This document shows, piece by piece, positions 1-64,000 of a DNA stretch of 64,000 bases. The notes under the pieces were generated by a model. It was not told the DNA's origin. It did no database searches and worked only from the letters and a program-made list of their open reading frames with translations. Both the position numbers and the translations under genes were made by a program. This stretch comes from Okeania sp. KiyG1 (GTDB lineage Bacteria; Cyanobacteriota; Cyanobacteriia; Cyanobacteriales; Microcoleaceae), in the NCBI RefSeq assembly GCF_014132355.1, contig NZ_BLZO01000025.1, positions 1 to 64,000 of the forward strand. The letters run 5' to 3'. The first letter of the stretch is position 1, and each line of letters begins with the position of its first letter.

Positions 1-1829
1 TATGACCGACTAAAGTAGAAACTGCTTCTCCAGTTTCCAAGCTCCAAACTTTAATAGTTTTATCAAAAGACCCAGAAATTACTCGCTTACCATCTGGCGT
101 TACTGTCACTGAACTTACCCAGTCAGTATGTCCTATCAGAGTAAGCAACCTCCTTTAAAGTTTCTAAACTCCAGACTTTTAGAGTTTGGTCAGATAAACA
201 GGCGATCGCTCGTTTACCATCTGGTGTAACTGCCACAGCAAAAATACATCTAGTGTTACCTTTTAGACTCAACAACTCCTGTGCTGTTTCCCAGCTCCAA
301 ATTTTAAGAGTATTATCATCCGAACATGATATAATACGTTTGTCTGGTAATGCTGCTACTGAATTAACTCTATCGGTGTGACCTTTAAGAGTACAAACTG
401 ATTTTGTTGTGTTTAAATTCCAGACCTTAATTGTATTATCCCAAGATGCTGATGCTGCTTGTCTATCTGGCAGTGCTACTGCTGCATTCACCCTATTAGT
501 ATGTCCGATAGGAGGTGGTAATTCTACAGAAGTATCAAGACTCCAAACTTTGAGAGTAAAATCATCAGAACCAGAAATTATGCGTCCATCTGGTAAAACT
601 GCAACTGCATGGCCACAGAGTCAGCATGACCTTTGAGAGCAAATAACTCTTCTCCTGTCTGGAGACTCCAAACTTTGAGAGTATTGTCGGAAGCTTAGCA
701 GAAATAATTCCCTTACTATCTGGAGATACTGCTACTGCATTTTATCCCTTTGGCGTGACCTTTGAATGTCAAAGTAGTTTTTGGCTGTGCAAATTCCAAA
801 CTTTGATTGTGTTGTCAGAAGAACCGGAAACTACTTGTCCTTCTGGAAGTTTCGCCACAGTTCTCACGCCACCCGTATGACCACTCAGTGTTAATAATTC
901 TTCTCCTGTCTGGATATCCCAAATTTTGAGAGTGCGATCCGATGAACCTGAAATAATTTCTCGGTCGGATAATACCGCTAACGAATTTACCCAACCTTTA
1001 TGACCAGTGAGGGTTAATTCTTCTTTTTGTGTTTCCAAATTCCAGACTTTAATCGTATTATCTGAAGAACCAGAAATTAATCTACCATCTGGTAATACTG
1101 CCACTGCTCTTACTCCTCTTGTATGACCAGTGAGGGTGAGAAATTCTTTAGTTGTTTCCAGGTTCCAAATTTTGATGCTGAAATCATCGGAACCAGAAAT
1201 TACCAATTTTCATCTAGTAATGCTATAGCTCTAATTCTCCCTCTGTGACCAGTTAAGGTTGCTATTTCTTTCCCTGTTTCCAGGTTCCAAACTTTGAGAG
1301 TATTGTCAGCAGAACCAGAAATTACCAATCCTTCTGGGGTAACAACTACTGCATTTACCCAGCCAGTGTGACCGATGAAAGTTCGTAGTAGTCTACCTCC
1401 TGGAGGTGTGAGACTTGGTGCCATTGGTCTTAACCAGGGCGATCGGTTCCAAGATTTAGCTTGTTGTAGCATTTCCTGAATTTCTGGTATTTCAAAAGAT
1501 AGCAGTCGCCCCCACAGTTGTCCTGGTAGCTGTGTTTTATCTTCGACAAGGATATGAGATGATAGTTCAATTGCCCCTTGAATTAATTTTAGAGTTTTAA
1601 CTTTTTCATTTGAGGTCCAGACATTGGAATGCATGGCTTCCTCATAATCATTTAAGAGATATTCTACTCCGAATAAATATAGTCTTGATTCGATAAAATC
1701 AAAATCTGTGAGTAAGCGATGCAATTGCTCTGTATCAGATTCACTCACGAGAAAACCTGGTAAAGTTTCTAAGAGATAGTATTGATCTTCTAGGGGCATT
1801 TGAGCTAAATTTTCTCTAAATTCACCCAT
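1..1829 (-). pseudogene. WD40 repeat protein, multiply frameshifted, continues past the window start
   Basis: The 5' part (1829 to 1200) encodes about 130 residues of non-WD40 sequence with a segment (LLTDFDFIE) like the linker before WD40 repeats in cyanobacterial STAND proteins. WD40 blades follow (GHTGWVNAV, SGSADNTLKVW). Reading then jumps frame near 1200, 777, 738, 700, 612 and 130. At each point a one-base change restores the WD40 pattern; near 130, for example, removing one T restores a [10 protein letters not shown] reading that runs to position 1. Start ATG 1829 has AAGGAA upstream. Such propellers are protein-binding scaffolds. No ATPase domain is attached. The clustered indels point to decay, although sequencing error cannot be excluded from one sequence. 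Confidence 0.8.
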
Positions 1830-2058
1830 TTCAATTTCCTTGTTATACTGATGTAAACTAATAGGTATTTGTGCAAAATTAATTTAACATCTTTAAGCAG
1901 GGAGTAGGAAATAAAAATATACTTATATGCTTGAGCAGTAGATATAAAAATAATTTTGCCCACCTATTTAATATGACCATCAAATATACAATTAATTTTG
2001 CTTTAGTGCTTATACATTTTATACATTTATTATATTGAGAATGAGGATTAAGGTAGAG

Positions 2059-2106
2059 GAGCAATAGAGGGGAGAAATTTTCATCAAGCAAATATTTAAT
2101 TACCAT
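2059..2106 (-). pseudogene. Remnant of DUF5615 PIN-like toxin (N-terminus only)
   Basis: An ATG overlaps the stop of the upstream antitoxin-like gene. The first residues (VIKYLLDENFSPLL) match the start of DUF5615 PIN-like proteins, where the KYLLDEN strand carries a conserved acidic residue. After about 16 residues the similarity stops and the frame runs on as low-complexity sequence to 1879. It reads as the leftover head of the toxin of a VapBC-like pair. No nuclease activity is expected. Confidence 0.55.
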
Positions 2107-2387
2107 TATTTAGACACGCCCTCAACTTGAGTTAGACGTTCCAACTTCCACTTCAATACCTTCTCCACAAAAGGTGGAGGATGACAGTCAAATTCAGCTT
2201 GAGCTTTATTTGCATAGTCCAACCAATTTTTTAAATATTGTCCTACCGTTTCGCGATCGCGCAAATAATACAAAATTGTTGCATAAACTTGTTCCAAGCT
2301 AACACTATGAAATAGTTCGGCATGGGTTCTATAAAGAAATGGTAAAGAATGCACTAATTTTGTTAAAGATTTAATGAAGATTTGCAA
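2106..2387 (-). CDS. DUF433 antitoxin-like protein, N-terminus degraded
   Basis: The 93-residue product has a core (SLEQVYATILYYLRDRETV) characteristic of cyanobacterial DUF433 proteins, small helix-turn-helix antitoxins usually encoded just upstream of a DUF5615 PIN-like toxin. The C-terminal part (PPPFVEKVLKWKLERL) also fits the family. The usual N-terminal segment, with a GTR motif and a HTH-type start, is not recognisable before residue 30, so the gene is probably truncated or partly scrambled. It overlaps the toxin remnant by a few bases, the normal order for such pairs. With the toxin destroyed, the module is probably a dead toxin-antitoxin locus. Confidence 0.5.
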   Translation of the reverse strand: MQIFIKSLTKLVHSLPFLYRTHAELFHSVSLEQVYATILYYLRDRETVGQYLKNWLDYANKAQAEFDCHPPPFVEKVLKWKLERLTQVEGVSK

Positions 2388-2542
2388 TTATCCTTAATAT
2401 GGGCTTGATTAATTCAAAACAGTTAAATATTATTATCTAAAGATAACACATCTAGTTTGGTTTAAATCTAATGGTTAAAAGTTTTGAGCTTTTTAATTCT
2501 GAATGGACTCCTATTGCCGTAGGAATCCATTCCATTAAGGTC

Positions 2543-2725
2543 TTACTTAATTACAAAAAGTTCAGTAAAATTTTTCCTTAGCTCTACCCTAATACTATTA
2601 GGAAATTCGACTTCAAAAATCAAACTTGATGGGAGCAATAAAGAAATAATGAATGGTGTTGCCAGTCTTGTAAATAGACTGGTTTTCTTTTTTCTGACTA
2701 TTTTTTTGCTGTTCATAACCTTCAA
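2543..2725 (-). CDS. Small hypothetical protein, doubtful
   Basis: A 60-residue lysine-rich frame (MKVMNSKKIVRKKK...) with one short hydrophobic stretch (FIISLLLPSSLIF) that could be a single membrane segment. An AAGG lies next to the second ATG. I recognise no family. It is isolated in repeat-rich DNA and may be a chance ORF. Confidence 0.15.
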   Translation of the reverse strand: MKVMNSKKIVRKKKTSLFTRLATPFIISLLLPSSLIFEVEFPNSIRVELRKNFTELFVIK

Positions 2726-3644
2726 TTTGTTTCTGTTTAATTTGAACTATCAAGTTCTAAAAAAATATTAATCTTGATATTATTTAGATGGCAAGTACCA
2801 CTACTGAACTTCATAAAAGCTTCATAAACTTCAACTTTGAAGTAGAAAATAAAATTGATACAAATAATCAATATCTTTCGTTGATTAGATTAATTTAAAG
2901 CTTATATATCTGTAGCAAGAAAAATAGTGTTTCTAAAATTAACTAGGCTATTTTAAATTCCTATAGTTTATGTCTCAAAGGATCTTTAGGATATTATTAT
3001 ATATATTTTGATAAAATTTGAAAAGTTGAATAACTTCATCAAACCTTCATAAAAGTTCAACAAACCATGGCCAATAAATAGGGGTAGACTACCAGTTTAG
3101 GAACGATTTTACGCCATTTTAGACTTGCCATTTACCGAAAAATTGTGGTTTAAAGCCTCCCCTTTTAAGGGGATAATAAAGAAAAATTTTCATTATTACT
3201 CAATCCTCTTCTTTCCAAGGAGAGGTCATTATTCATTATTCATTGTTGAACTATTTACCCCGGATTATTGAACCGTTACCTCAACAGTAATAACATTTAG
3301 TAAATCTTCAATCTATGTTTTCACGGGTTTTCTTGTAATTGTTGCTCAAAACCCAAATGAAAAGCTAGCTCCGACTCATCAAAATAACCTTTCTCAACTG
3401 TAGTGGGAGCATCTTGCTCCCGTGCTAGGAATTCCTTGTTCCTGTATACCATTACTATGCAGAACTACCCCATAGGGTCATTTCAGTTATCAGTTATCAC
3501 TACCTCTTGCTTCAGCTAGAGTCTTGACACCAGAAATTTTCAGTCAGCAAACATTGAGCAATAGAAAAAAACTTGCCAACCCTACAAAATTATCTATATT
3601 TACACTTTTTGTGTCTCCTAACTTCCAACTTCAAATCCTAATTT
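2726..3644. other. Gene-free AT-rich stretch with dispersed repeats
   Basis: No convincing ORF. About 3127-3245 is a copy of the dispersed element that begins TTACCGAAaAATT and carries a GGTTTAAAGCCTCCCCTTTTAAGGGG hairpin-like core. Near 3480 lies a TTATCAGTTATCA minisatellite. Several short 'AACTTCATAAA' motifs occur around 2810-3060 without clear order. Confidence 0.6.
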
Positions 3645-5465
3645 TTAGGCATTTTTGTAAACCATTCCTAACAAATTATTTTTGATTTGTTTTTCCATAC
3701 CTTCTATTTCAATTAATGATTCTACTTCTTGAACGATATCTTTTCGGTAGAGAAAATCTTGAAATGCAGCATGATATATGCTATAAACTGGTTTTCCTTC
3801 TGTTTGATGAATTCGCAGAAATTGTGCCCACTCATCCAGAATTTCTTGAACTATTAAGGAAATTTCTCCACTAAATTTTGCTAACATTCTGCAAGATACT
3901 GGTTTACGAGTTTTTGTTAAGAAATATATGACTTTTAACTTAGTAACAGGCAATGGTTTGACATTCATTTTCATGCGATGCCAATGTTGATCGTAATATT
4001 TCTCTAAACCTTGAGGTAAACTTTCTAAGCTGATATCTCTATAGTTACCTTGCTCAATATCATCAAGTACATATTTTAAGTACATGAAATTATTTTCACT
4101 ATTGCTGGCTATAGATTCGACAAATTCTTCTAATGTTAAGCCTCTTTGTTCGATCCATTCTGCTAGTGCCGATCCTTTTGTACGCAGACGAATAAATAGT
4201 TTGACATCTTCTAGACTTTCATTGGGATAAATCATTAAGTCAAAAATTTTCTGCGGTGCCGAAATGACTAACGGTAGTGGGTCAGACCTCTTAGTAAGCA
4301 GAAAATAAACTCCATTGGGTAAGTTAGCTGGTAAGTAAAGCACATTAGCTGCCCCACTTTGACTACTTAAATCGACTTCATCTAAAGCATCAACAGCTAT
4401 TATGAGTTTTTCTCTTGGTGTTAGTTGGGAACTAATTTCGTTCAGTAGTTTTGATAGAAAGTTACCATTGCTAGTGTTATCCGGATGTAATGGTAATTCA
4501 TAAGGCAAGTTATAACCTTCAATTAACTGAGTACAAATACTCTTAAGAAAATCTTCAGCCCTAGTTCTACCTTCTGATAATAAATTGAAATAGGCAAGAC
4601 AACCTTTACGACGTACATATTCGGCAATGATTGTACTTTTGCCTACTCCTGGGTCTGCTTCGATGATAAAATATCCTTTAGATTGGTTATGGATGAAATC
4701 GTCAATGGCATCAAAAACAAAACCTCGTCCGAGAAACCCTTCAGTTTTATCTGCGATCAAGGCAGCAAAGTCAGCAGGTATTGCCTGACATTGTTGCATC
4801 TGTTTACGCAGCAGTAATATTAACTGTTCTAAGTGAGTATTAGCTCCACCAATACCTGCAATTATTTTGTCTATATCTTGACGGTAGTCGCCAACAAATT
4901 GATCTACTCTTTTCTCTATTTTGTTGGTGACATCAACAAGACAACTGATATCTTCACCTGCTGTTGCTAGCATATCATGCACTAAGGCTTGAAATACTGT
5001 GCTTTCTGTTCTCAGTTCGTGACGAAATTGATGGACTGTAATTGAGACTAATTTAGTTTCCACTAGCACAGATAATTCCCTCGGAGCGTGTTTGAGCCAC
5101 TTATCTTTGCTTTGCAGTCTAGACATCACGACTTTCACTATTGCTTCTTCTTCTCTTCCTTGAGGTAGATGAGTTATTCTTTGCTTGTGTGTTTGCACTA
5201 AATCTAGTATCGTTAGTGCATCTTTTTCCATTTCTGTTAGTCTACCTTCAATTTCAGCTCGAGCTTGCTTCCACTGGGGTAGTTGTTGAGACTCTTTACG
5301 AATTACCTGTAAAGCCTTACAATATGAAGTTAATAAGGCTGTCTGTATTACCTGATTCTTTTCATCAGCTTTTTTTGCTGCCCATTTACTTACCCAATGC
5401 CATGTGACACTGGTTGCTTGTTCAAGTCCTGCACCCGCAAAAAGGGTTAATATCTCTATGAGCAT
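3645..5465 (-). CDS. NACHT-like STAND ATPase
   Basis: The 606-residue protein has a Walker A (DPGVGKST, about 271-278), a Walker B with doubled acidic residues typical of NACHT (LIIAVDALDEVD, about 354-365) and a following strand with a basic residue (FLLTKRSDP). The N-terminal 250 residues are helical, with a hydrophobic start (MLIEILTLFAGAGL), and match no domain I can name. After the ATPase come a winged-helix-like region and then the end, with no WD40 or TPR sensor. Cyanobacterial STAND proteins of this build often carry C-terminal WD40 repeats, so it may be a truncated member or may use a partner sensor. The WD40 pseudogene lies 1.8 kb downstream in the same direction. A role in signalling, cell suicide or phage defence is inference from the family. 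Confidence 0.8.
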   Translation of the reverse strand: MLIEILTLFAGAGLEQATSVTWHWVSKWAAKKADEKNQVIQTALLTSYCKALQVIRKESQQLPQWKQARAEIEGRLTEMEKDALTILDLVQTHKQRITHLPQGREEEAIVKVVMSRLQSKDKWLKHAPRELSVLVETKLVSITVHQFRHELRTESTVFQALVHDMLATAGEDISCLVDVTNKIEKRVDQFVGDYRQDIDKIIAGIGGANTHLEQLILLLRKQMQQCQAIPADFAALIADKTEGFLGRGFVFDAIDDFIHNQSKGYFIIEADPGVGKSTIIAEYVRRKGCLAYFNLLSEGRTRAEDFLKSICTQLIEGYNLPYELPLHPDNTSNGNFLSKLLNEISSQLTPREKLIIAVDALDEVDLSSQSGAANVLYLPANLPNGVYFLLTKRSDPLPLVISAPQKIFDLMIYPNESLEDVKLFIRLRTKGSALAEWIEQRGLTLEEFVESIASNSENNFMYLKYVLDDIEQGNYRDISLESLPQGLEKYYDQHWHRMKMNVKPLPVTKLKVIYFLTKTRKPVSCRMLAKFSGEISLIVQEILDEWAQFLRIHQTEGKPVYSIYHAAFQDFLYRKDIVQEVESLIEIEGMEKQIKNNLLGMVYKNA

Positions 5466-6498
5466 AGTTTAGTAGTACCCTTGACTTATACGATATTTAG
5501 TGATATGTAATAATTTTAATAGCATAGCTTAACCTCTATATGTACCACAATATGATATTTTTGAGAAGAGTTATAGTCACAATTATGGTTTTTTAGTCCA
5601 ATTAAATTCTCTTTTTTGATTCATCTATTGTTGCTGGGATCGAGCTATAGTTTGATTTTTTATTTTTTACCTCCTAAAAAAACTAGATATATTTGCGATA
5701 ATAAAAATTATAGGATGTTTCATATCAGTTAGGTACATTTGTGGGAGGGCAAGATACCCGCACTTTATCGTTAATATTTGTACCTTATATATTACCTAAT
5801 TCCAAATCTCAAAAAGTTTGCTATGTATATTTATAATGGGGAGATATTGAGTAGCGATATGGTAATCAAACATACAATTACTATTCATAAATGGTATAAT
5901 ATGCCATATTTGCTCTAGATTCAAGTTTTTGTAATTAGACATCTTCAGCCCATCAATTAACCTTAGATTTAATCCTTGTAGGGATATGTCACTTCAGTTA
6001 TCAGTTGTCAGTACCTCAAATCTGTTTGCGCAGCATGACCTAGGAAAGCAGGAGCCTTGAAATAAGAAATTATCTTTTTTTTCTGTCCTTAAAAGGGGAG
6101 GCTTGAGACTTAATTTTTTGGTCATGGAATAGCTCTACATTATTTTTCATCCCTATTTCTATTGTGGCTAATTTAGCTAGTGAAATAATTATTTTTTTTA
6201 CGGTTATACGATCCTTCTGAATATGTGCGATCGCTATCATTTTAATTTGTGAAAATAAATTTTTAGATGAAAATTAGTAACATCAAAAAAAAATAAATCA
6301 ACAATATTATACATGATTATTGAATTTTATAAATCGACCATTATTCCAGAAATGTTAAAAGTTTAAAACTCAGACAACGCAATATTTTTCCTTCTTCCTC
6401 TTTCTTCTTTCTTCTTCCTTCTTTCTTCTGCTATAAGTGCCTTATGTGCCAATCAGTGCAACAATAGTATTGATTCAGAATTAATAATTAGCAAGTTA
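5466..6498. other. Gene-free stretch with repeats
   Basis: No ORF of substance. 5990-6130 resembles 9855-9970: TTATCAGTTATCAG followed by TTTGCGCAGCAT and a GGCTTGAGAC core. 6354-6436 is one copy of a polypyrimidine element that also occurs at 13615, 14434 and 59680, with AAACTCAGACAACGC, then CTTCTTTCTTC, then TGCTATAA. The last 60 bases should hold the promoter of the bilin lyase; I see no clear boxes. Confidence 0.55.
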
Positions 6499-7023
6499 AT
6501 GGACATTATCGAATTTTTGCAATTGAGTGCAGGTCAATGGTTTTCCCAACGCACGGTTCACAATTTAGTTTCCGGGGAGTTGCAAGCAGGCAAATCAGAA
6601 GTAAATGTTGAGATACTAGAAAAAACAAACCCCACAGTCATCAAGTTGTGCGAACAACATCAAATTGACCCAAGTTTAGCTCAATTAGTAGGGTTGCAAA
6701 TTAACTGGAATGGTACTATCAACCGAGAGCAAGTTAAAGATATAGGTACAAGAATGTTGATAGTTCTTCCTAGTTCTGATGACCCCCACCAAGGTAAATT
6801 ATTGCAGGATAGAGGGGATGGTGAGAATACAAATATCAGTGGTCGATATATTATGGGAAGTGATGATGTTTTAACATTGATTACTGAATCTGAAGATTTA
6901 TACGCAGAGGAACGTTTCTGGTATCTGATGCCTAATTTACGGTTACGCACCAGTGTAGTTAAAAGACCATTAGGTTTTACTGTGGCTTCTTTTTGCTCAG
7001 AAATTCGCCGCTTGAAAAATTAA
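6499..7023 (+). CDS. cpcS: Phycobiliprotein lyase, CpcS/CpeS family
   Basis: The 174-residue protein has the family hallmarks: N-terminal MDIIEFLQLSAGQWFSQRT, central INWNGT, GRYIMGSDDVLTL, EERFWYLMPNLRLRTS and C-terminal ASFCSEIRR. CpcS/CpeS proteins are lipocalin-fold chaperone lyases that attach phycocyanobilin or a related bilin to the Cys-82/84 site of phycobiliprotein subunits during phycobilisome assembly. Length matches the family (about 170-200). The ATG at 6499 coincides with the conserved family N-terminus. It stands alone, flanked by repeats, so it is probably monocistronic. Which phycobiliprotein it serves cannot be told from the sequence. Confidence 0.9.
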   Translation: MDIIEFLQLSAGQWFSQRTVHNLVSGELQAGKSEVNVEILEKTNPTVIKLCEQHQIDPSLAQLVGLQINWNGTINREQVKDIGTRMLIVLPSSDDPHQGKLLQDRGDGENTNISGRYIMGSDDVLTLITESEDLYAEERFWYLMPNLRLRTSVVKRPLGFTVASFCSEIRRLKN

Positions 7024-7548
7024 ACTGCATCATAATTGATTGCTTGATCGCCAGAAAATATAGCGCAGCGCGCAGGCAACAGGCAACAGGCAACAGGGGG
7101 AATAAATTGCTGATAATATAAGACTTTTAGCTATTGGAGACCTCCTGTGATTTGTAAATATGCCAGCGCATATTGCTATATCTGCAACAAAAATCTGTCG
7201 GGTTGGCACTAAAATGGAGCAACTCTTGCATAGCACAACTATAGTCATTTTAGTTTAGCTTGAGACGATAATTTCTTGCTGTGAAACGGTTTCAGCTAAA
7301 AAAGTGTCTCATTCTTATTTAAAACAACTATAGATGTCATATTTTATTTATAGGACTTACGCAACTGCAACGTATTTATGTCATTGCGACCGACAGGGTT
7401 TGCGGAGCATTCCGGAACGGAAAGCAATCTCAAATCCTAATTTTTCGTAGCTTATGCGTAAGTCCTGATTTATATGAACTATAAAATTCAATATTAGCTA
7501 GAAATTAGTGGATTTTATATTTCTTGAAAAATTTAATAACTGGTTTAA
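7024..7548. other. Repeat-filled intergenic region
   Basis: Holds a CAGGCAACAGGCAACAGG minisatellite (7072-7098), a stretch shared in inverted form with about 14045-14105 (GAGACCTCCTGTGATTTGTA and a CAGCGCATATTGCTATAT part) and the inverted-repeat element listed separately at 7352-7466. No gene is seen. Confidence 0.6.
7352..7466. repeat. MITE-like element, AGGACTTACGCA family, copy 1
   Basis: Bounded by AGGACTTACGCA and its inverse TGCGTAAGTCCT. The interior holds TTGCGGAGCATTCCGGAACGG. Copy 2 at 8648-8762 carries the same interior in the opposite orientation. No ORF, so it is non-autonomous. Confidence 0.75.
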
Positions 7549-8301
7549 TTAACATTTACGGCGATAAATGAAACCCATTAAACCAATAAATGCTAAACCT
7601 AATAAAGAAGTAGTTTCAGGAACGTCTGTAGGATTTTCAGTTGGAGTTGGAGCACGAAGACCAAAACCATTATTGCTTTGGTTTTTCTGAATAACTAGGG
7701 TACCAATTTCCTCAAGACTAGCGAGAGTAAAACCAACCAATGGATTACCAGGTACATTCATACCATCAATAGTATAAATTCCTGAGCTAAAACCAGAACT
7801 AGGTAAGTCTGTAGGAGAGCTAGTACCTCTAACGCTAAAAGCTTCACTTAACCAATTAGTAGTAATTAGATTACCAGATGAGTCAAAAGCTTGTAAGATA
7901 AATTGTTCTTGACCTGTTGCACTTCCGTTATCTACATCTCCAAAGTTAAAATAAGTTCCTACAGGTAGTGGATTAGTAACAAAGTCGAAAGTAGTTGTTC
8001 CTACAAATCCACTTCCTGTACCACTTCCCGTAACATTAAATGTACCTACATTTCTCCAAGGTAAATCTGCACCTGTTCCTACCCAAGTTCCAGTCCAAGA
8101 ACTATTTACAGGTGAAGTATAGATAGGTGCTTCAGAACAAGGAACAGAAAGATTCGGTACAGGGAAAGGAATGATTGTATTACTGCCTAATGCAGGAGGT
8201 AAAGGATTAGGGAAACTACACGTTGAACTACCAAAAGCTGGTTGAGCTATCAGTGTTATTCCTAGTGGCAAGTATTTAATCCAGTTAGTATATTTACTCA
8301 T
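7549..8301 (-). CDS. PEP-CTERM sorting domain protein
   Basis: The 250-residue protein has an N-terminal signal peptide (about residues 1-25, ending PAFGSS) and a C-terminal sorting signal: a VPETT motif, then a hydrophobic helix (SLLGLAFIGLMGFIY), then RRKC. This is the PEP-CTERM architecture, in which the protein is exported and the tail is cut by exosortase, commonly in exopolysaccharide-producing bacteria. The middle (about 60-220) is rich in Gly, Ser, Thr and aromatic residues and looks beta-rich, with no catalytic motif. No exosortase gene is present. The start ATG 8301 gives a well-placed signal peptide, though upstream sequence shows only a weak ribosome site. Confidence 0.85.
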   Translation of the reverse strand: MSKYTNWIKYLPLGITLIAQPAFGSSTCSFPNPLPPALGSNTIIPFPVPNLSVPCSEAPIYTSPVNSSWTGTWVGTGADLPWRNVGTFNVTGSGTGSGFVGTTTFDFVTNPLPVGTYFNFGDVDNGSATGQEQFILQAFDSSGNLITTNWLSEAFSVRGTSSPTDLPSSGFSSGIYTIDGMNVPGNPLVGFTLASLEEIGTLVIQKNQSNNGFGLRAPTPTENPTDVPETTSLLGLAFIGLMGFIYRRKC

Positions 8302-8430
8302 ATTTTCAATGACAGGTTGTTTGATTGCTACAAAAACAATAATAGTAGTAAAAGAGGAGACAAAAATGTGAGTTTACGATTATTTAAAATAATAAATATA
8401 AATTAAATACTTTAATTAAATCTTTTTCTT

Positions 8431-8642
8431 TATAGAACCCATTTGGTATCTTTTAGCTCTCTCCAGAAAAGAGGGAGTAGGGAGTAGGGAGTAGGGAGTA
8501 GAGGGAAATAATTGATGATTTGTGTACAATAATTGATTTTATTTTTGATGATTGGAGATATCTTTTGAGGAAAAGACATCAGCTTAAGTTAAGTAATAAG
8601 AGCGTACGCCTAAATTTTTAGAGATACCAAACAGGTTCTATA
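8431..8642. repeat. MITE-like element, TATAGAACCC family, copy 1
   Basis: Ends are near-inverse: TATAGAACCCATTTGGTATC at the left and GATACCAAACAGGTTCTATA at the right, 212 bp in all. The interior carries GGAGTAG heptamers (8475-8507) and part of the GACATCTCC repeat. Other copies lie at 37402-37610 and 45127-45437. Confidence 0.7.
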
Positions 8643-8647
8643 TAATC

Positions 8648-8762
8648 AGGACTTACGCACGAGGCACGAAAAAGTAGCGTTTGAGATTGCTTTCCGTTCC
8701 GGAATGCTCCGCAAACACTATCGGTCGCAATAACGGAAATACAGTGTAAGTGCGTAAGTCCT
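8648..8762. repeat. MITE-like element, AGGACTTACGCA family, copy 2
   Basis: Inverse of copy 1 in its interior, with the same AGGACTTACGCA/TGCGTAAGTCCT ends. It lies 13 bases beyond the stop of the gene at 8776. Confidence 0.75.
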
Positions 8763-8775
8763 ATGTCTATTTAAC

Positions 8776-9324
8776 TCAATCGGGTTTGCTCTGATTCGAT
8801 CGCGATGCTTGGCTATTTTTGACAAATGCTTTTAGTTTAGTATAAAAATCAGTGTGCTTGATCTTAGACTGAGTTGTTTTTACTGGGAGCTGCTCTACCA
8901 CTTCTTGAGCTGTATTTTTTGAGCCTGCATTGAAGGGGTTTGAGGATGGATAAACTGATGTAGATGTAGAATACTCAGGAGGTTTTGACTCAGATAAAGG
9001 AGGTGTCTCTGGTGGTAAAGACTGAGTATCTATCTGAGATGTTAAATTTGTGAGAATATTTTTAGTAATAATATTTTGAAATTCAGAGTTGAAATGATAG
9101 ATAGGTTGACCGCGACGTTCCCATAATGTCAATATTTGCTCAACACAGACAGCTTTGTAACGTCCAAGATATAGTGCCTCAACTACTGCTAAGGGCAGCC
9201 ACTCTATTTTATACTTATTGTGCCAACGAGTAATAAGTTCCTCAGAAGTCTCATCAGCGAGGTCAAAATCATACTTGTTTAATAGCGCCTCTGCTAAAGC
9301 AGATATTGATGACTGTTCTGTCAT
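8776..9324 (-). CDS. Conserved cyanobacterial protein of unknown function
   Basis: The 182-residue protein has an N-terminal helical part with a block I associate with a conserved cyanobacterial family (IEWLPLAVVEALYLGRYKAV followed by EQILTLWERRGQP and HFNSEF). The second half (about 100-160) is Pro/Ser/Thr-rich and looks disordered. There is no signal peptide or membrane segment. The block could form a helix-turn-helix-like fold but I cannot assign a function. It stands alone on the minus strand. Repeats crowd its 3' side; upstream lies 800 bases without a gene. Confidence 0.7.
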   Translation of the reverse strand: MTEQSSISALAEALLNKYDFDLADETSEELITRWHNKYKIEWLPLAVVEALYLGRYKAVCVEQILTLWERRGQPIYHFNSEFQNIITKNILTNLTSQIDTQSLPPETPPLSESKPPEYSTSTSVYPSSNPFNAGSKNTAQEVVEQLPVKTTQSKIKHTDFYTKLKAFVKNSQASRSNQSKPD

Positions 9325-10119
9325 TGGCCTTTGATTTTTTACTAATAGATAATACCATTTTTCTTAATTATTGAGATAGATTCAATCAGAGTGGAGAATG
9401 GGAAATAAATAGAGTGAAAGAAGTTATCAATTTACTTTTTCTTCTAATGAGCAAGATTGATAATTAGTGTCATATTGTCTCCTAATCAGCGCATTATCAA
9501 TAAAATATGATATTTTTGACTTTTGACTTATACGAAATGGAGACAATTCTCCTTATTTTTATAAGTACCTATCTTTAATTTATATTTATTAGGTATTCAA
9601 GCAAACATAATATTAATTGGGGACTCCCGCCCAAAAAGTTAAATTACTCACATATAATATCACAAAGATTAAAAGTTAAAATTTTTTTTCTTTCACTCAT
9701 AAGACTTCTTGCAGAAGTCAGGGAATAGGGAATAGGGAATAGGGAATAGGGAGTAAAAATTGTTGATTTCATATCTTGAGTTGATTTAATTAAAATTTTT
9801 GCAATAGGTACATACTATTTCACTTTAAATATATCTTTTATGGTTTTTTAATTAGCGGTCATTTAAGTTATCAGTTATCAGTTATCAGTACTTCTAGCTG
9901 TTTGCGCAGCATAACCTAGGAAAGCAAGATGCTTGAAATCTAGAATATTCTCTTTTTTTATCCCTTTAAAAGGCGAGGTTTGAGACCCTATTTTTTAGTC
10001 ATTTTTTTTTATTCTCTGTTGCCTATTCCATATTATTATGGAATTTTTTTCCCTCCCTATTTCCTATTTATTCATTGTAGCAATATTTGATGAGTTTATA
10101 TAAGTAAGAATAAGTCAAG
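9325..10119. other. Gene-free stretch with minisatellite
   Basis: Contains a GGGAATA heptamer array (9721-9752), a TTATCAG array (about 9868-9890) and a TTTGCGCAGCATAACCTAGG segment shared with about 6030. No ORF or RNA is recognised. Confidence 0.6.
9721..9755. repeat. Heptanucleotide tandem repeat (GGGAATA)
   Basis: About four to five units of GGGAATA ending in a GGGAGTA unit. This is the short tandemly repeated heptamer type known from filamentous cyanobacteria. Confidence 0.9.
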
Positions 10120-11814
10120 TTAAAACTTGCGCTCAATTTTCAAAGATTGACCGGGAGAAAGTTTTTTAATCTCAGTTGTTAAATCATACCAAGGCTGTAA
10201 TTGATTAATTTGAAAAGTGCGACTCATTACAACATAAATAGAAGTCTGGTCGCAACCAATAGCTGCACTAATTACATTCCACCAAGACTTAGCAAAGAGT
10301 TCGTCTGTAATGTACCAAATGCCATCTTCATACTTAAAGTGGCGAGTGAAGTGGAAAGGTGCATCTTCCTTGCCAGTAATCAAGATTTTTTGTAATGTTT
10401 TCCGAATAAAATTGGGGAAAAAACGCCCAAAAGTTAACATGACAAACCTGAGAATGATTAACTTCAAAGGTGACATTTGAGTTTGTTTCGCCCAACCCAT
10501 ATTACCAGAAATAACTAATTCATCCTGATATATTTTTACATCATAATCTCCAGTTAAATGACTAACTGCATTTAAAATTTTATTACCTTTTTTAACTTGC
10601 AGTGATAAATGAGTGTCAGAAACAACTAATTTTTGGTCGCGAAATAGTTTAAAAACACCACCTTTTTTCGTACTTATATATAATTCTGTTCCTGGTCTGC
10701 GTTTAATCAAAATTTGAGCTTCTTTTAACCAAAGACTAGCAATATCACGATTCACATCCGTAGGTCTTTCTGTAATAAAATCTCGCCATGCTAAGAAATA
10801 ATTCCAGGTATGATGACCGATAATATGGTCGTCTGCATAACAGGGAGCTAAACCATTTTTTAAGCTTATTAAAAATTGATCGTTAATAGACAAAGCAGCA
10901 GGCAACCATTTACCTATTAATTCAAATCCATGGGGAAAAAAGTTATAGGTATTACGACTAGCATATTCTCCACCGAAGGAGCCATCAGGATGAATAAATT
11001 GAGCAGCTAATTCTACTGCTGTAGTAATAGAATTTTTGAGTTTTTCACTGGGGTTTAATTCATAAATTCTGGCTAAACAAGATATAGTTAAAGTATGATA
11101 ACCGGGGTCAAAACCAGAGTATTCTGTAAACCATCCTTCCTGACTTTGCCAACTTAATAATCTTTCCAGACGTGCTGCTTTAGTTTCCTCCCATTTTGAG
11201 GTTTCTAATAGTTTACTCAACAATTCTAAGGACAATACAATTAATGCTTCATGGTTAGCTAAATTGCCACTTTCATAATGATTTATTAACCAATCTGCTC
11301 GTTTTTCAAAAAAGCTGAGTACTTCGTAGTTATTTAATCCTAATATTTGATAACTTTCAATACTAGCTAATAAAGAAAAAGCTGTTGCTCCACTAGCTCT
11401 TTCAAAAGGGAAATAATCATCACAAGAACCATCAGGATGAGCAGTGTGGGCACTATATAATATACCTGCTTCTGCCCATTTATATATCATTTCTTGCAAA
11501 TAAAATTGATTATTAGGAATATCTAAGTTATAGGCTAAAGCTAAAGGTAAGACAAACTCTTGAGCCATGCCACTAGGAAAGTCTATAATTTTGTAATGCC
11601 AAAAATTGCGGTCGAAACAACCGTAGGTAGGGCTATGATAATTCCGGTCTAGTAAGGTCAAAATTTTAGGAATTTGAGCAAGTGCTTCTCTGGCAAATAA
11701 ATCTCTCATCTGTTCTTTTTCGGTGTCAATTATAGTATTTTTATCCGAGGATAAATTAGACTCTACCTTTAATAGATCGGTTTCATTGGTGATGGATGAC
11801 TGATAATCTTGCAT
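10120..11814 (-). CDS. Alpha/alpha-toroid protein, possibly polysaccharide-acting
   Basis: The 564-residue protein has no signal peptide. Residues about 40-380 are helical with repeated aromatic-rich turns (HPDGSCDDYFPFERA, WFTEYSGFDPGYHTL, HPDGSFGGEYASRNTYNF, HHTWNYFLAWRDF) that look like the inner loops of an (alpha/alpha)n toroid. Residues about 390-560 are beta-rich (KKGGVFKLFRDQKLV, GDYDVKIYQDELVISGNMGW), like the beta-sandwich that follows the toroid in heparinase-type lyases and related glycan enzymes. No exact catalytic motif can be assigned. The glycosyltransferase remnant 360 bases upstream on the same strand fits a glycan context. Function is inferred from fold only. Confidence 0.65.
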   Translation of the reverse strand: MQDYQSSITNETDLLKVESNLSSDKNTIIDTEKEQMRDLFAREALAQIPKILTLLDRNYHSPTYGCFDRNFWHYKIIDFPSGMAQEFVLPLALAYNLDIPNNQFYLQEMIYKWAEAGILYSAHTAHPDGSCDDYFPFERASGATAFSLLASIESYQILGLNNYEVLSFFEKRADWLINHYESGNLANHEALIVLSLELLSKLLETSKWEETKAARLERLLSWQSQEGWFTEYSGFDPGYHTLTISCLARIYELNPSEKLKNSITTAVELAAQFIHPDGSFGGEYASRNTYNFFPHGFELIGKWLPAALSINDQFLISLKNGLAPCYADDHIIGHHTWNYFLAWRDFITERPTDVNRDIASLWLKEAQILIKRRPGTELYISTKKGGVFKLFRDQKLVVSDTHLSLQVKKGNKILNAVSHLTGDYDVKIYQDELVISGNMGWAKQTQMSPLKLIILRFVMLTFGRFFPNFIRKTLQKILITGKEDAPFHFTRHFKYEDGIWYITDELFAKSWWNVISAAIGCDQTSIYVVMSRTFQINQLQPWYDLTTEIKKLSPGQSLKIERKF

Positions 11815-11957
11815 AGCTATATTTTTACTACTTTATATTGTTAATATTTTGCTAGATTTTATTTGTTTGAATAAAAATTAAATTTCTCGGAAGTAAAAAT
11901 AATATTTCATATATTACAGCAGTTTTCTAGTTGATGAGGTACAAAGTTTTATTGCTC

Positions 11958-12010
11958 TAGGGAACAGGGAACAGGGAACAGGGAACAGGGAACAGGGAAC
12001 AGGGAATAGG
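11958..12010. repeat. Heptanucleotide tandem repeat (GGGAACA)
   Basis: Seven or so units of GGGAACA, the last drifting to GGGAATA. It lies in a 360-base gap with no other feature and is the same class as the 9721 and 61853 arrays. Confidence 0.9.
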
Positions 12011-12176
12011 AAATATAAGAATAGTCCTAAAAGTGTACCTCACTATCCTCAAAAGTGCTGTAATCATCATTTTTTACTGTATATTACTAACCCCAAAAAA
12101 GCTATTTTTAGTAAGTATTTATTATTCTTATCTCTTACTTATTTTGATAATCTTACTTTCGCATTCTTACTGAAAT

Positions 12177-13079
12177 TTATTCCATGATTATACGATTTGC
12201 TGCCATTAAATCTGCGATTAAACCTAATAACCATAATTGAAAGCCGACTAAGATTAAAATTGTTGCTAAAATCCAAGTTGGAAGTCTAGTTTTTCATATC
12301 CACTAAAAATAAAAATAACCAACGGATACCAGAAATTATCCCAAAACTAAATGGTACACTTCCTAACATTAGAAAAAACGTAGGGGTTTGTAAAGCAAAA
12401 AAAATCTGAAGATAGTAAAAAGCGATCGCAATACATAAACAGGGGTACTTCTTACCAGTCGGGAAGGTCGTAAGACATTATTTGTTATGATGGGAACTGA
12501 TGTTATTGCCATACCTTTTTGCCCTGCTTGAATAATTGTTTCTAGAGTGTAAGTATAGGCATTAAAAACATTAAGTTGCATGGCAACTTCTCGACTAAAA
12601 GCACGAAACCCACTAGGAGTCTCAGGAATATTTGTATTGCTAGCTATTCTTACTACCCAACTACTTAATTTTTGTAGTAATTTTTTACTACGAGAAAAGT
12701 ATTTAGTTTGCCAAATTGGTCTCTCCCCAACTACAATTTCTGCCTGACCCCAAATAATAGGTTGAATTAAGTAGGGGATATCATCGGCACAATATTGATG
12801 ATCAGCATCGGTATTTACAATAATATCTGCTCCTGCTTTTAGACTAGCTTCTAGACCTGCTATAAATGCTTTTGCTAAACCTTGGTTAGCAGGGAAATTC
12901 ACAATATGGTCTACCCCATATTCTTTAGCAACTTCAACTGTTCGATCTTGACTACCGTCATTGACGATCGACCATTCGATAATGTCTACTCCTGCTAACT
13001 TTCTGGCTAAAGCAGCAAGAGTTACTCCTAAAGACTCTTGTTCGTTATAACAAGGAATTTGAATAATTAATTTTGTCAT
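12177..13079 (-). pseudogene. GT2 family glycosyltransferase, frameshifted in the membrane tail
   Basis: The intact first 236 residues are a GT-A fold glycosyltransferase of the dolichyl-phosphate-mannose-synthase type: IIQIPCYNEQESL at the start, a nucleotide-binding NDGSQDRT, the DXD-like NTDADHQY and VVGERPI. At about 12379 the frame ends as FLLYKPLRFF-stop. One extra base there, and one near 12293, would restore the normal tail: LMLGSVPFSFGIISGIRWLF and then a second membrane segment (WILATILILVGFQLWLLG) ending at stop 12177-12179. The ATG at 13079 is preferred over the upstream one at 13109 because it starts exactly at the family N-terminus. The soluble catalytic domain could still be made, without its two membrane helices. 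Confidence 0.75.
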
Positions 13080-13109
13080 TGGATGGGTATTTTTCCTAAG
13101 GGGTCTCAA

Positions 13110-14626
13110 TAAATTTTAAAAAAAGCAGAGGGTATTCAGGAGGTCTCCTTTCTTTGCCTGCTTTAAGCAAAGCTGCTTTCAATAATTAATAATTAACAAT
13201 TAATAATTAATAATTACCTGTTCTTATCAAGAAGAGGATTGGATAAAAGGATTTTGTTTCTTTTTTCTCCATCAATAGAGAAATAGAGAAGCTTTATACC
13301 TTAATTTTTCGGTAAAAGGTTGTTAAGAGCAACTGGCCATTAAATATAGTGATTTTGGAATAGATTATCATCACTTTGTCTCTCAAGTATGAAATACTGT
13401 GAGCTGATTTATAAAGTAAATATTAAGAGGCTGAATTTCTTACAGGAAAAAGGTTTTGCCGATTTTGGACCAGTAAACCATAAATTCCTGAGACCTAGAT
13501 AGCATAAGAGTTTTAGCTCAGTTTATAAATCAGCTCTGTATCAATAGCTATAACTTTGATAATATTGGCCAAATTGAGTATGGATTAGGCCACTCGCTCC
13601 ACAAAAGTTGTATAGCATAGCAGAAGGAAGAAGTAAAAATCTGGCATTGTCTGATTTTTAAGCTTTTGGTATGTCCTCACAAACTCTTTCTTTGCGATAA
13701 AACAAAAACTAATCAACTTTATTAAAATTTTTTGGTTACAAATTTAAAGTTTTATCGGAAACAATTTGTTATCAAAGGAAGTATATATAATTGAGAGCTA
13801 AAATTTTCCTGAAAATTTGGTTATTGTTCTTAGCTGTTCCCTTTTTTGGAGGAGATGTCTAAATTTAATATTTTATTAAACAGAGTTTAATCAAAAAATG
13901 ATACATAAAAAATTTTGAGTTCTTAAATTTATCTGAAAATGAGCAAATAAAAATGTAGCTCTTTTTCTATAGCAAATCTTTAATATACTTGATTATTTGT
14001 TGCCTGTTTCCTTCAAAGGTATAGCGCTACGCATTACGCATTAAGGTGTTTGACATGAATATAGCAATGTGCGCTGGCTTATGTACAAATTACAGGAGGT
14101 GTCCAATAGACATCTCCAGAAAAGAGGGAGTAGGGAGTAGGGAGTAGGGAACCCACCCCTAACCCCTCCGGTGGAGGGGAATAATTGATGATTTATGTAT
14201 GATAATTGATGTTATTTTTGATTATTGGAGATGTCTAATAGCTAAAATCTGATATTATCCGCTTTTTATTCCCCCAGATGAGCTGTTGCCTGCGCACAGC
14301 GCTATAGAAGCTGAAACCCTTTTATATTCGCCTGTTGCCTATTGCCAGATGAGCTGTTGCCTTGCGCGTAGCACTATATGTTTACAAATCAAATCAGAAT
14401 GCTACAATCATGATTAATATTTCAATTAGTTATAGCAGAAGGAAGGAAAAACGAAGAAAGAAAAATCTGGCTTTGTCTAAGTTTTAAGCTTTTGATATTT
14501 CCGCGCCCTTTTTTTTGACTACTATAAAAATTTTTCATCAGGGTAAGCATTTATTTCAAATAGAAAAACAATATGTCTACTAGACCAAAGTAATTGTGTC
14601 TAGAAAAAAGCTCTGAGGAAAAAATC
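13110..14626. other. 1.5 kb gene-free region, mosaic of repeats
   Basis: Contains a copy of the TTACCGAATAATTA-type element (about 13165-13325). A separate inverted pair, AGCTGATTTATAAA (about 13401) against TTTATAAATCAGCT (about 13522), encloses about 130 bases. Two copies of the GCAGAAGGAAGAA...AAATCTGGC element lie at 13615-13672 and 14434-14504, and a GACATCTCC...GGAGATGTC element at 14108-14237. No gene is seen. The last bases before 14627 should hold the TPR gene promoter. Confidence 0.6.
14108..14237. repeat. MITE-like element, AGACATCTCC ends
   Basis: Bounded by TAGACATCTCC and GGAGATGTCTA. The interior starts AGAAAAGAGGGAGTAGGG and carries an ACCCCTCCGGTGGAGGGG hairpin. Related copies lie at about 8455-8575 (degenerate, inside another element) and 30180-30303 (inverted). 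Confidence 0.65.
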
Positions 14627-15808
14627 ATGAATCAACAAAGTATCTCTAGTTATCTTGGTCTCATTCAATCTTTATTAGTTTGTCCTAGTGGTGATGAAAA
14701 TCAAATTTTGCAAGCTAATCAAAACTTGATAGACCATAAATTAGTTCAAGTAATGAAACAAATAGCAAAAACAAACAACAAAATAGGTAACTTGAATGCT
14801 CAATGGTTGCAAAATTTGGCGACAATGTTAGAGACTAACTTAGAATATGCTTCCCAACCTTTAGACCGGGAAATATATCGAAATTTACTCATGCAAATTT
14901 TACAAGTAATCTCAGAGAATGAAGAAAACCCTGAAGCCGTATATTCTGTATTAGAATATAATCAAGATAAACTGGAGCAAAATTTTGTCGCAGTGCTACG
15001 AACTTGGCCTGGAGAAAATATCCAAAAAATGGAGCCTCAATTAGCACAAAATATTGCTCTAGATATTGTTAATTTAAGTAACCTGATTTTACAGTTTCCT
15101 TTTGGTAATCAAAGTAATAACGTAGAAATAGCCATTGTAGGTTATAAAAATGCTCTACAAATTTTACCCCGTCAAAAATTTCCGGTAACTTGGGCAACTA
15201 TCCAAAATAATTTGGGTACTAGCTACCACAAACGCACTGTCGGAAACTCAGAAGAAAATATCGAATTGGCGATCGCTTGCTACTATCAAGCACTTCAAGT
15301 TAGGACTTACTCTACATTACCTGAAGCATGGGCAAGCACTCAGAATAATCTTGGTAATGCCTATCAACAACGTAGCATGGGAAAAAGAATAGAAAACTTA
15401 GAGAATGCGATCGATTGTTATCAGAAAGCTTTAAAAGTCAGAACTCTAGAAAAGCTACCTCAAGAATGGGCGAGTATTCAAAATAATCTGGGTAGCGCTT
15501 ACCACGATCGAATCGCAGGAGAGCAACAGGAAAATATTGAACAGGCGATCGCTTGTTATAATTTGGCTCTCAAAGTCCGTACTCGCGAACAGCTCCCTAC
15601 AGACTGGGCAACTACTCAAAATAATCTGGGTAATGCTTATCTCGACAGGATAACAGGAGATAGACAAGATAATTTGGAACAGGCGATCGCTTGTTTTGTT
15701 AGAGCGCAAGAGGTTTATACTAAGGAAAGTTATCCTCTCTACTGGGAAATGATTTTCAATAATTTAGGTATCGTTTACAATGAACAGAATTTGAGAAAGG
15801 TAAGTTGA
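14627..15808 (+). CDS. TPR repeat protein (CHAT-associated type), no CHAT domain
   Basis: The 393-residue protein has four to five C-terminal TPR-like units of about 50 residues with the consensus W-A-x-x-QNNLGNAY...R..G...EN.E.AI.CY..AL.VRT. In cyanobacteria this repeat commonly precedes a CHAT (caspase-like) protease. Here the frame stops right after the last repeat (NEQNLRKVS) and dispersed-repeat DNA begins at once, so a downstream domain may have been lost. HIP1 octamers recur at the same place in several repeats and encode AIACY. The ATG at 14627 is chosen because GAGGA lies 8-12 bases upstream. A protein-interaction role is inferred. Confidence 0.75.
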   Translation: MNQQSISSYLGLIQSLLVCPSGDENQILQANQNLIDHKLVQVMKQIAKTNNKIGNLNAQWLQNLATMLETNLEYASQPLDREIYRNLLMQILQVISENEENPEAVYSVLEYNQDKLEQNFVAVLRTWPGENIQKMEPQLAQNIALDIVNLSNLILQFPFGNQSNNVEIAIVGYKNALQILPRQKFPVTWATIQNNLGTSYHKRTVGNSEENIELAIACYYQALQVRTYSTLPEAWASTQNNLGNAYQQRSMGKRIENLENAIDCYQKALKVRTLEKLPQEWASIQNNLGSAYHDRIAGEQQENIEQAIACYNLALKVRTREQLPTDWATTQNNLGNAYLDRITGDRQDNLEQAIACFVRAQEVYTKESYPLYWEMIFNNLGIVYNEQNLRKVS

Positions 15809-15956
15809 TCAACAATTAATAATGGCGTTGCTGATTCTGGGTATGATTTTGCCCCCCGAGCAAGCCAAAATTGGGGGGAATAAAACTCTAAAAGTCCCCC
15901 TTTATTAATCCCCTCCCGTCCCCCTTTTTTATCCCCCTCCCGTCCCCCTTGGAAAG

Positions 15957-16066
15957 GGGGAAGCCAGATGTTGCTTTGCTTTTTGTTGAACGGGGGAAGC
16001 CAGATGTTGCTGCACTTTTTGTTGAATGGGGGAAGCCAGATGTTGCTGCGCTTTTTGTTGAATGGG
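15957..16066. repeat. 37-bp tandem repeat, three copies
   Basis: Three copies of GGGGGAAGCCAGATGTTGCT followed by a TTTGTTGAA end, with period 36-38 bases. All three forward frames stay partly open, which makes spurious short ORFs. No conserved start or ribosome site. Confidence 0.85.
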
Positions 16067-16129
16067 GGATGCGCGGGGGCGAAGGCGAGAACCAAACAAT
16101 CGCACATTCATACTTCAATTCAGCAACGC

Positions 16130-16293
16130 CTAATAATTAATAATTACCTCTCCTTGAAAAAAAGAGGATTGACGCGGTAGGGAAATTTTTTTCTTCTCTT
16201 GGTCGATTGGATATGGCGAGGAAACCTCGCCATCCCTCGACCGCTTTTTTCTACTTTAAAGGAGAGGCTTTAAACCTTAATTATTCGGTAACG
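16130..16293. repeat. TTACCGAATAATTA-family element carrying a hairpin cassette
   Basis: The outer element runs from TAATAATTAATAATTACC to AATTATTCGGTAA. Inside, at 16201-16250, a cassette starts GGTCGATTGGATATGG and ends CCATCCCTCGACCGC around the perfect hairpin at 16213-16233 (ATGGCGAGG, AAA, CCTCGCCAT). The same cassette sits in copies at 30042-30090 and 42051-42103 but is absent from the copies near 43320, 54500 and 58118. Confidence 0.7.
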
Positions 16294-16575
16294 TATTATT
16301 AATTTGTCGTTGTTGCGCTGTTGAGGTTTTGAACGTCTCAGTTGAGATTTGAAACCTCTAAAATCTTTCTTTTTATTTTTAACTTTTTGTTGCGTTAAAC
16401 TTAAATTACAATATAGCCGTTTTCACCCTGGTGAGGTACATAGAAGATCCCCCTAAATCCCCCTTAAAAAGGGGGACTTCCAGGTTCCCCCCTTGTCAAG
16501 GGGGGGTAGGGGGGATCTCCAGCACTGTACCTCACGCTTACTGAGAAATAAAATAGAGTTGTTGGAAATAATTAA

Positions 16576-17061
16576 ATGGAACCAGTAAATATCGGTTTGA
16601 TTGTTATTAATGCTTTAGCATCCGGTGCTACATTAGTTGCTTCCTCTGTAGCTAGAGAAGAAATTGTGGTCAAGTATCGTTCCCTGAAAGAATTTATTGG
16701 AGAAAAATTTGGACTAATAAAACCAGTAGACCAATTGGAAAGACGGCCAAGTGAGGACAGGCAAAAATTATTGGCAGAAGATTTAGAGGATGCTATTCAA
16801 GATTTGTCAGGAACCCCACAGGAAATAGAAAATGTTATTCATGAGCTGCTTGAGAAAACAAAAGCTCTTACAGAATTATTGGAAAAAGTACCAAAAGCAG
16901 AGTTTGATGCTGTAGGTATAGACATAAAGAGTCTCAAAGCAGTTAATGTCAAGATTCAAAAAGTCATCTCTGAGGGAGAAGCTACAGGAGTAAGAATGAA
17001 AGGAGAAGATTGGGAATTGAAAGGGGATATGACAGTAGAAGATATCACATTAAAAAAGTAA
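16576..17061 (+). CDS. Effector-like N-terminal protein of a STAND system
   Basis: The 161-residue protein starts with a hydrophobic, small-residue-rich helix (IGLIVINALASGATLVASSVARE), then VVKYRSLKEFIGEKFG and an acidic helical region. I recall similar N-termini on large NB-ARC/TPR proteins of bacteria, where they are thought to be effector modules. Its last codons are TTA AAA AAG TAA (17050-17061). The heptamer A AAA AAG (17052-17058) is a classic -1 slippery sequence, and a -1 slip continues in the STAND frame as K-K-V-N-P-P. It may therefore be made both alone and as the head of a fused protein of about 1150 residues. No strong ribosome site is visible before ATG 16576. Confidence 0.6.
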   Translation: MEPVNIGLIVINALASGATLVASSVAREEIVVKYRSLKEFIGEKFGLIKPVDQLERRPSEDRQKLLAEDLEDAIQDLSGTPQEIENVIHELLEKTKALTELLEKVPKAEFDAVGIDIKSLKAVNVKIQKVISEGEATGVRMKGEDWELKGDMTVEDITLKK

Positions 17062-20039
17062 ATCCCCCTTCCTTACCTGTGACACCTTTTAACTCAGCAG
17101 TTAATCTTGATTTTGATAACTCTCAGGTACGCGATATTAATATTCGTGACATTAATATAGGTACAAAAACAAAGGGACTGCCAAGGAAGGGGGAACCAGC
17201 AGAATTTCCTAATAACCTGAATAAACTACGCACTGGTGCTGTCAAATTTGTTGGTAGAGATGGAGACCTCAAAACATTACATGAACAACTTCAGGAAAAG
17301 GAGCGAGTTTCTATCACCGCAGTAGTCACGGGGATGGTAGGAGTAGGCAAGACAGAATTGGCACTCCAGTACGCTCTCTTATCTAAAAAGGAATTTACTT
17401 ATCCTGGTGGCATTTGCTGGATCGGGGTTCGGGAAAGGAGTGTTGTAGAACAGTTATTAGATTTTGCCGAGACTCAACTAGGGCTATTTCCGGCAGAAGA
17501 TTGGGATTTAGAACAGAGACTTGACTTCTGTTGGGCAAACTGGCAACCTCCTGGAGATGTGCTTATTATTTTGGATGATGTGGATAAGTATGAGGAAATT
17601 GCAGGTTATTTACCTCCACAGGAAGAACGTTTCAAATTGCTAATTACTACCCGCAGATATTGGTTGTCAGAATCATTTGAAAATTTGCGTTTGGAAGTAT
17701 TGGATGAGGGTGCTGCCTTGGAGTTGTTGGTGGCGTTAATTGGTGAGTCTCGCGTGGCAGAGCAAAGAGAGGCAGCTAAACAACTCTGTGAGTGGTTGGG
17801 ATATTTACCTTTGGGGTTGGAGTTGGTGGGACGTTTTCTCAAGAGGCGTTCTGGGTGGAAGTTGGCAAGAATGATACAAGAGTTGGAGAAACAAGCTTTA
17901 GATTTGCCTGCGCTAAAGAAACCATCAGGAGAAATGACGGCGGAAAGAGGAGTGAAAGCTACTTTGGAATTAAGTTGGCAGGAGTTGGATAAGAAAGGGA
18001 GGTATTTGGGTTGTTTCTTGAGTATGTTTGCCTTAGCTCCTATTCCTTGGAGTTTGGTGGAACAGTGTTTGTCTGGAGGTGAAAGTCAGGAGGAAGAATT
18101 TATAAGCGCTTGGGAGGATGTTAGGGAAGATAGTTTGTTAGATTTAAACTTGATTAAACAGACAGCAGAGGAAACTTATCAATTACATCAATTGGTACGT
18201 CGATATTTTCGAGGTAAGTTGGAGAAGATGAAAAAAGTAGAGGAGTTGAAGTATCAGTTTTGTCGGGGTATAGTGGTAGAAGCACAAAAAGTTCCTCAGA
18301 CTCCAGTAAAAGCAGACATAGAAAAACTAACCTTATCTATTCCTCACTTGATTGAGACAGCAACTGAGATGCAAAAGTGGGTTGAGGATGAAGATTTGAT
18401 ATGGCCGTTTAACAGCCTTGGCTGGTTGTATGCAGGTCAGGGATTATATGAACTAGCAGAACTTTGGCATAAGCAATGCTTAGATATTACTCGCAATCGT
18501 TTAGGCATTAGGCATCTATTTGTTGCCGCAAGTTTCAACAATCTGGCATTACTCTACAGATATCAAGGGCGATACACAGAAGCAGAACCCTTGTTAAAAG
18601 AAGCATTAGATATGACAAAGCAACTACTAGGAGCTTCACATCATGATGTTGCCAAAAGTCTCAACAATCTGGCATTACTCTACAGATATCAAGGGCGATA
18701 CACAGAAGCAGAACCTTTGTATCTAGAATCATTGGAGACGTGTAAGCAACTGCTAGGGTCTTCACATCATGATGTTGCCAAAAGTCTCAACAATCTAGCA
18801 TTACTCTACTACTCTCAAGGGCGATACACAGAAGCAGAACCTTTGTATCTAGAAGCACTGGAGACATATAAGCAACTATTAGGGTCTTCACATTCTGATG
18901 TTGCCATAAGTCTCAACAATCTGGCAAACCTCTACCTTTACCAAGGGCAATACACAGAAGCAGAACCCTTGTTAAAAGAAGCATTAGAGATAAGAAAGCA
19001 ACTACTAGGCTCTTCACATCCTGATGTTGCCCAAAATCTCAACAATCTAGCATTACTCTACTACTCTCAAGGACGCTACACAGAAGTAGAAACTTTATAT
19101 ATAGAAGCACTGGAGATATATAAACAACTCTTAGGAAGAGAACATCCTGATGTTGCCACCAGTCTCAGCAATTTGGCATTACTCTACTACTCTCAAGGGC
19201 AATACACAGAAGCAGAACCCTTGTTAAAAGAAGCATTAGAGATGAGAAAGCAACTACTAGGCTCTTCACATCCTGATGTTGCCCAAAATCTCAACAATCT
19301 GGCACACCTCTACTACTCTCAAGGGCGATACACAGAAGTAGAACTGTTACATAAAGAAGCACTGGAGATATATAAGCAACTGCTAGGTTCTTCACATCCT
19401 GATGTTGCCATGAGTCTCAACAATCTGGCATTACTCTACAAGTCCCAAGGGCGATACGCAGAAGCAGAACCCTTGTTCAAAGAATCACTAGAGATAACAA
19501 AGCAATTAGGCTCTCCACATCCTTATGTTGCCAAAAGTCTCAACAATCTGGCACAACTCTACTACTCTCAAGGGCAATACGCAGAAGCAGAACCCTTGTT
19601 CAAAGAATCACTGGAGATGATAAAGCAACTGCTAGGCTCTTCACATCTTGATGTTGCCATTAGCCTCAACAATCTGGCACACCTCTACTACTCTCAAGGG
19701 CGATACACAGAAGTAGAACCTTTGTATCTAGAAGCTTTGGAAATGAAAAAGCAATTGCTAGGAGCAGAACATCCGTCTGTTGCCACCAGTCTCAACAATC
19801 TGGCAGGACTCTACTACTCCCAAGGGCAATACACAGAAGCAGAACCTTTGTATCTAGAAGCATTGAAGATGACAATGCAACTTTTAGGAAAAGAACATCC
19901 CAATACTCAAACTTTTCTGAACAACTATCTATATTTTTTACAGCAAGTTCTCAGGGAAAACAGACAAGAAGACTTATCTGATGAAATGAGTTTGCAAATA
20001 ATATCAGAGATGGAGAAATCATCTTTAGAGAATGGTTGA
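17010..20039 (+). CDS. NB-ARC STAND ATPase with 12 TPR repeats
   Basis: The 1009-residue reading, if begun at TTG 17010, contains a Walker A (GMVGVGKT, about 108-115), Walker B (LIILDDVD, 185-192), a sensor ITTRR (212-216) and the NB-ARC GLPL-like GYLPLGL (264-270). A helical linker follows, then twelve 42-residue kinesin-light-chain-type TPRs from about 465 (SLNNLALLYYSQGRYTEAEP...LLGSSHPDVA). TTG 17010 has AAGGAG six bases upstream and overlaps the previous gene by 52 bases, so translation may start there by coupling. The alternative is -1 frameshifting at 17052-17058 from the upstream gene. There is no ATG before the ATPase domain. STAND proteins with such sensors act in signalling, cell death and phage defence; the trigger here is unknown. 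Confidence 0.85.
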   Translation: MGIERGYDSRRYHIKKVNPPSLPVTPFNSAVNLDFDNSQVRDINIRDINIGTKTKGLPRKGEPAEFPNNLNKLRTGAVKFVGRDGDLKTLHEQLQEKERVSITAVVTGMVGVGKTELALQYALLSKKEFTYPGGICWIGVRERSVVEQLLDFAETQLGLFPAEDWDLEQRLDFCWANWQPPGDVLIILDDVDKYEEIAGYLPPQEERFKLLITTRRYWLSESFENLRLEVLDEGAALELLVALIGESRVAEQREAAKQLCEWLGYLPLGLELVGRFLKRRSGWKLARMIQELEKQALDLPALKKPSGEMTAERGVKATLELSWQELDKKGRYLGCFLSMFALAPIPWSLVEQCLSGGESQEEEFISAWEDVREDSLLDLNLIKQTAEETYQLHQLVRRYFRGKLEKMKKVEELKYQFCRGIVVEAQKVPQTPVKADIEKLTLSIPHLIETATEMQKWVEDEDLIWPFNSLGWLYAGQGLYELAELWHKQCLDITRNRLGIRHLFVAASFNNLALLYRYQGRYTEAEPLLKEALDMTKQLLGASHHDVAKSLNNLALLYRYQGRYTEAEPLYLESLETCKQLLGSSHHDVAKSLNNLALLYYSQGRYTEAEPLYLEALETYKQLLGSSHSDVAISLNNLANLYLYQGQYTEAEPLLKEALEIRKQLLGSSHPDVAQNLNNLALLYYSQGRYTEVETLYIEALEIYKQLLGREHPDVATSLSNLALLYYSQGQYTEAEPLLKEALEMRKQLLGSSHPDVAQNLNNLAHLYYSQGRYTEVELLHKEALEIYKQLLGSSHPDVAMSLNNLALLYKSQGRYAEAEPLFKESLEITKQLGSPHPYVAKSLNNLAQLYYSQGQYAEAEPLFKESLEMIKQLLGSSHLDVAISLNNLAHLYYSQGRYTEVEPLYLEALEMKKQLLGAEHPSVATSLNNLAGLYYSQGQYTEAEPLYLEALKMTMQLLGKEHPNTQTFLNNYLYFLQQVLRENRQEDLSDEMSLQIISEMEKSSLENG
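17052..17058 (+). promoter_or_regulatory. Candidate -1 ribosomal frameshift site (A AAA AAG)
   Basis: Read in the upstream gene's frame the codons are TTA AAA AAG TAA, so the slippery heptamer directly precedes the stop. This heptamer is the one used by E. coli dnaX. The -1 frame opens straight into the STAND ORF. I see no obvious downstream stem-loop, and the purine-rich AAGGGG upstream is farther away than in dnaX. A lost A in a former A7 run would give the same picture. Confidence 0.45.
18535..19920 (+). repeat. 126-bp near-identical coding repeats (TPR array)
   Basis: Eleven units of 126 bases (one of 123) encode TPRs 2 to 12. Adjacent units are almost identical at DNA level (CTCAACAATCTGGCATTACT recurs), which points to recent expansion or gene conversion. 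The ninth unit lacks one codon. Confidence 0.9.
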
Positions 20040-20138
20040 ATAATGGTAATTTAAAATCAATTTTCTCTGAGGTAAATAGGCGATTTCCAACTATAGTTAT
20101 GATATAATATAACAGTAAAAATAGAGCAGTAAAACCCA

Positions 20139-20726
20139 ATGATAGCTAATCCAAATCAATTCTATTTTTCTCCAGAAGACTATTTAGCAGGAGAGCGAGA
20201 AAGTCCGATTAAACATGAGTATAGACAAGGCCAAATTTATGCAATGGTAGGGGCAAAGAAACCCCACGTTATTATTACTCATAATTTAGACAGATTATTG
20301 GGCAATCATCTCCTCGATCGTGACTGTATTGTATTTCCTACCGATATGAAAGTTCGACTAGAAGAAGCTAACTGTTATTATTATCCTGATGTAGTAGTAA
20401 CTTGTGATGAAAGAGATTTAAGTTCACCTGAAGATTTTATTCTTTATCCTTCTCTAATCATAGAAATTTTGTCTCCCAGCACAGCTAATTTTGATAGAGG
20501 AGGCAAATTTGCTGATTATAAAACTGCGACAAGTTTACAAGAGTATGTATTAGTTAGCCAGTCTGAGATGAATATAGAATGTTTTCGGAAAAATGAACAA
20601 GGCATTTGGATTTCTCAAACTTATAAGAGGGGAGAAAAGGTTAATTTTGCCAGTGTAAATTTTAATTGTGAAATTGAATTAATTTATCGGAAAGTTCCTG
20701 GTATAGCCAAGATAGACAAGGATTAA
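20139..20726 (+). CDS. Uma2 family endonuclease-like protein, tandem copy 1
   Basis: The 195-residue protein belongs to the Uma2 (DUF820) family, a PD-(D/E)XK nuclease fold greatly expanded in cyanobacteria. Visible motifs are the N-terminal SPEDYLAGE...IKHEYRQGQIYAM, the YYPDVVVTCDERD strand with the catalytic aspartate and the LIIEILSPST strand with the glutamate, then a lysine in DRGGKFADYK. The genuine cellular role of Uma2 proteins is unclear; many are linked to mobile DNA. It lies 99 bases after the STAND gene. The paralogue 856 bases downstream differs mainly at residues about 43-70 (THNLDRLLGNHLLDRDC against ASNLVTELNIHLRDNDC). Confidence 0.85.
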   Translation: MIANPNQFYFSPEDYLAGERESPIKHEYRQGQIYAMVGAKKPHVIITHNLDRLLGNHLLDRDCIVFPTDMKVRLEEANCYYYPDVVVTCDERDLSSPEDFILYPSLIIEILSPSTANFDRGGKFADYKTATSLQEYVLVSQSEMNIECFRKNEQGIWISQTYKRGEKVNFASVNFNCEIELIYRKVPGIAKIDKD

Positions 20727-20994
20727 AATCCTAAGCTAATAGCTAAAGTCATCTCAAGATGACTGGATTATTTATTAAGAATATTTATCTGATGAAATGA
20801 GTTTGCAAATAATATCAGAGATGGAGAAATCATCTTTAGAGAATAGTTGAATAATGGTAATTTCAAATCAATTTTATTTGAGGGAAATAGGCGATCGCCA
20901 ACTCTTCCCTCCTGACTCCTTATTCAGAGGTGATCGCTCTTTCCAACTATAGTTATGATATAATATAACAGTAAAAATAGCAGAGAAAAACCCA

Positions 20995-21582
20995 ATGATA
21001 GCTAACCAAAATCAATTCTATGTTTCTCCAGAAGACTATTTAGCAGGAGAACAACAAAGTCCGATTAAACATGAGTATAGACAAGGCCAAATTTATGCAA
21101 TGGTAGGGGCAAAGAAACCCCACATTCTTATTGCTAGTAATTTAGTAACAGAACTAAATATTCATCTGCGCGATAATGACTGTTTTGTACTTCCTTTGGA
21201 TATTAAAGTTCGACTAGAAGAAGCTAATTGTTATTATTATCCTGATGTAGCAGTAACTTGTGATGAAAGAGATTTAAGTTCACCTGAAGATTTTATTCTT
21301 TATCCTTCTTTAATCATAGAAATTTTGTCTCCAAGCACAGCTAAATTTGATAGAGGAGGCAAATTTGCTGATTATAAAACTGCGACAAGTTTACAAGAGT
21401 ATGTATTAGTTAGCCAGTCTGAGATGAGTATAGAATGTTTTCGGAAAAATGAACAAGGAATTTGGATTTCTCAAACTTATAGCAGGGGAGAAATAGTTAA
21501 CTTTGCCAGTGTAAATTTTAATTGTGAAATTGAATTAATTTATCGGAAAGTTCCTGGTATAGCCAAGATAGACAAGGATTAA
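20995..21582 (+). CDS. Uma2 family endonuclease-like protein, tandem copy 2
   Basis: A 195-residue near-twin of the preceding gene, with the same PD-(D/E)XK-type motifs (YYPDVAVTCDERD, LIIEILSPST, DRGGKFADYK) and the same C-terminus (VPGIAKIDKD). The differences cluster in residues about 43-70 while the last 100 residues are almost identical, suggesting local gene conversion or diversification of one helix. A heptamer-rich spacer with HIP1 sites separates the two copies. It has the same AAAACCCA leader before the ATG as copy 1, so the promoter region was duplicated too. Confidence 0.85.
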   Translation: MIANQNQFYVSPEDYLAGEQQSPIKHEYRQGQIYAMVGAKKPHILIASNLVTELNIHLRDNDCFVLPLDIKVRLEEANCYYYPDVAVTCDERDLSSPEDFILYPSLIIEILSPSTAKFDRGGKFADYKTATSLQEYVLVSQSEMSIECFRKNEQGIWISQTYSRGEIVNFASVNFNCEIELIYRKVPGIAKIDKD

Positions 21583-21936
21583 AATCCTAAGCTAATAGCT
21601 AAAGTCATCTCAAGATGACTGGATTATTTATTAAGAATATTTATCTGATGAAATGAGTTTGCAAATAATATCAGAGATGGAGAAATCATCTTTAGAGAAT
21701 AGTTGAATAATGGTAATTTCAAATCAATTTTATTTGAGGGAAATAGGCGATCGCCAACTCTTCCCTCCTGACTTCTAATTCAGGGGCGATCTCTAACTCT
21801 TCCTAAATTATCTTCCCTCCTGACCCCTGACTCCTGACTCCTAGTTCCCAAATAGGTTCTATAGACAGCAAAAAATTAAGCAGAACCCAGGCACTGCTTG
21901 TGGAACTCTCGTTTCCAAACCAAATATTTAACTACT
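21583..21936. other. Gene-free spacer with the third STAND-tail copy
   Basis: 21594-21760 repeats the sequence after Uma2 copy 1. Then comes CCTGACTCCTGACTCC minisatellite and an AAATAGGTTCTATAG end that matches one terminus of the TATAGAACCC element family. Nothing else is seen. Confidence 0.6.
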
Positions 21937-22488
21937 TTACTTTTTTCCTTTCTTTTTCGATTTTCTCTTCTGACTTTTTGGCTTCTTAGCTTTTGCACGC
22001 TGCTGAACTACTTCTGGTGGCGGACCATAATCTCCATCACTAAAGTACACTCGCTCTACTATAGTTTCCGGCTCTACTTCAAGCCACAGCCTGGCACCTC
22101 CAGCTTGACTTGTATTTGGTTGATGGGGTTGATAAATTATTTCGCAAGAACCGTGAATTTTCAGAGCGTGGCAATAATCTTTTTTATCTCCCACTTTCAC
22201 AGCTACTGCTGCATATTTAGTTTTATGATCTCTGTTGTAGTCTATAGTTTTTCTTAGAACATGAACGATAGTCTTGGCTTTACGTTGAAATTTATTCCAA
22301 GTCCCTTGAGGACCGCGACGACCTGGTGTAATTTCTGGCATTCCCCGACGGTTCAGAGGAATTCTCCAAAATCTCCCGACTTTTTTAGCATCAACAACAC
22401 GATTAGTATTCAGTAGAAGTCGCAATCTACCTGTTGAAATATTTAGCAGAAAAGCTGCTTCTGTGGTACTAATGTATGAAATAGTCAT
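21937..22488 (-). CDS. Helix-turn-helix DNA-binding protein, excisionase-like N-terminus
   Basis: The 183-residue protein begins with an excisionase/MerR-type helix-turn-helix (ISTTEAAFLLNISTGRLRLLLNTNRVVDAKKVGRFWRIP, residues about 5-45), the usual sign of a small DNA-binding module. Residues 50-150 form a mixed region (RRGPQGTWNKF, KYAAVAVKVGDKKDYCHALKIHG) that I cannot name. The last 20 residues are almost all Lys/Arg/Ser, likely a nucleic-acid-binding tail. It lies convergent to the Uma2 array. The ATG at 22488 starts exactly at the HTH. Possible roles include mobile-element regulation; this is inference. Confidence 0.65.
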   Translation of the reverse strand: MTISYISTTEAAFLLNISTGRLRLLLNTNRVVDAKKVGRFWRIPLNRRGMPEITPGRRGPQGTWNKFQRKAKTIVHVLRKTIDYNRDHKTKYAAVAVKVGDKKDYCHALKIHGSCEIIYQPHQPNTSQAGGARLWLEVEPETIVERVYFSDGDYGPPPEVVQQRAKAKKPKSQKRKSKKKGKK

Positions 22489-22892
22489 AAGTATAACGTT
22501 ATGGTTTTAAATTATATATTTTAATTATACTAGGTAATGTACCAAAAAAGTTAATAAGTGGTAAATTATCAGACTTTTAGGAATTTTTTGCACAAAAGCA
22601 GAAATTATGGTATTTAAAGACTTTTCATGAACTAAGGATTAAAATCCTAAGCTAATAGCTAAAGTCATCTGATTTTTTTTGTCAGTTTGGCGATATAGCT
22701 GCCGCTAGGCTTCGCCAACGCTCCCCATTGACAACTGATAACTGAAATTGGCGATCGCTCCCTAGTAGCTAGACACTGATTTGGCCACGGATATACGGAT
22801 TATTTTTTGGAGTTAGTTTGGCGATATAGCTGCCGCTAGGCTTCGCCAACGCTCCCCATTGACAACTGATAACTGATAACTGAATCTGACAA
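22489..22892. other. Gene-free spacer with 127-base direct repeat
   Basis: GGCGATATAGCTGCCGCTAG with the next 40 bases occurs twice (about 22689-22750 and 22817-22880). 22634-22671 is a fragment of the 3' end of the Uma2 cassette. No gene is seen. Confidence 0.65.
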
Positions 22893-23462
22893 TTATTCCC
22901 CTAAAAACACATCCTCATAAATTAAATCTATAGGACAACTCAAATTAACACTTTTCAACTCAATCTTATCCCCTTCCAAATAAGAATAAAACTCCCATAC
23001 TCCCTTTTCATTCAACCGAAAACATTCAAGCATCATTTCATTAGCACTCACCAAAACATATTCTTTCAAAGTAGAAATGCGACGATAATTTTGGAATTTT
23101 TTTCCTCTGTCAAAAGATTCTGTTCCTGGAGATAAAACCTCAATAATTAAACAAGGATATTTAATCGCTTTTCTTGCCTTTTTATCTCGTTCATCGCAAC
23201 TAACCATGAAATCAGGATAAAAAAATGGTCCTTGTTCAGATATTTCCACTTTTGCATTTGCCACTAAGACCTTACAACCTTGCCCGCGCAAATGATTTTT
23301 TAATGCTGTTGTCAGATTAGCAACAATCTCACTGTGGGGAATATTACCCCCAGTCATAGCTATAACTTCACCGTCAATATATTCATATTTAATCGGTTGT
23401 TTTTCTTCCCATTCCAAATATTCTTGAGCGGTAATATATTGAGAATTTTTAATTGCAATCAT
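22893..23462 (-). CDS. Uma2 family endonuclease-like protein
   Basis: The 189-residue Uma2/DUF820 protein has ITAQEYLEWEEKQPIKYEYIDGEV at the start, FFYPDFMVSCDERD with the catalytic aspartate, CLIIEVLSPGT with the glutamate and DRGKKFQNYR with the basic residue. It is more distant from the three other Uma2 genes here than they are from each other, so it is an older paralogue. A separate minus-strand unit, its start is preceded by repeat-like AT-rich DNA with no clear ribosome site. Confidence 0.85.
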   Translation of the reverse strand: MIAIKNSQYITAQEYLEWEEKQPIKYEYIDGEVIAMTGGNIPHSEIVANLTTALKNHLRGQGCKVLVANAKVEISEQGPFFYPDFMVSCDERDKKARKAIKYPCLIIEVLSPGTESFDRGKKFQNYRRISTLKEYVLVSANEMMLECFRLNEKGVWEFYSYLEGDKIELKSVNLSCPIDLIYEDVFLGE

Positions 23463-23630
23463 AATTAATGGATCACGAATAATGAAAACTATCTCTAATT
23501 ATCAATTGTTAATTTTTCTAGGTCTTTTATTGTTAGATTTGGCATCGTTACTCTTTCCTAAAATATTTTAATGATAACCCTGTAGGAATGTTTATGCAAC
23601 CTCCCTATTTCAATGGAAAATGGGTTTTAT

Positions 23631-23662
23631 AAGGGCGAATGCCATTCGCCCCTACAAATTTA
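23631..23662. repeat. Dispersed palindrome GGGCGAATG
   Basis: AAGGGCGAATGCCATTCGCCCC forms a near-perfect hairpin. A longer version lies after rnj at 61637-61664. It could end transcription in either direction. Confidence 0.6.
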
Positions 23663-23668
23663 ATCAAC

Positions 23669-23755
23669 AGGACTTACGCGAAGAAACTATTTATAGAGTC
23701 TAATTCTATCTTAAATAGTTTCAATTGCTATATATAGCCTATCTGCGTAAGTACT
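23669..23755. repeat. MITE-like element, AGGACTTACGCA family, copy 3
   Basis: An 87-bp version with interior CTATTTATAGAGTC...ATATATAGC shared with copies at 35948 and 39161. Its right end overlaps the TAG stop of the isocitrate-lyase-family gene. Confidence 0.75.
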
Positions 23756-24623
23756 AATCAACTGAAAACTTCCGCTCCAACTCTCGATATTTAGGCACTT
23801 CAATAATCTCTTCAAAATCCTGGAACGTAACAATATCTGTCAACCCCGCTGTAGTTCCATTTTCAAATAATTGACGATAACAGTTCATCATCGCTTTAGT
23901 AGCAGAAAATAATCCCGACAAAGGATAAACCACAATTTTAAAACCCATTTCTGCCAACTGCTCACCCGATAAAACCGGAGTTTTACCACCCTCAATCATA
24001 TTGGCAAACAAATACACATCCTCAAAAGCAGTAGCGATCGCCTGCAAATCTTCTATCGACTGAGGTGCTTCAATAAAAACCACATCTGCACCAGCTTCAG
24101 CACAAGCACGCCCCCGCTTAATAGCTTCATCCAAACCCAATGGCGCACGAGCATCTGTCCGAGCAATAATTACTAAACCACTATCACCCCTAGCATGAAC
24201 CGCTGCTTTAATTTTCTCTATGTGTTCCGCCATTGGAATTACTCGCTTACCCTCAAAATGACCGCACTTTTTCGGCCATTCTTGGTCTTCCAAAATAATT
24301 CCGGCAACTCCCATATCAACAATATCGGTAACAGTTCTAATCACATTTAACGGGTTGCCATATCCAGTATCAATATCTGCTACCAAAGGAATATTCACTG
24401 ACTCAGTAATACGCCTCACAGTGTAGAGCATTTCTGTAGCAGTAAGAAAACCATAATCAGGGCGACCAAGAGTGGAACCAGAAATGCCAAACCCACTGGT
24501 AAACACAGCAGAAAACCCTATCTGTTCTACAATTTTTGCCCCAATACAATCATAAACTCCAGGCAGCACTAGAATACCTGGTTGTTCTAATATTTGACGT
24601 AACTTTTGGCCTGTAGTCATCAT
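23754..24623 (-). CDS. Isocitrate lyase/PEP mutase family enzyme
   Basis: The 289-residue TIM-barrel enzyme has the metal-binding DIDTGYG (83-89), the EDQ that follows (112-114) and the catalytic-loop KKCGH (118-122), the signature of the isocitrate lyase/2-methylisocitrate lyase/PEP mutase superfamily. The cysteine indicates C-C lyase rather than phosphonomutase chemistry, so a 2-methylisocitrate lyase-like or oxaloacetate/petal-death-like hydrolase role is possible; the substrate cannot be fixed. Cyanobacteria generally lack a full methylcitrate cycle and no partner gene is present. The stop codon TAG is shared with the terminal repeat of an adjacent MITE-like element. It is a single gene on the minus strand. 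Confidence 0.85.
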   Translation of the reverse strand: MMTTGQKLRQILEQPGILVLPGVYDCIGAKIVEQIGFSAVFTSGFGISGSTLGRPDYGFLTATEMLYTVRRITESVNIPLVADIDTGYGNPLNVIRTVTDIVDMGVAGIILEDQEWPKKCGHFEGKRVIPMAEHIEKIKAAVHARGDSGLVIIARTDARAPLGLDEAIKRGRACAEAGADVVFIEAPQSIEDLQAIATAFEDVYLFANMIEGGKTPVLSGEQLAEMGFKIVVYPLSGLFSATKAMMNCYRQLFENGTTAGLTDIVTFQDFEEIIEVPKYRELERKFSVD

Positions 24624-24716
24624 AACCTCTCAGAATAAATATGTTAAAGAAGTTGGAAGTTGTTTTTCGGGGATTTTAAACAACCCTCCAAAAACATTTC
24701 CCGTTAAAACACATTG

Positions 24717-24740
24717 ATATAATATAACAGTCTAAATAGC
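24717..24740 (+). promoter_or_regulatory. Candidate promoter of the Uma2 cassette
   Basis: GATATAATATAACAGT precedes three Uma2 genes at nearly the same distance (about 20100, 20956 and 24717) and contains a good -10-like TATAAT. No clear -35 is seen. Confidence 0.4.
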
Positions 24741-24753
24741 AGAATAAAACTCA

Positions 24754-25338
24754 ATGGTCGTTAATCAAAATCAATTCTATGTTTCTCCAGAAGACTATTT
24801 AGCAGGAGAGCGACAAAGTCCGATTAAACATGAGTATAGACGAGGCAAAATTTATGCAAGAGTAGGGGTTTCTTTACCCCATGTTATTATTGCTAGTAAT
24901 TTAGGCGCATTATTAGGGAATTATCTTCTGGATAATGACTGTCTTGTACTTAATTCCGATATTAAAATTAGACTAGAAGAAGCTAATTGTTATTATTATC
25001 CCGATCTGGTAGTAACTTATGATGAATGGGATTTAAGTTCAAATGAAGACTTTATTCTTTATCCTTTTTTAATCATAGAAATTTTGTCTCCAAGCACAGC
25101 TAATTTTGATAGAGGAGATAAATTTGCCGATTATCAAACAGCTACAAGTTTACAAGAATATGTATTAGTTAGTCAGTCTGAGATGAGTATAGAATGTTTT
25201 AGAAAAAATGAACAAGGAATTTGGATTTCTCAAACTTATAGCGGGGGAGAAGAAGTTAATTTTGCTAGTGTAGATTTTAATTGTCAGATTGAATTAATCT
25301 ATCGAAAAGTTCATGGGATAGAATTCATTAATGGATAA
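24754..25338 (+). CDS. Uma2 family endonuclease-like protein
   Basis: The 194-residue protein is closely related to the tandem pair at 20139 and 20995 (same SPEDYLAGE start and FADY...TATSLQEYVLVSQSEMSIEC). It carries YYYPDLVVTYDEWD and LIIEILSPST for the PD-(D/E)XK core. The leader before its ATG (TGATATAATATAACAGT) is also shared with the tandem copies, so a promoter-plus-gene cassette has been copied to this place. TATAAT-like boxes are visible in that leader. Confidence 0.85.
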   Translation: MVVNQNQFYVSPEDYLAGERQSPIKHEYRRGKIYARVGVSLPHVIIASNLGALLGNYLLDNDCLVLNSDIKIRLEEANCYYYPDLVVTYDEWDLSSNEDFILYPFLIIEILSPSTANFDRGDKFADYQTATSLQEYVLVSQSEMSIECFRKNEQGIWISQTYSGGEEVNFASVDFNCQIELIYRKVHGIEFING

Positions 25339-25482
25339 TTGATAATGGATAATTGATAATTAGGGTTTGCGGAAAAAGTCTGTTGGTAAAGGCAGGGAAT
25401 AGGAAATAGGCGATCGCTCTCCCTTTCCAACTATTCCTATGTTTTACGAATAATATCAAGTCTCATTAATTAGCCATAATAA

Positions 25483-25582
25483 TTAGATCCCCCCTAACCC
25501 CCCTTAATAAGGGGGGAACCGCTTAAAAAGGGGGGAGCTAACAAAAAGTCCCCCTTTCTAAGGGGGATTTAGGGGGATCTTT
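25483..25582. repeat. GATCCCCCTAA/GGGGGA hairpin repeat
   Basis: Two nested G/C-run palindromes (GATCCCCCCTAACCCCCCTT, AAGGGGGGAACC, TTAGGGGGATCT). The same family lies at about 16447-16518, and one arm is inside the coding region at 26172-26206. It may act as a terminator between the Uma2 gene and the converging fusion gene. Confidence 0.6.
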
Positions 25583-25603
25583 TATGTACCTCCTGACTCC
25601 TGA

Positions 25604-28600
25604 TTAAATAAATTCCACCATCCCCCGATACCCATCAACCCTAACTTTTTGCCCATCCTGTAAACGAGTCATCGCTCCAGAAACATTCATTATTGCCGGA
25701 ATGCCATATTCCCGCGCAATAATAGCTCCGTGGGATAACTGTCCTCCCACCTCTGCAATAATACCTTTTGCCTTCAATAATAATGGTGCCCAACCTGCAT
25801 CAGTATAAGGAACAACTATAATTAGATTTTCCGACTCTGCCAGATTTACCTCTAAACTCCGACAAACCTTGACATAACCTTCCACACAACCAACACTCCC
25901 TGGTATCCCTTGTAAAATAGAAACATTTTCCTCAGTAGAGAAAGTTTCCCTACTTTCTTGGGGTAATACATTCCCATAAACTACCTGGGGAACTTGGCGA
26001 TCGCGGTCTTTTTCCAGTTGTTCCTTTCTTTGTCTGAGTAGGGGAGTAAGGGAGTAGGGGAGTGGGGTAGGGACGTTGCATGCAACGTCCGTACGGGAGC
26101 TGGGGAGCTGGGGCGATCGCTCGTCATTAGGTGTAACAGTGTTAAATTCTGTTCTGTTTTGTTCCTCAAACATCCCCCCCTTCTCAAGGGGGGTTAGGGG
26201 GGATCTTTTTGCAGGGTTTCCTTCCTCAACCAAACCTACTGTAGATAAAATCCATTGCCGAATTTCTTCAAATTCCAAATAAAAAATATCACCCTTTTCT
26301 TCAAAAACCTCTAGATTTTCTTGTAAATCATCACTTTTGACTTTTGACTTTTGACTTTTAACTTCTAAATCATCACTTTTGACTTTTGACTTTTGACTTT
26401 TGACTTTTATTTCTATTGCTAAAAATGTCAATCGTAAATAAGCCAAAAGTTTCCCATAAACCTCAGCAATTTTACCCTTAGTTCTCGCACGCTTTGCACA
26501 TTGCGCCAGTCGCCACCTCTGCCACAAATTTAAAGACTTTACCGAAAAATTATCTTTAAAATTATCTTTTTCTCCCTCACCTTTCCGAGCCATTGCAAAT
26601 AATAATTCACGGAAATTATCTGGCTTTTCTCCCCAAGTTGCTACAGCAATATCCGTACCAACTTCACTCAAATAACCATAATTTTCCAACCATTGCTGAA
26701 ACTCCCATTGTAATTCCTGATTTTGCTCAAATTCTGCCTTTATTTCCACATCAGAATTAGTTGCCATTTTTAACTTAACTGCCAACTTTTGTAATTCTCG
26801 AATCGAAACAATTTCTGGAGCAGTATCAGTAGGCAACCATTCTTCAGAAATTCGGAAGAGCGATCGCCGAATTGCTAAACCTATGGGACCCAAAATATTA
26901 TAAAAAGTAATCGGTTTTAACCATTCCTGAATTTGTTCTGCTTGGTCTAATAATTCTGATAAAGACTGAGATGAATTTTGTTTGAAATTATTTTCTAAAA
27001 TTTGTAGAGCGGGAACAAAAATTTGATAATAGTCGCGTTCAAATTCCCGGTCAACTGCCATTTCTTTTTGAATCAAACGCCATAAACCAGGCAAAGAAGG
27101 CAACACTTTTCCTAAAGGCGGTTTTCCCATTTTTTGCCCCCGTAATAAAAACTCTAAACCCTGCTCCGGCAATCCCATCATTCTAAAAATTTCCCCTAAC
27201 AAAGTAGCATTAAAATAAGCATGAGAACCGAGCAAAGTTGCCGTTTCAGTAAAATCTAATTTTGCTACCTTTTCCCCTAAAACAATAGTAAAAATTTCTC
27301 CCCAAACTCCACAAGTCAAAGGACGATTTATCGACCAAGTTAAAGGATGAATAGCTCCGGGAATTACCTCTGCTGCAATAGTTCGTGTCCAAATTGGTCT
27401 GAGATTAGTAATGGGGCGACTTTGTAAAATCCAAATTTTTTCACCATCCCAACACCATTCAATATCCTGGGGTAAGCCATGAAAAAATGCTTCAATTGCC
27501 TCTGCTTGATTTACCAATTCTTCAATAACTTCTTCAGGTAAAAAATCAGAATATTTTACCTGTTCTAAAGATTGATTTTTATCTTGTTCTTTTGGCTTTA
27601 ATAGTCTGTCGTCTACAGGCTGTTTAAAATTGGTTGAATTTTGAGTCACAATCGAGTTTTTTCCTCTTGCTTCTTCCTCCTTCCTTCTTGCCTCTTGCTT
27701 CTTGCCTCTTCCTTCTTCTAAAGATTGATTTTTATCTTTTTCTTTTTGATTTAATACCTCGTCGTCTACAAGTTTAAAATTGGTTGAATTTTGAGTCACA
27801 ATCGAGTTTTTTCCTCTTGCTTCTTCCTCCTTCCTTCTTGCCTCTTCCTTCTTGCCTCTTCCTTCTTCTAAAGATTGATTTTTATCTTGTTCTTTTGGGT
27901 TTAATAGTCTGTCGTCTACAGGCTGTTTAAAATTGGTTGAATTTTGAGTCACAATCAACTTTTTCCCTCTTGCTTCTTCCTCCTTCCTTCTTCCCTCTTG
28001 CTTCTTGCCTCTTCCTTCTTCTAAAGATTGATTTTTATCTTTTTCTTTTTGATTTAATACCTCGTCGTCTACAGGCTGTTTAAAATTAGTTGAAGTTTGA
28101 GTCACAATCAACTTTTTCCCTCTTTCCTCTTCCTCCTTCCTTCTTCCTTCTTTCCTCTTCCCTCTTCCTTCTTCAACAATTTCTAAATGTACCGGACTAA
28201 ACTGCCCACCCACAACTTTTTCTGCACCTCCTGGCAGAGCTTCAATAATTATTTTTGCACCACCATCTAAAGGATTACGAGTAAACATTACTCCAGCAAC
28301 TTGACTGATAATATAAGGCTGAATTAATACCGCCATTTCCGCATCAGGAATTTCTCTTTGCCGACGATAAGCAACAGCTTCTGGCAACCAATAAGATTGA
28401 CGACAAATATTAATTGCCTCTAATAATTCTGTTTGATTTTTCACCGGATAAATAGTTTGATATTGTCCGGCAGCCGAACTATTATCGCTATCTTCCCCCA
28501 CAGCAGAAGAACGAACAATTAGGGGAAAATTAATAGACATTTTATCCAGCTTCGGTAAAGGAGAGTTGATAGTAGGTAATGAAGAATCAACTTCCCTATT

Positions 28601-29341
28601 CCAATTGCCTCGAGTACCTGCTTCAGTTGCAGGTAAAACAAAACCTTCAACAATATTAAAACCAACTTTTTTCAATTGAGCTAATCTAGCTGCTTTCTCG
28701 CCACATATTTTGGCATCTAGTTGATTATCGAGAGAAAATATAATTTGTTTTTTTAAAGCCATATCATCACTTTGCCTCAGATTTATTACTACTAATATAA
28801 TTGCTAATCCAGCAGCAGCTAAAAGTTCTAAAAAAGATGCTGACTGGCGAAATAATAACACCCATAAAAAACTACTGAGACATCCCAGACGAGCTGCCCA
28901 TTGCCGGATATTTTGGTTTTTTTTGGGAAATATTTGTTTGCCTATTACTAATATTAATAACCCTGTAATTCCCGAACCTAATGCCACCACAGGAGAATAA
29001 ACCAAAACTCCCCAACTAGCATTAGTAACACCGCCACCTTTAGCAATAAAATATCTACCTGCTACTAACAAAATTAATCCCGCTAACTGCAAGGTAAAAA
29101 TCTCTGGAAATAAAACTTTTGCTACTAAAACTGGCGCAATACCTCTAACTATTTCTGCTAATACTGTTGTTATTGCCGCTGGTTTCGGCGCATGAGTAAA
29201 CGCTGCTGCCACACTAACATTACCCGTACCGACTTTTCTGAGGTCGATATTTGCCAGAATTTTAACTATTAAACCAGTGAGTGGGAGAGCACCGAGACAA
29301 AAACAGATAGCTAGAAACAATACTAAGATTAATATGTACAT
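25604..29341 (-). CDS. PlsY-like membrane domain fused to PEP-synthase-like phosphotransferase, repeat-invaded
   Basis: The 1245-residue protein has three parts. Residues 1-185 are a multi-helix membrane domain resembling acyl-phosphate:glycerol-3-phosphate acyltransferase PlsY (GTGNVSVAAAFTH, KGGGVTNASWG), with degenerate motifs. From about 195 a PPDK/PEP-synthase nucleotide-binding domain follows (GEKAARLAQL, LIVRSSAVGEDSDNSSAAGQ, VAGVMFTRNPLDGG, WILQSRPI). The C-terminus is a phosphohistidine swivel domain (GGQLSHGAIIAREYGIPA, His about 1204). The first catalytic domain is split by four in-frame units of about 51 residues (28175-27563), and a second in-frame insertion lies about 26030-26400. 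The whole frame remains open. Substrate unknown; rifampicin-phosphotransferase or PEP-synthase-like chemistry is inferred. Confidence 0.75.
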   Translation of the reverse strand: MYILILVLFLAICFCLGALPLTGLIVKILANIDLRKVGTGNVSVAAAFTHAPKPAAITTVLAEIVRGIAPVLVAKVLFPEIFTLQLAGLILLVAGRYFIAKGGGVTNASWGVLVYSPVVALGSGITGLLILVIGKQIFPKKNQNIRQWAARLGCLSSFLWVLLFRQSASFLELLAAAGLAIILVVINLRQSDDMALKKQIIFSLDNQLDAKICGEKAARLAQLKKVGFNIVEGFVLPATEAGTRGNWNREVDSSLPTINSPLPKLDKMSINFPLIVRSSAVGEDSDNSSAAGQYQTIYPVKNQTELLEAINICRQSYWLPEAVAYRRQREIPDAEMAVLIQPYIISQVAGVMFTRNPLDGGAKIIIEALPGGAEKVVGGQFSPVHLEIVEEGRGKRKEGRRKEEEERGKKLIVTQTSTNFKQPVDDEVLNQKEKDKNQSLEEGRGKKQEGRRKEEEARGKKLIVTQNSTNFKQPVDDRLLNPKEQDKNQSLEEGRGKKEEARRKEEEARGKNSIVTQNSTNFKLVDDEVLNQKEKDKNQSLEEGRGKKQEARRKEEEARGKNSIVTQNSTNFKQPVDDRLLKPKEQDKNQSLEQVKYSDFLPEEVIEELVNQAEAIEAFFHGLPQDIEWCWDGEKIWILQSRPITNLRPIWTRTIAAEVIPGAIHPLTWSINRPLTCGVWGEIFTIVLGEKVAKLDFTETATLLGSHAYFNATLLGEIFRMMGLPEQGLEFLLRGQKMGKPPLGKVLPSLPGLWRLIQKEMAVDREFERDYYQIFVPALQILENNFKQNSSQSLSELLDQAEQIQEWLKPITFYNILGPIGLAIRRSLFRISEEWLPTDTAPEIVSIRELQKLAVKLKMATNSDVEIKAEFEQNQELQWEFQQWLENYGYLSEVGTDIAVATWGEKPDNFRELLFAMARKGEGEKDNFKDNFSVKSLNLWQRWRLAQCAKRARTKGKIAEVYGKLLAYLRLTFLAIEIKVKSQKSKVKSDDLEVKSQKSKVKSDDLQENLEVFEEKGDIFYLEFEEIRQWILSTVGLVEEGNPAKRSPLTPLEKGGMFEEQNRTEFNTVTPNDERSPQLPSSRTDVACNVPTPLPYSLTPLLRQRKEQLEKDRDRQVPQVVYGNVLPQESRETFSTEENVSILQGIPGSVGCVEGYVKVCRSLEVNLAESENLIIVVPYTDAGWAPLLLKAKGIIAEVGGQLSHGAIIAREYGIPAIMNVSGAMTRLQDGQKVRVDGYRGMVEFI
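27563..28175 (-). repeat. In-frame 150/153-bp coding repeats
   Basis: Unit boundaries at TTCTAAAGATTG occur at 27563, 27716, 27866 and 28019, so spacing is 153, 150 and 153 bases, all multiples of three. Each unit combines a polypurine tract (encoding EEGRGKK, RRKEEEARGKK) with TQNSTNFKQPVDD. The polypurine tract resembles the CTTCTTTCTTC minisatellite of the intergenic element at 6354 and 59680. Confidence 0.85.
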
Positions 29342-29425
29342 ACAGAAAATTGTAGGTAAATGAGTTCAAGAATTTAGAATTTAGAATTTAGAATTTAGAA
29401 TTACCGAATAATTAATAATTAATAA

Positions 29426-29671
<246 letters not shown>

Positions 29672-30318
29672 TTAAATAATTCGCGCCTTGAAAGCTCCTC
29701 TTTTAAGGGGAAAAAAAAGAAAATATTCCTTATATTCAATCAAGAAAGGTTTTAACCAGAGGTAATTTTAACGAAGTCAGAAGTCAGAAGTCAGAAGTCA
29801 GAAGTTAACCCACCCCTAACCCCTCCCAACCCACCCCTAACCCCTCCCAACCCACCCTAACCCCTCCCAGGAGGGGGAAGTAGGGATTTGAGCCCCGCTC
29901 CAAAAATGTTGCGCCTTAAAAGGCGGGGTTTTAGACCCATATTATTTTGATAAATTATAAATTATCAATTATCCATTATCCATTAATGAACTCTTCTTTT
30001 CAAGGAGAGGATTAGATTAAAAGGAATTTTTTTCTTCTCTTGGTCGATTGGATATGGCGAGGTTTCCTCGCCATCCCTCGACCGCTTTTTTCTCCATGAA
30101 TAGAGAAGCTTTATACGTTAATTTTTCGGTAAAGTGTTCCTAGTGCGGGCATCTTGCCCGCGATTGGTGTACCTTACTAATAGACATCTCCAAAAATGAA
30201 AAATAAAATCAATTGTCGTACAGAAATTATCAGTTATTCCCCTCCACCGGAGGGGTTAGGGGTGGGTTCCCTATTCCCTATTCCCTCTTTTCTGGAGAGG
30301 TCTAATATGAAATACACT

Positions 30319-30506
30319 GTATTTAATTTTGATTTCTATAGCAAGGAACGAGTTGTTTAGCACATAAATTGATGATAAACCTTAGACAGATAAATACTTT
30401 TTCCTGTTCCCTGTTCCCTAGTATTTAATTTTGATTTCTATAGCAAGGAACGAGTTGTTTAGCACATAAATTGATGATAAACCTTAGACAGATAAATACT
30501 TTTTCC
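30319..30506. repeat. 102-bp direct tandem repeat
   Basis: GTATTTAATTTTGATTTCTA begins at 30319 and again at 30421 with near-identical following sequence. Each copy ends in a heptamer minisatellite (CTGTTCC), which may have mediated the duplication. Confidence 0.85.
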
Positions 30507-30528
30507 ACTGTTCCCTGTTCCCTTTTCC

Positions 30529-31947
30529 CTATTCCCTATTCCCTGCTATAGACTTAATCTCTATTTGATAATCATCTTTAATTCTCTTAATGGGAAACTG
30601 AACAAACTTTGGCTCTCCCATCAGTTGCCAATCAAACATTTGTAGTAAATGAGACGCAAAAACTTTGCTAACTAATATTGCCATCTGCGCTCCTAAACAA
30701 GCGTGTACCCCACCACCGAAAGGGATAAATTCGTACATCTTACCCTCACCACGTTCTGGCAAAAAACGTTCTGGCTCAAATTTCTCTGGTTGCTCAAAAT
30801 ATTCTGGCATAATATGAGCAATTCTAGGTTCTGCAATCACAGTCCAACCTTTCTGGTAGAGAATATCATCCACTACAACAGATTGAGTTAACCGACGACT
30901 AGCAGTAGGACTTGGCGGTAAAGTGCGGAGAGTTTCTTTAATGGTAGCTTCCAGAAAAATCATCTGTTTCAAATCTGCTGGTGAAAACTGGCTAAAGTTG
31001 TTATTTTCTCCTAATATTTGTACTTGTTCCTGTCGTAACCGTTGTAATATCTGTGGATGCTTGCCAAGTTGATATATTAAGGAAGATATAAACCCTGAAA
31101 TTTCGTAATGGGATGCCCAAAGTTGCAAAAGACATTGATTTTTAATCAAAGTATCGCTAAATACTCCATCTGGGTTTTCCTGCTGACTAGCTAACATCAT
31201 TGATAGGAAATCTTGAGTCGGGTTAATCTTTTCATTTTCCGCTAGTCGCCGTTTGATGACAGCATCCATAAACTCAATCAATTTTACCCGTGCTTTAATT
31301 CCACGACCGAATGCTGTGAGAGGAGATTTCCATTTGACCAGTCCATAAAAACCATCAAAGTACGTTTTGTATAAAGCTTTTAATTCCGCTTTAGAGGAAA
31401 TTGGCAAACCCTCAAAAGTTTTTGGATCGGAGTCATTTAAGCTAATTCCTAACAACAGGGGTGTGAGTATATCAAAACTAATTTTCTCCACTTCTGGATA
31501 TAGCGGAATTTTTCTATTCGCCCATGTTTTGATACCTCGAGCAATAATATTATTGATGTGAATTGTATATCCTTCTAACGTTGCACCAGTAAGACCAGGA
31601 GCTAGTGCTGTTTTTCGTTGACGATGTAAGTCAGGACGTTGAAATAGACTGTACTCGCCAAACATCTCCATTGTAGTTTCTGGTAGTGCAATTTCTGTAT
31701 ATTTCTGGTCTCCATTGAAGGCCATTTTTATTGCTGAGGCACTTCCTACAAATACAGTTGTTCCACCAAAAACACTTGTTTTAAATATAGGACCATATTT
31801 TTCAAAGTTTTCACGACAGAAGCGATCAGGGTTAGCTATATAATTAAATGTGTCATAAAATGTTGGTTTTCCTGGTGGAGTTTTGGCCTCCACAGGTGCT
31901 GTTTCTCCATCAACGATTAACATTAAATCAGTCGTTTCTAAACTCAT
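30529..31947 (-). CDS. Cytochrome P450, CYP120-like
   Basis: The 472-residue P450 has ExxR in the K helix (ETLR, 338-341), the heme loop FGGGVHACLG (Cys 417) and a PERF motif. The N-terminus (PPGKPTF...YGPIFKTSVFGGTTVFVGS) is close to CYP120, the cyanobacterial P450 that in Synechocystis hydroxylates retinoids. The oxygen-activation segment of the I helix, usually A-G-x-E/D-T, reads A-S-H-Y-E here (278-282), so the usual threonine is missing. The last codons and the TAG stop lie inside a GGGAATA heptamer array, so the natural C-terminus may have been replaced. Just 76 bases upstream the divergent TnpB gene begins, leaving little room for the original promoter. Possible terpenoid or carotenoid-derived substrate is inference. 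Confidence 0.85.
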   Translation of the reverse strand: MSLETTDLMLIVDGETAPVEAKTPPGKPTFYDTFNYIANPDRFCRENFEKYGPIFKTSVFGGTTVFVGSASAIKMAFNGDQKYTEIALPETTMEMFGEYSLFQRPDLHRQRKTALAPGLTGATLEGYTIHINNIIARGIKTWANRKIPLYPEVEKISFDILTPLLLGISLNDSDPKTFEGLPISSKAELKALYKTYFDGFYGLVKWKSPLTAFGRGIKARVKLIEFMDAVIKRRLAENEKINPTQDFLSMMLASQQENPDGVFSDTLIKNQCLLQLWASHYEISGFISSLIYQLGKHPQILQRLRQEQVQILGENNNFSQFSPADLKQMIFLEATIKETLRTLPPSPTASRRLTQSVVVDDILYQKGWTVIAEPRIAHIMPEYFEQPEKFEPERFLPERGEGKMYEFIPFGGGVHACLGAQMAILVSKVFASHLLQMFDWQLMGEPKFVQFPIKRIKDDYQIEIKSIAGNRE

Positions 31948-32023
31948 TGTTTTTATCTACTACAGCAATACAGGTGTTAAGATAATTATATCGACTCAAA
32001 CGTTATCTAGAGGTGATCGTTCT

Positions 32024-33346
32024 ATGGCCAATAGAAGATTGACTTTTCGACTGTATCCGACAAAAGTGCAAAAAGAAAAACTATTTTTGGCCAGAAAACT
32101 GCACCAGCTTTTGTATAACGCTTGTGTCGCTCATAGACATTTTGAGTGGAGAAAAAACCGCTCAAGTGTAGACTACTTGACTCAGCAAAACGCATTACCA
32201 GGTTTTAGGCAGCAGTGGTCTGATTATCAACAGCTTAATCTGAGTTCATTGCAAGCAACCGTAAAACGAGTTGACTTAGCTTACAACGCTTTTTTCAAAG
32301 GAATCAGGAAGCGTCCAAAGTTTAAGCCAATTAGAAATTACTCCGGTTGGACTTACCCAGATGGTCGGCAAGGTTTTAAAGTGCAGATTGAATGTAGCCA
32401 AAAATATACAGTCAATTGTGGATGGGTGACACTTAATGACTTGGGTATGAGACTCAGGATGCGGGGTAGGTTTAAGTATTGGGGAAAACCTACTACTTGT
32501 ACGATTGTTTATCGTCCTCATCAAGATGAGTGGAATGCTTCATTTAGTATCAAGACCTCGGAACCATTACCATTGTTTGGTAGTAAGTCTCCACTGGATT
32601 ATGAATCAATGGTGGCTTTTGACTTAGGATGTGAAACAGCATTGACCTGCTATGACGGGTATGGGTTCGATTCAATCAGTAATCCTAGATTTGACAGGGA
32701 GTTTGCCCCAAAAATTAAGCAAGCTTCACGTCAACTCAAAAGAAAGCAGCGACCAATTAAAGGTAAGCAAAAAGCATCAAGTAGATGGAAAAAAGCGAAG
32801 AGAAAAATCTCTAAACTCAAGGCCAAACAGTCAGCCGTAAGACAAGATTGGCAGCACAAAGTCACAACAGAAATTGCTAGTTGTTATGACATCGTTGTGA
32901 CCGAAAAATTAAATGTTAGAGGTATGACTCGCAAGGCTAAAAAAGGTAAGCGCAAAAAACAGAAAGCAGGTTTAAACCGTGCCTTGTTAGATGTGGGTTT
33001 TGGAGTGTTAAACCAAATGGCGCTATATAAAATCCTAGCGAAAGGTGGTTTGCACATAACCATAGACACCAAAAAAGTCAAGCCATCTCAACGTTGCCCA
33101 AGATGTGGAAATGTTCATCAGGAATGGGCGCAATTGAGTAATCGTTACCATGTTTGTGATGATTGTGGTTTTGAGATACCAAGAGACCAAGGCTCGGTCA
33201 TGGTGATGTGGAATGTTGCTGCAGATAGGCAACCGGGGTTAGGAACTGGCCTCGTTAATCGTCGATGCTCTAGCTCTACTGATTTGACCCGTAAGCATAC
33301 TGGCTCAATGAGGCAACTGGGGCAATTGACATCCTCCCCGGCCTAA
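32024..33346 (+). CDS. tnpB: TnpB-type RNA-guided nuclease homologue (IS200/IS605 group)
   Basis: The 440-residue TnpB has the N-terminal RLTFRLYPTKVQKEKL, RuvC-I aspartate in VAFDLGCET, RuvC-II glutamate in VVTEKLNVRGM, a zinc-ribbon (CPRCG and CDDCG) and a final aspartate in PRDQGSVMVMWNVA. The last block departs from the usual DRDxNAAxNI, so activity is uncertain. The ATG at 32024 is the family start. The last eight residues (GQLTSSPA) are read from the neighbouring element's terminal sequence (GACATCCTCCCCGGCC), so this gene's own end was cut. No TnpA is present. TnpB proteins are nucleases guided by RNA from the element's right end. Confidence 0.85.
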   Translation: MANRRLTFRLYPTKVQKEKLFLARKLHQLLYNACVAHRHFEWRKNRSSVDYLTQQNALPGFRQQWSDYQQLNLSSLQATVKRVDLAYNAFFKGIRKRPKFKPIRNYSGWTYPDGRQGFKVQIECSQKYTVNCGWVTLNDLGMRLRMRGRFKYWGKPTTCTIVYRPHQDEWNASFSIKTSEPLPLFGSKSPLDYESMVAFDLGCETALTCYDGYGFDSISNPRFDREFAPKIKQASRQLKRKQRPIKGKQKASSRWKKAKRKISKLKAKQSAVRQDWQHKVTTEIASCYDIVVTEKLNVRGMTRKAKKGKRKKQKAGLNRALLDVGFGVLNQMALYKILAKGGLHITIDTKKVKPSQRCPRCGNVHQEWAQLSNRYHVCDDCGFEIPRDQGSVMVMWNVAADRQPGLGTGLVNRRCSSSTDLTRKHTGSMRQLGQLTSSPA

Positions 33347-34584
33347 AGGCACGGGGATTCCTACCGAGCCGTAACTCCTCGGCGGGTTGACGTTTTGCTT
33401 CGCATAGCTGCCGCTAACACAGGCTGCTGCTACCTTGACGCTAGTCTGACGCTTGCCTCCACGTCCGTTTTTCGTCTCCGAATGCCCTCCGGCGACTAAT
33501 ATATTGATCGCTGCATTCTCATCTCTATCATGTTTTGCGCCGCAGTTGAGACACTCCCATTCTCGCACCTGAAGGTCTAATTTTCCACCTTTAAACCCAC
33601 AGCTAGAGCAAGTTTGAGATGTGGGTTCCCAACGACTAATTACTTTAAAATCACGACCATATTTTTCTGCTTTTCCTTCTAGGAATGTTCTGAATGTTCT
33701 CCAACCTAAATCAGATATAGCTCTGGATAATTTACGGTTTTTTACCATACCAGAAACGTTCAAATCCTCTAAAACAATTGTTTGGTTTTCACTAATTATT
33801 TTAGTAGATAATTTATGCAGAAAATCTGTTCTTGTATCTTTCAGTTTGGCATGAAATTTAGCTACCCTCAACCTAGCTTTTTCATATCTTTTAGATCCTT
33901 TAGTTTTTTAGATAATGATTTGCTTAACTTTCGATATTTCTTAATTCGTTTCTTTAGTGGTTTTGGTGCATCAATTTTTTGACCATTACTTAATGTAGCA
34001 AAAGTTTTAATTCCTAAATCTATACCTACTGAATTATCCGTTTTTGGTAAAGTTTCTGGTTGTATTTCTACTACAAAACTAAGAAAGTATCTATTAGCTG
34101 AATCTTTGATTACTGTTACTGAGCTAGGCTCACTGGGTAGTTTTCTTGACCAGGCTACTTTAAGCTTTCCAATCTTAGCTAAATAAACTTTATCTTGGTG
34201 TACTTTAAACCCTCTCAAGGTAAACCTGGCAGTCTGTTTTGATTTCCTGGTTTTAAATTTGGGAGGTTTTATGGCTCTTGCTTTTCTCTGGCCTTTTGTC
34301 GAACTGAAAAAGTTTTGATAAGCTTGGTTTAAATCATTCAGTGATTGCTGTAATGGTACAACTGAAACCTCTGATAACCATTCTTTGTCTTCAGTCTTTT
34401 TTGCTTGAGTAATAAAGAGTTTTTGTAGCTCAGAATTAGTGGGTTTCTTTTGTCCTAATCTGTACTTTTCCTGACAGCAAGCTAGACTATCATTCCACAC
34501 AACACGAACACAACCAAACAGCTTTGCTAATCTGGCTTTTTGTCCCGGTGCTGGATAAATACGATACTTAAATCTAGCTTTCAT
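33305..34584 (-). pseudogene. tnpB: tnpB, inactivated by one-base deletion
   Basis: The N-terminal part (ATG 34584) gives MKARFKYRIYPAPGQKARLAK and RuvC-I VGIDLGIKTFATLS, then ends at a TGA at 33868. The other frame continues with RVAKFHAKLKDTRTDFLHKLST, VLEDLNVSGM (RuvC-II), a zinc ribbon (CSSCG, CLNCG) and DRDENAAINI. Adding one A near 33898-33901 (CTAAAGGATC to CTAAAAGGATC) joins the frames through KGSKRYEKARLRVAK, as in intact homologues. All catalytic residues are otherwise present, so the break is recent. Confidence 0.85.
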
Positions 34585-34768
34585 AATTTTTGTTTAAACT
34601 AATAATATGATAGCATACTTACTACTTTTTCACCAATAAACCAATAAAAAGTCGCCCTAGAAGGGCGAGGCTTCAGACCCATTTTCTTGGTGAAGCGCTC
34701 AAAATCTCAAAGTGCGGACTTTGTTGACGGGGACTTAGAAACCCCGTCCGTCTACACGGCGGGGTAGT
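33328..34768 (-). mobile_element. IS200/IS605-group element with split tnpB
   Basis: One end carries GACATCCTCCCCGGCCTAAA with a hairpin and the other GTCCGTCTACACGGCGGGG, the typical subterminal hairpins of this group. The only gene is the frameshifted tnpB. There is no tnpA. On its right side the truncated MFS gene stops at once; on its left it overlaps the end of a second tnpB. Confidence 0.75.
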
Positions 34769-34771
34769 TCA

Positions 34772-35665
34772 TTAAATAACAAATGCAACTTTTATCAAAG
34801 TAACTTCAGATAAGGACTTGGCAAATAGCCCTAATTGAGATGAAACAAATGCAAAGGCAAGAGCTCTGCTTGCTAAAATAATTCCGATTACAATATGAGT
34901 TGCTCCTAACTGGCGATCGGCAAATAGAGGAATATAGGTTAAACAAGGACCAAATGAGAGAATAAAAATAGAAACAATTACTATTAACAAACCTCCTACT
35001 TGATAATTATTAATACTTTGCCAAATGTTTCTCAAATAATTTTTTAAGTTAAATGATTTTTGCTTAGGTCTTGCCGGAATTTTTAAATAAAATAACACCC
35101 AAAAACTTAAGGGAATAGCCATCAAAGATAATAAGAAAGGATAGCGCCATCCCCAGGTAGTTAACCCACCACTAACTAAAGGATAAATAGTTAAAGTAAG
35201 ACCGATATTCATGACATTAAAAGCCATAGCTACTGTCAGTAATTTACCGCGATAAAAGTCACTAATTAATGTTAAAACTAATGATTCTAGTGGTGCTGCA
35301 CCAATTCCTTGTACGAAACGAAACTCTATTAAGGTCTGAAAATTGGGAGCGAATGAACAAACGGTTCCACCAATTGCAAATAGGAATAAAGCAGGTATCA
35401 AAATTTGCTTTCTACCATAACGGTCAGCTAATATTCCAAAGATTGGACTACCAATAGTAATAGGAATAACAAACGCTGAGATTACCCAACCAATATGTTC
35501 GGGAGAAACATTCAAATCTTCAGCTACTGAAGGTAAAATAGGACTTATAGAACCGGTACCTAAAAGTGCAATTAAAGTGATTCCAATAATAATCTGAAAA
35601 TTAGAATCTTGGTAAATTTTGATGGAATTTTTTGTGCTTTGAGACACTTTTCCTTGATTAATCAA
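34772..35665 (-). pseudogene. MFS transporter, C-terminal quarter missing
   Basis: The 297-residue protein starts like the complete MFS protein at 43731-44930 (about 399 residues) and aligns with it throughout (SIKIYQDSNFQIIIGITLIA, GILADRYGRKQILIPA, TTWGWRYPFLL). It stops after LSEVTLIKVAFVI, where the paralogue has about 100 more residues (roughly three membrane helices). The stop lies directly at the end of the IS200/IS605-group element, and the missing part is not found on the far side. An insertion plus deletion therefore truncated it. The A-motif GILADRYGRK is intact. Substrate unknown, and transport is unlikely. Confidence 0.8.
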
Positions 35666-35680
35666 TAAACTGTCTCATCT

Positions 35681-35858
<178 letters not shown>

Positions 35859-35947
35859 ACAACAGTTTTCGAGTATCGGAGGTTTAACGAAGTCAGAGGT
35901 CAGAAGTCAGAAGTTAACCGGAAATGATATTACTACATATTAGTAGC

Positions 35948-36036
35948 AGGACTTACGCAAAGACACTATTTATAGAGTCTAGTAACTATTGTCCAATAGT
36001 TGCAAGTACTATATATAGCGCACCTACGTAAGTCCT
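35948..36036. repeat. MITE-like element, AGGACTTACGCA family, copy 4
   Basis: An 89-bp element with AGGACTTACGCA and its inverse, and CTATTGTCCAATAG inside. Its right end supplies the TAG stop of the oxidoreductase gene. Confidence 0.75.
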
Positions 36037-37021
36037 AAGTAGTTAAAACTAGCGGAGAAACATTAGTTTTATTGTGTACTTGTTCGTAGGCAATTATTCC
36101 TCCCCTAAGTGGGTAAGTAGCGATCGCTTCTGGTGGTAAAATAGCATTTGTTTCAAACAAGGGATTGAGTTCTGCCAAAATTTCCCCACATTGAGTTACG
36201 TCAAAAGCTCGACTATCTACCCCAAACAAGCGCAACTCCCGGTGATAAAAATCCCGGAGGTCAAAACAAATTTTCGCTTCTTTTGGTGGAGCACTAATCG
36301 CGACCAAACGACCTCTATGACCGAGGGTCCACATACTATTTTCCAACATAGAACCCCCGACTGTATCCAATACCACATCCACACCTTTACCTCCAGTAGC
36401 AGATAAAACAGCAGAATTAAGATTTTCCGTTGCCAAATTAATAACGATATCAACACCAGATGTTTCAACTATTGAATAATCTGATTCCCGTCGCACTGTT
36501 CCTAAAACTTTAGCTCCCTTCCATTTTGCTATTTGAATCGCAGCTTTACCAACCCCACCTGTTGCTCCCACTACTAAAACTGTTTCTCCTGGTTGTAAAT
36601 TTGCGGCTTCAATCAAAGATAACCAAGCGGTAATATATCTGACTCCGATAGTTGCTGCTTGTATCATGGATATATTTTTCGGTTTGGGTTGTATTGCTGC
36701 GACAGGTAATACCAAATGAGAAGCATGGGAACCATCACGGATAAATCCAATATCGCCTCCTGTTCCCCAAACTTCAGTACCAATTAGATTTGGCTCACCT
36801 GCGACGACAACTCCCGCAAAATCTCTACCGGGTGTGCGTGGAAGGGTAGTATTTTCCATAACTCCCAAAATATTTTTCACATCACTGGGATTAATAGATG
36901 CTGCATGAACTTCAACCAACACTTCACCTGGTTGTAAAACGGGAGTGGGAAGTTCTTCAAGTTTGAGTTGAGTCGTCGGAGAACCGAAATTGTCAAAGCG
37001 AAGCGCACGTATAACACCCAT
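36035..37021 (-). CDS. Zinc-independent alcohol dehydrogenase/quinone oxidoreductase (MDR)
   Basis: The 328-residue medium-chain dehydrogenase/reductase has the substrate-domain start (LRFDNFGSPTTQLKLEELPTP, SINPSDVKNILG, PGRDFAGVVV) and an NADPH Rossmann motif (VVGATGGVGKAAIQIAKWKGA). The cysteines and histidines that bind zinc in alcohol dehydrogenases are absent, so a quinone or enone reductase role is likely. Its ATG at 37021 sits at the family N-terminus. The last codon LTT is followed by a TAG provided by the adjacent MITE-like element. It belongs to the minus-strand run of small-molecule enzymes and transporters between 35 and 47 kb. Confidence 0.85.
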   Translation of the reverse strand: MGVIRALRFDNFGSPTTQLKLEELPTPVLQPGEVLVEVHAASINPSDVKNILGVMENTTLPRTPGRDFAGVVVAGEPNLIGTEVWGTGGDIGFIRDGSHASHLVLPVAAIQPKPKNISMIQAATIGVRYITAWLSLIEAANLQPGETVLVVGATGGVGKAAIQIAKWKGAKVLGTVRRESDYSIVETSGVDIVINLATENLNSAVLSATGGKGVDVVLDTVGGSMLENSMWTLGHRGRLVAISAPPKEAKICFDLRDFYHRELRLFGVDSRAFDVTQCGEILAELNPLFETNAILPPEAIATYPLRGGIIAYEQVHNKTNVSPLVLTT

Positions 37022-37065
37022 AGTTAAAATTCCTATTTATTTTGTTGTATAAAAGTGTAGGTTTT

Positions 37066-37170
37066 AAGAATTTAGAATTTAGAATTTAGAATTTAGAATT
37101 TAGAATTACTTCTCCTTTAAAACGGATAGGATTTCAAGAATTTAGAATTTAGAATTTAGAATTTAGAATT
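37066..37170. repeat. GAATTTA heptamer arrays
   Basis: Two arrays of GAATTTA (37066-37107 and 37136-37170), each followed by ATTAC(T/C)TCTC, that is, next to an end of the TTACCGAAT-type element. They lie in the 748-base gap between the oxidoreductase and the MFS gene. Confidence 0.85.
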
Positions 37171-37401
37171 ACCTCTCATTTTTTCGGTAAAGTCGGTTGC
37201 AATAATTATAAAAAAGTCTGAGTTTGTAGTTGCGCTTTAGCGCTGCTAGAGATATTTGGAGTGCTTTAGCACAACTACGAAAGCTATACCGTTTCACGGA
37301 AGTCAAAAGTCAAAAGTTAAAAGTTAAAAGTAAGATTTTAGGTGGTTTAAAAGTCAATTTGTCTAAGTCCTGTTCATCTTTTGCGTAAGTCCTGATATAT
37401 T

Positions 37402-37610
37402 TATAGAACCCCTAACCGTATCTTTGTACGCGGTATGTTCTTTTGGCGGCAGTCCTCAGTCCTCAAAAGTTGTGGAAATTCAGGAACGAGAATAGGAGAA
37501 AAAGCAGATGCGAACCCGCACTGCTCAATAGTGCACCAAGCAAGTAGAAAAATGCTCTCATCTCCCCATCTCCTCCTCTATTTTTAAATAGATCCCAAAT
37601 GGGTTCTATA
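37402..37610. repeat. MITE-like element, TATAGAACCC family, copy 2
   Basis: A 209-bp element with TATAGAACCC at the left and GGGTTCTATA at the right. The interior (GGAAATTCAGGAACGAG, GCACCAAGCAAGTAGAAAAA, TCTCCCCATCTCC) matches copy 3 at 45127-45437, where the CTCCCCAT unit has expanded. Confidence 0.75.
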
Positions 37611-37769
37611 GGTTTAATTTTATGCAGCATTCCGAAGCAAAGGAAAGGAAAAAGCAACTGCGCAACCTAACAAAAACATAAGAATAACTGAACCTGCTCA
37701 GATTCTTACTTTTGACTTTTGACTTTTGACTTCCGTAAACACGAGTGGGGGTGGGTTCATCTCAATATT

Positions 37770-38981
37770 TCATCTTGTCGATCTAGCACTCAAAAGTTGT
37801 TGCTTTGGTTTTTTCCAGAAAATTGTAAAGTATAAAATACTCAAAGCTGAAACTAGAACAAATAAAGCAACACCACAAACTCCGTTCCATTGCCAATTAC
37901 TCCAAGCATAGTTACCAAAGTAAGACCCCATTGATCCTCCCACAAAATAGGAAACCATATAAACCGTATTCAGACGACTATGTATTTTGGCAGGCAAACT
38001 ATAAATTTGTGCTTGGTTAGAGATTTGAGTTGTCTGTACTCCCAAATCTAACAACATCACTCCCAAAATTAAACCCCATAATTCATATCTTGCTAAAGAA
38101 AATACTAAAAATGATGAACTAGAAATCACAACACCTAACATAGAAATCAATCTAGGATTTTTTCTATCTGCCATTCTACCAGCAATTACCGCTGTTATAG
38201 CTCCCACAACACCAAGCAAACCAAACATTCCTGCTACTTTACTACTGTAGTTTAGGGGTGGCGCTTTCAGGAAAAATGCCATTGTACTCCAGAAAATACT
38301 ATTAGCAGCAAAAGACATTGCCCCAATTAAAGCTACTTGTCGCAATAATAACTGTTCTCGAATTATTTGTCCCAAAGAAAAAATTAATTTAGGGTATGAG
38401 AGAGTCACAGAGGGTTTTGCTTTTGGCAGTACAAATGTTGATACTACTGCTATTAACATCATCAACCCACTAGCAAAGAAATATATTGCTCGCCAACCGA
38501 AATTTGCTCCGACAAACCCGCTAGTCATTCTAGCTAAAACAATCCCAATGAATAAACCACTCATTACAGTTCCGACAGCTTTGCCACGTTTTCCCGGTTC
38601 TACTAAAAAAGCAGCAAAAGGTACAACGAGTTGGGGAATTATTGTAGTCATACCAATAAGTAAACTCGCAACAATTAACCAACTAATATTAGGAGATATA
38701 GCTGCTGTTAGTAAAGCTATAGCGGTTGCTATTAGCATTGTCACAATTAAGCGTCGTCGTTCTATGATATCGCCCAAGGGCACAAATAGCAGTAATCCCA
38801 AGGCATAACCAATTTGTGTCATCATGGGAATTAACCCGACTTGCTGAGTGGGAGCATGGAAGCTTTCGGCAATTATTGCTAATAGGGGTTGATTGTAATA
38901 TAAATTGGCAACTGCAGCTCCACCGACCATTGCCATAATTAATAAAGTTTTGTTAATACCCATAGTTGATTTTTGAGACAT
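37770..38981 (-). CDS. MFS transporter, DHA1-like
   Basis: The 403-residue, 12-helix major facilitator protein begins (from ATG 38981) with MSQKSTMGINKTLLIMAMVGG and then NLYYNQPLLAIIAESF, a start shared by bacterial efflux transporters of the YnfM/aromatic-type family. The motif A loop reads LLFVPLGDIIERRRLI. The upstream in-frame ATG at 39038 lies in CAACAGGCA minisatellite and is rejected. It has no sequence closeness to the two other MFS genes here beyond the fold. Location among cyclitol-type enzymes suggests export of a small product; the substrate is not known. Confidence 0.8.
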   Translation of the reverse strand: MSQKSTMGINKTLLIMAMVGGAAVANLYYNQPLLAIIAESFHAPTQQVGLIPMMTQIGYALGLLLFVPLGDIIERRRLIVTMLIATAIALLTAAISPNISWLIVASLLIGMTTIIPQLVVPFAAFLVEPGKRGKAVGTVMSGLFIGIVLARMTSGFVGANFGWRAIYFFASGLMMLIAVVSTFVLPKAKPSVTLSYPKLIFSLGQIIREQLLLRQVALIGAMSFAANSIFWSTMAFFLKAPPLNYSSKVAGMFGLLGVVGAITAVIAGRMADRKNPRLISMLGVVISSSSFLVFSLARYELWGLILGVMLLDLGVQTTQISNQAQIYSLPAKIHSRLNTVYMVSYFVGGSMGSYFGNYAWSNWQWNGVCGVALFVLVSALSILYFTIFWKKPKQQLLSARSTR

Positions 38982-39160
38982 AGTCTTTGTTTGTAGTTGC
39001 GCTAAAGCGCTACGCGCAAGGCAACAGGCAGTAGGCAATAGGCAACAGGGGAATAAAAAAGGGTTTTCCTACGGAATGCTGCGCAAACAGCTTCTATTCA
39101 TATCCTAACCTTAATGGGTAGCGCTATAGATATATTTACCGAATAATTAATAATTAATAT

Positions 39161-39249
39161 AGGACTTACGAAGATACGCTACATATAGCGCTAAAGACTA
39201 TTGGACAATAGTTATTGAACTCTATAAATAGCGCCTTTGCGTAAGTCCT
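39161..39249. repeat. MITE-like element, AGGACTTACG family, copy 5
   Basis: An 89-bp copy inverted relative to that at 35948, with ACTATTGGACAATAG inside. The same palindrome recurs in every unit of the satellite that starts 90 bases later. Confidence 0.75.
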
Positions 39250-39339
39250 GTAATAATTAAATAAGGCTTTGTTGCATGAAAGTATATAGCTGCCGCACTT
39301 GCTGCGCATATGTACTTCATAACGTGTGGAAACTGCTGT

Positions 39340-40870
39340 AACTATTGGACAATAGATCAATAGAACATTAATAATCGTGAAACAGAGCGATTAAGCTGCG
39401 CAATGGATGTTAAGAACGCTACTTTCATCCAACAAAGCCAAAACAGAAGAATAACTGAACCCAGATTCTTACTTTTAACTTTTAATTTTTGACTTTTGAG
39501 TTGTGTATAGCGATCGCTTGGCACTGCACAGAAATAACTATTGGACAATAGATGGTAGTGCATTAATAATCGTGAAACAGAGCGATTAAGCTGCGCAATG
39601 GATGTTAAGAACGCTACTTTCATCCAACAAAGCCAAAACAGAAGAATAACTGAACCCAGATTCTTACTTTTAACTTTTAATTTTTGACTTTTGAGTTGTG
39701 TATAGCGATCGCTTGGCACTGCACAGAAATAACTATTGGACAATAGATGGTAGTGCATCAATAATCGTGAAACAGAGCGATTAAGCTGCGCAATAGATGT
39801 TAAGAACGCTACTTTCATCCAACAAAGCCAAAACAGAAGAATAACTGAACCTGGTTAGATTCTTACTTTTAACTTTTAACTTTTGACTTTTGAGTTGTGT
39901 ATAGCGATCGCTTGGCACTGCACAGAAATAACTATTGGACAATAGATGGTAGTGCATTAATAATCGTGAAACAGAGCGATTAAGCTGCGCAATGGATATT
40001 AAGAACGCTACTTTCATCCAACAAAGCCAAAACAGAAGAATAACTGAACCCAGATTCTTACTTTTAACTTTTAACTTTTGACTTTTGAGTTGTGTATAGC
40101 GATCGCTTGGCACTGCACAGAAATAACTATTGGACAATAGATGGTAGTGCATCAATAATCGCGAAACAGAGCGATTAAGCTGCGCAATGGATATTAAGAA
40201 CGCTACTTTCATCCAACAAAGCCAAAACAGAAGAATAACTGAACCCAGATTCTTACTTTTAACTTTTAACTTTTGACTTTTGAGTTGTGTATAGCGATCG
40301 CTTTCTCAGCAGAGCAATAACTATTGGACAATAGATGGTAGTGCATCAATAATCGTGAAACAGAGCGATTAAGCTGCGCAATGGATGTTAAGAACGCTAC
40401 TTTCATCCAACAAAGCCAAAACAGAAGAATAACTGAACCCAGATTCTTACTTTTAACTTTTAATTTTTGACTTTTGAGTTGTGTATAGCGATCGCTTGGC
40501 ACTGCACAGAAATAACTATTGGACAATAGATGGTAGTGCATCAATAATCGTGAAACAGAGCGATTAAGCTGCGCAATAGATGTTAAGAACGCTACTTTCA
40601 TCCAACAAAGCCAAAACAGAAGAATAACTGAACCCAGATTCTTACTTTTAACTTTTAATTTTTGACTTTTGAGTTGTGTATAGCGATCGCTTTCTCAGCA
40701 GAGAAATAACTATTGGACAATAGATGGTAGTGCATCAATAATCGTGAAACAGAGCGATTAAGCTGCGCAATGGATATTAAGAACGCTACTTTCATCCAAC
40801 AAAGCCAAAACAGAAGAATAACTGAACCCAGATTCTTACTTTTAACTTTTAACTTTTGACTTTTGACTTT
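39340..40870. repeat. 195-bp satellite, eight copies
   Basis: TTAAGCTGCGCAAT recurs at about 39390, 39586, 39781, 39980, 40175, 40369, 40564 and 40758, so the period is 194-199 bases. Each full unit holds CTATTGGACAATAG, ATCGTGAAACAGAGCG, AGAATAACTGAACC, an ACTTTTAACTTTTGAC minisatellite and a HIP1 site (GCGATCGC). Since 195 is 65 codons, one minus-strand frame stays open through several units, but no ribosome site or protein family supports coding. Units differ by point changes and short indels. Confidence 0.9.
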
Positions 40871-40872
40871 AT

Positions 40873-41640
40873 TTAAGTCTGTGCATACCCTGCATCTACA
40901 ACTATGGTCTGACGAGTTATTGCTCTGGATGTATCAGAAGCAAGAAATAAATATGTTCCTACTAATTCTTGGGGTGTTAATTCTATGGGAATTGATTGTA
41001 ATTCATGTACAGTCTTATGTTTTGCTTCTGGTGTCACCCACTGTCGCAGTTGCCTTTCTGTCATTATCCAACCTGGTGCTACGGAATTTACTCGAATATA
41101 ATGTTTGCCTACTGCTTCTGCTAAAGTCCTAACCATACCTACTATTGCTCCTTTTGTGGCATTGTAAGCAACCATATCTGGTTTAGCAATCCAAACTAGG
41201 TGAGAACTTGTCATAATAATACTACCGCCACCAGCATTAATCATTTCTGGTAATAATTCCCGACAAGTGATGAAATAATGTACAACATTTAATTGAAATA
41301 AATCATTCCATTCTTGTGCTGACATTTCTAACAAGTTATATCTGGGGTCATAACCTGCATTGTTAATTAAAACATTTACTACTGGTTTGTCTTTTTTAAC
41401 TTTAGCTAAAGTTTCAGTTAAAGCCTCACTATCAGTTAAATCTATTCCATAGACGTTGACTTTACAATTATATTGTTGGCATTCTTCAGCTACTTTTAAA
41501 CCTCTTTCATAATCTTTATCTAAAATGGTAACTTCTGCTGCTTGTTCCGCAAATGTTTTAGTTAGAGCTTCGCCAATTCCATTACTGCCACCAGTAATTA
41601 ATATATGTTTTTCTTTGAGGTCTTGATAGATGGGATTCAT
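40873..41640 (-). CDS. Short-chain dehydrogenase/reductase (SDR)
   Basis: The 255-residue classical SDR has the cofactor motif TGGSNGIG (16-23), NNAG (93-96), catalytic Ser 146, Tyr 159 and Lys 163 (YNATK) and the NSVAPGWI strand. An aspartate after the second strand (LDKD) favours NAD(H). Such enzymes oxidise or reduce sugar, cyclitol or ketone groups. It is next to the sugar isomerase-like gene and 4 kb from the cyclase, all on the same strand, which makes reduction of a cyclitol ketone an attractive inference. Its stop is directly at the border of the satellite array. Start ATG 41640 has AGGAGAAAAC upstream. Confidence 0.9.
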   Translation of the reverse strand: MNPIYQDLKEKHILITGGSNGIGEALTKTFAEQAAEVTILDKDYERGLKVAEECQQYNCKVNVYGIDLTDSEALTETLAKVKKDKPVVNVLINNAGYDPRYNLLEMSAQEWNDLFQLNVVHYFITCRELLPEMINAGGGSIIMTSSHLVWIAKPDMVAYNATKGAIVGMVRTLAEAVGKHYIRVNSVAPGWIMTERQLRQWVTPEAKHKTVHELQSIPIELTPQELVGTYLFLASDTSRAITRQTIVVDAGYAQT

Positions 41641-41733
41641 TTTGTTTTCTCCTAATTTTAATTTTAATTCGTAGTGTTTAAAGGAAGCAATAAGCGTAGG
41701 TTTGGTTGACGTAGGAAACCCAACAACAATAAG

Positions 41734-41980
41734 TAGGGTTTGCGCTTCACTAGTCTTTTAGTAGGGGTAGGAGACAGGATACAGGACACAGGAGACAGGA
41801 GGAACGGGGAATTATAGAGGAGGTAGTCGGAAAAATTGTAAGAGTTATTTTTCTGCCATAATCGTCCCAAAATACTAGCTTTATGCAGCTCTTTCCGCCG
41901 AAAAGCTGGCACTTTTTTCGACCAAAAAATGCTAAAACCTTGATCTGTCAATGCTTTGATATTTAATCAGCAAGCCCTAA
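41734..41980. repeat. MITE-like element, TTAGGGCTTGCTG family, copy 2
   Basis: Right end ATTTAATCAGCAAGCCCTAA is the inverse of the left end of copy 1. The left end AGGGTTTGCG is degenerate. It contains a GGAGACA array. Confidence 0.65.
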
Positions 41981-41993
41981 GTAAAAATGGTGC

Positions 41994-42192
41994 GTTACCG
42001 AATAATTAATAATTAAATAATTCTGGTTTAAAGCCGACCCTTTTAAGGTGAAAAAAGCGGTCGAGGGATGGCGAGGTCTCCTCGCCATATCCAATCGACC
42101 AAGAGAAGAAATAATATTTCCTTATATTCAATTCCGTAACGGTTTTAACCAGAGGTAATTATCAATTATCCATTATCAATTATCAATTTAAT
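41994..42192. repeat. TTACCGAATAATTA-family element with hairpin cassette
   Basis: Starts TTACCGAATAATTAATAATT and ends in TTATCAATTATCCATTATC. The hairpin cassette at 42051-42103 is inverted relative to that at 16201. The copy at 54499-54648 is the same element without the cassette. Confidence 0.7.
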
Positions 42193-42264
42193 CCGTATAT
42201 CCGTGGCAGAATCCCTGTGAGCACCTCAACCAAACCTACATCTATATGCAACTAAAACTATAAA

Positions 42265-43101
42265 TCAACTATTAGCAACTAATACTTTTGTTTGATTCAT
42301 AATCCATTTTTTACTGACTGACAAATGAAATTTTAGTTCATCCAAATCAATCTCTTCTTTTGAACCTGGTGTTTGTCGAGGTTGAGCACATTCCAGAATT
42401 ATTGGACCGGAGAATTTTATCTCATCTAGTGCGTCGAAATGTTCGGCAAAATTAGTATGACCAAAACCAATGCCTTTTCTATTAGAATCAGCAATTTGAT
42501 ATACGCTCAGTTTATCCCCACATCTTTGAATAGCTTCAACTAAATTTGCTTCTTCTAAATTGCCATGATAAGTATCTAGAATAACAGTCATATTTGGCGA
42601 GTTAATTTCTGCGAGTAAAGATAAAACATCATTGCTATTCAGAATGAAACGACATAAATAACGATTCAGGGGTTCAAAGCCTAATTTTATTTTGGCTTTT
42701 TCTGCATAAGCTGCTAATTCTTGGCAAGAAGCAATTAAATTATCCCTCGAACCTGCATAAGTAGTTCCCATCTGACTCTGAATATATTCATGGCAAGTAA
42801 TTATAGGATTACCTAATTCCGCTCCATAATCAATTAACTTTTTATAGTAATCTAGAGCTGCCATTCTTGTTTGGCGATCGCTACTTCCTAAATCTACATT
42901 ACTAGGAGTCATGGAGAATATTTCTAATCCATTATCCGCCAAAATATTTTTCACATCTTGGGGTAGAGTTTGATTAATATCTACATATAATTCGACTCCA
43001 TCGAAACCCATATCTGAAATAATATTGGCAGTTTTTTCTAATTTATTCTGACCAAATATCCAGGTAGTAACACCGATTTTTCTTTGTATACTTATACTCA
43101 T
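42265..43101 (-). CDS. Sugar isomerase/epimerase-like TIM-barrel protein
   Basis: The 278-residue protein belongs to the xylose-isomerase-like TIM barrel superfamily. It shows FEPLNRY (Glu 143), LDTYH (Asp 176), a third ligand region YQIADSNR (Gln 202, Arg 208) and IILECA (Glu 237). These correspond to the metal-binding Glu, Asp, His/Gln and Glu of ketose 3-epimerases, hydroxypyruvate isomerase and inosose-handling enzymes. The Gln in the third position is as in hydroxypyruvate-isomerase-type members, while EPLNRY and DSNR are more like D-tagatose/D-psicose 3-epimerases. Neighbours are an SDR and a DOIS-like cyclase, so epimerisation or dehydration of a cyclitol ketone (inosose) is a reasonable guess. 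Start ATG 43101. Confidence 0.8.
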   Translation of the reverse strand: MSISIQRKIGVTTWIFGQNKLEKTANIISDMGFDGVELYVDINQTLPQDVKNILADNGLEIFSMTPSNVDLGSSDRQTRMAALDYYKKLIDYGAELGNPIITCHEYIQSQMGTTYAGSRDNLIASCQELAAYAEKAKIKLGFEPLNRYLCRFILNSNDVLSLLAEINSPNMTVILDTYHGNLEEANLVEAIQRCGDKLSVYQIADSNRKGIGFGHTNFAEHFDALDEIKFSGPIILECAQPRQTPGSKEEIDLDELKFHLSVSKKWIMNQTKVLVANS

Positions 43102-43433
43102 TTTCTTAGTAGATATATTACAAAAAAACTTAAGTTATCTTTTCCCATAAAGTAAGTATTTCCTGGGGAATGCTGCGCAAACAGCTATTAGCAGTAAGCT
43201 ATTCCTTTGGAATGCTACGCAAACAGCAATTAGTAATAAATAATTACTTCTAAGGTTTAGGAAGGGGAGTTTAACAGTAACTTTTATTCTGTCTCAATTT
43301 CTCAATTATTTTTACCAATGAATAATTGATAATTAATAATTAATCTATTCGGTTTAAACCCTCTCCTTTTAAGGATAAAAAAGAAATCAGATTTCCTTAT
43401 ATTCAATTCCGTAACGGTTTTAACCATAGGTAA

Positions 43434-43682
<249 letters not shown>

Positions 43683-43730
43683 TTAAAGCCTTCCCTCTTC
43701 CTTCTTCCTTCTTCCTTCTTAAATATTAGG

Positions 43731-44930
43731 CTAATCAACAGTTACAAAAAGTTTACTAATTAACCCCAAACTCAAAACAGAAAAACCAGCAGCAGCGTAA
43801 AAAACTCCAGCTATTCCCCAAACTCCAAAAGCAACTCCAGCTAACAACGGACCTAATGCTTGTCCTGTAGATAAAACTGTAGCATTAACAGCCATAAAAC
43901 CAGCGCGATAATCTTGAGGAGCGAGTTTTCCTAACAATGCCTGAGTAGCAGGATAACACATTCCATGAGCAGCTCCAAACAAAATACTAGGGATTAATAA
44001 TAACCACATATTTTGTAGGAATGGAGTAACTATTACTGCCAAAGTATAAAGTACAAATGAAATTTTAATTAGGGTAAACTCTGATAGAGATTGAGAAAAT
44101 AATGCTACCTGAGAAGACACAAATGCTAAAGATAAAGCCATAGTTGCTAAAATCATTCCAATTGTCACATTAGAAGCTGCAAAAACATCTGCAGCTAAAA
44201 TCGGAATATAAGTAAAATAAGCACCAAATAGCAATATAAATAAAGCAACTACTGCAAATAATAATCCTAATACCTGCCTATTATTAACACTATGCCAAAT
44301 ATTTCTTAAATATACCTTCAAACGGAATTTTGGCGGCTTTTCAAAGGAGGGTAATTCTAGGAAAAAAATAACAGCAAGTACAACTGGAACTGCAAGCATT
44401 GGCAGTAAAAAAGGATAGCGCCATCCCCATGTTGCCAACCATCCAGTAATTAGAGGATACACTGTCAAACTTATGCCAATCATACTAGCGTTGAATGCCA
44501 TTGCTGATGTTAAACTTTTGCCTGCATACAAATCGGTGATTAATGTAAGTGCGAGGAATTCTAAACTAGCAGCTCCTACACCCTGGAGAAACCGCAATTC
44601 TAGCAATGTACGAAAATTGGGAGCAAAGCTGCAAGCAACTCCAGCGACAGCAAACAATAACAATGAGGGAATGAGTATTTGTTTTCTCCCAAAGCGATCT
44701 GCTAATACTCCTAAGATGGGAGTTCCAATGGCGATGGGTACAACAAATACTGTAATCACTAATCCTATTTTTTCTGGAGGAATTTGCAGTGCTGATGCCA
44801 TTGTTGGTAATACTGGTCCGATACTACCTGCTGAACCTAAGACTGCTATCAATGTTATCCCAATAATGACTTGCAGGTTTCTATCTAAGTAAATTTTTGT
44901 ACTGTGACTGATAAATTTACTGTTTTCCAT
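43731..44930 (-). CDS. MFS transporter
   Basis: The 399-residue, 12-helix major facilitator protein carries the motif A loop GVLADRFGRKQILIP and a duplicated half structure. It is the full-length paralogue of the truncated gene at 34772-35665. No binding motif identifies the cargo. It lies between the isomerase-like gene and the cyclase, the usual place of an exporter in a small biosynthetic cluster. The start ATG 44930 follows GGAAAGTCAAGTA. Its downstream gap is filled with CTTCCTTCTT minisatellite. Confidence 0.85.
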   Translation of the reverse strand: MENSKFISHSTKIYLDRNLQVIIGITLIAVLGSAGSIGPVLPTMASALQIPPEKIGLVITVFVVPIAIGTPILGVLADRFGRKQILIPSLLLFAVAGVACSFAPNFRTLLELRFLQGVGAASLEFLALTLITDLYAGKSLTSAMAFNASMIGISLTVYPLITGWLATWGWRYPFLLPMLAVPVVLAVIFFLELPSFEKPPKFRLKVYLRNIWHSVNNRQVLGLLFAVVALFILLFGAYFTYIPILAADVFAASNVTIGMILATMALSLAFVSSQVALFSQSLSEFTLIKISFVLYTLAVIVTPFLQNMWLLLIPSILFGAAHGMCYPATQALLGKLAPQDYRAGFMAVNATVLSTGQALGPLLAGVAFGVWGIAGVFYAAAGFSVLSLGLISKLFVTVD

Positions 44931-45789
44931 TACTTGACTTTCCTGGTGAATGAATATTTGACAAGTATTGTTAATGTAAGCATCTTGCTTACGGACAGTC
45001 AGTTGGAGTGCAGAACTGTAGGTTGGGTTGAGACAAGTTAGCGGAGCTTATCCGTTAGCGCAGCTTATCCGTAGGATAAGGATAAACCCAACATTAGTTA
45101 GTAGGGTTGGCAAATAGCGATCGCTCTATAGAACCCATTTAGTATCTTTAGTATGCGGTATGTGCTTTTAGCAACAGTCCTCAGTCTGAGCGAGTCAGTG
45201 GAAATTCAGGAACAAGAATAGGGGAAAAAGTGGATGCGACCCCGCGCCGTTCGATAGTGCACCAAGCAAGTAGAAAAATGCTCTTATCTCCCCATCTCCC
45301 CATCTCCCCATCTCCCCATCTCCCCATCTCCCCATCCCCCCATCTCCCCATCTCCCCATCTCCCCATCTCCCCATCTCCCCATCTCCCCATCTCCCCATC
45401 TCCTCCTCTATTTTTAAATAGATCCCAAGGCTCTATATTCATGGTCAACCTGTTTGGAATTGCCCACCCTGCTCTATTCTTATGGGAGCAAGATGCTCAC
45501 ACTACCCAACAATTCAATCTTGACAAACCATGAAATTTTATGCTAAAATATCAAGCTACTCTACTCCTCCTTTAAGGATTTATCCTTTACCCCACTGGAA
45601 ACCTTTGTCAGACAGGGAATAGGTTGTAGGGAAAACACGGGAAAAGGTGTAATTTCGATGATTAAATCCCCATAAAATCTCGATTTTTTTCCTTTCCCTA
45701 TAATTAAATTTATCAATCTTATTTCCCATCATTGTACTTACAAATAATCCTAAGTTGGACTGAGGAGAAGTAGAGTTAAATTACTGCAA
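44931..45789. other. Gene-free spacer between cyclase and transporter
   Basis: Apart from the 45127-45437 element there is a CAGCTTATCCGTTAGCG/CGCTAACTTG-like inverted stretch near 45040-45085. The part 45440-45789 shows no gene and no clear hairpin. Confidence 0.55.
45127..45437. repeat. TATAGAACCC element, copy 3, with expanded 10-bp array
   Basis: Same ends and flanks as copy 2 (TATAGAACCC, GCACCAAGCAAGTAG, TTTTTAAATAGATCCCAA). The CATCTCCCCA unit is repeated about twelve times at 45288-45408 where copy 2 has about one and a half. Three frames stay open through the array and give spurious ORFs. Confidence 0.8.
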
Positions 45790-46959
45790 TTATGCAACAG
45801 CAAGTGCAACTTTTCCAGTTGCTTTTTTAATATAATTATCCAGAACTTTTTCTACCGTTTTATTGTCAACCGTCATCAAAAAATCTCCTTCTGGATTATA
45901 ACATTGACCGATTTTTTCTAACATAACAAACCGAAGGTCGTCCCCTGTTTTCTTATTATCTGCAATCATCGCCTTCATTAATAAATCAGTAGTTACATGC
46001 TCAGGCCAAGGATTATTAAATCCGAGTTTATCATCAATAAAGTGGTGGTGCAAATCTACATCTTCTTGTGACATAAAGCCCAGTTCTTGCCCTAGTTCCG
46101 CTACTATTTTCATACCATAAGAAACTGCTTCTCCATGAGATAGTTTTCCTTTTAGCAGCCATTCCAAACCATGACCAAAGGTATGACCATACTCTAAAAT
46201 AATTCCATAATGTTTTTCAGTGGGGTCTTTTTTGAGTATTTCTAACTTGGAAAGAATAATTTTATAAGCTAGGTCAGTTAACACCTGCTCGGAAAAATCA
46301 AGCTCAGGATTAAGAGTTTTTTCTAAATAATCCAAAAAGGTAGGTTCGGCAATAAAACCATTTTTAATCCCTTCAATAATCCCACATCGCTTGGAGAAAG
46401 GAGGCTCTGTTTTGAGGTATTTTGTATCTCCCCAAATAAACAGAGGACTATGATAAAGACCAAAGTGATTTTTACCACTTAAACCATTAACCGCTTGTTT
46501 GTTACTGAGGGTACTATCAGTAATTCCAGTCATGGTTGTAGATACTTCGACAAAGTGAATTCCACGATAAATTAATCCAGCAACCAAACCGACAATATTT
46601 CCTACTGTTCCTCCACCAAAGGCAATTAATAGAGATTTTTTAGATACACCTTCAGTGACTAATGTTTCACATATTTGTTCTAAAACTGAAAAATATTTAC
46701 ATTTCTCACCAGGGGGAACCATTTCTAGAAGACATTTGTATTCCGAATTCAGCTCGTGGAACAGTTCCTCTCCGTAAAGCCCAAACATATTTTGCTCTGA
46801 GAAGAAAAAGATTTTGTCTATATCGTGTTTTGATAATTCTTTGAGAAAATGTTCTTTAATATCATATCCGAAATAAAATGGACTGGGTTTTTCCAGCTCA
46901 GTGCTGAGTTCAACCATTTTTCCTGGAGTCCATTCTTGTGTGATGTTATAGTCTACCAT
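45790..46959 (-). CDS. Sugar phosphate cyclase, 2-deoxy-scyllo-inosose synthase-like
   Basis: The 389-residue protein is a dehydroquinate-synthase-fold cyclase but not AroB. It has the NAD-binding GGGTVGN (115-121), STTMTGITDSTLSNKQAVN with Lys 154, SGKN (161-164), EGIKN with Glu 196 and Lys 199, EYGHTFGH (256-262) and HGEA (275-278). SxKQAVN and the glutamate in xEYGHT are features of 2-deoxy-scyllo-inosose synthase (BtrC type: Lys 141, Glu 243), where AroB has an LNxGHT asparagine; EEVS and MysA cyclases have GHTW. DOIS turns glucose 6-phosphate into 2-deoxy-scyllo-inosose. AAAGGAG lies just before ATG 46959. No aminotransferase accompanies it, so aminoglycoside synthesis is unlikely; a deoxy-inositol is possible. 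Confidence 0.8.
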   Translation of the reverse strand: MVDYNITQEWTPGKMVELSTELEKPSPFYFGYDIKEHFLKELSKHDIDKIFFFSEQNMFGLYGEELFHELNSEYKCLLEMVPPGEKCKYFSVLEQICETLVTEGVSKKSLLIAFGGGTVGNIVGLVAGLIYRGIHFVEVSTTMTGITDSTLSNKQAVNGLSGKNHFGLYHSPLFIWGDTKYLKTEPPFSKRCGIIEGIKNGFIAEPTFLDYLEKTLNPELDFSEQVLTDLAYKIILSKLEILKKDPTEKHYGIILEYGHTFGHGLEWLLKGKLSHGEAVSYGMKIVAELGQELGFMSQEDVDLHHHFIDDKLGFNNPWPEHVTTDLLMKAMIADNKKTGDDLRFVMLEKIGQCYNPEGDFLMTVDNKTVEKVLDNYIKKATGKVALAVA

Positions 46960-46966
46960 TAGTAGT

Positions 46967-46975
46967 TCTCCTTTG
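46967..46975 (-). promoter_or_regulatory. Strong ribosome binding site of the cyclase
   Basis: On the minus strand AAAGGAGAACTACTA precedes the ATG at 46959. This is one of the best Shine-Dalgarno matches in the window and fixes the start. Confidence 0.7.
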
Positions 46976-47053
46976 TGGATATAGTGTTAATTGCTTTAAT
47001 TGCTATAGTGAACTAATTAAAATAAAATGTCAGTAGATTGAATCTACAATTTT

Positions 47054-47293
47054 CTATAATACGCGATCGCGTTGTAGTCTGGCCTTAATTTCACCAGCTA
47101 ATTGTCTAGCTTGAGGATTGGGATTACCACGTTTGCTACACCATTGTCGGACAGTTTGGGGTTGCACTCCCATCAACTCGGCAAAATCATCTCTATTAAA
47201 GCCTTCTAGCTTCTGCTGTAGTTCAAAGAGTAGTTGCACTGGGTGATAATCAGATACTTGTATTCTTGCTAAATTGAATATTGTTTTACGCAT
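47054..47293 (-). CDS. Small helix-turn-helix protein
   Basis: The 79-residue protein has a HTH with the pattern FNRDDFAELMGVQPQTVRQWCSKRG, as in XRE-type and related DNA-binding domains. The ATG at 47293 has AAGGAA nine bases upstream and is preferred to the ATG at 47332. It lies 94 bases before the cyclase on the same strand, so it may be its regulator or merely the distal part of a former toxin-antitoxin pair. There is no partner toxin. The binding site is not evident. Confidence 0.6.
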   Translation of the reverse strand: MRKTIFNLARIQVSDYHPVQLLFELQQKLEGFNRDDFAELMGVQPQTVRQWCSKRGNPNPQARQLAGEIKARLQRDRVL

Positions 47294-47332
47294 TATCTCA
47301 ATTTCCTTTTGTTCGCAACGTTGATGGACCAA

Positions 47333-48006
47333 TGAAATTGCCTATCATAATGTCATGTCCAATTTGAAAAATTTGATAGCACTACGCATTAAGGCGCATT
47401 AATGTATTTGATATTGCTACAAGCTCAAAAGCTATTTTAGCTATCAAAAGTAAAAAACTAGAAAAGATATCGTCATTATTATTCTTGATCAAGATTTGAT
47501 GTTCTCACACCGTTAACTGCTCCCAGTGCAACGGTGGCTTTGTCCAACTTACAAATAAGTTATTAAGAATAAAACTTATTAAGTTAGATTGTGTTTCCAA
47601 GGTATTTGGACTTAAATAAAGCATTATTTTTTGGCAATTTTTTACTTAAAGGTTAGTTTAAAGCCTCTAAAAGTAATTGATATAAATTCTCAATATTTTT
47701 TAGAAATATCAATCAAATCAGAGGTTTATTGAGAATATGCTATGATCGCAAGTCTAACTATCAAGAGGGGTTTTATATAAAGTTAACAAGAGGGGTTTTA
47801 TATAAAGTTTATTATAACTAATAAACAAAGAAATTTGGAAATGATCGGATGAGTATTGTCCCTAAATACTCTCAATTATTATGGAATGTCCCTTTTATTT
47901 TTATATAGTATATGTTGATAATTCTATAATTACTTCAATATTTAATCTCCTAACTCCCTCACTCCCTCACTCCCCTATATCACAATAAATATCTAATTAT
48001 GTCTAA
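47333..48006. other. Gene-free stretch with a short direct repeat
   Basis: CAAGAGGGGTTTTATATAAA with AGTT occurs twice in tandem (47763-47811). TATATAAAG-like boxes could be promoter parts. A CTCCCTCACTCCCTCACTCC array lies near 47955. No gene is recognised. Confidence 0.5.
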
Positions 48007-48245
48007 TTAATAAGTTAATTTATCGTGGTAATTAACAGCAAAATCATGCCAAGTATTTGGTTTGCGTCCTACTATTGCTTCAAAGTTATCGAAAATGCGA
48101 TCTGCTGGGGGAATTTTATCAGCAATGTTTAGTTATAATTGAGTGTAAACACAGTTTATATAGGCATTAGAGTTAATACCCTCTACTCCAGGTTGTAAAG
48201 CCTTTTCTAAAAGCTCTTGAGGCGATCGCACTTCTGTTTTACAGA
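48007..48245 (-). pseudogene. C-terminal remnant of an NmrA-like protein
   Basis: Minus-strand reading gives EVRSPQELLEKALQPGVEG, then a stop, then IADKIPPADRIFDNFEAIVG and GRKPNTWHDFAVNYHDKLTY before stop 48007-48009. The DNFEAIVGRKPxTWxDFA pattern is the C-terminus of NmrA/epimerase-like reductases. An in-frame TAA near 48131 and the lack of an N-terminus show decay. The inverted-repeat element at 48238 cuts its upstream side. Confidence 0.6.
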
Positions 48246-48346
48246 GGTTTTCATTTGGGTAGACCACAGTAGGGACGTTCCATGGAACGTCCCTACAAAG
48301 TTTTGCTTATGAAGAAATGGTTCATCAATTTGAAAAGTGCTGTAAA
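48238..48346. repeat. MITE-like element, ACAGCGCTTTTCA family, copy 1
   Basis: Ends TTTACAGAGGTTTTCATTTG and GAAAAGTGCTGTAAA. GTAGACCACAGTAGGG follows the left end. It contains a perfect 28-bp palindrome at 48269-48296 (GTAGGGACGTTCCA and its inverse). Other copies: 49456-49606 and 51054-51181. Confidence 0.7.
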
Positions 48347-48384
48347 AGGCCGCCCGATTACTTCTGTAAGTACTAATGCATCTA

Positions 48385-49389
48385 TTACTCGCTACCAGTT
48401 ATTGCATCTTTTTGAACTTCTCGTGCTTCACCTTTCCAACCACTATGTCGTAACCAAGTTTCAAAATTCATCAAATCAGGATGGATTTTTCTTAAAGCTT
48501 CATGGTTGCGATCGGGACCATATTCGCGATGAAACTTAAATTGATTGAGAGGATCGTGAACATTAGACATATCGAGAGCTAAAAATTCTTCATCACTCAT
48601 AGGTTGATACTCTGCGGGAATACCCGTTACTCGCTCAAAAGTAGCTGCAATTTGAGCAAAAGTTAGGCGATCGCCTCCGATCTCCAATGTTCGACCACCC
48701 CAGGTTTCCCGATGGGCAAACATATGGGTTGTAAACCAACCAATGTCATCAAGAGCAATAAAAGGATAGGGAGCATCTGCGGCTGGTACAGAAAAAATAA
48801 ATCCTTCCCGCCCATCACTAAGTTTTCCCCAACTTGGCTTCATAAAAGCAAATAAGTTTTCAAAGTAAGCTAATGTTTTTAATACGCTAACATTGCTCGA
48901 ATACCAACCTTTCTCTTGGCGCATGAATTCATCCGATCTGTGCCAGTCAATTTCGTGTTCGACAGCAGCTTTGGCGTCGAAATGAGGTACGGGAACTTTT
49001 CCTTGAGAAATGTGAACGCAAGCATCGAGAGAGGAATAAATAAAATGCTGCACATCAGCTTTTCGAGCAGCTTCCAAAACGTTTAACCCTATTTGACGCT
49101 CTTTAGTCACGCTGCTACCAACCCAAAAATTGGTATTGCAAAACACCCCATAAACGTCTTTCATCGCTTTGGTAATAGTTTCATAATAATTAAGATCGCC
49201 TTGCTGACATTTAACACGATCGCTATCTAATTTAACTAAGCTTTGAGCATGAGAACTATTGGTATTTCTGGTAAAAGCTCGAATTTGCCAATTATTCTTT
49301 TTATCTGTGAGCAAATGTTTGACGACAAAACTTCCCATTGCCCCTGTCGCGCCAAAAACCAAAATAGTTCCTAATGATTCTGATGCCAT
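48385..49389 (-). CDS. NmrA-like NAD(P)-binding protein
   Basis: The 334-residue atypical SDR has the NmrA/HSCARG glycine motif GATGAMG near residue 14, AFTRN for the cofactor phosphate, QQGDLNYYETITKAMK and a YSSLDAC strand. The catalytic YxxxK is absent, as in NmrA-type redox sensors. It may bind NADP and act as a sensor or reductase. Its C-terminus (RKIHPDLMNFETWLRHSGW) is typical. The start ATG 49389 has AGGAGAAATAAATAAAA upstream. The decayed fragment at 48007-48245 is a different NmrA-like protein, directly downstream. Confidence 0.8.
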   Translation of the reverse strand: MASESLGTILVFGATGAMGSFVVKHLLTDKKNNWQIRAFTRNTNSSHAQSLVKLDSDRVKCQQGDLNYYETITKAMKDVYGVFCNTNFWVGSSVTKERQIGLNVLEAARKADVQHFIYSSLDACVHISQGKVPVPHFDAKAAVEHEIDWHRSDEFMRQEKGWYSSNVSVLKTLAYFENLFAFMKPSWGKLSDGREGFIFSVPAADAPYPFIALDDIGWFTTHMFAHRETWGGRTLEIGGDRLTFAQIAATFERVTGIPAEYQPMSDEEFLALDMSNVHDPLNQFKFHREYGPDRNHEALRKIHPDLMNFETWLRHSGWKGEAREVQKDAITGSE

Positions 49390-49455
49390 TTTTATTTATT
49401 TCTCCTAAAATAACTTTTTCAATAGTAATGACTAAAAATTTGTTGTTTAGTCTCT

Positions 49456-49606
49456 TATAGCGCTTTTCACATGGATAGACTACAGTTAGTATGGGCAACC
49501 CAAAAGCATTTTTCTACTCCTACTCCTACTCCCTACTCCCTACTCCTACTCTACTCTAAGCGCCAAAAATAATTTTGTGGTCTACTCAAATGAAAAGCGC
49601 TGTAAT
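49456..49606. repeat. MITE-like element, ACAGCGCTTTTCA family, copy 2
   Basis: Ends TATAGCGCTTTTCACATGG and TCAAATGAAAAGCGCTGTAA, with TAGACTACAGTTAG and TGTGGTCTAC next inside. It contains a CTACTCCTACTCCC heptamer array. Confidence 0.7.
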
Positions 49607-49656
49607 AATTTATTATACAGATATACTATTTTTATGGAATAAACAATTTCTAAAAT

Positions 49657-50133
49657 ATGGTTAACGAAAGCAATATCGAAATTTATCTGTTAGAAACTTA
49701 TAAACACTTAAATATCATCAATTCCTGGGGCGAACGCAGCTACTTTGTTAATCCTGGGATGAAGTTGAAGCGTGGAAGCTATTTTGTCACTATTAAATCA
49801 AAGGATGGTGAAAATGATAAAGCCTCATATCTCAACCGCACTGGGGTTTTTCGGCTTAATATTGGTTTGACACCTGAAAAATACGAAGAAATATTTGGTC
49901 TTCGACCGTCAAGACCTCCTAAAGGCGGAGTTATTGAAGGAGATTTTGATTTTCAGGCATTAAACGTCTTTATTCCCCATCCTGTCTACGGTTGGATGGG
50001 CTGGATAGCTATTAATAATCCCGATTTAGACAATTTTGAAAAATCTCAAGAATATTTGGATATTGCTTACGAAAAAGCTTTCAGATCCGCCTCAAGGAAA
50101 CTGAAAACTAATGTCACGCTTAACAGTAAGTGA
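49657..50133 (+). CDS. DUF6194 family protein
   Basis: The 158-residue protein fits DUF6194 by its pattern: FVNPG...SYFVTIKSKDGEND, LNRTGVFRLNIGL, DFDFQALNVFIPHPVYGWMGWIAINNP and a helical end. The PHPVYG...GW block is the most conserved part of that family. There is no signal peptide, membrane helix or recognised catalytic set. Function is unknown. It is a lone plus-strand gene. ATG 49657 is preceded by AT-rich DNA without a good ribosome site. Confidence 0.75.
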   Translation: MVNESNIEIYLLETYKHLNIINSWGERSYFVNPGMKLKRGSYFVTIKSKDGENDKASYLNRTGVFRLNIGLTPEKYEEIFGLRPSRPPKGGVIEGDFDFQALNVFIPHPVYGWMGWIAINNPDLDNFEKSQEYLDIAYEKAFRSASRKLKTNVTLNSK

Positions 50134-50744
50134 GATAAACAGAGACAGATGTATTTTATTCGGTTTAAGTTTTAACCTACATTCCGCACCACAAAATGTA
50201 GGAACCGAATCAGGAGTCAGGAGTCAGGAGAGCTGGAGACAGAATTTTAGAAGAAAATCATAGCTGTCGCGATCGAGTACATGATCGAGCAAGTATTTAT
50301 GCGTAAATTTTTGGCGTTGCACAGTGACAAATGATTTGAGATTTTTGATGAACAGGATTTTGGATTTGAGAATTGGTAGAATGATTAATTAATGGTTTTT
50401 AGTCAAAATCGAACACCTATTTTTGCATTATCATTCCATAATGTGCAACCCCAAATTTTTTACTCGGAATTTGATGAACGAAAAAAGTAATTGAGATGAT
50501 TTGCATAGTATAAATACTTACCAAACTACAGATTTATATACTACAATTAGACGAAACTGGCGGCCAGAAAAACTAATCGAACACTGGACAATAATTTCCT
50601 CCGAATTAGAGGAGTAATAGTTGACCAAAAACCTATATAAACCTTTTCAAGGCTTATTATATGTAGTTATGTAGCTTTAAAAGGGTTCGTTGAAAGCTCA
50701 ATCAATTCTTTGACAAAAACTATTAAATAAAGTATGATTTTCTA

Positions 50745-51010
50745 TGGTTAGTAACTTGTTTAACAAGCGAACACTCCCGTCCGGCCAAGAACTAAAATTT
50801 ATCCAAAGATAAATGGTCTGATGTTAAGCGACATTAAATAATGGACTGTGAGACGCCACAGTGCGGGGAACGAGTAGGCTACGGGCCTCCAAACCTTAAA
50901 AAAACTATGCGTCTTGTTGCTTGACAACAAGACTTTGCCGGCAACAGCCATCACTTTATACTGGTGATGCTATACAGATTCAAGGTATATAGCTTTGAGT
51001 AGGTTAAATG
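50745..51010 (+). ncRNA. Candidate structured RNA C, downstream of clpX
   Basis: Consecutive hairpins are visible: CTTGTTTAACAAG, ATTTATC-CAAA-GATAAAT, ACTGTG-AGACGC-CACAGT, GTCTTGTTG-CTTGA-CAACAAGAC (9 bp, perfect) and CATCAC-TTTATACTG-GTGATG. The GC content of the stems is above that of the surroundings and there is no ORF. The strand is not decided by the hairpins; plus is chosen by analogy with candidate B. I cannot name the family. Confidence 0.25.
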
Positions 51011-51053
51011 TTGCACCTACTAACAATTAAACTACAAGCTAGAAGTCGGAGAT

Positions 51054-51181
51054 TTACAGCGGTTTTCATTTCAGTAGACCACAGTAGGGGTGCCATTCGG
51101 AGCTTTGCGTTAGCAAATTGCCATTCCCCCCTTACAGGATTTTGGTTATGACGATGTGTCATAAATCTGAAAAGCGCTGTC
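51054..51181. repeat. MITE-like element, ACAGCGCTTTTCA family, copy 3
   Basis: Ends TTACAGCGGTTTTCATTT and CTGAAAAGCGCTGT, with GTAGACCACAGTAGGG inside the left end. The interior carries a GGGGTGCCATT...AATTGCCATTCCCCCC hairpin. Confidence 0.7.
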
Positions 51182-51256
51182 AACCCAAGCTTTTAGCGCG
51201 CTGAAAGCTGAGTGCTGTTTGCAGAGCATTCCGGTACGGAAAATGCCGATCGCTAC

Positions 51257-52603
51257 TTAAGCAGACTCAGGTTTTGGCAACGATGATGGATGCATTAATA
51301 ACTCTGCAGTCGATCGCTTCTCTACCATTTCCTTAGTAATAGTACACCGAGTCACATCCTTCCGCGAAGGTAATTCATACATCACATCCAACATCAACTC
51401 CTCCACAATACCCCGCAACGCTCGTGCTCCCGTCTTTCTCCTAAACGCTTCCTTCGCGATCGCCCGAATTGCCTCTTCCTCAAACTCCAACTGTACATTA
51501 TCCATCCGCAACAACTTTTGATATTGCTTCACCAAAGCATTCTGAGGCTCTGTCAAAATTGCCATCAGAGTCTCCTCATCCAGAGGTTCAACTACCGCCA
51601 CCATTGGTATTCGCCCAATTAACTCTGGAATTAAACCAAACTTCACCAAGTCATTCGGTTCCATTTGCTTCATTAAATCTATAACTTTTTTCTCCTTGGG
51701 CTGATTTTCTCCTGTTTGCTGAACAAAGCCCATTGACTTTTTGCCATTTCTCTGTTCTACTATTTTATCTAAACCAACAAAAGCCCCACCACATATAAAT
51801 AGAATATTGCTAGTGTCAATTTGAATACAATCTTGATAAGGATGTTTCCGGCCACCTTGAGGCGGGACATTAGCAACAGTTCCCTCTAACATTTTTAATA
51901 AAGCCTGCTGTACCCCCTCTCCAGAAACATCTCTTGTTATAGAAGGGTTCTCACTCTTGCGAGCTATTTTATCTATCTCATCTATATATATAATGCCCCG
52001 TTCTGCTTCCTCTACTTCTAAACCTGCTACTTGCAGAAGTCGTAGCAGAATATTTTCCACATCTTCCCCAACATATCCAGCTTCTGTTAATGTTGTCGCA
52101 TCTGCCACAGCAAATGGTACATCCAATAATTCTGCCAAAGTTTGAGCCAACAATGTTTTACCACAACCAGTCGGCCCTATCAATAAAATATTAGATTTTT
52201 GTAATTCCACCTCATCTGGAGAAGACTTACCACTTTTTTTTGCTTCGACAAAGGTCAGACGTTTATAGTGGTTATAAACTGCCACTGACAAAACCTTCTT
52301 ACCTTCTTCCTGACCAATAACATGAGCATCCAGATAATTCTTAATTTCTCTAGGCTTAGGAAGTTGGGCTATTGACACTCTCTTGGCACCACTACTTTGC
52401 TTTTGAGTAGAGGTTCCCGACCGTGCCATTGGAGGTTGTGGCCTTGTTGCCTTAGAGTCAAAAAGCTCCTCATCTAAAATCTCATTGCACAACTCTACAC
52501 ATTCATCACAAATATAAACTCCAGGACCTGCTATTAACTTGCGGACCTGTTCCTGAGACTTGCCACAAAATGAACATTTTAGATGGGAGTCGTATTTAGA
52601 CAT
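51257..52603 (-). CDS. clpX: ATP-dependent Clp protease ATP-binding subunit ClpX
   Basis: The 448-residue AAA+ unfoldase has the N-terminal C4 zinc-binding domain (Cys 10, 13, 32, 35), Walker A GPTGCGKT (143-150), Walker [10 protein letters not shown] (204-212), a pore loop GYVGED (176-181) and the C-terminal [20 protein letters not shown]. It unfolds tagged proteins, including ssrA-tagged ones, and feeds them to the ClpP ring. The ClpP-contact IGF-type loop appears as [10 protein letters not shown] after the large domain. Start ATG 52603 has GAGGAAG upstream. It lies downstream of clpP and trigger factor on the same strand, the usual cyanobacterial order, with a 477-base gap from clpP. Confidence 0.97.
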
Positions 52604-52734
52604 AACTTCCTCTTATTACCGAAAAATTGGGTTTCAAGCCTCCTCCTTTTAGGGGGACTTTAATGTTATTATGGAAACAGCGGAAAGGTATTCAACCGCT
52701 CTAAAAACCTATAGCTATTTAACTGTAGCGTTTG

Positions 52735-53045
52735 CACCTTGAAAACTGCGGTCAGACCCCGCGTCGCCGTCAGCTCGCTTGCGGAATGCTGACCAAGACA
52801 AGAGTTATGGGGTTTTGTACAGTAATGCTTGTACATGGAAAAACTCTAAGCAACAAGTACTAGAGAACCAAAATTTTTGTTTGAGGTTTGAACTGTACCG
52901 TAGGGAATACGGGAACAGGCTCTTGGAATAGAGCAAACGCGCAGGGGTGAGAACCATCTCTGGGCTAGGTATCCCAAGGTAATTAGTTTAAGTGGACTCA
53001 GTGTTGGCGTAGCCTTGCGGAGCGCAAACCAAGAATCCTTGTTTC
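52735..53045 (+). ncRNA. Candidate structured RNA A, between clpP and clpX
   Basis: Between clpP and clpX lie a long GGTCAG...CTGACC stem (52750-52794), a GTACAG/CTTGTAC stem inside a GAGTT/AACTC stem, CGTA-GGGAA-TACG, GCTCTTGG/AATAGAGC, GAGAACCATCTC and GGGCTAGGTATCCC. The compact GGGTGAGAACCATCTCTGGG stretch looks like functional RNA. No ORF is present. It could be a HEARO/OMEGA-like RNA, frequent in filamentous cyanobacteria, but I cannot confirm it by eye. Strand is tentative. Confidence 0.3.
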
Positions 53046-53080
53046 AGGAGAATCTCTGTGCCTAACAGCCGGAGAGTATG

Positions 53081-53767
53081 TCAAATTGCAGGAACAGACT
53101 CTCCTGGTACAGGAAGATTCTGTTTAGTAATCACTTGATCGACCAAGCCATAATTTTTAGCCTCTTCTGAGGACATAAAGAAGTCGCGGTCTGTATCAAC
53201 CTCTATTTTTTCTAAAGGTTGACCTGTATGATATGATAGCAGTTCATTCAGCTTACGTTTATGATACAGGATTTCTTTAGCCTGAATTTCTATATCTACT
53301 GCTTGACCTTGAGCGCCACCTAGAGGCTGATGAATCATTATCCTAGAACTAGGAAGGGACATTCTTTTACCTTTTGTCCCACCAGAAAGAAGAAAAGCTC
53401 CCATACTTGCAGCTAAACCGTAACAAATTGTAACAACATCAGGCCGTACTTGCTGCATGGTGTCATATATAGCCATTCCAGCAGTCACAGAACCTCCTGG
53501 AGAGTTGATATAGAGTTGAATATCTTTTTCTGGGTCTTCAGCATCCAGGAATAGCATCTGAGCAGTAATGGTGTTGGCTAAATTATCATCCACTTGAGTC
53601 CCCAAGAAAATAATTCTGTCTCTCAGCAGCCGTGAGTAGAGGTCAAAAGCTCTTTCTCCCATGCCTGACTGTTCGACAACCATGGGGACAATGTTACTAG
53701 GACCGGAGTAAATTTGTAACTTGTTATAAATGTTAACTAAATCATCAGAATATTGAGATATAACCAT
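53081..53767 (-). CDS. clpP: ATP-dependent Clp protease proteolytic subunit ClpP
   Basis: The 228-residue serine protease has the catalytic triad Ser 121 (GLAASMGAF), His 146 (IMIHQPLGG) and Asp 195 (DRDFFMS). The spacing of 25 and 49 residues equals that of E. coli Ser97-His122-Asp171. It therefore is a true ClpP, not the inactive ClpR of cyanobacteria. The genomic place between tig and clpX corresponds to the cyanobacterial ClpP2 type that pairs with ClpX. The N-terminal extension of about 25 residues may be a propeptide. Start ATG 53767 has no strong ribosome site. Confidence 0.95.
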
Positions 53768-53829
53768 AGTACATAAGTTTATATATAAACAAATTTTGTT
53801 TTTACTTGCTCATTTTTGATTCGTATCAA

Positions 53830-54240
53830 TTCAACTTTGGTGTCGGCAAGGGGTCTCCTGTTATACGAATGTTAACGGGAGAGGAATTGCCGACCAACTA
53901 ATAAACCGCATAGCGTCCCCGTATGCCTTTTTGTGTTACTCTGATGATTATATCAGGAGTTGCGATAATACGCACCTGGTAACAGCGCTACCGAAAACAA
54001 AATAGATTATGGGGTTCATCTCAGAAGTTCTAGTCAGCCCGTGAAAAGGTAAAACTCTTGAGGGTGCTTTCGGGAGTACAGAATTGTTCAGTACAAAAAG
54101 GCGGTGGGTCTCCGAGTCTGGTGTCTGCGGAGGGTTAAGTGGTTGAACTCCCTGTGTTTCGCTCCGCGACATGTAACGCGCAGCGTTGCGCCAGCAAAAC
54201 AGAAAGCCCGCGTCCGTGAGGTTGGGAAGCCTATATCAAA
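53830..54240 (+). ncRNA. Candidate structured RNA B, between tig and clpP
   Basis: A 57-base hairpin opens the region (53839-53895: GGTGTCGGCAA...TTGCCGACC with CTCCTGTTAT/GTTAACGGGAG inside). It is followed by GCATA/TATGC, ACTCTGAT/ATCAGGAGT, GGTAACAGCGCTACC, GTACAGAATTGTTCAGTAC, CTCCGAGTCTGG/CTGCGGAG and a GCCCGCGTCCGTGAGGTTGGGAAGCC-like end. It has about 400 bases without an ORF. Serial stems with a GC-rich terminal part suggest a structured RNA of the size of HEARO/OMEGA RNAs. No IscB-type gene follows. The first hairpin could alternatively be the tig terminator. Confidence 0.35.
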
Positions 54241-54498
54241 TCAAAGATTATGATGTAGGAGAATGTCACGCTGAATATTATTATGACTTAACTTTACTGA
54301 TATTGCTAGTTGTGATTACCCAACCATTCTGGAAGAGAGGGAGTAGGGAAAAAAAGATTATCTTTAAAAGCGTACCTCACCCTTCATAAAAAGTGCTGTA
54401 ATTTTAGGGGTACTTAAAATTGTTTGGGTTTATAAGACACGAACTGGCCTTTTGTTGACTATCCGATCAGCAATTTTTCCTTCTGCCTTCTGCCTCTT

Positions 54499-54648
54499 AC
54501 CGAATAATTAATAATTAATAATTAAATAATTCTGGTTTAAAGCCTCCCCTTTTAAGGGGAAAAAAGAAATAATATTTCCTTATTTTCAATCAAGAGCGGT
54601 TAAAATCCGAGGTAATTATCAATTATCCATTATCAATTATCAATTAAT
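54499..54648. repeat. TTACCGAATAATTA-family element without cassette
   Basis: Begins TACCGAATAATTAATAATTA, has GGTTTAAAGCCTCCCCTTTT in the middle and ends GGTAATTATCAATTATCC. It stands just after the trigger factor stop. Confidence 0.7.
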
Positions 54649-54670
54649 GAACTCCTGCCTTCTGCTTTTT

Positions 54671-56128
54671 TCAATGAGAATTTTCCACAGTAGCTACTGG
54701 TTCGGCCTCAACGTCTACAATAGTTTCTGTACCTTGAGCTGTTTCTGACTCTGGCTCAGTTTCTACAGGAGTTTCTGTAGCTTCATCTATTTCTGGATCT
54801 TGAGTTAGAGTTCCTTCCGGTACTAACTCTACTGTGCCATTTTCTTCCAACCATTTGATTGTTTTTTCCTTTAGTAAGTCTTCGGTGACTACTTCTCTTA
54901 ATCTATCTGGATCTACATCCTTTCCTTGTAGCTGTTCCATGACTTTGGCTGACTCTGCTACAATCTCTTCTTCACTTACCTCGATAGACTCTTCCTTGGC
55001 CACTGTTTTAATAGCCCAATCTCTTTTCAATCGCTCAATTGCTTCTGGCCGCGATTGCTGTTCCATTTCTGGCAGTCGGTCACTGCTGAATAATTCTTTA
55101 ACATCAATTCCGTACTGGCTCAACTCTATTGCACTTTGGTTCAACATTTGCATAACTTCATTTTTGATCAAAGTTTCTGGTAATTCTACTTCCAGATGGT
55201 TCACTAGCTCATTTACAATGGCAATTTCCTTATTCTGTTTTGTTTGTTCCTCTTTTTGTTTAGTAAATTTTTTCTCCATGAACTCCTGTAATTCGGCTAA
55301 TGTTTCAAACTCACTAATTTCTTGAGCAAAATCATCATCCAACTCTGGTAATTCTTTTTCTTTTAATTCTTTAAGAGTAATTGTAAATACTGCTGGCTTA
55401 CCTGCTAACTCTGCCTGACCATATTCTTCAGGAAATTGAACGGAAATTTCTTTTGTTTCCTCTAGGTTCATGCCTACTATTCCATCAATGAACCCAGGGA
55501 TAAATTGTCCTTCTTTCAATTCCACTGGATAATCTTGAGCTTTGCCTCCTGGAACTTCTTTCGGCTCTTCTCCCTCTGTCTCAGATGGGAGGATACCTTC
55601 AAAATCTACTATTGCCAAATCTCCTAACTGAGCAGCTCTTCCTTCTACGGGAATTTGTGTGGCCTTCTCAGAGCGACGTTCTTCCAGAAATTCATCTAAT
55701 TGAGCTGGGTCGTATTTAGCTTCTTCAGCCTTTACTACTAATCCTTTATAGTCATTAACTTTAGCCTCTGGCTCTACATCCACTTTGACCGATAAGACCA
55801 TTTCTTTTCCTGGTTCAAAATCTTTTACTAACTCTTCAAATTGTGTCACCAGGTCAAATTGGCCTATTGCATTGATTTGTTCTTGTTCTCTTGCTTTTTC
55901 TAAGCAATCATTGATTAGGTTATCTAAGGCCATAGCTTTAATATGATTTCTACCCAGCCTTTGTATCAATATTTGTCGAGGCACCTTGCCTTTTCTGAAC
56001 CCAGGAATATTGGCGGAACGGATATATTTCTGAATTACCTGTTCGTAGGCATTCTTGGACATTTCTGGTGTAATCTCGATTTCCAGACCTATTTGGCTAG
56101 CTGGAAGTTTTTCCTGGGTAACTTTCAT
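54671..56128 (-). CDS. tig: Trigger factor (ribosome-associated chaperone)
   Basis: The 485-residue protein has the N-terminal ribosome-binding domain with the signature GFRKGKVPR (residues about 43-51), a central FKBP-type PPIase domain (GDLAIVDFEGIL, PGFIDGIVGM, FPEEYGQAELAGKPAVFTITLKELKE) and a C-terminal substrate-binding helical domain. An acidic Thr/Glu-rich tail (about 440-485) is typical of cyanobacterial trigger factors. It catches nascent chains at the exit tunnel and forms one conserved locus with clpP and clpX. Start ATG 56128. The intergenic region to the divergent asd gene is 927 bases and must hold both promoters. Confidence 0.97.
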   Translation of the reverse strand: MKVTQEKLPASQIGLEIEITPEMSKNAYEQVIQKYIRSANIPGFRKGKVPRQILIQRLGRNHIKAMALDNLINDCLEKAREQEQINAIGQFDLVTQFEELVKDFEPGKEMVLSVKVDVEPEAKVNDYKGLVVKAEEAKYDPAQLDEFLEERRSEKATQIPVEGRAAQLGDLAIVDFEGILPSETEGEEPKEVPGGKAQDYPVELKEGQFIPGFIDGIVGMNLEETKEISVQFPEEYGQAELAGKPAVFTITLKELKEKELPELDDDFAQEISEFETLAELQEFMEKKFTKQKEEQTKQNKEIAIVNELVNHLEVELPETLIKNEVMQMLNQSAIELSQYGIDVKELFSSDRLPEMEQQSRPEAIERLKRDWAIKTVAKEESIEVSEEEIVAESAKVMEQLQGKDVDPDRLREVVTEDLLKEKTIKWLEENGTVELVPEGTLTQDPEIDEATETPVETEPESETAQGTETIVDVEAEPVATVENSH

Positions 56129-57055
56129 CGGCTTTTGTTTAAGTTGGTTAGAACTAAGTTTAAGATTATAGGCTATGATTCTAGTAAGCTATATAATTAT
56201 TTATGGGAATCTTAACATTCTTACTTTTTCTTGCACTGTTAGGAATGGAATGAGAATTTTATTATTTACGCAAGTTAGATAGCTTAAACTCCATGTCATC
56301 TTAGTTCTTTTCCAAAAATTCTGGACTTTGATTGAATTCTCATTCCTTAACTATAAGTATTTCTCTACCTGTGCCTATAATGCTTTGATATTAGGACTTT
56401 TTTAACTTTATTCTTTCCGCCCTATTGGCAAAGTAAGCTGAGATATCTTAACTTGTAAAAGCTACTATATCATGCTATTGTAATAAGTTTACTTCTAGAT
56501 TAAATGACTCTAAGTTCTGATTTCAGTATTCTCAAGTTGTTAAACTATAATAATATTTGATACTGATTAAATTTAGATAATAATTTATCTTTAAATTTTT
56601 ATGAATATTGATATGTTAGTACTCGATTATTTACTTGATGTAGATAGCTAAAACTGAAATATCTAAGAATAGTTTGATTTGATTTGACCATGGTCAGTCA
56701 GTAAGTATAAAATTAATTGAGTAATATAAAAATTTTATTTGTTTTATTAAATATTTGATATGATTGATGCTGCTTATTATCAAATTGAATATATGTTATG
56801 GATGAAATATAAAGTTAATTTTTAATCTTTAGTTGATGAAAATTATCCAAAGGAAAAGTTGTAATAGGAGTGTATCTTAGATAATCTAGACGATCGCCAA
56901 GTTTAATAAAAATAAAAATATTTTTAAGTCAGATAGATAAAAAATTAGATCAAACTATTAAAACATCGAAATTAATGGCCATAAAAAAGCTATTAAACTT
57001 AATTAAAACCATTATCAAAAAATCAAATTATTGAAAAATTAAGGAGGACAAGAAT
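56129..57055. other. Divergent intergenic region tig / asd
   Basis: Very AT-rich with no ORF and none of the repeat families. TATAAT-like boxes are frequent and I cannot choose among them. The absence of repeats in nearly 1 kb contrasts with the rest of the window and suggests conserved regulatory content. Confidence 0.5.
57041..57047 (+). promoter_or_regulatory. Ribosome binding site fixing a TTG start
   Basis: AAGGAGG at 57041-57047 stands eight bases before TTG 57056, the point where conserved Asd sequence begins. Confidence 0.75.
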
Positions 57056-58093
57056 TTGTCAGAGTTTTACAAAGTAGCAATATTAGGAGCAACTGGGGCT
57101 GTAGGTACAGAGTTGTTAGAATTGCTGCAAACTAGAAATTTTCCAGTAGCAGAATTAAAACTACTGGCATCACCCCGTTCAGCAGGTAGCACTCTAAAAT
57201 TTAAAGGACAAAACTTACAAGTAGAAGCTGTAACACATGATTCATTTAAAGATGTAGATTTAGTGCTAGCATCAGCAGGTGCATCTACATCAAAAAAATG
57301 GGCAAAGAAAGCAGTAGAAGCTGGTGCTATAGTAATTGATAACTCCAGCGCTTTTCGTATGGACCCTGAAGTGCCTCTTGTAGTTCCAGAAGTTAACCCA
57401 AAAGCTGCGACTCTACATCAAGGTATAATAGCTAATCCTAACTGCACAACAATATTAATGTGTGTAGCAATATGGCCTTTGCATCAAGTTCAGCCAATTA
57501 AAAGATTGGTAGTGGCCACTTACCAGTCAGCAAGTGGAGCAGGGGCTAGAGCAATGGAAGAAATGAAAACTCAAGCCAAAGAAATTTTAGAGGGAAAAAC
57601 TCCTGAAACAGATATTTTTCCCTATCCATTAGCATTTAATTTGTTCCCACACAATTCCCCGTTGAATGAGCAGGGATACTGTCAAGAAGAAATAAAAATG
57701 GTTAATGAGACTCGTAAGATATTAGAAACTAACGAAATCGGGATTACAGCAACTTGTATCAGGGTACCAGTATTACGCGCCCATTCAGAAGCTATTAATT
57801 TAGAATTTGCTCAACCATTTAGTGTAGACAAAGCTAGGGAAATATTAAGTCAAGCACCTGGAGTAACACTGGTAGAAAATTGGCAAAAAAATTATTTTCC
57901 AATGCCAATAGAAGCAAGTGGTAAAGATGATGTATTAGTGGGGAGAATTCGTCAAGATATTTCTCATCCTTGTGGATTAGAATTATGGTTAAGTGGAGAC
58001 CAGATCCGAAAAGGAGCTGCTTTGAATGCAGTGCAAATAGCTGAGTTATTGGTGAAAAAGAATTGGTTGAGGGTAAAAGCAGCAACAGTTTAG
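57056..58093 (+). CDS. asd: Aspartate-semialdehyde dehydrogenase
   Basis: The 345-residue enzyme has the NADP-binding GATGAVG (11-17), the catalytic cysteine in ANPNCTT (Cys 130) and ASGAGARAMEE with a conserved C-terminal SGDQIRKGAALNAVQIAE. It reduces aspartyl phosphate to aspartate semialdehyde, the branch point for lysine, threonine and methionine. The start is a TTG at 57056 with a perfect AAGGAGG eight bases before it; no nearby ATG fits. It heads the plus-strand asd-dapA-rnj run, a conserved cyanobacterial order. Confidence 0.96.
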   Translation: MSEFYKVAILGATGAVGTELLELLQTRNFPVAELKLLASPRSAGSTLKFKGQNLQVEAVTHDSFKDVDLVLASAGASTSKKWAKKAVEAGAIVIDNSSAFRMDPEVPLVVPEVNPKAATLHQGIIANPNCTTILMCVAIWPLHQVQPIKRLVVATYQSASGAGARAMEEMKTQAKEILEGKTPETDIFPYPLAFNLFPHNSPLNEQGYCQEEIKMVNETRKILETNEIGITATCIRVPVLRAHSEAINLEFAQPFSVDKAREILSQAPGVTLVENWQKNYFPMPIEASGKDDVLVGRIRQDISHPCGLELWLSGDQIRKGAALNAVQIAELLVKKNWLRVKAATV

Positions 58094-58117
58094 ACTCAGG
58101 GTGCAGAAAAAAAAAGA

Positions 58118-58241
58118 GTCTTCAACAATTAATAATTAGTAATTACCTTTCCTGGAAAAGAAGAGGATTGACTCAAAGGAAAATTTTTTCTTGTTTATCC
58201 TTGAAAGAAGAGGTTTAAAACCTTCATTATTCGGTAAGGTT
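58118..58241. repeat. TTACCGAATAATTA-family element, short copy
   Basis: Inverted relative to 54499: starts CAACAATTAATAATTAG, ends TTCATTATTCGGTAA. It lacks the hairpin cassette and lies between asd and dapA. Confidence 0.65.
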
Positions 58242-58434
58242 AGTTCCTATTTATACAATGTAATGAAATGGGTAATTAACAATAGTTCAATCATACAAAA
58301 AGAAAAAAAATTTGCAGAGAGACAGTAAAGCGAAAGCGATGTTAATCTAAAAAAAATTAGGTCTAGTAAGAGGGCCAAAAAAAAAGAATAAGACCTAACA
58401 AAGCAATAAAAAACCCATAAGGAGTGGAAATAGT

Positions 58435-59319
58435 GTGGTAGATTTCGGTAAAGTTATAACTGCAATGATTACGCCGTTTAATTCAGACGGTAGTGTTAAC
58501 TATGAAGAGGTAGAAAAGCTATCTATATGGTTAACAGAAAATGGGACAGATTCATTAGTAATATGTGGAACAACAGGAGAATCTCCAAGCTTAACATGGG
58601 AAGAAGAATATAAACTATTTCAAGTAGTTCAAAAAGCAGTAGCAGGAAAAGCTAAAGTAATAGCTGGTACTGGGTCAAACTCCACAAGAGAAGCGATCGC
58701 AGCCACCGAAAAAGCTGCTAAATTAGGATTAGATGGTTCATTACAGGTGGTACCTTATTACAATAAGCCGCCACAGTCAGGACTTTATGAACATTTTAAA
58801 GCGATCGCTCAAGCCACCCCAGAATTTCCAATAATGGTTTACAATATACCAGGGCGTACTGGTCAAAATCTAATTCCTGAAACTGTAGCAAAACTGGCCG
58901 AAATTTCTAATATTGTTGCGATTAAAGAAGCCAGTGGTGACATAGATCAAGTAAGTCAGATTAGGCACTTGACTGCACCAGAGTTTAAGATTTATTCTGG
59001 AGATGATTCCCTAACTTTACCACTCTTGGCTGTTGGTGGTAGTGGTGTTGTTAGTGTAGCCAGTCACCTAGTAGGAAAACAGCTACAAGAGATGATAGTA
59101 GCATTTGAAACAGGTAAGGTACAAGTTGCTACAGAAATTCATCTAAAACTATTCAGCTTATTCAAAGCTTTATTTGCAACAACTAACCCAATTCCTGTAA
59201 AAGCAGCACTAAATCTGCTAAACTGGAAAGTAGGCTCTACTCGCCCTCCACTATGCGACCCGACCACTGAAGTAACTGAAAAATTATTAGCAGAAATGGG
59301 TCAACTAGGTTTATTGTGA
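58435..59319 (+). CDS. dapA: 4-hydroxy-tetrahydrodipicolinate synthase
   Basis: The 294-residue TIM-barrel aldolase has GTTGES (45-50), Tyr 136 in VYNIPGRT, the Schiff-base lysine Lys 164 in VAIKEASGD and the [11 protein letters not shown] loop. It condenses pyruvate with aspartate semialdehyde, the first step towards lysine and diaminopimelate. The start is GTG 58435 with AAGGAG upstream. It follows asd by 341 bases that hold a repeat element, so co-transcription is possible but not certain. A hairpin with a following T-run lies 60 bases after the stop. Confidence 0.96.
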
Positions 59320-59376
59320 GTCAATTTCACGGGTAATAAAGTTTTCAGACAATTGAATACCATCGATCTAAATAAT

Positions 59377-59419
59377 GATTTAGTTACCCCTGACTAAATC
59401 GCTAAAATCTTGATTTTTT
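59377..59419 (+). terminator. Candidate terminator after dapA
   Basis: GATTTAGT-TACCCCTG-ACTAAATC (59377-59400) forms an 8-bp stem. CTTGATTTTTTA follows 12 bases later. The T-run distance is longer than ideal. Confidence 0.4.
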
Positions 59420-59679
59420 AACAGATTAATTTTTCTGCTTTTAACTAATGAGTATTGAAAATCAGTAATGTTATTTTGAAAAAGAATGTTTAGAATAATC
59501 GGGGTAATTAAAAGAATTTGCAGGAGATGTCCCTTTGACTAAAAAGATGAGTTATATCAGGCATGGTATCAAAGCTATTCATTATCGCTCCTGACTCGGT
59601 TATCCAGACTCCTAAGAAATAACCAAGCTATTTATAGCAAACATTTATCAAATTGGTATATAGCAGTCGAAGGAAAGGT

Positions 59680-59763
59680 GAGGATATATCAAAAGCTTAA
59701 AACTCAGACAACGCCAGATTTTTCCTTATTTCTTCTTCCTTCTTTCTTCTTCCTTCTGCTATA
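59680..59763. repeat. Polypyrimidine element, CTTCTTTCTTC family
   Basis: TATCAAAAGCTTAAAACTCA, then GACAACGCCAGATTTTTCC, then CTTCTTCCTTCTTTCTTC arrays and TGCTATAAC. The same arrangement is at 6354-6436, and in inverted form at 13615-13672 and 14434-14504. Confidence 0.7.
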
Positions 59764-59813
59764 ACAATCATTCAAAATCTTTCAAAGTGAACAACAACAA
59801 AAATAGGATAATT

Positions 59814-61628
59814 ATGACAAGAAAGAAATCATCATCTCACCTAAAAATTATTCCTCTAGGTGGACTACATGAAATTGGTAAAAATACCTGCGTATTTGAA
59901 TATGATGACGAAATTATTCTGCTTGATGCAGGATTAGCTTTTCCTACCGATGGAATGCATGGTGTAAATATCGTCTTACCAGATGTAACTTATCTGACTG
60001 AAAATCGTCATAAAATCAAAGGTATGATTGTCACCCACGGTCACGAAGATCATATTGGTGGTATTCCTTTCCATTTGAAAAATGTAGAAATTCCTGTCAT
60101 TTATGGACCAAGATTGGCAATGGCTTTACTCTACCCAAAACTAGAGGAAGCAGGAGTCCAAAATCGCACAGAATTAAGGACTGTTCGTCCCCGCGATACT
60201 GTACGGTTAGGTAAATATTTCAGTGTTGAATATATTCGTAATACTCACTCAATGGCGGATAGCTTTACAGTCGCTATCACAACACCAGTAGGAGTAGTTA
60301 TACATACAGGTGATTTCAAGATTGACCATACTCCTGTAGATGGAGAAAATTTTGATTTTCAAAGGTTAGCAGAGTATGGAGAAAAAGGAGTTCACTGCTT
60401 ATTAAGTGATTCCACAAATTCAGAAGTACCCGGTTTCACCCCTTCAGAAAGGTCAGTTTATCCAAACTTAGACCGAGTATTCGCCAACGCTCCTGGACGT
60501 TTAATGGTGACAACCTTTGCATCTAGCGTACATAGATTACAAATAGTTCTAGAGTTAGCGAAAAAACATGGTAGGTTGGTGGCAATAGTAGGGCGATCGA
60601 TGCTGAATGTGATTGCTCATGCTCGCAATCTTGGTTATGTTAAGTGTGAAGATAGTTTATTTGTACCTCTGCATAGTGTCCGAAGTTTACCTGATGAAAA
60701 ACTATTGATTCTGACTACAGGTTCTCAAGGCGAACCAATGTCAGCACTAACTCGTATTGCTAAGGGGGAACATAGGCAAATCAAAATTCGTAAAGGAGAT
60801 ACAGTTGTATTCTCTGCTAACCCTATTCCCGGTAATACGATCGCTGTTGTTAACACCATTGACAAACTAATGATGTTAGGAGCAAATGTGATTTATGGAA
60901 AAGATAAGGGTATCCATGTTTCCGGTCATGGTTGTCAGGAAGACCAAAAATTAATGTTGGCACTTACTCGTCCTAAATTCTTTGTACCGTTTCATGGGGA
61001 GCATCGGATGTTGGTTAAACATAGTAAAACTGCTCAAAGTATGGGGGTTCTTCCAGAAAATATGGTAGTGGTGCAAAATGGTGATGTGGTGGAACTAACT
61101 CAAGATTCTATCTGTGTTGCAGCTCAAGTACCTTCTGGTATAGAACTGGTAGACTCTTCTCGTTCTGGTATGGTTGAGGACAACATTCTTAAGGAAAGGC
61201 AACAATTGGCAGAGGATGGTGTTGTGACTGTTGCGTTAGGGGTAAATTCGGATGGTAAATTGATTGATAGACCTCAATTACATTTGCGTGGTGTGGTAAG
61301 TGCTATGGAAAAAGCAGAAATGCGTGAACTGGTTATCAAAACATTAGAAAAAAGCTTGAGTAATAACTGGTCTGAGTATGCTAAGTCAGACAATACTCAA
61401 GTTGACTGGTCTGGATTGAAAAATGATCTTGAATGTGGTGTTCAGCGGATGTTGAGACGAGAGCTTCAAGGTCAACCTTTGCTAGTTTTCTTAATGCAAA
61501 CTCCAGAAGCAGAGGATGTACAAGATAGAAATGCAGAAGAGAAAGTAGAACAGAAAAAAGAACTGCCTATCGTCAAACAACCAGTGGGAAGACGGAGACG
61601 TCGGTCTACTGCAAAAGTAGCATCTTAA
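59814..61628 (+). CDS. rnj: Ribonuclease J
   Basis: The 604-residue metallo-beta-lactamase/beta-CASP nuclease has the metal motif HGHEDHIGG (His 75, His 77, Asp 79, His 80 from the chosen start), HTGDFKIDHTP, the beta-CASP region (TTGSQGEP) and SGHGCQEDQ, plus HGEHRML near residue 395. A C-terminal domain follows, ending in a basic RRRRRS tail. It acts in mRNA decay and rRNA maturation with 5'-exo and endonuclease activity. ATG 59814 is preferred because AGGATAATT precedes it; an in-frame GTG 59787 would add nine residues. It completes the asd-dapA-rnj order seen in other cyanobacteria. Confidence 0.94.
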   Translation: MTRKKSSSHLKIIPLGGLHEIGKNTCVFEYDDEIILLDAGLAFPTDGMHGVNIVLPDVTYLTENRHKIKGMIVTHGHEDHIGGIPFHLKNVEIPVIYGPRLAMALLYPKLEEAGVQNRTELRTVRPRDTVRLGKYFSVEYIRNTHSMADSFTVAITTPVGVVIHTGDFKIDHTPVDGENFDFQRLAEYGEKGVHCLLSDSTNSEVPGFTPSERSVYPNLDRVFANAPGRLMVTTFASSVHRLQIVLELAKKHGRLVAIVGRSMLNVIAHARNLGYVKCEDSLFVPLHSVRSLPDEKLLILTTGSQGEPMSALTRIAKGEHRQIKIRKGDTVVFSANPIPGNTIAVVNTIDKLMMLGANVIYGKDKGIHVSGHGCQEDQKLMLALTRPKFFVPFHGEHRMLVKHSKTAQSMGVLPENMVVVQNGDVVELTQDSICVAAQVPSGIELVDSSRSGMVEDNILKERQQLAEDGVVTVALGVNSDGKLIDRPQLHLRGVVSAMEKAEMRELVIKTLEKSLSNNWSEYAKSDNTQVDWSGLKNDLECGVQRMLRRELQGQPLLVFLMQTPEAEDVQDRNAEEKVEQKKELPIVKQPVGRRRRRSTAKVAS

Positions 61629-61636
61629 TGAAGTCA

Positions 61637-61664
61637 GTAGGGGCGAATGGCATTCGCCCCCTAC
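61637..61664. terminator. Perfect palindrome after rnj, likely terminator
   Basis: GTAGGGGCGAATG pairs with CATTCGCCCCCTAC, a 13-14-bp stem, followed by AATTTTATAATGG. It begins nine bases after the stop. It belongs to a dispersed palindrome family also seen at 23631. Confidence 0.6.
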
Positions 61665-61811
61665 AATTTTATAATGGTGAATAACACCGATGCTACCGGA
61701 TTGAATATCATAGCTTGATTCACCAACGCCTTTTTAATTTCTTCCCACACTCCCTACACTCCCCACCCCTCCCACACTTCCCACACTCTGCTTTATGAGC
61801 GCAGACCCTAA

Positions 61812-62245
61812 TTAGGGTTTGCGCTCATAAAGTCTTTTTGCTCTTTGTAGGGAGTAGGGAGTAGGGAGTAGGGAGTAGGGAGTAGGGGCGAACGTAGAAT
61901 AAATGCGAATTACAGAGTCATATAAAATCCGGTTATACAGTTATCGCACTTTCTACTTCCATTCAATGCAGAAATAAAATACCAGAATATCTACAGATAA
62001 TTCCAACTCTTATCCTTTCTTCCTCCTGACTCCTGACTCCTGACTCCTCTCATCATACAATAACTAATTATCCGGATACTATATCAGTGGCCAAAACAAT
62101 AGTCAGAGTGATTTTTCGGGTAGCAAAAGCCGAAAATGCTCACTTTTTTAACAATAACTTCTGAAAAGCTCATACTTTTTCCAGACATAAATTGCCTAAA
62201 ACCAATATCAGTCAATGCGCGCGATATTTAATCAGCAAGCCCTAA
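61812..62245. repeat. MITE-like element, TTAGGGCTTGCTG family, long copy
   Basis: Left end TTAGGGTTTGCGCTCATAAA, right end ATTTAATCAGCAAGCCCTAA. The interior holds a GGAGTAG array (61853-61886) and a TGACTCC array (62025-62048). At 434 bases it is much longer than the other copies (about 250), probably through nested insertions. Confidence 0.6.
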
Positions 62246-62248
62246 TTA

Positions 62249-62473
62249 CTAGGGAGTCTTCTGTAATTCTGGTCTTTCTTCGGCCAAAATTGCCCCTTCT
62301 ACAGGACAAACACTTAGGCAAATTCCGCAGTCAATACAGGTATCAAAATCTATCCAATACCAATCATTTCCCTTAGTATTTTTACCAGGTCCTTCGTGGA
62401 TGCAAGCAACGGGACAAGCTCCAACACAGTCAGCAACACCTTCGCAAATATTAGTAACAATTGTATGTGGCAT
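62249..62473 (-). CDS. Small bacterial-type ferredoxin (ssr3184-like)
   Basis: The 74-residue protein has two cysteine groups: Cys 10, 16, 20, 24 and Cys 46, 49, 52, 56 (CIDCGICLSVCP). The second is a normal [4Fe-4S] ligand set. In the first group the residue equivalent to the second cysteine is valine 13, so a [3Fe-4S] cluster, as in 7Fe ferredoxins, is possible. It is not PsaC, which has 80 residues and different spacing. Such ferredoxins occur in most cyanobacteria and carry electrons at low potential; the partner is unknown. Start ATG 62473. Confidence 0.88.
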   Translation of the reverse strand: MPHTIVTNICEGVADCVGACPVACIHEGPGKNTKGNDWYWIDFDTCIDCGICLSVCPVEGAILAEERPELQKTP

Positions 62474-62587
62474 TTTAATTATTTTATAATGTCAAAACTC
62501 AAAATTTTTAGGGGATATTTCCCTGTTGTTAAGAGGAGAGTTAAGTCGATATTTTTTTCTAGGAAATATAGACTTTCTCCACCAATA

Positions 62588-62855
62588 ATATCATGTCCGG
62601 ATAATTAGCAATAGAACTCTGTTCCGCTGACGCGTTAACGTTTGTGATAGCATTCCGTAAGGAAAGTTGTGCGCCAGCAAACAAAAAACTTTCTCCTTTT
62701 CCTCCTCTTTATTCTTTATTCTTCTTTCTTCCCTCCTGACTCCTGAGTTCCCCTCCCCTCCTGGGAGGGGTTAGGGGTGGGTTGGGAGGGGTTAGGGTGG
62801 GTAGACTCCTGAGGACTCCGTCGTTTATTTATAAGTATTCAACCGAACATGATAT
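62588..62855. repeat. MITE-like element, ATATCATGTCCGG family, copy 2
   Basis: Left end ATATCATGTCCGGATAATTA, right end TTCAACCGAACATGATAT. The interior has GTTAGGGGTGGGTTGGGAGG arrays and TCCTGACTCCTGAG. It fills the gap between the ferredoxin and hisG genes. Confidence 0.65.
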
Positions 62856-62861
62856 AATAGG

Positions 62862-63878
62862 TTAATTTAACTTTTCCAAAAATGCTTCATAAGTTTGAGA
62901 TTTAGAGCCAAAAACATAATTAGGAGAAGAAACTGTAATATCTGTACCACCTACTTTTCTGAGATGATTAATTGCTGGTAATAACATTTCTTGTTTCACT
63001 ACAATTGTCGCAGCATACCAGTCATTTTTTTCCCCAGAATATACTTTAGCAATAGTCGGTCCTTGTAAACCGGTAATGCCACTTAATCCACTTTTATTCA
63101 TTAACAAATCACCTATTTCATCTGCCGACTTTCCATCTACATTTGCAGTTATCGACACATATTTTTTTGACTCCATCTGAGCTTCAATTAACTCTAAAAA
63201 GACCTTAGTTGTTTCCAACTTAGCTTCACTTTCTTGTAACAAACGTTTATTACCAATTAAACAAGCTTGAGACTTAAGAAGTGTACCTCCTTCAATTCGC
63301 TTTAAACGATTTTCTCTAAGGGTTGTGCCAGTGCTAGTTACATCAGCAATCATATCAGCATATCCCATACTTGGTGCGGCTTCCATTGCACCTTGTACTG
63401 CTACTAAGGAAAAATGTACAATTAACTTTTCATACAACCATTTTCGAGTCAGGTTATTATATTTTGTAGCAATTCTGAGATTTTTACCTTTCTCTTTAAA
63501 TAGTAAAGTTAGCTCTGCTAAATCTTCTATGGAAGACACATCTACCCAACTTTCCGGAACAGCTAAAACAACTTCACATTTACCATAACCTAATTTATCC
63601 CAAATAACTATTACATCATCATCGGATTGACTTTCTTCAGAAACTACGTCATAACCTGTAATTCCTAAGTCAACACTTCCTTCTTCTACTTTTGTAAATA
63701 TATCTGCTGCTCTTTGAAATAATACTTTTACTTGTGGCAAGGCAGGAATAGAGCCGAAATATTGTCTTTCACTGGGTCTAGATACAGTTAAACCACAAGC
63801 GGATAATAAGTTCATGGCTCCTTTTTCTAATGCACCTTTACTGGGTAAAGCTATTTTTAAAATTTGCTCGGCGGTCAT
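62862..63878 (-). CDS. hisG: ATP phosphoribosyltransferase, long-form-like HisG
   Basis: The 338-residue protein starts KIALPSKGALEKGAM, shows ADIFTKVEEGSVDLGITGYD and the PRPP-binding loop DVTSTGTTLREN (179-190). After about residue 230 it carries an extra ACT-like regulatory domain (ALKKV-type end: LLPAINHLRKVGGTDITVSSPNYVFG). It catalyses the first step of histidine synthesis. Cyanobacteria usually have the short HisG together with HisZ, so a long form here is noteworthy. No other his gene is near. The bases before ATG 63878 are TAACTGATAACTGATA repeats with no Shine-Dalgarno sequence. Confidence 0.85.
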   Translation of the reverse strand: MTAEQILKIALPSKGALEKGAMNLLSACGLTVSRPSERQYFGSIPALPQVKVLFQRAADIFTKVEEGSVDLGITGYDVVSEESQSDDDVIVIWDKLGYGKCEVVLAVPESWVDVSSIEDLAELTLLFKEKGKNLRIATKYNNLTRKWLYEKLIVHFSLVAVQGAMEAAPSMGYADMIADVTSTGTTLRENRLKRIEGGTLLKSQACLIGNKRLLQESEAKLETTKVFLELIEAQMESKKYVSITANVDGKSADEIGDLLMNKSGLSGITGLQGPTIAKVYSGEKNDWYAATIVVKQEMLLPAINHLRKVGGTDITVSSPNYVFGSKSQTYEAFLEKLN

Positions 63879-63879
63879 A

Positions 63880-63960
63880 TCAGTTATCAGTTATAAGTTA
63901 TCAGTTATCAGTTATTAGTTATAGCGCTGTGCGCAGGCAACAAGCAACAGGCAACAGCTC
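63880..63960. repeat. TTATCAG and CAACAGG arrays upstream of hisG
   Basis: TATCAGTTATCAGTTAT-type units directly abut the hisG start codon, followed by GCAACAGGCAACAG units. The same arrays recur near 3480, 9868, 7072 and 39015. The array occupies the whole 5' leader of hisG. Confidence 0.8.
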
Positions 63961-64000
63961 CGGAAGGGGGAAGAAAAAACCGTTTGCGCAGCATTCCGAA

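Follow-up and report, generated by a model that had tools for sequence, protein, structure and literature searches.

The window analysed here, a stretch of 64,000 nucleotides from Okeania sp. KiyG1, carries on its minus strand a group of genes around a sugar phosphate cyclase, and those named in the initial annotation were found at the places given there as intact open frames. The cyclase (45790–46959; 389 aa) scores above the cut-offs of both PF01761 and PF24621, the families of the 3-dehydroquinate-synthase-like fold, and is assigned to the 2-deoxy-scyllo-inosose synthase (DOIS) type by its match to BtrC of Bacillus circulans, its active-site fingerprint and its position in the tree (see below). 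It is followed by an efflux-type, Bcr/CflA-like transporter of the major facilitator superfamily (MFS1; 43731–44930; 399 aa; PF07690, with TIGR00710 below cut-off), a TIM barrel that we designate type A (42265–43101; 278 aa; PF01261), a short-chain dehydrogenase/reductase (SDR; 40873–41640; 255 aa; PF13561), a second transporter (MFS2; 37770–39038, with a likely start at 38981; PF07690) and an MDR oxidoreductase resembling quinone oxidoreductases (36035–37021; PF00107, with TIGR02824 below cut-off). Pfam agreed with the kind of protein proposed for each of these six genes. Upstream of the cyclase lies a small HTH gene (47054–47332, with a likely ATG start at 47293), the HTH profile matches of which are weak and below cut-off. 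A defence role for the HTH gene and the cyclase was considered and rejected, with zero PADLOC matches.

Both MFS transporters described as complete are intact, but a third MFS gene had been overlooked (34772–35665, minus strand; PF07690). It matches L118:10354-11565 at 97% and is truncated at residue 297 of a protein that has 403 residues at full length in O. hirsuta; pieces of an IS605/TnpB-type transposase lie past its end on the same strand (33305–34584; PF12323, PF01385 and PF07282). The ratio dN/dS is 0.06–0.23 in 16 gene comparisons of the window with three relatives. The gaps along the series cyclase–MFS1–TIM barrel–SDR–MFS2 are long (624–1834 bp) and contain repeat arrays, unlike several relatives in which the core genes are nearly contiguous; the gap between the HTH gene and the cyclase is 94 bp.

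The best PDB match of the cyclase is BtrC (172 bits), and the cyclase profile scores BtrC at 231.8, compared with 182.9 for the next solved structure. The metal-site residues Glu196, His259 and His275 are retained. The SxKQAVN motif reported by the initial annotation corresponds to S152-N-K154-Q-A-V-N158, and the glutamate of its EYGHT motif is Glu256, which aligns with Glu243 of BtrC. At the residues that we take to matter in DOIS (Lys141 and Glu243 of BtrC and their neighbours), the 19 compared positions are DOIS-like in all 19 rows of the window's clade. The arginine by which AroB binds the substrate carboxylate is replaced by glycine in 18 of these rows and by alanine in one, which matches the DOIS of Sodalis at that position, and the AroB asparagine is replaced by glutamate; only six of the eleven AroB-type rows of the table count in this comparison (L068, L070, L071, L079 and L080 being excluded). 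The window cyclase has neither the active-site set nor the clade membership of the sedoheptulose-7-phosphate cyclases (EEVS/DDGS).

In a tree of 41 rows, the window cyclase groups with DOIS at 100/100, apart from AroB and the sedoheptulose-7-phosphate cyclases, on a branch comprising the window's clade, the DOIS rows and the cyclase of L060. Among the DOIS rows, BtrC alone is characterized; two others carry a DOIS annotation, and a further two are relatives without annotation. The window's clade does not fall inside the branch of known and annotated DOIS (92/84) but beside it, as a long-branched sister clade of its own (100/100). Approximately unbiased (AU) tests rejected placement of the clade with the AroB rows (p 0.007) and with the sedoheptulose-7-phosphate cyclases (p 0.001), the opposite of the outcome named in advance as refuting. 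Fingerprint, tree and AU tests thus agree with the proposal of a DOIS-type enzyme rather than AroB, EEVS or MysA, and the sequences give good support to the view that this clade is of DOIS type and catalyses the corresponding cyclization. Another substrate or product is possible because the clade is separate and only 31–33% identical to the two records annotated as DOIS; trees are considered an uncertain guide to function in the sugar phosphate cyclase superfamily, with EVS as the example, in the excerpts used of one study (PMC5133447).

Cyclase orthologues occur in 25 of 389 genomes of the order, and the cyclase branch spans 15 genera. Across the wider cyanobacteria, a sample of 386 genomes from the phylum yielded the cyclase in three, each of which belongs to the same order. 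In the phylum of a deltaproteobacterial MAG (297 genomes), the only matches beside the MAG itself were six of 30–35% identity, all of which fall outside the DOIS branch. Family searches around G104, G042 and G187 (55 genomes) returned the known genomes and, in addition, L091 and L092.

The TIM barrel accompanies the cyclase in one of two forms. Among the 389 genomes, type A (E ≤ 1e-50) is present in 17, all with the cyclase, and type B (E ≤ 1e-30) in nine, eight of them with the cyclase, so that 24 of the 25 cyclase genomes have one or the other. Among the 364 genomes that lack the cyclase, type A is found in none and type B in one (G328), where the contig ends inside an MFS gene. Of 28 genomes examined, 26 have the cyclase and the TIM barrel on the same contig with a separation of no more than three genes. 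In type A clusters an MFS transporter adjoins the cyclase and an SDR adjoins the TIM barrel; type B stretches are without the SDR, and three of 11 have an MFS gene. In eight of the 25 genomes with the cyclase, the stretch fetched holds a type B cluster and shows no SDR homologue; one of these genomes (G359) also contains a type A cluster. Within one genus code, type A plus SDR and type B replace one another in the same interval, which is flanked by MFS and OprB genes (G346 versus G349 and G358). At least two changes between the types are forced on the cyclase tree, and the labels are no more clustered on it than shuffled labels (137–148 of 500 as low), with L010 and L030 owing their A label to a second locus or contig of the genome and L008 called A despite also having a B cluster.

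The neighbours, the nonconservation of which had been named as refuting, are thus conserved with the cyclase as far as the TIM barrel and, in type A clusters, MFS1 and the SDR are concerned, but the claim does not extend to the others. Among the stretches fetched, the MDR and HTH genes are confined to the family of the window (Okeania, Hydrocoleum and MO_207), where the position of the HTH gene is conserved, and MFS2 occurs only there and as a 56% relative in G104; these three genes are local additions outside the conserved core. The cluster itself is real, and the partnership of cyclase and TIM barrel is well supported. Three Okeania clusters add a sulfotransferase; a translated search of the window gave none, and none was found in G000:C25 60000-79900. 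A UbiG-like O-methyltransferase, above the cut-off of TIGR01983, lies between the cyclase and TIM barrel B in G042 and G359, and in G104 TIM barrel B is followed by a catechol-type dioxygenase and an FAD halogenase-like gene. Such methyltransferase, dioxygenase and sulfotransferase neighbours in some relatives suggest other chemistry.

The best PDB matches of the window's TIM barrel are TM_0416 and D-tagatose 3-epimerase, and its sequence resembles epimerases of open-chain ketoses; it scores 126 bits against the IolO family model, for which the curated cut-off is 300. Its invariant residues are E143-D176-H179-Q202-E237, in which Gln202 replaces, in all eight aligned rows, the third metal-site histidine of its relatives, presumably a metal ligand in both IolI and IolO/D-tagatose 3-epimerase. 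TIM barrel B is closest among solved structures to 3u0h (81 bits) and IolI (57 bits), the histidine of which is Glu215 in eight of eight rows. The window's barrel is thus not specifically of the inosose type, its nearest relatives being IolO and D-tagatose 3-epimerase; the IolI-like barrel is the alternative partner found elsewhere. The best PDB match of the SDR is sulfoquinovose 1-dehydrogenase and its best NCBIfam model, below cut-off, is D-xylose 1-dehydrogenase; both of these enzymes oxidize.

The most likely reading, to which we give an even chance, is that the cluster builds a six-carbon deoxy-cyclitol, starting from a primary sugar phosphate, by the following steps. The cyclase, with bound NAD and a metal ion, would convert glucose 6-phosphate to 2-deoxy-scyllo-inosose (DOI) and phosphate, as its fingerprint and placement suggest. 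A metal-dependent TIM barrel, a place filled by type A in the window and by the IolI-like type B elsewhere, would then shift or invert the centre beside the DOI ketone; the partnership follows from co-occurrence and the chemistry is proposed by analogy with the action of IolI on scyllo-inosose. IolI forms 1-keto-D-chiro-inositol, which is then reduced by a dehydrogenase, according to the excerpts used of PMC3176187. In type A clusters only, the SDR may reduce the isomerized deoxy-inosose to a deoxy-inositol of the quercitol/viburnitol kind; as a general step, which had been proposed, this reduction fails because eight of 25 cyclase genomes have a type B cluster without an SDR homologue. MFS1 would probably export the product, which some Okeania may first sulfate. 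Several observations count against this scheme: the oxidizing best matches of the SDR, the likeness of TIM barrel A to open-chain ketose epimerases, the replacement of the metal-site histidine in both barrels, and the type B stretches that lack an SDR and mostly also an MFS gene (present in 3/11).

It is possible, but unlikely, that the same fold acts on a sugar phosphate other than glucose 6-phosphate (e.g. another hexose phosphate) and forms a different inosose. The separate, long-branched sister clade and the absence of TIM-barrel partners from four DOIS-type plasmid stretches inspected would be consistent with this, and it is opposed by the active-site positions compared, which are all BtrC-like save the single alanine for glycine. 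A route in which the TIM barrels remove water from DOI appears improbable. It would bypass the shikimate pathway and yield a deoxy-diketone or a trihydroxybenzene, on which the SDR, methyltransferase or dioxygenase would then act. The invariant residues of TIM barrel A resemble, by eye and unaligned, Glu134-Asp165-His168-Gln191-Glu239, which make up half of the ten active-site residues given for the aromatizing dehydratases QuiC1/QsuB in the excerpts used of PMC7442255. The O-methyltransferase of G042 and G359 and the dioxygenase and halogenase-like genes of G104 point the same way. However, Gln202 is not diagnostic of a dehydratase because hydroxypyruvate isomerase also has glutamine at this place, and by sequence the two barrels are nearest to IolO/D-tagatose 3-epimerase and to 3u0h and IolI, not to QuiC. 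An intradiol dioxygenase above cut-off is present in only three of 25 cyclase genomes, in one of them within the cluster, and the aromatic route was set aside as a general explanation on this count. Its fuller version, a shikimate-independent path from glucose 6-phosphate to a polyhydroxybenzene in which a TIM barrel dehydrates DOI twice and the fate of the phenol (methylation, cleavage, sulfation or export) varies by lineage, is a decidedly doubtful proposition.

Synthesis of an aminocyclitol resembling 2-deoxystreptamine, with an aminotransferase encoded elsewhere, seems very improbable. BtrC is itself an enzyme of an aminoglycoside pathway, a DegT aminotransferase is present in two of the four DOIS-type plasmid stretches, and cyanobacterial G121 and G185 have a cyclase of 33–34% identity beside such a gene. 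As the initial annotation observed, however, both kinds of enzyme are missing: the nine window proteins scanned against Pfam (36035–50133) match neither an aminotransferase nor a glycosyltransferase family. The DegT protein of L060, the cyclase of which lies outside the window's clade, has no relative (E ≤ 1e-8) among the frames of 21 further cyclase stretches, and the gene table of the DOIS-annotated Streptomyces locus L065, which is incomplete, lists an MFS gene and no aminotransferase within 6 kb. That the cyclase is a second 3-dehydroquinate synthase serving the shikimate pathway is scarcely credible: aroB (TIGR01357) is its best NCBIfam profile, but the score of 242.9 bits is under the cut-off of 305, the AroB arginine and asparagine are replaced, the AU test rejects the AroB placement, and the genome has a separate AroB on another contig.

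DOI synthase is the entry enzyme of the 2-deoxystreptamine aminoglycosides and the type is known mainly from their producers. In literature searched by title and abstract, no description of a cyanobacterial DOI or quercitol route was found. A cyanobacterial branch of 15 genera, beside which no aminotransferase was found but one of two exchangeable TIM barrels, points to an unrecognized natural use of DOI, which could be to supply a deoxy-cyclitol as solute, exudate or secondary metabolite, or to open a new way into aromatics. The DOIS-type assignment would also correct the reading of these genes as 'AroB'.

The deoxy-cyclitol scheme can be compared with several known systems. The cyclase shares with BtrC and its relatives the fold, the NAD- and metal-site residues, the DOIS active-site set and a 100/100 branch that excludes other cyclases, but belongs to a sister clade of low identity to annotated DOIS, and is adjoined by a TIM barrel, with or without an SDR and MFS gene, no aminotransferase having been found there. 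The cluster differs from those for 2-deoxystreptamine aminoglycosides in that no DegT/StrS-type aminotransferase was found among the window proteins scanned, or a DegT in 21 related stretches. The mycosporine cluster (MysA/DDGS, MysB and MysC) is likewise a cyanobacterial sugar phosphate cyclase cluster, but the window cyclase belongs to another clade with another active site. MysA-like cyclases are encoded elsewhere in the relatives G390, G391 and G392, with MysB and MysC neighbours recognized by eye. In the ebo cluster the cyclase is accompanied by a prenyltransferase and other Ebo genes, among them that of the TIM-barrel protein EboE; no prenyltransferase or other Ebo-type domain is present in the nine scanned window proteins. 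Both are conserved cyanobacterial clusters with a sugar phosphate cyclase, the ebo product not being established and EboD being placed among the sedoheptulose-7-phosphate cyclases in the excerpts used of PMC5133447. The proposed chemistry is closest to inositol catabolism, in which a TIM-barrel isomerase (IolI) acts on an inosose before a dehydrogenase (IolG), as outlined in PMC3176187. TIM barrel B most resembles 3u0h and IolI, with glutamate in place of the IolI histidine, and TIM barrel A is of the IolO/D-tagatose 3-epimerase kind; unlike catabolism, the pathway proposed here would start from the cyclization of a sugar phosphate and run towards a product.

All genes named in the initial annotation were recovered in the window as open frames on the minus strand, with coordinates and Pfam families as expected: a cyclase (45790–46959), an MFS transporter (MFS1, 43731–44930), a TIM barrel (TIM A, 42265–43101), an SDR (40873–41640), a second transporter (MFS2, 37770–39038) and an MDR gene (36035–37021). 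The frame of the small HTH gene (47054–47332) also stands, its HTH identity being backed by sub-cut-off matches only; its likely ATG start is at 47293, the end coordinate in the initial annotation. The window lies on contig C25 of a 10.98 Mb genome; among named genomes, Okeania MAGs and O. hirsuta are its closest relatives. The dN/dS values were 0.06 to 0.23 in 16 gene comparisons with three relatives, and the cluster genes are thus maintained. The third MFS gene of the cluster (34772–35665) is truncated and adjoins IS605/TnpB-type genes (33305–34584). An array downstream of the SDR (39339–40866) holds 7.8 copies of a 195-bp unit (96% matches); ORFs inside it are mutual repeats and unlikely to be genes. 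An 8-bp minisatellite, ATCTCCCC, occupies 45286–45403 between the cyclase and MFS1 (14.8 copies).

The cyclase had been read as a 2-deoxy-scyllo-inosose synthase (DOIS) type rather than an AroB, EEVS or MysA enzyme, and residues, phylogeny and topology tests agree with that assignment. Among solved structures the best match to it is BtrC, the 2-deoxy-scyllo-inosose (DOI) synthase of butirosin, at 172 bits versus 142 for the best AroB (with a 15-row profile, 231.8 versus 182.9 for the next match), and it scores under the cut-off of the NCBIfam aroB model. The DOIS residue set is present at 19/19 compared positions in all 19 rows of the window's clade; K141 and E243 are among the residues that matter in BtrC. 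At the position of the AroB Arg, which presumably binds the DAHP carboxylate, the clade has Gly (18 rows) or Ala (one), and at that of the AroB Asn it has Glu; both Arg and Asn occur in all six AroB-type rows counted (of 11). In a 41-row tree, which includes long branches flagged by the program, the 19-row clade has support of 100/100 and forms a sister group to the remaining DOIS-type rows (92/84) rather than falling within them. A further 100/100 branch unites it with BtrC, two DOIS-annotated records, two related Streptomyces cyclases and the cyclase of locus L060, leaving AroB and DDGS/EEVS rows outside. Trees forcing the clade together with AroB-type rows (log-likelihood lower by 34.6, p-AU 0.007) or with sedoheptulose-7-phosphate cyclases (lower by 35.9, p-AU 0.001) were rejected. 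The sole further DHQS_C match in the window's genome is an AroB on contig C121.

The cyclase was matched at E ≤ 1e-55 in 26 of 389 genomes of the order; the G121 match (34%) was dropped as a non-orthologue, and orthologues occur in 25 genomes of 15 genera (64–100% identity). In a sample of the phylum, 3/386 genomes matched at E ≤ 1e-50, every one from the same order, and a 51% relative was found in one deltaproteobacterial MAG. This patchy distribution suggests gene transfer or recurrent loss. The window has a single copy; in two Okeania MAGs a second cyclase, sharing 87% identity with that of the window, stands in tandem (L003:980–3951 and L005:8224–11170).

That the neighbours are conserved with the cyclase, a check proposed in the initial annotation, was borne out for the core genes. 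TIM A (E ≤ 1e-50) was found in 17/389 genomes, all among the 25 with the cyclase. An alternative, IolI-like barrel, TIM B (query from Calothrix locus L009, E ≤ 1e-30), was found in nine, eight of them among the 25. One or the other is thus present in 24/25 cyclase genomes, and both in G359. In the lone exception, G162, the cyclase is interrupted and the MFS gene fragmentary; in G328, the lone TIM B genome without a cyclase match, the contig ends within the MFS gene. The co-occurrence has a hypergeometric p of 5.5e-36 by genome and 9e-19 by genus (uncorrected, kinship ignored). Adding Calothrix, Mastigocoleus and the deltaproteobacterial MAG to the 25 gives 28 genomes; in 26 of these, cyclase and TIM share a contig and sit within three genes of each other, including G217 and G266, where a contig end clips one of the pair; the others are G024 (pair on two contigs) and G162.

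The SDR adjoins at least one TIM A copy in all 17 TIM A genomes and in Mastigocoleus (a second O. hirsuta copy has no SDR beside it), and no SDR homologue at ≥60% identity was found in the 11 fetched TIM B stretches. Within one genus (g127) the order is cyclase–MFS–TIM A–SDR–OprB in G346 and cyclase–MFS–TIM B–OprB in G349 and G358. Cyclase trees require four or five changes between TIM types, two or more of which well-supported branches make unavoidable, and the types cluster no more than shuffled labels. Since the modules are exchanged behind the same cyclase, they probably act at the same step on the same intermediate, and their products may differ.

Accessory genes vary. A cytochrome b561-like gene accompanies the cluster in G024, G050, G187, G217, G272 and Mastigocoleus (Pfam-checked in two), in G042 and G359 the cyclase and TIM B genes have one for a UbiG-like methyltransferase between them, and G104 carries a relative of MFS2 along with a catechol-type dioxygenase and an FAD halogenase-like gene. 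Homologues of the OprB porin border the cluster in G346, G349, G358 and G328 (Pfam check on L047 of G349). A sulfotransferase gene, absent from the window, occurs in the clusters of O. hirsuta, SIO3B5 (between MFS and TIM) and SIO2C9 (L118:11941–12951, L013:13457–14503 and L005:19607–20602; PF00685 seen in the first two genomes), which suggests a sulfated product in these three Okeania. Two type A genomes encode a ParB-like protein upstream of their cyclase (L010:4070–5017, L011:4158–5093), and one 41% identical (L060:5964–7007) is encoded upstream of the aminotransferase and cyclase genes of L060.

On sequence grounds, the best-supported scheme is as follows: the cyclase would convert glucose 6-phosphate to DOI, TIM A or TIM B would isomerise or epimerise it, the SDR would reduce the TIM product in those clusters that have one, and export would follow. 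Action of the TIM barrel on the cyclase product is probable, cyclisation to DOI only slightly less so, and the prediction that the pathway encoded in the window ends in a deoxy-inositol is tentative. No description of a DOIS-type pathway in cyanobacteria was found in the literature covered (titles and starts of abstracts, subscription journals being mostly outside coverage).

Other DOIS-type loci differ in gene content. At L060 (5964–13507, G121) and L119 (941–11112, G185), a cyclase 33–34% identical to the window's, with the DOIS fingerprint checked for L060, lies beside a DegT aminotransferase (69% mutual identity). HAD- and epimerase-like genes were recognised by eye at these loci, with a nucleotidyltransferase at L060 and, at L119, a radical SAM/SPASM gene and a PIG-L match just under the cut-off; these are possibly aminocyclitol clusters. 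On a plasmid of Streptomyces sp. NBC_00015 (L065:5950–8663), an MFS transporter gene comes after a DOIS-annotated one, and the genes listed within 6 kb, in an incomplete table, include no aminotransferase; this is perhaps a further use of DOIS outside aminoglycosides.

The barrel of the window had been described as ketose-epimerase/inosose-type. The first likeness holds, the nearest relatives of TIM A being TM_0416 (IolO) and D-tagatose 3-epimerases, with an IolO family score (126) far under the cut-off of 300; the second lies more with TIM B, which is nearest to 3u0h (81 bits) and IolI (57 bits). Profile comparison relates the two barrels weakly (probability 45%, E 2e-4). Five TIM A residues, which we take to be metal ligands, are like five of the ten active-site residues given for QuiC1/QsuB, as compared by eye. 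Those ten are listed in PMC7442255. A His of the relatives is replaced by Gln202 in TIM A (8/8) and by Glu215 in TIM B (8/8), and the best solved match of the SDR is sulfoquinovose 1-dehydrogenase.
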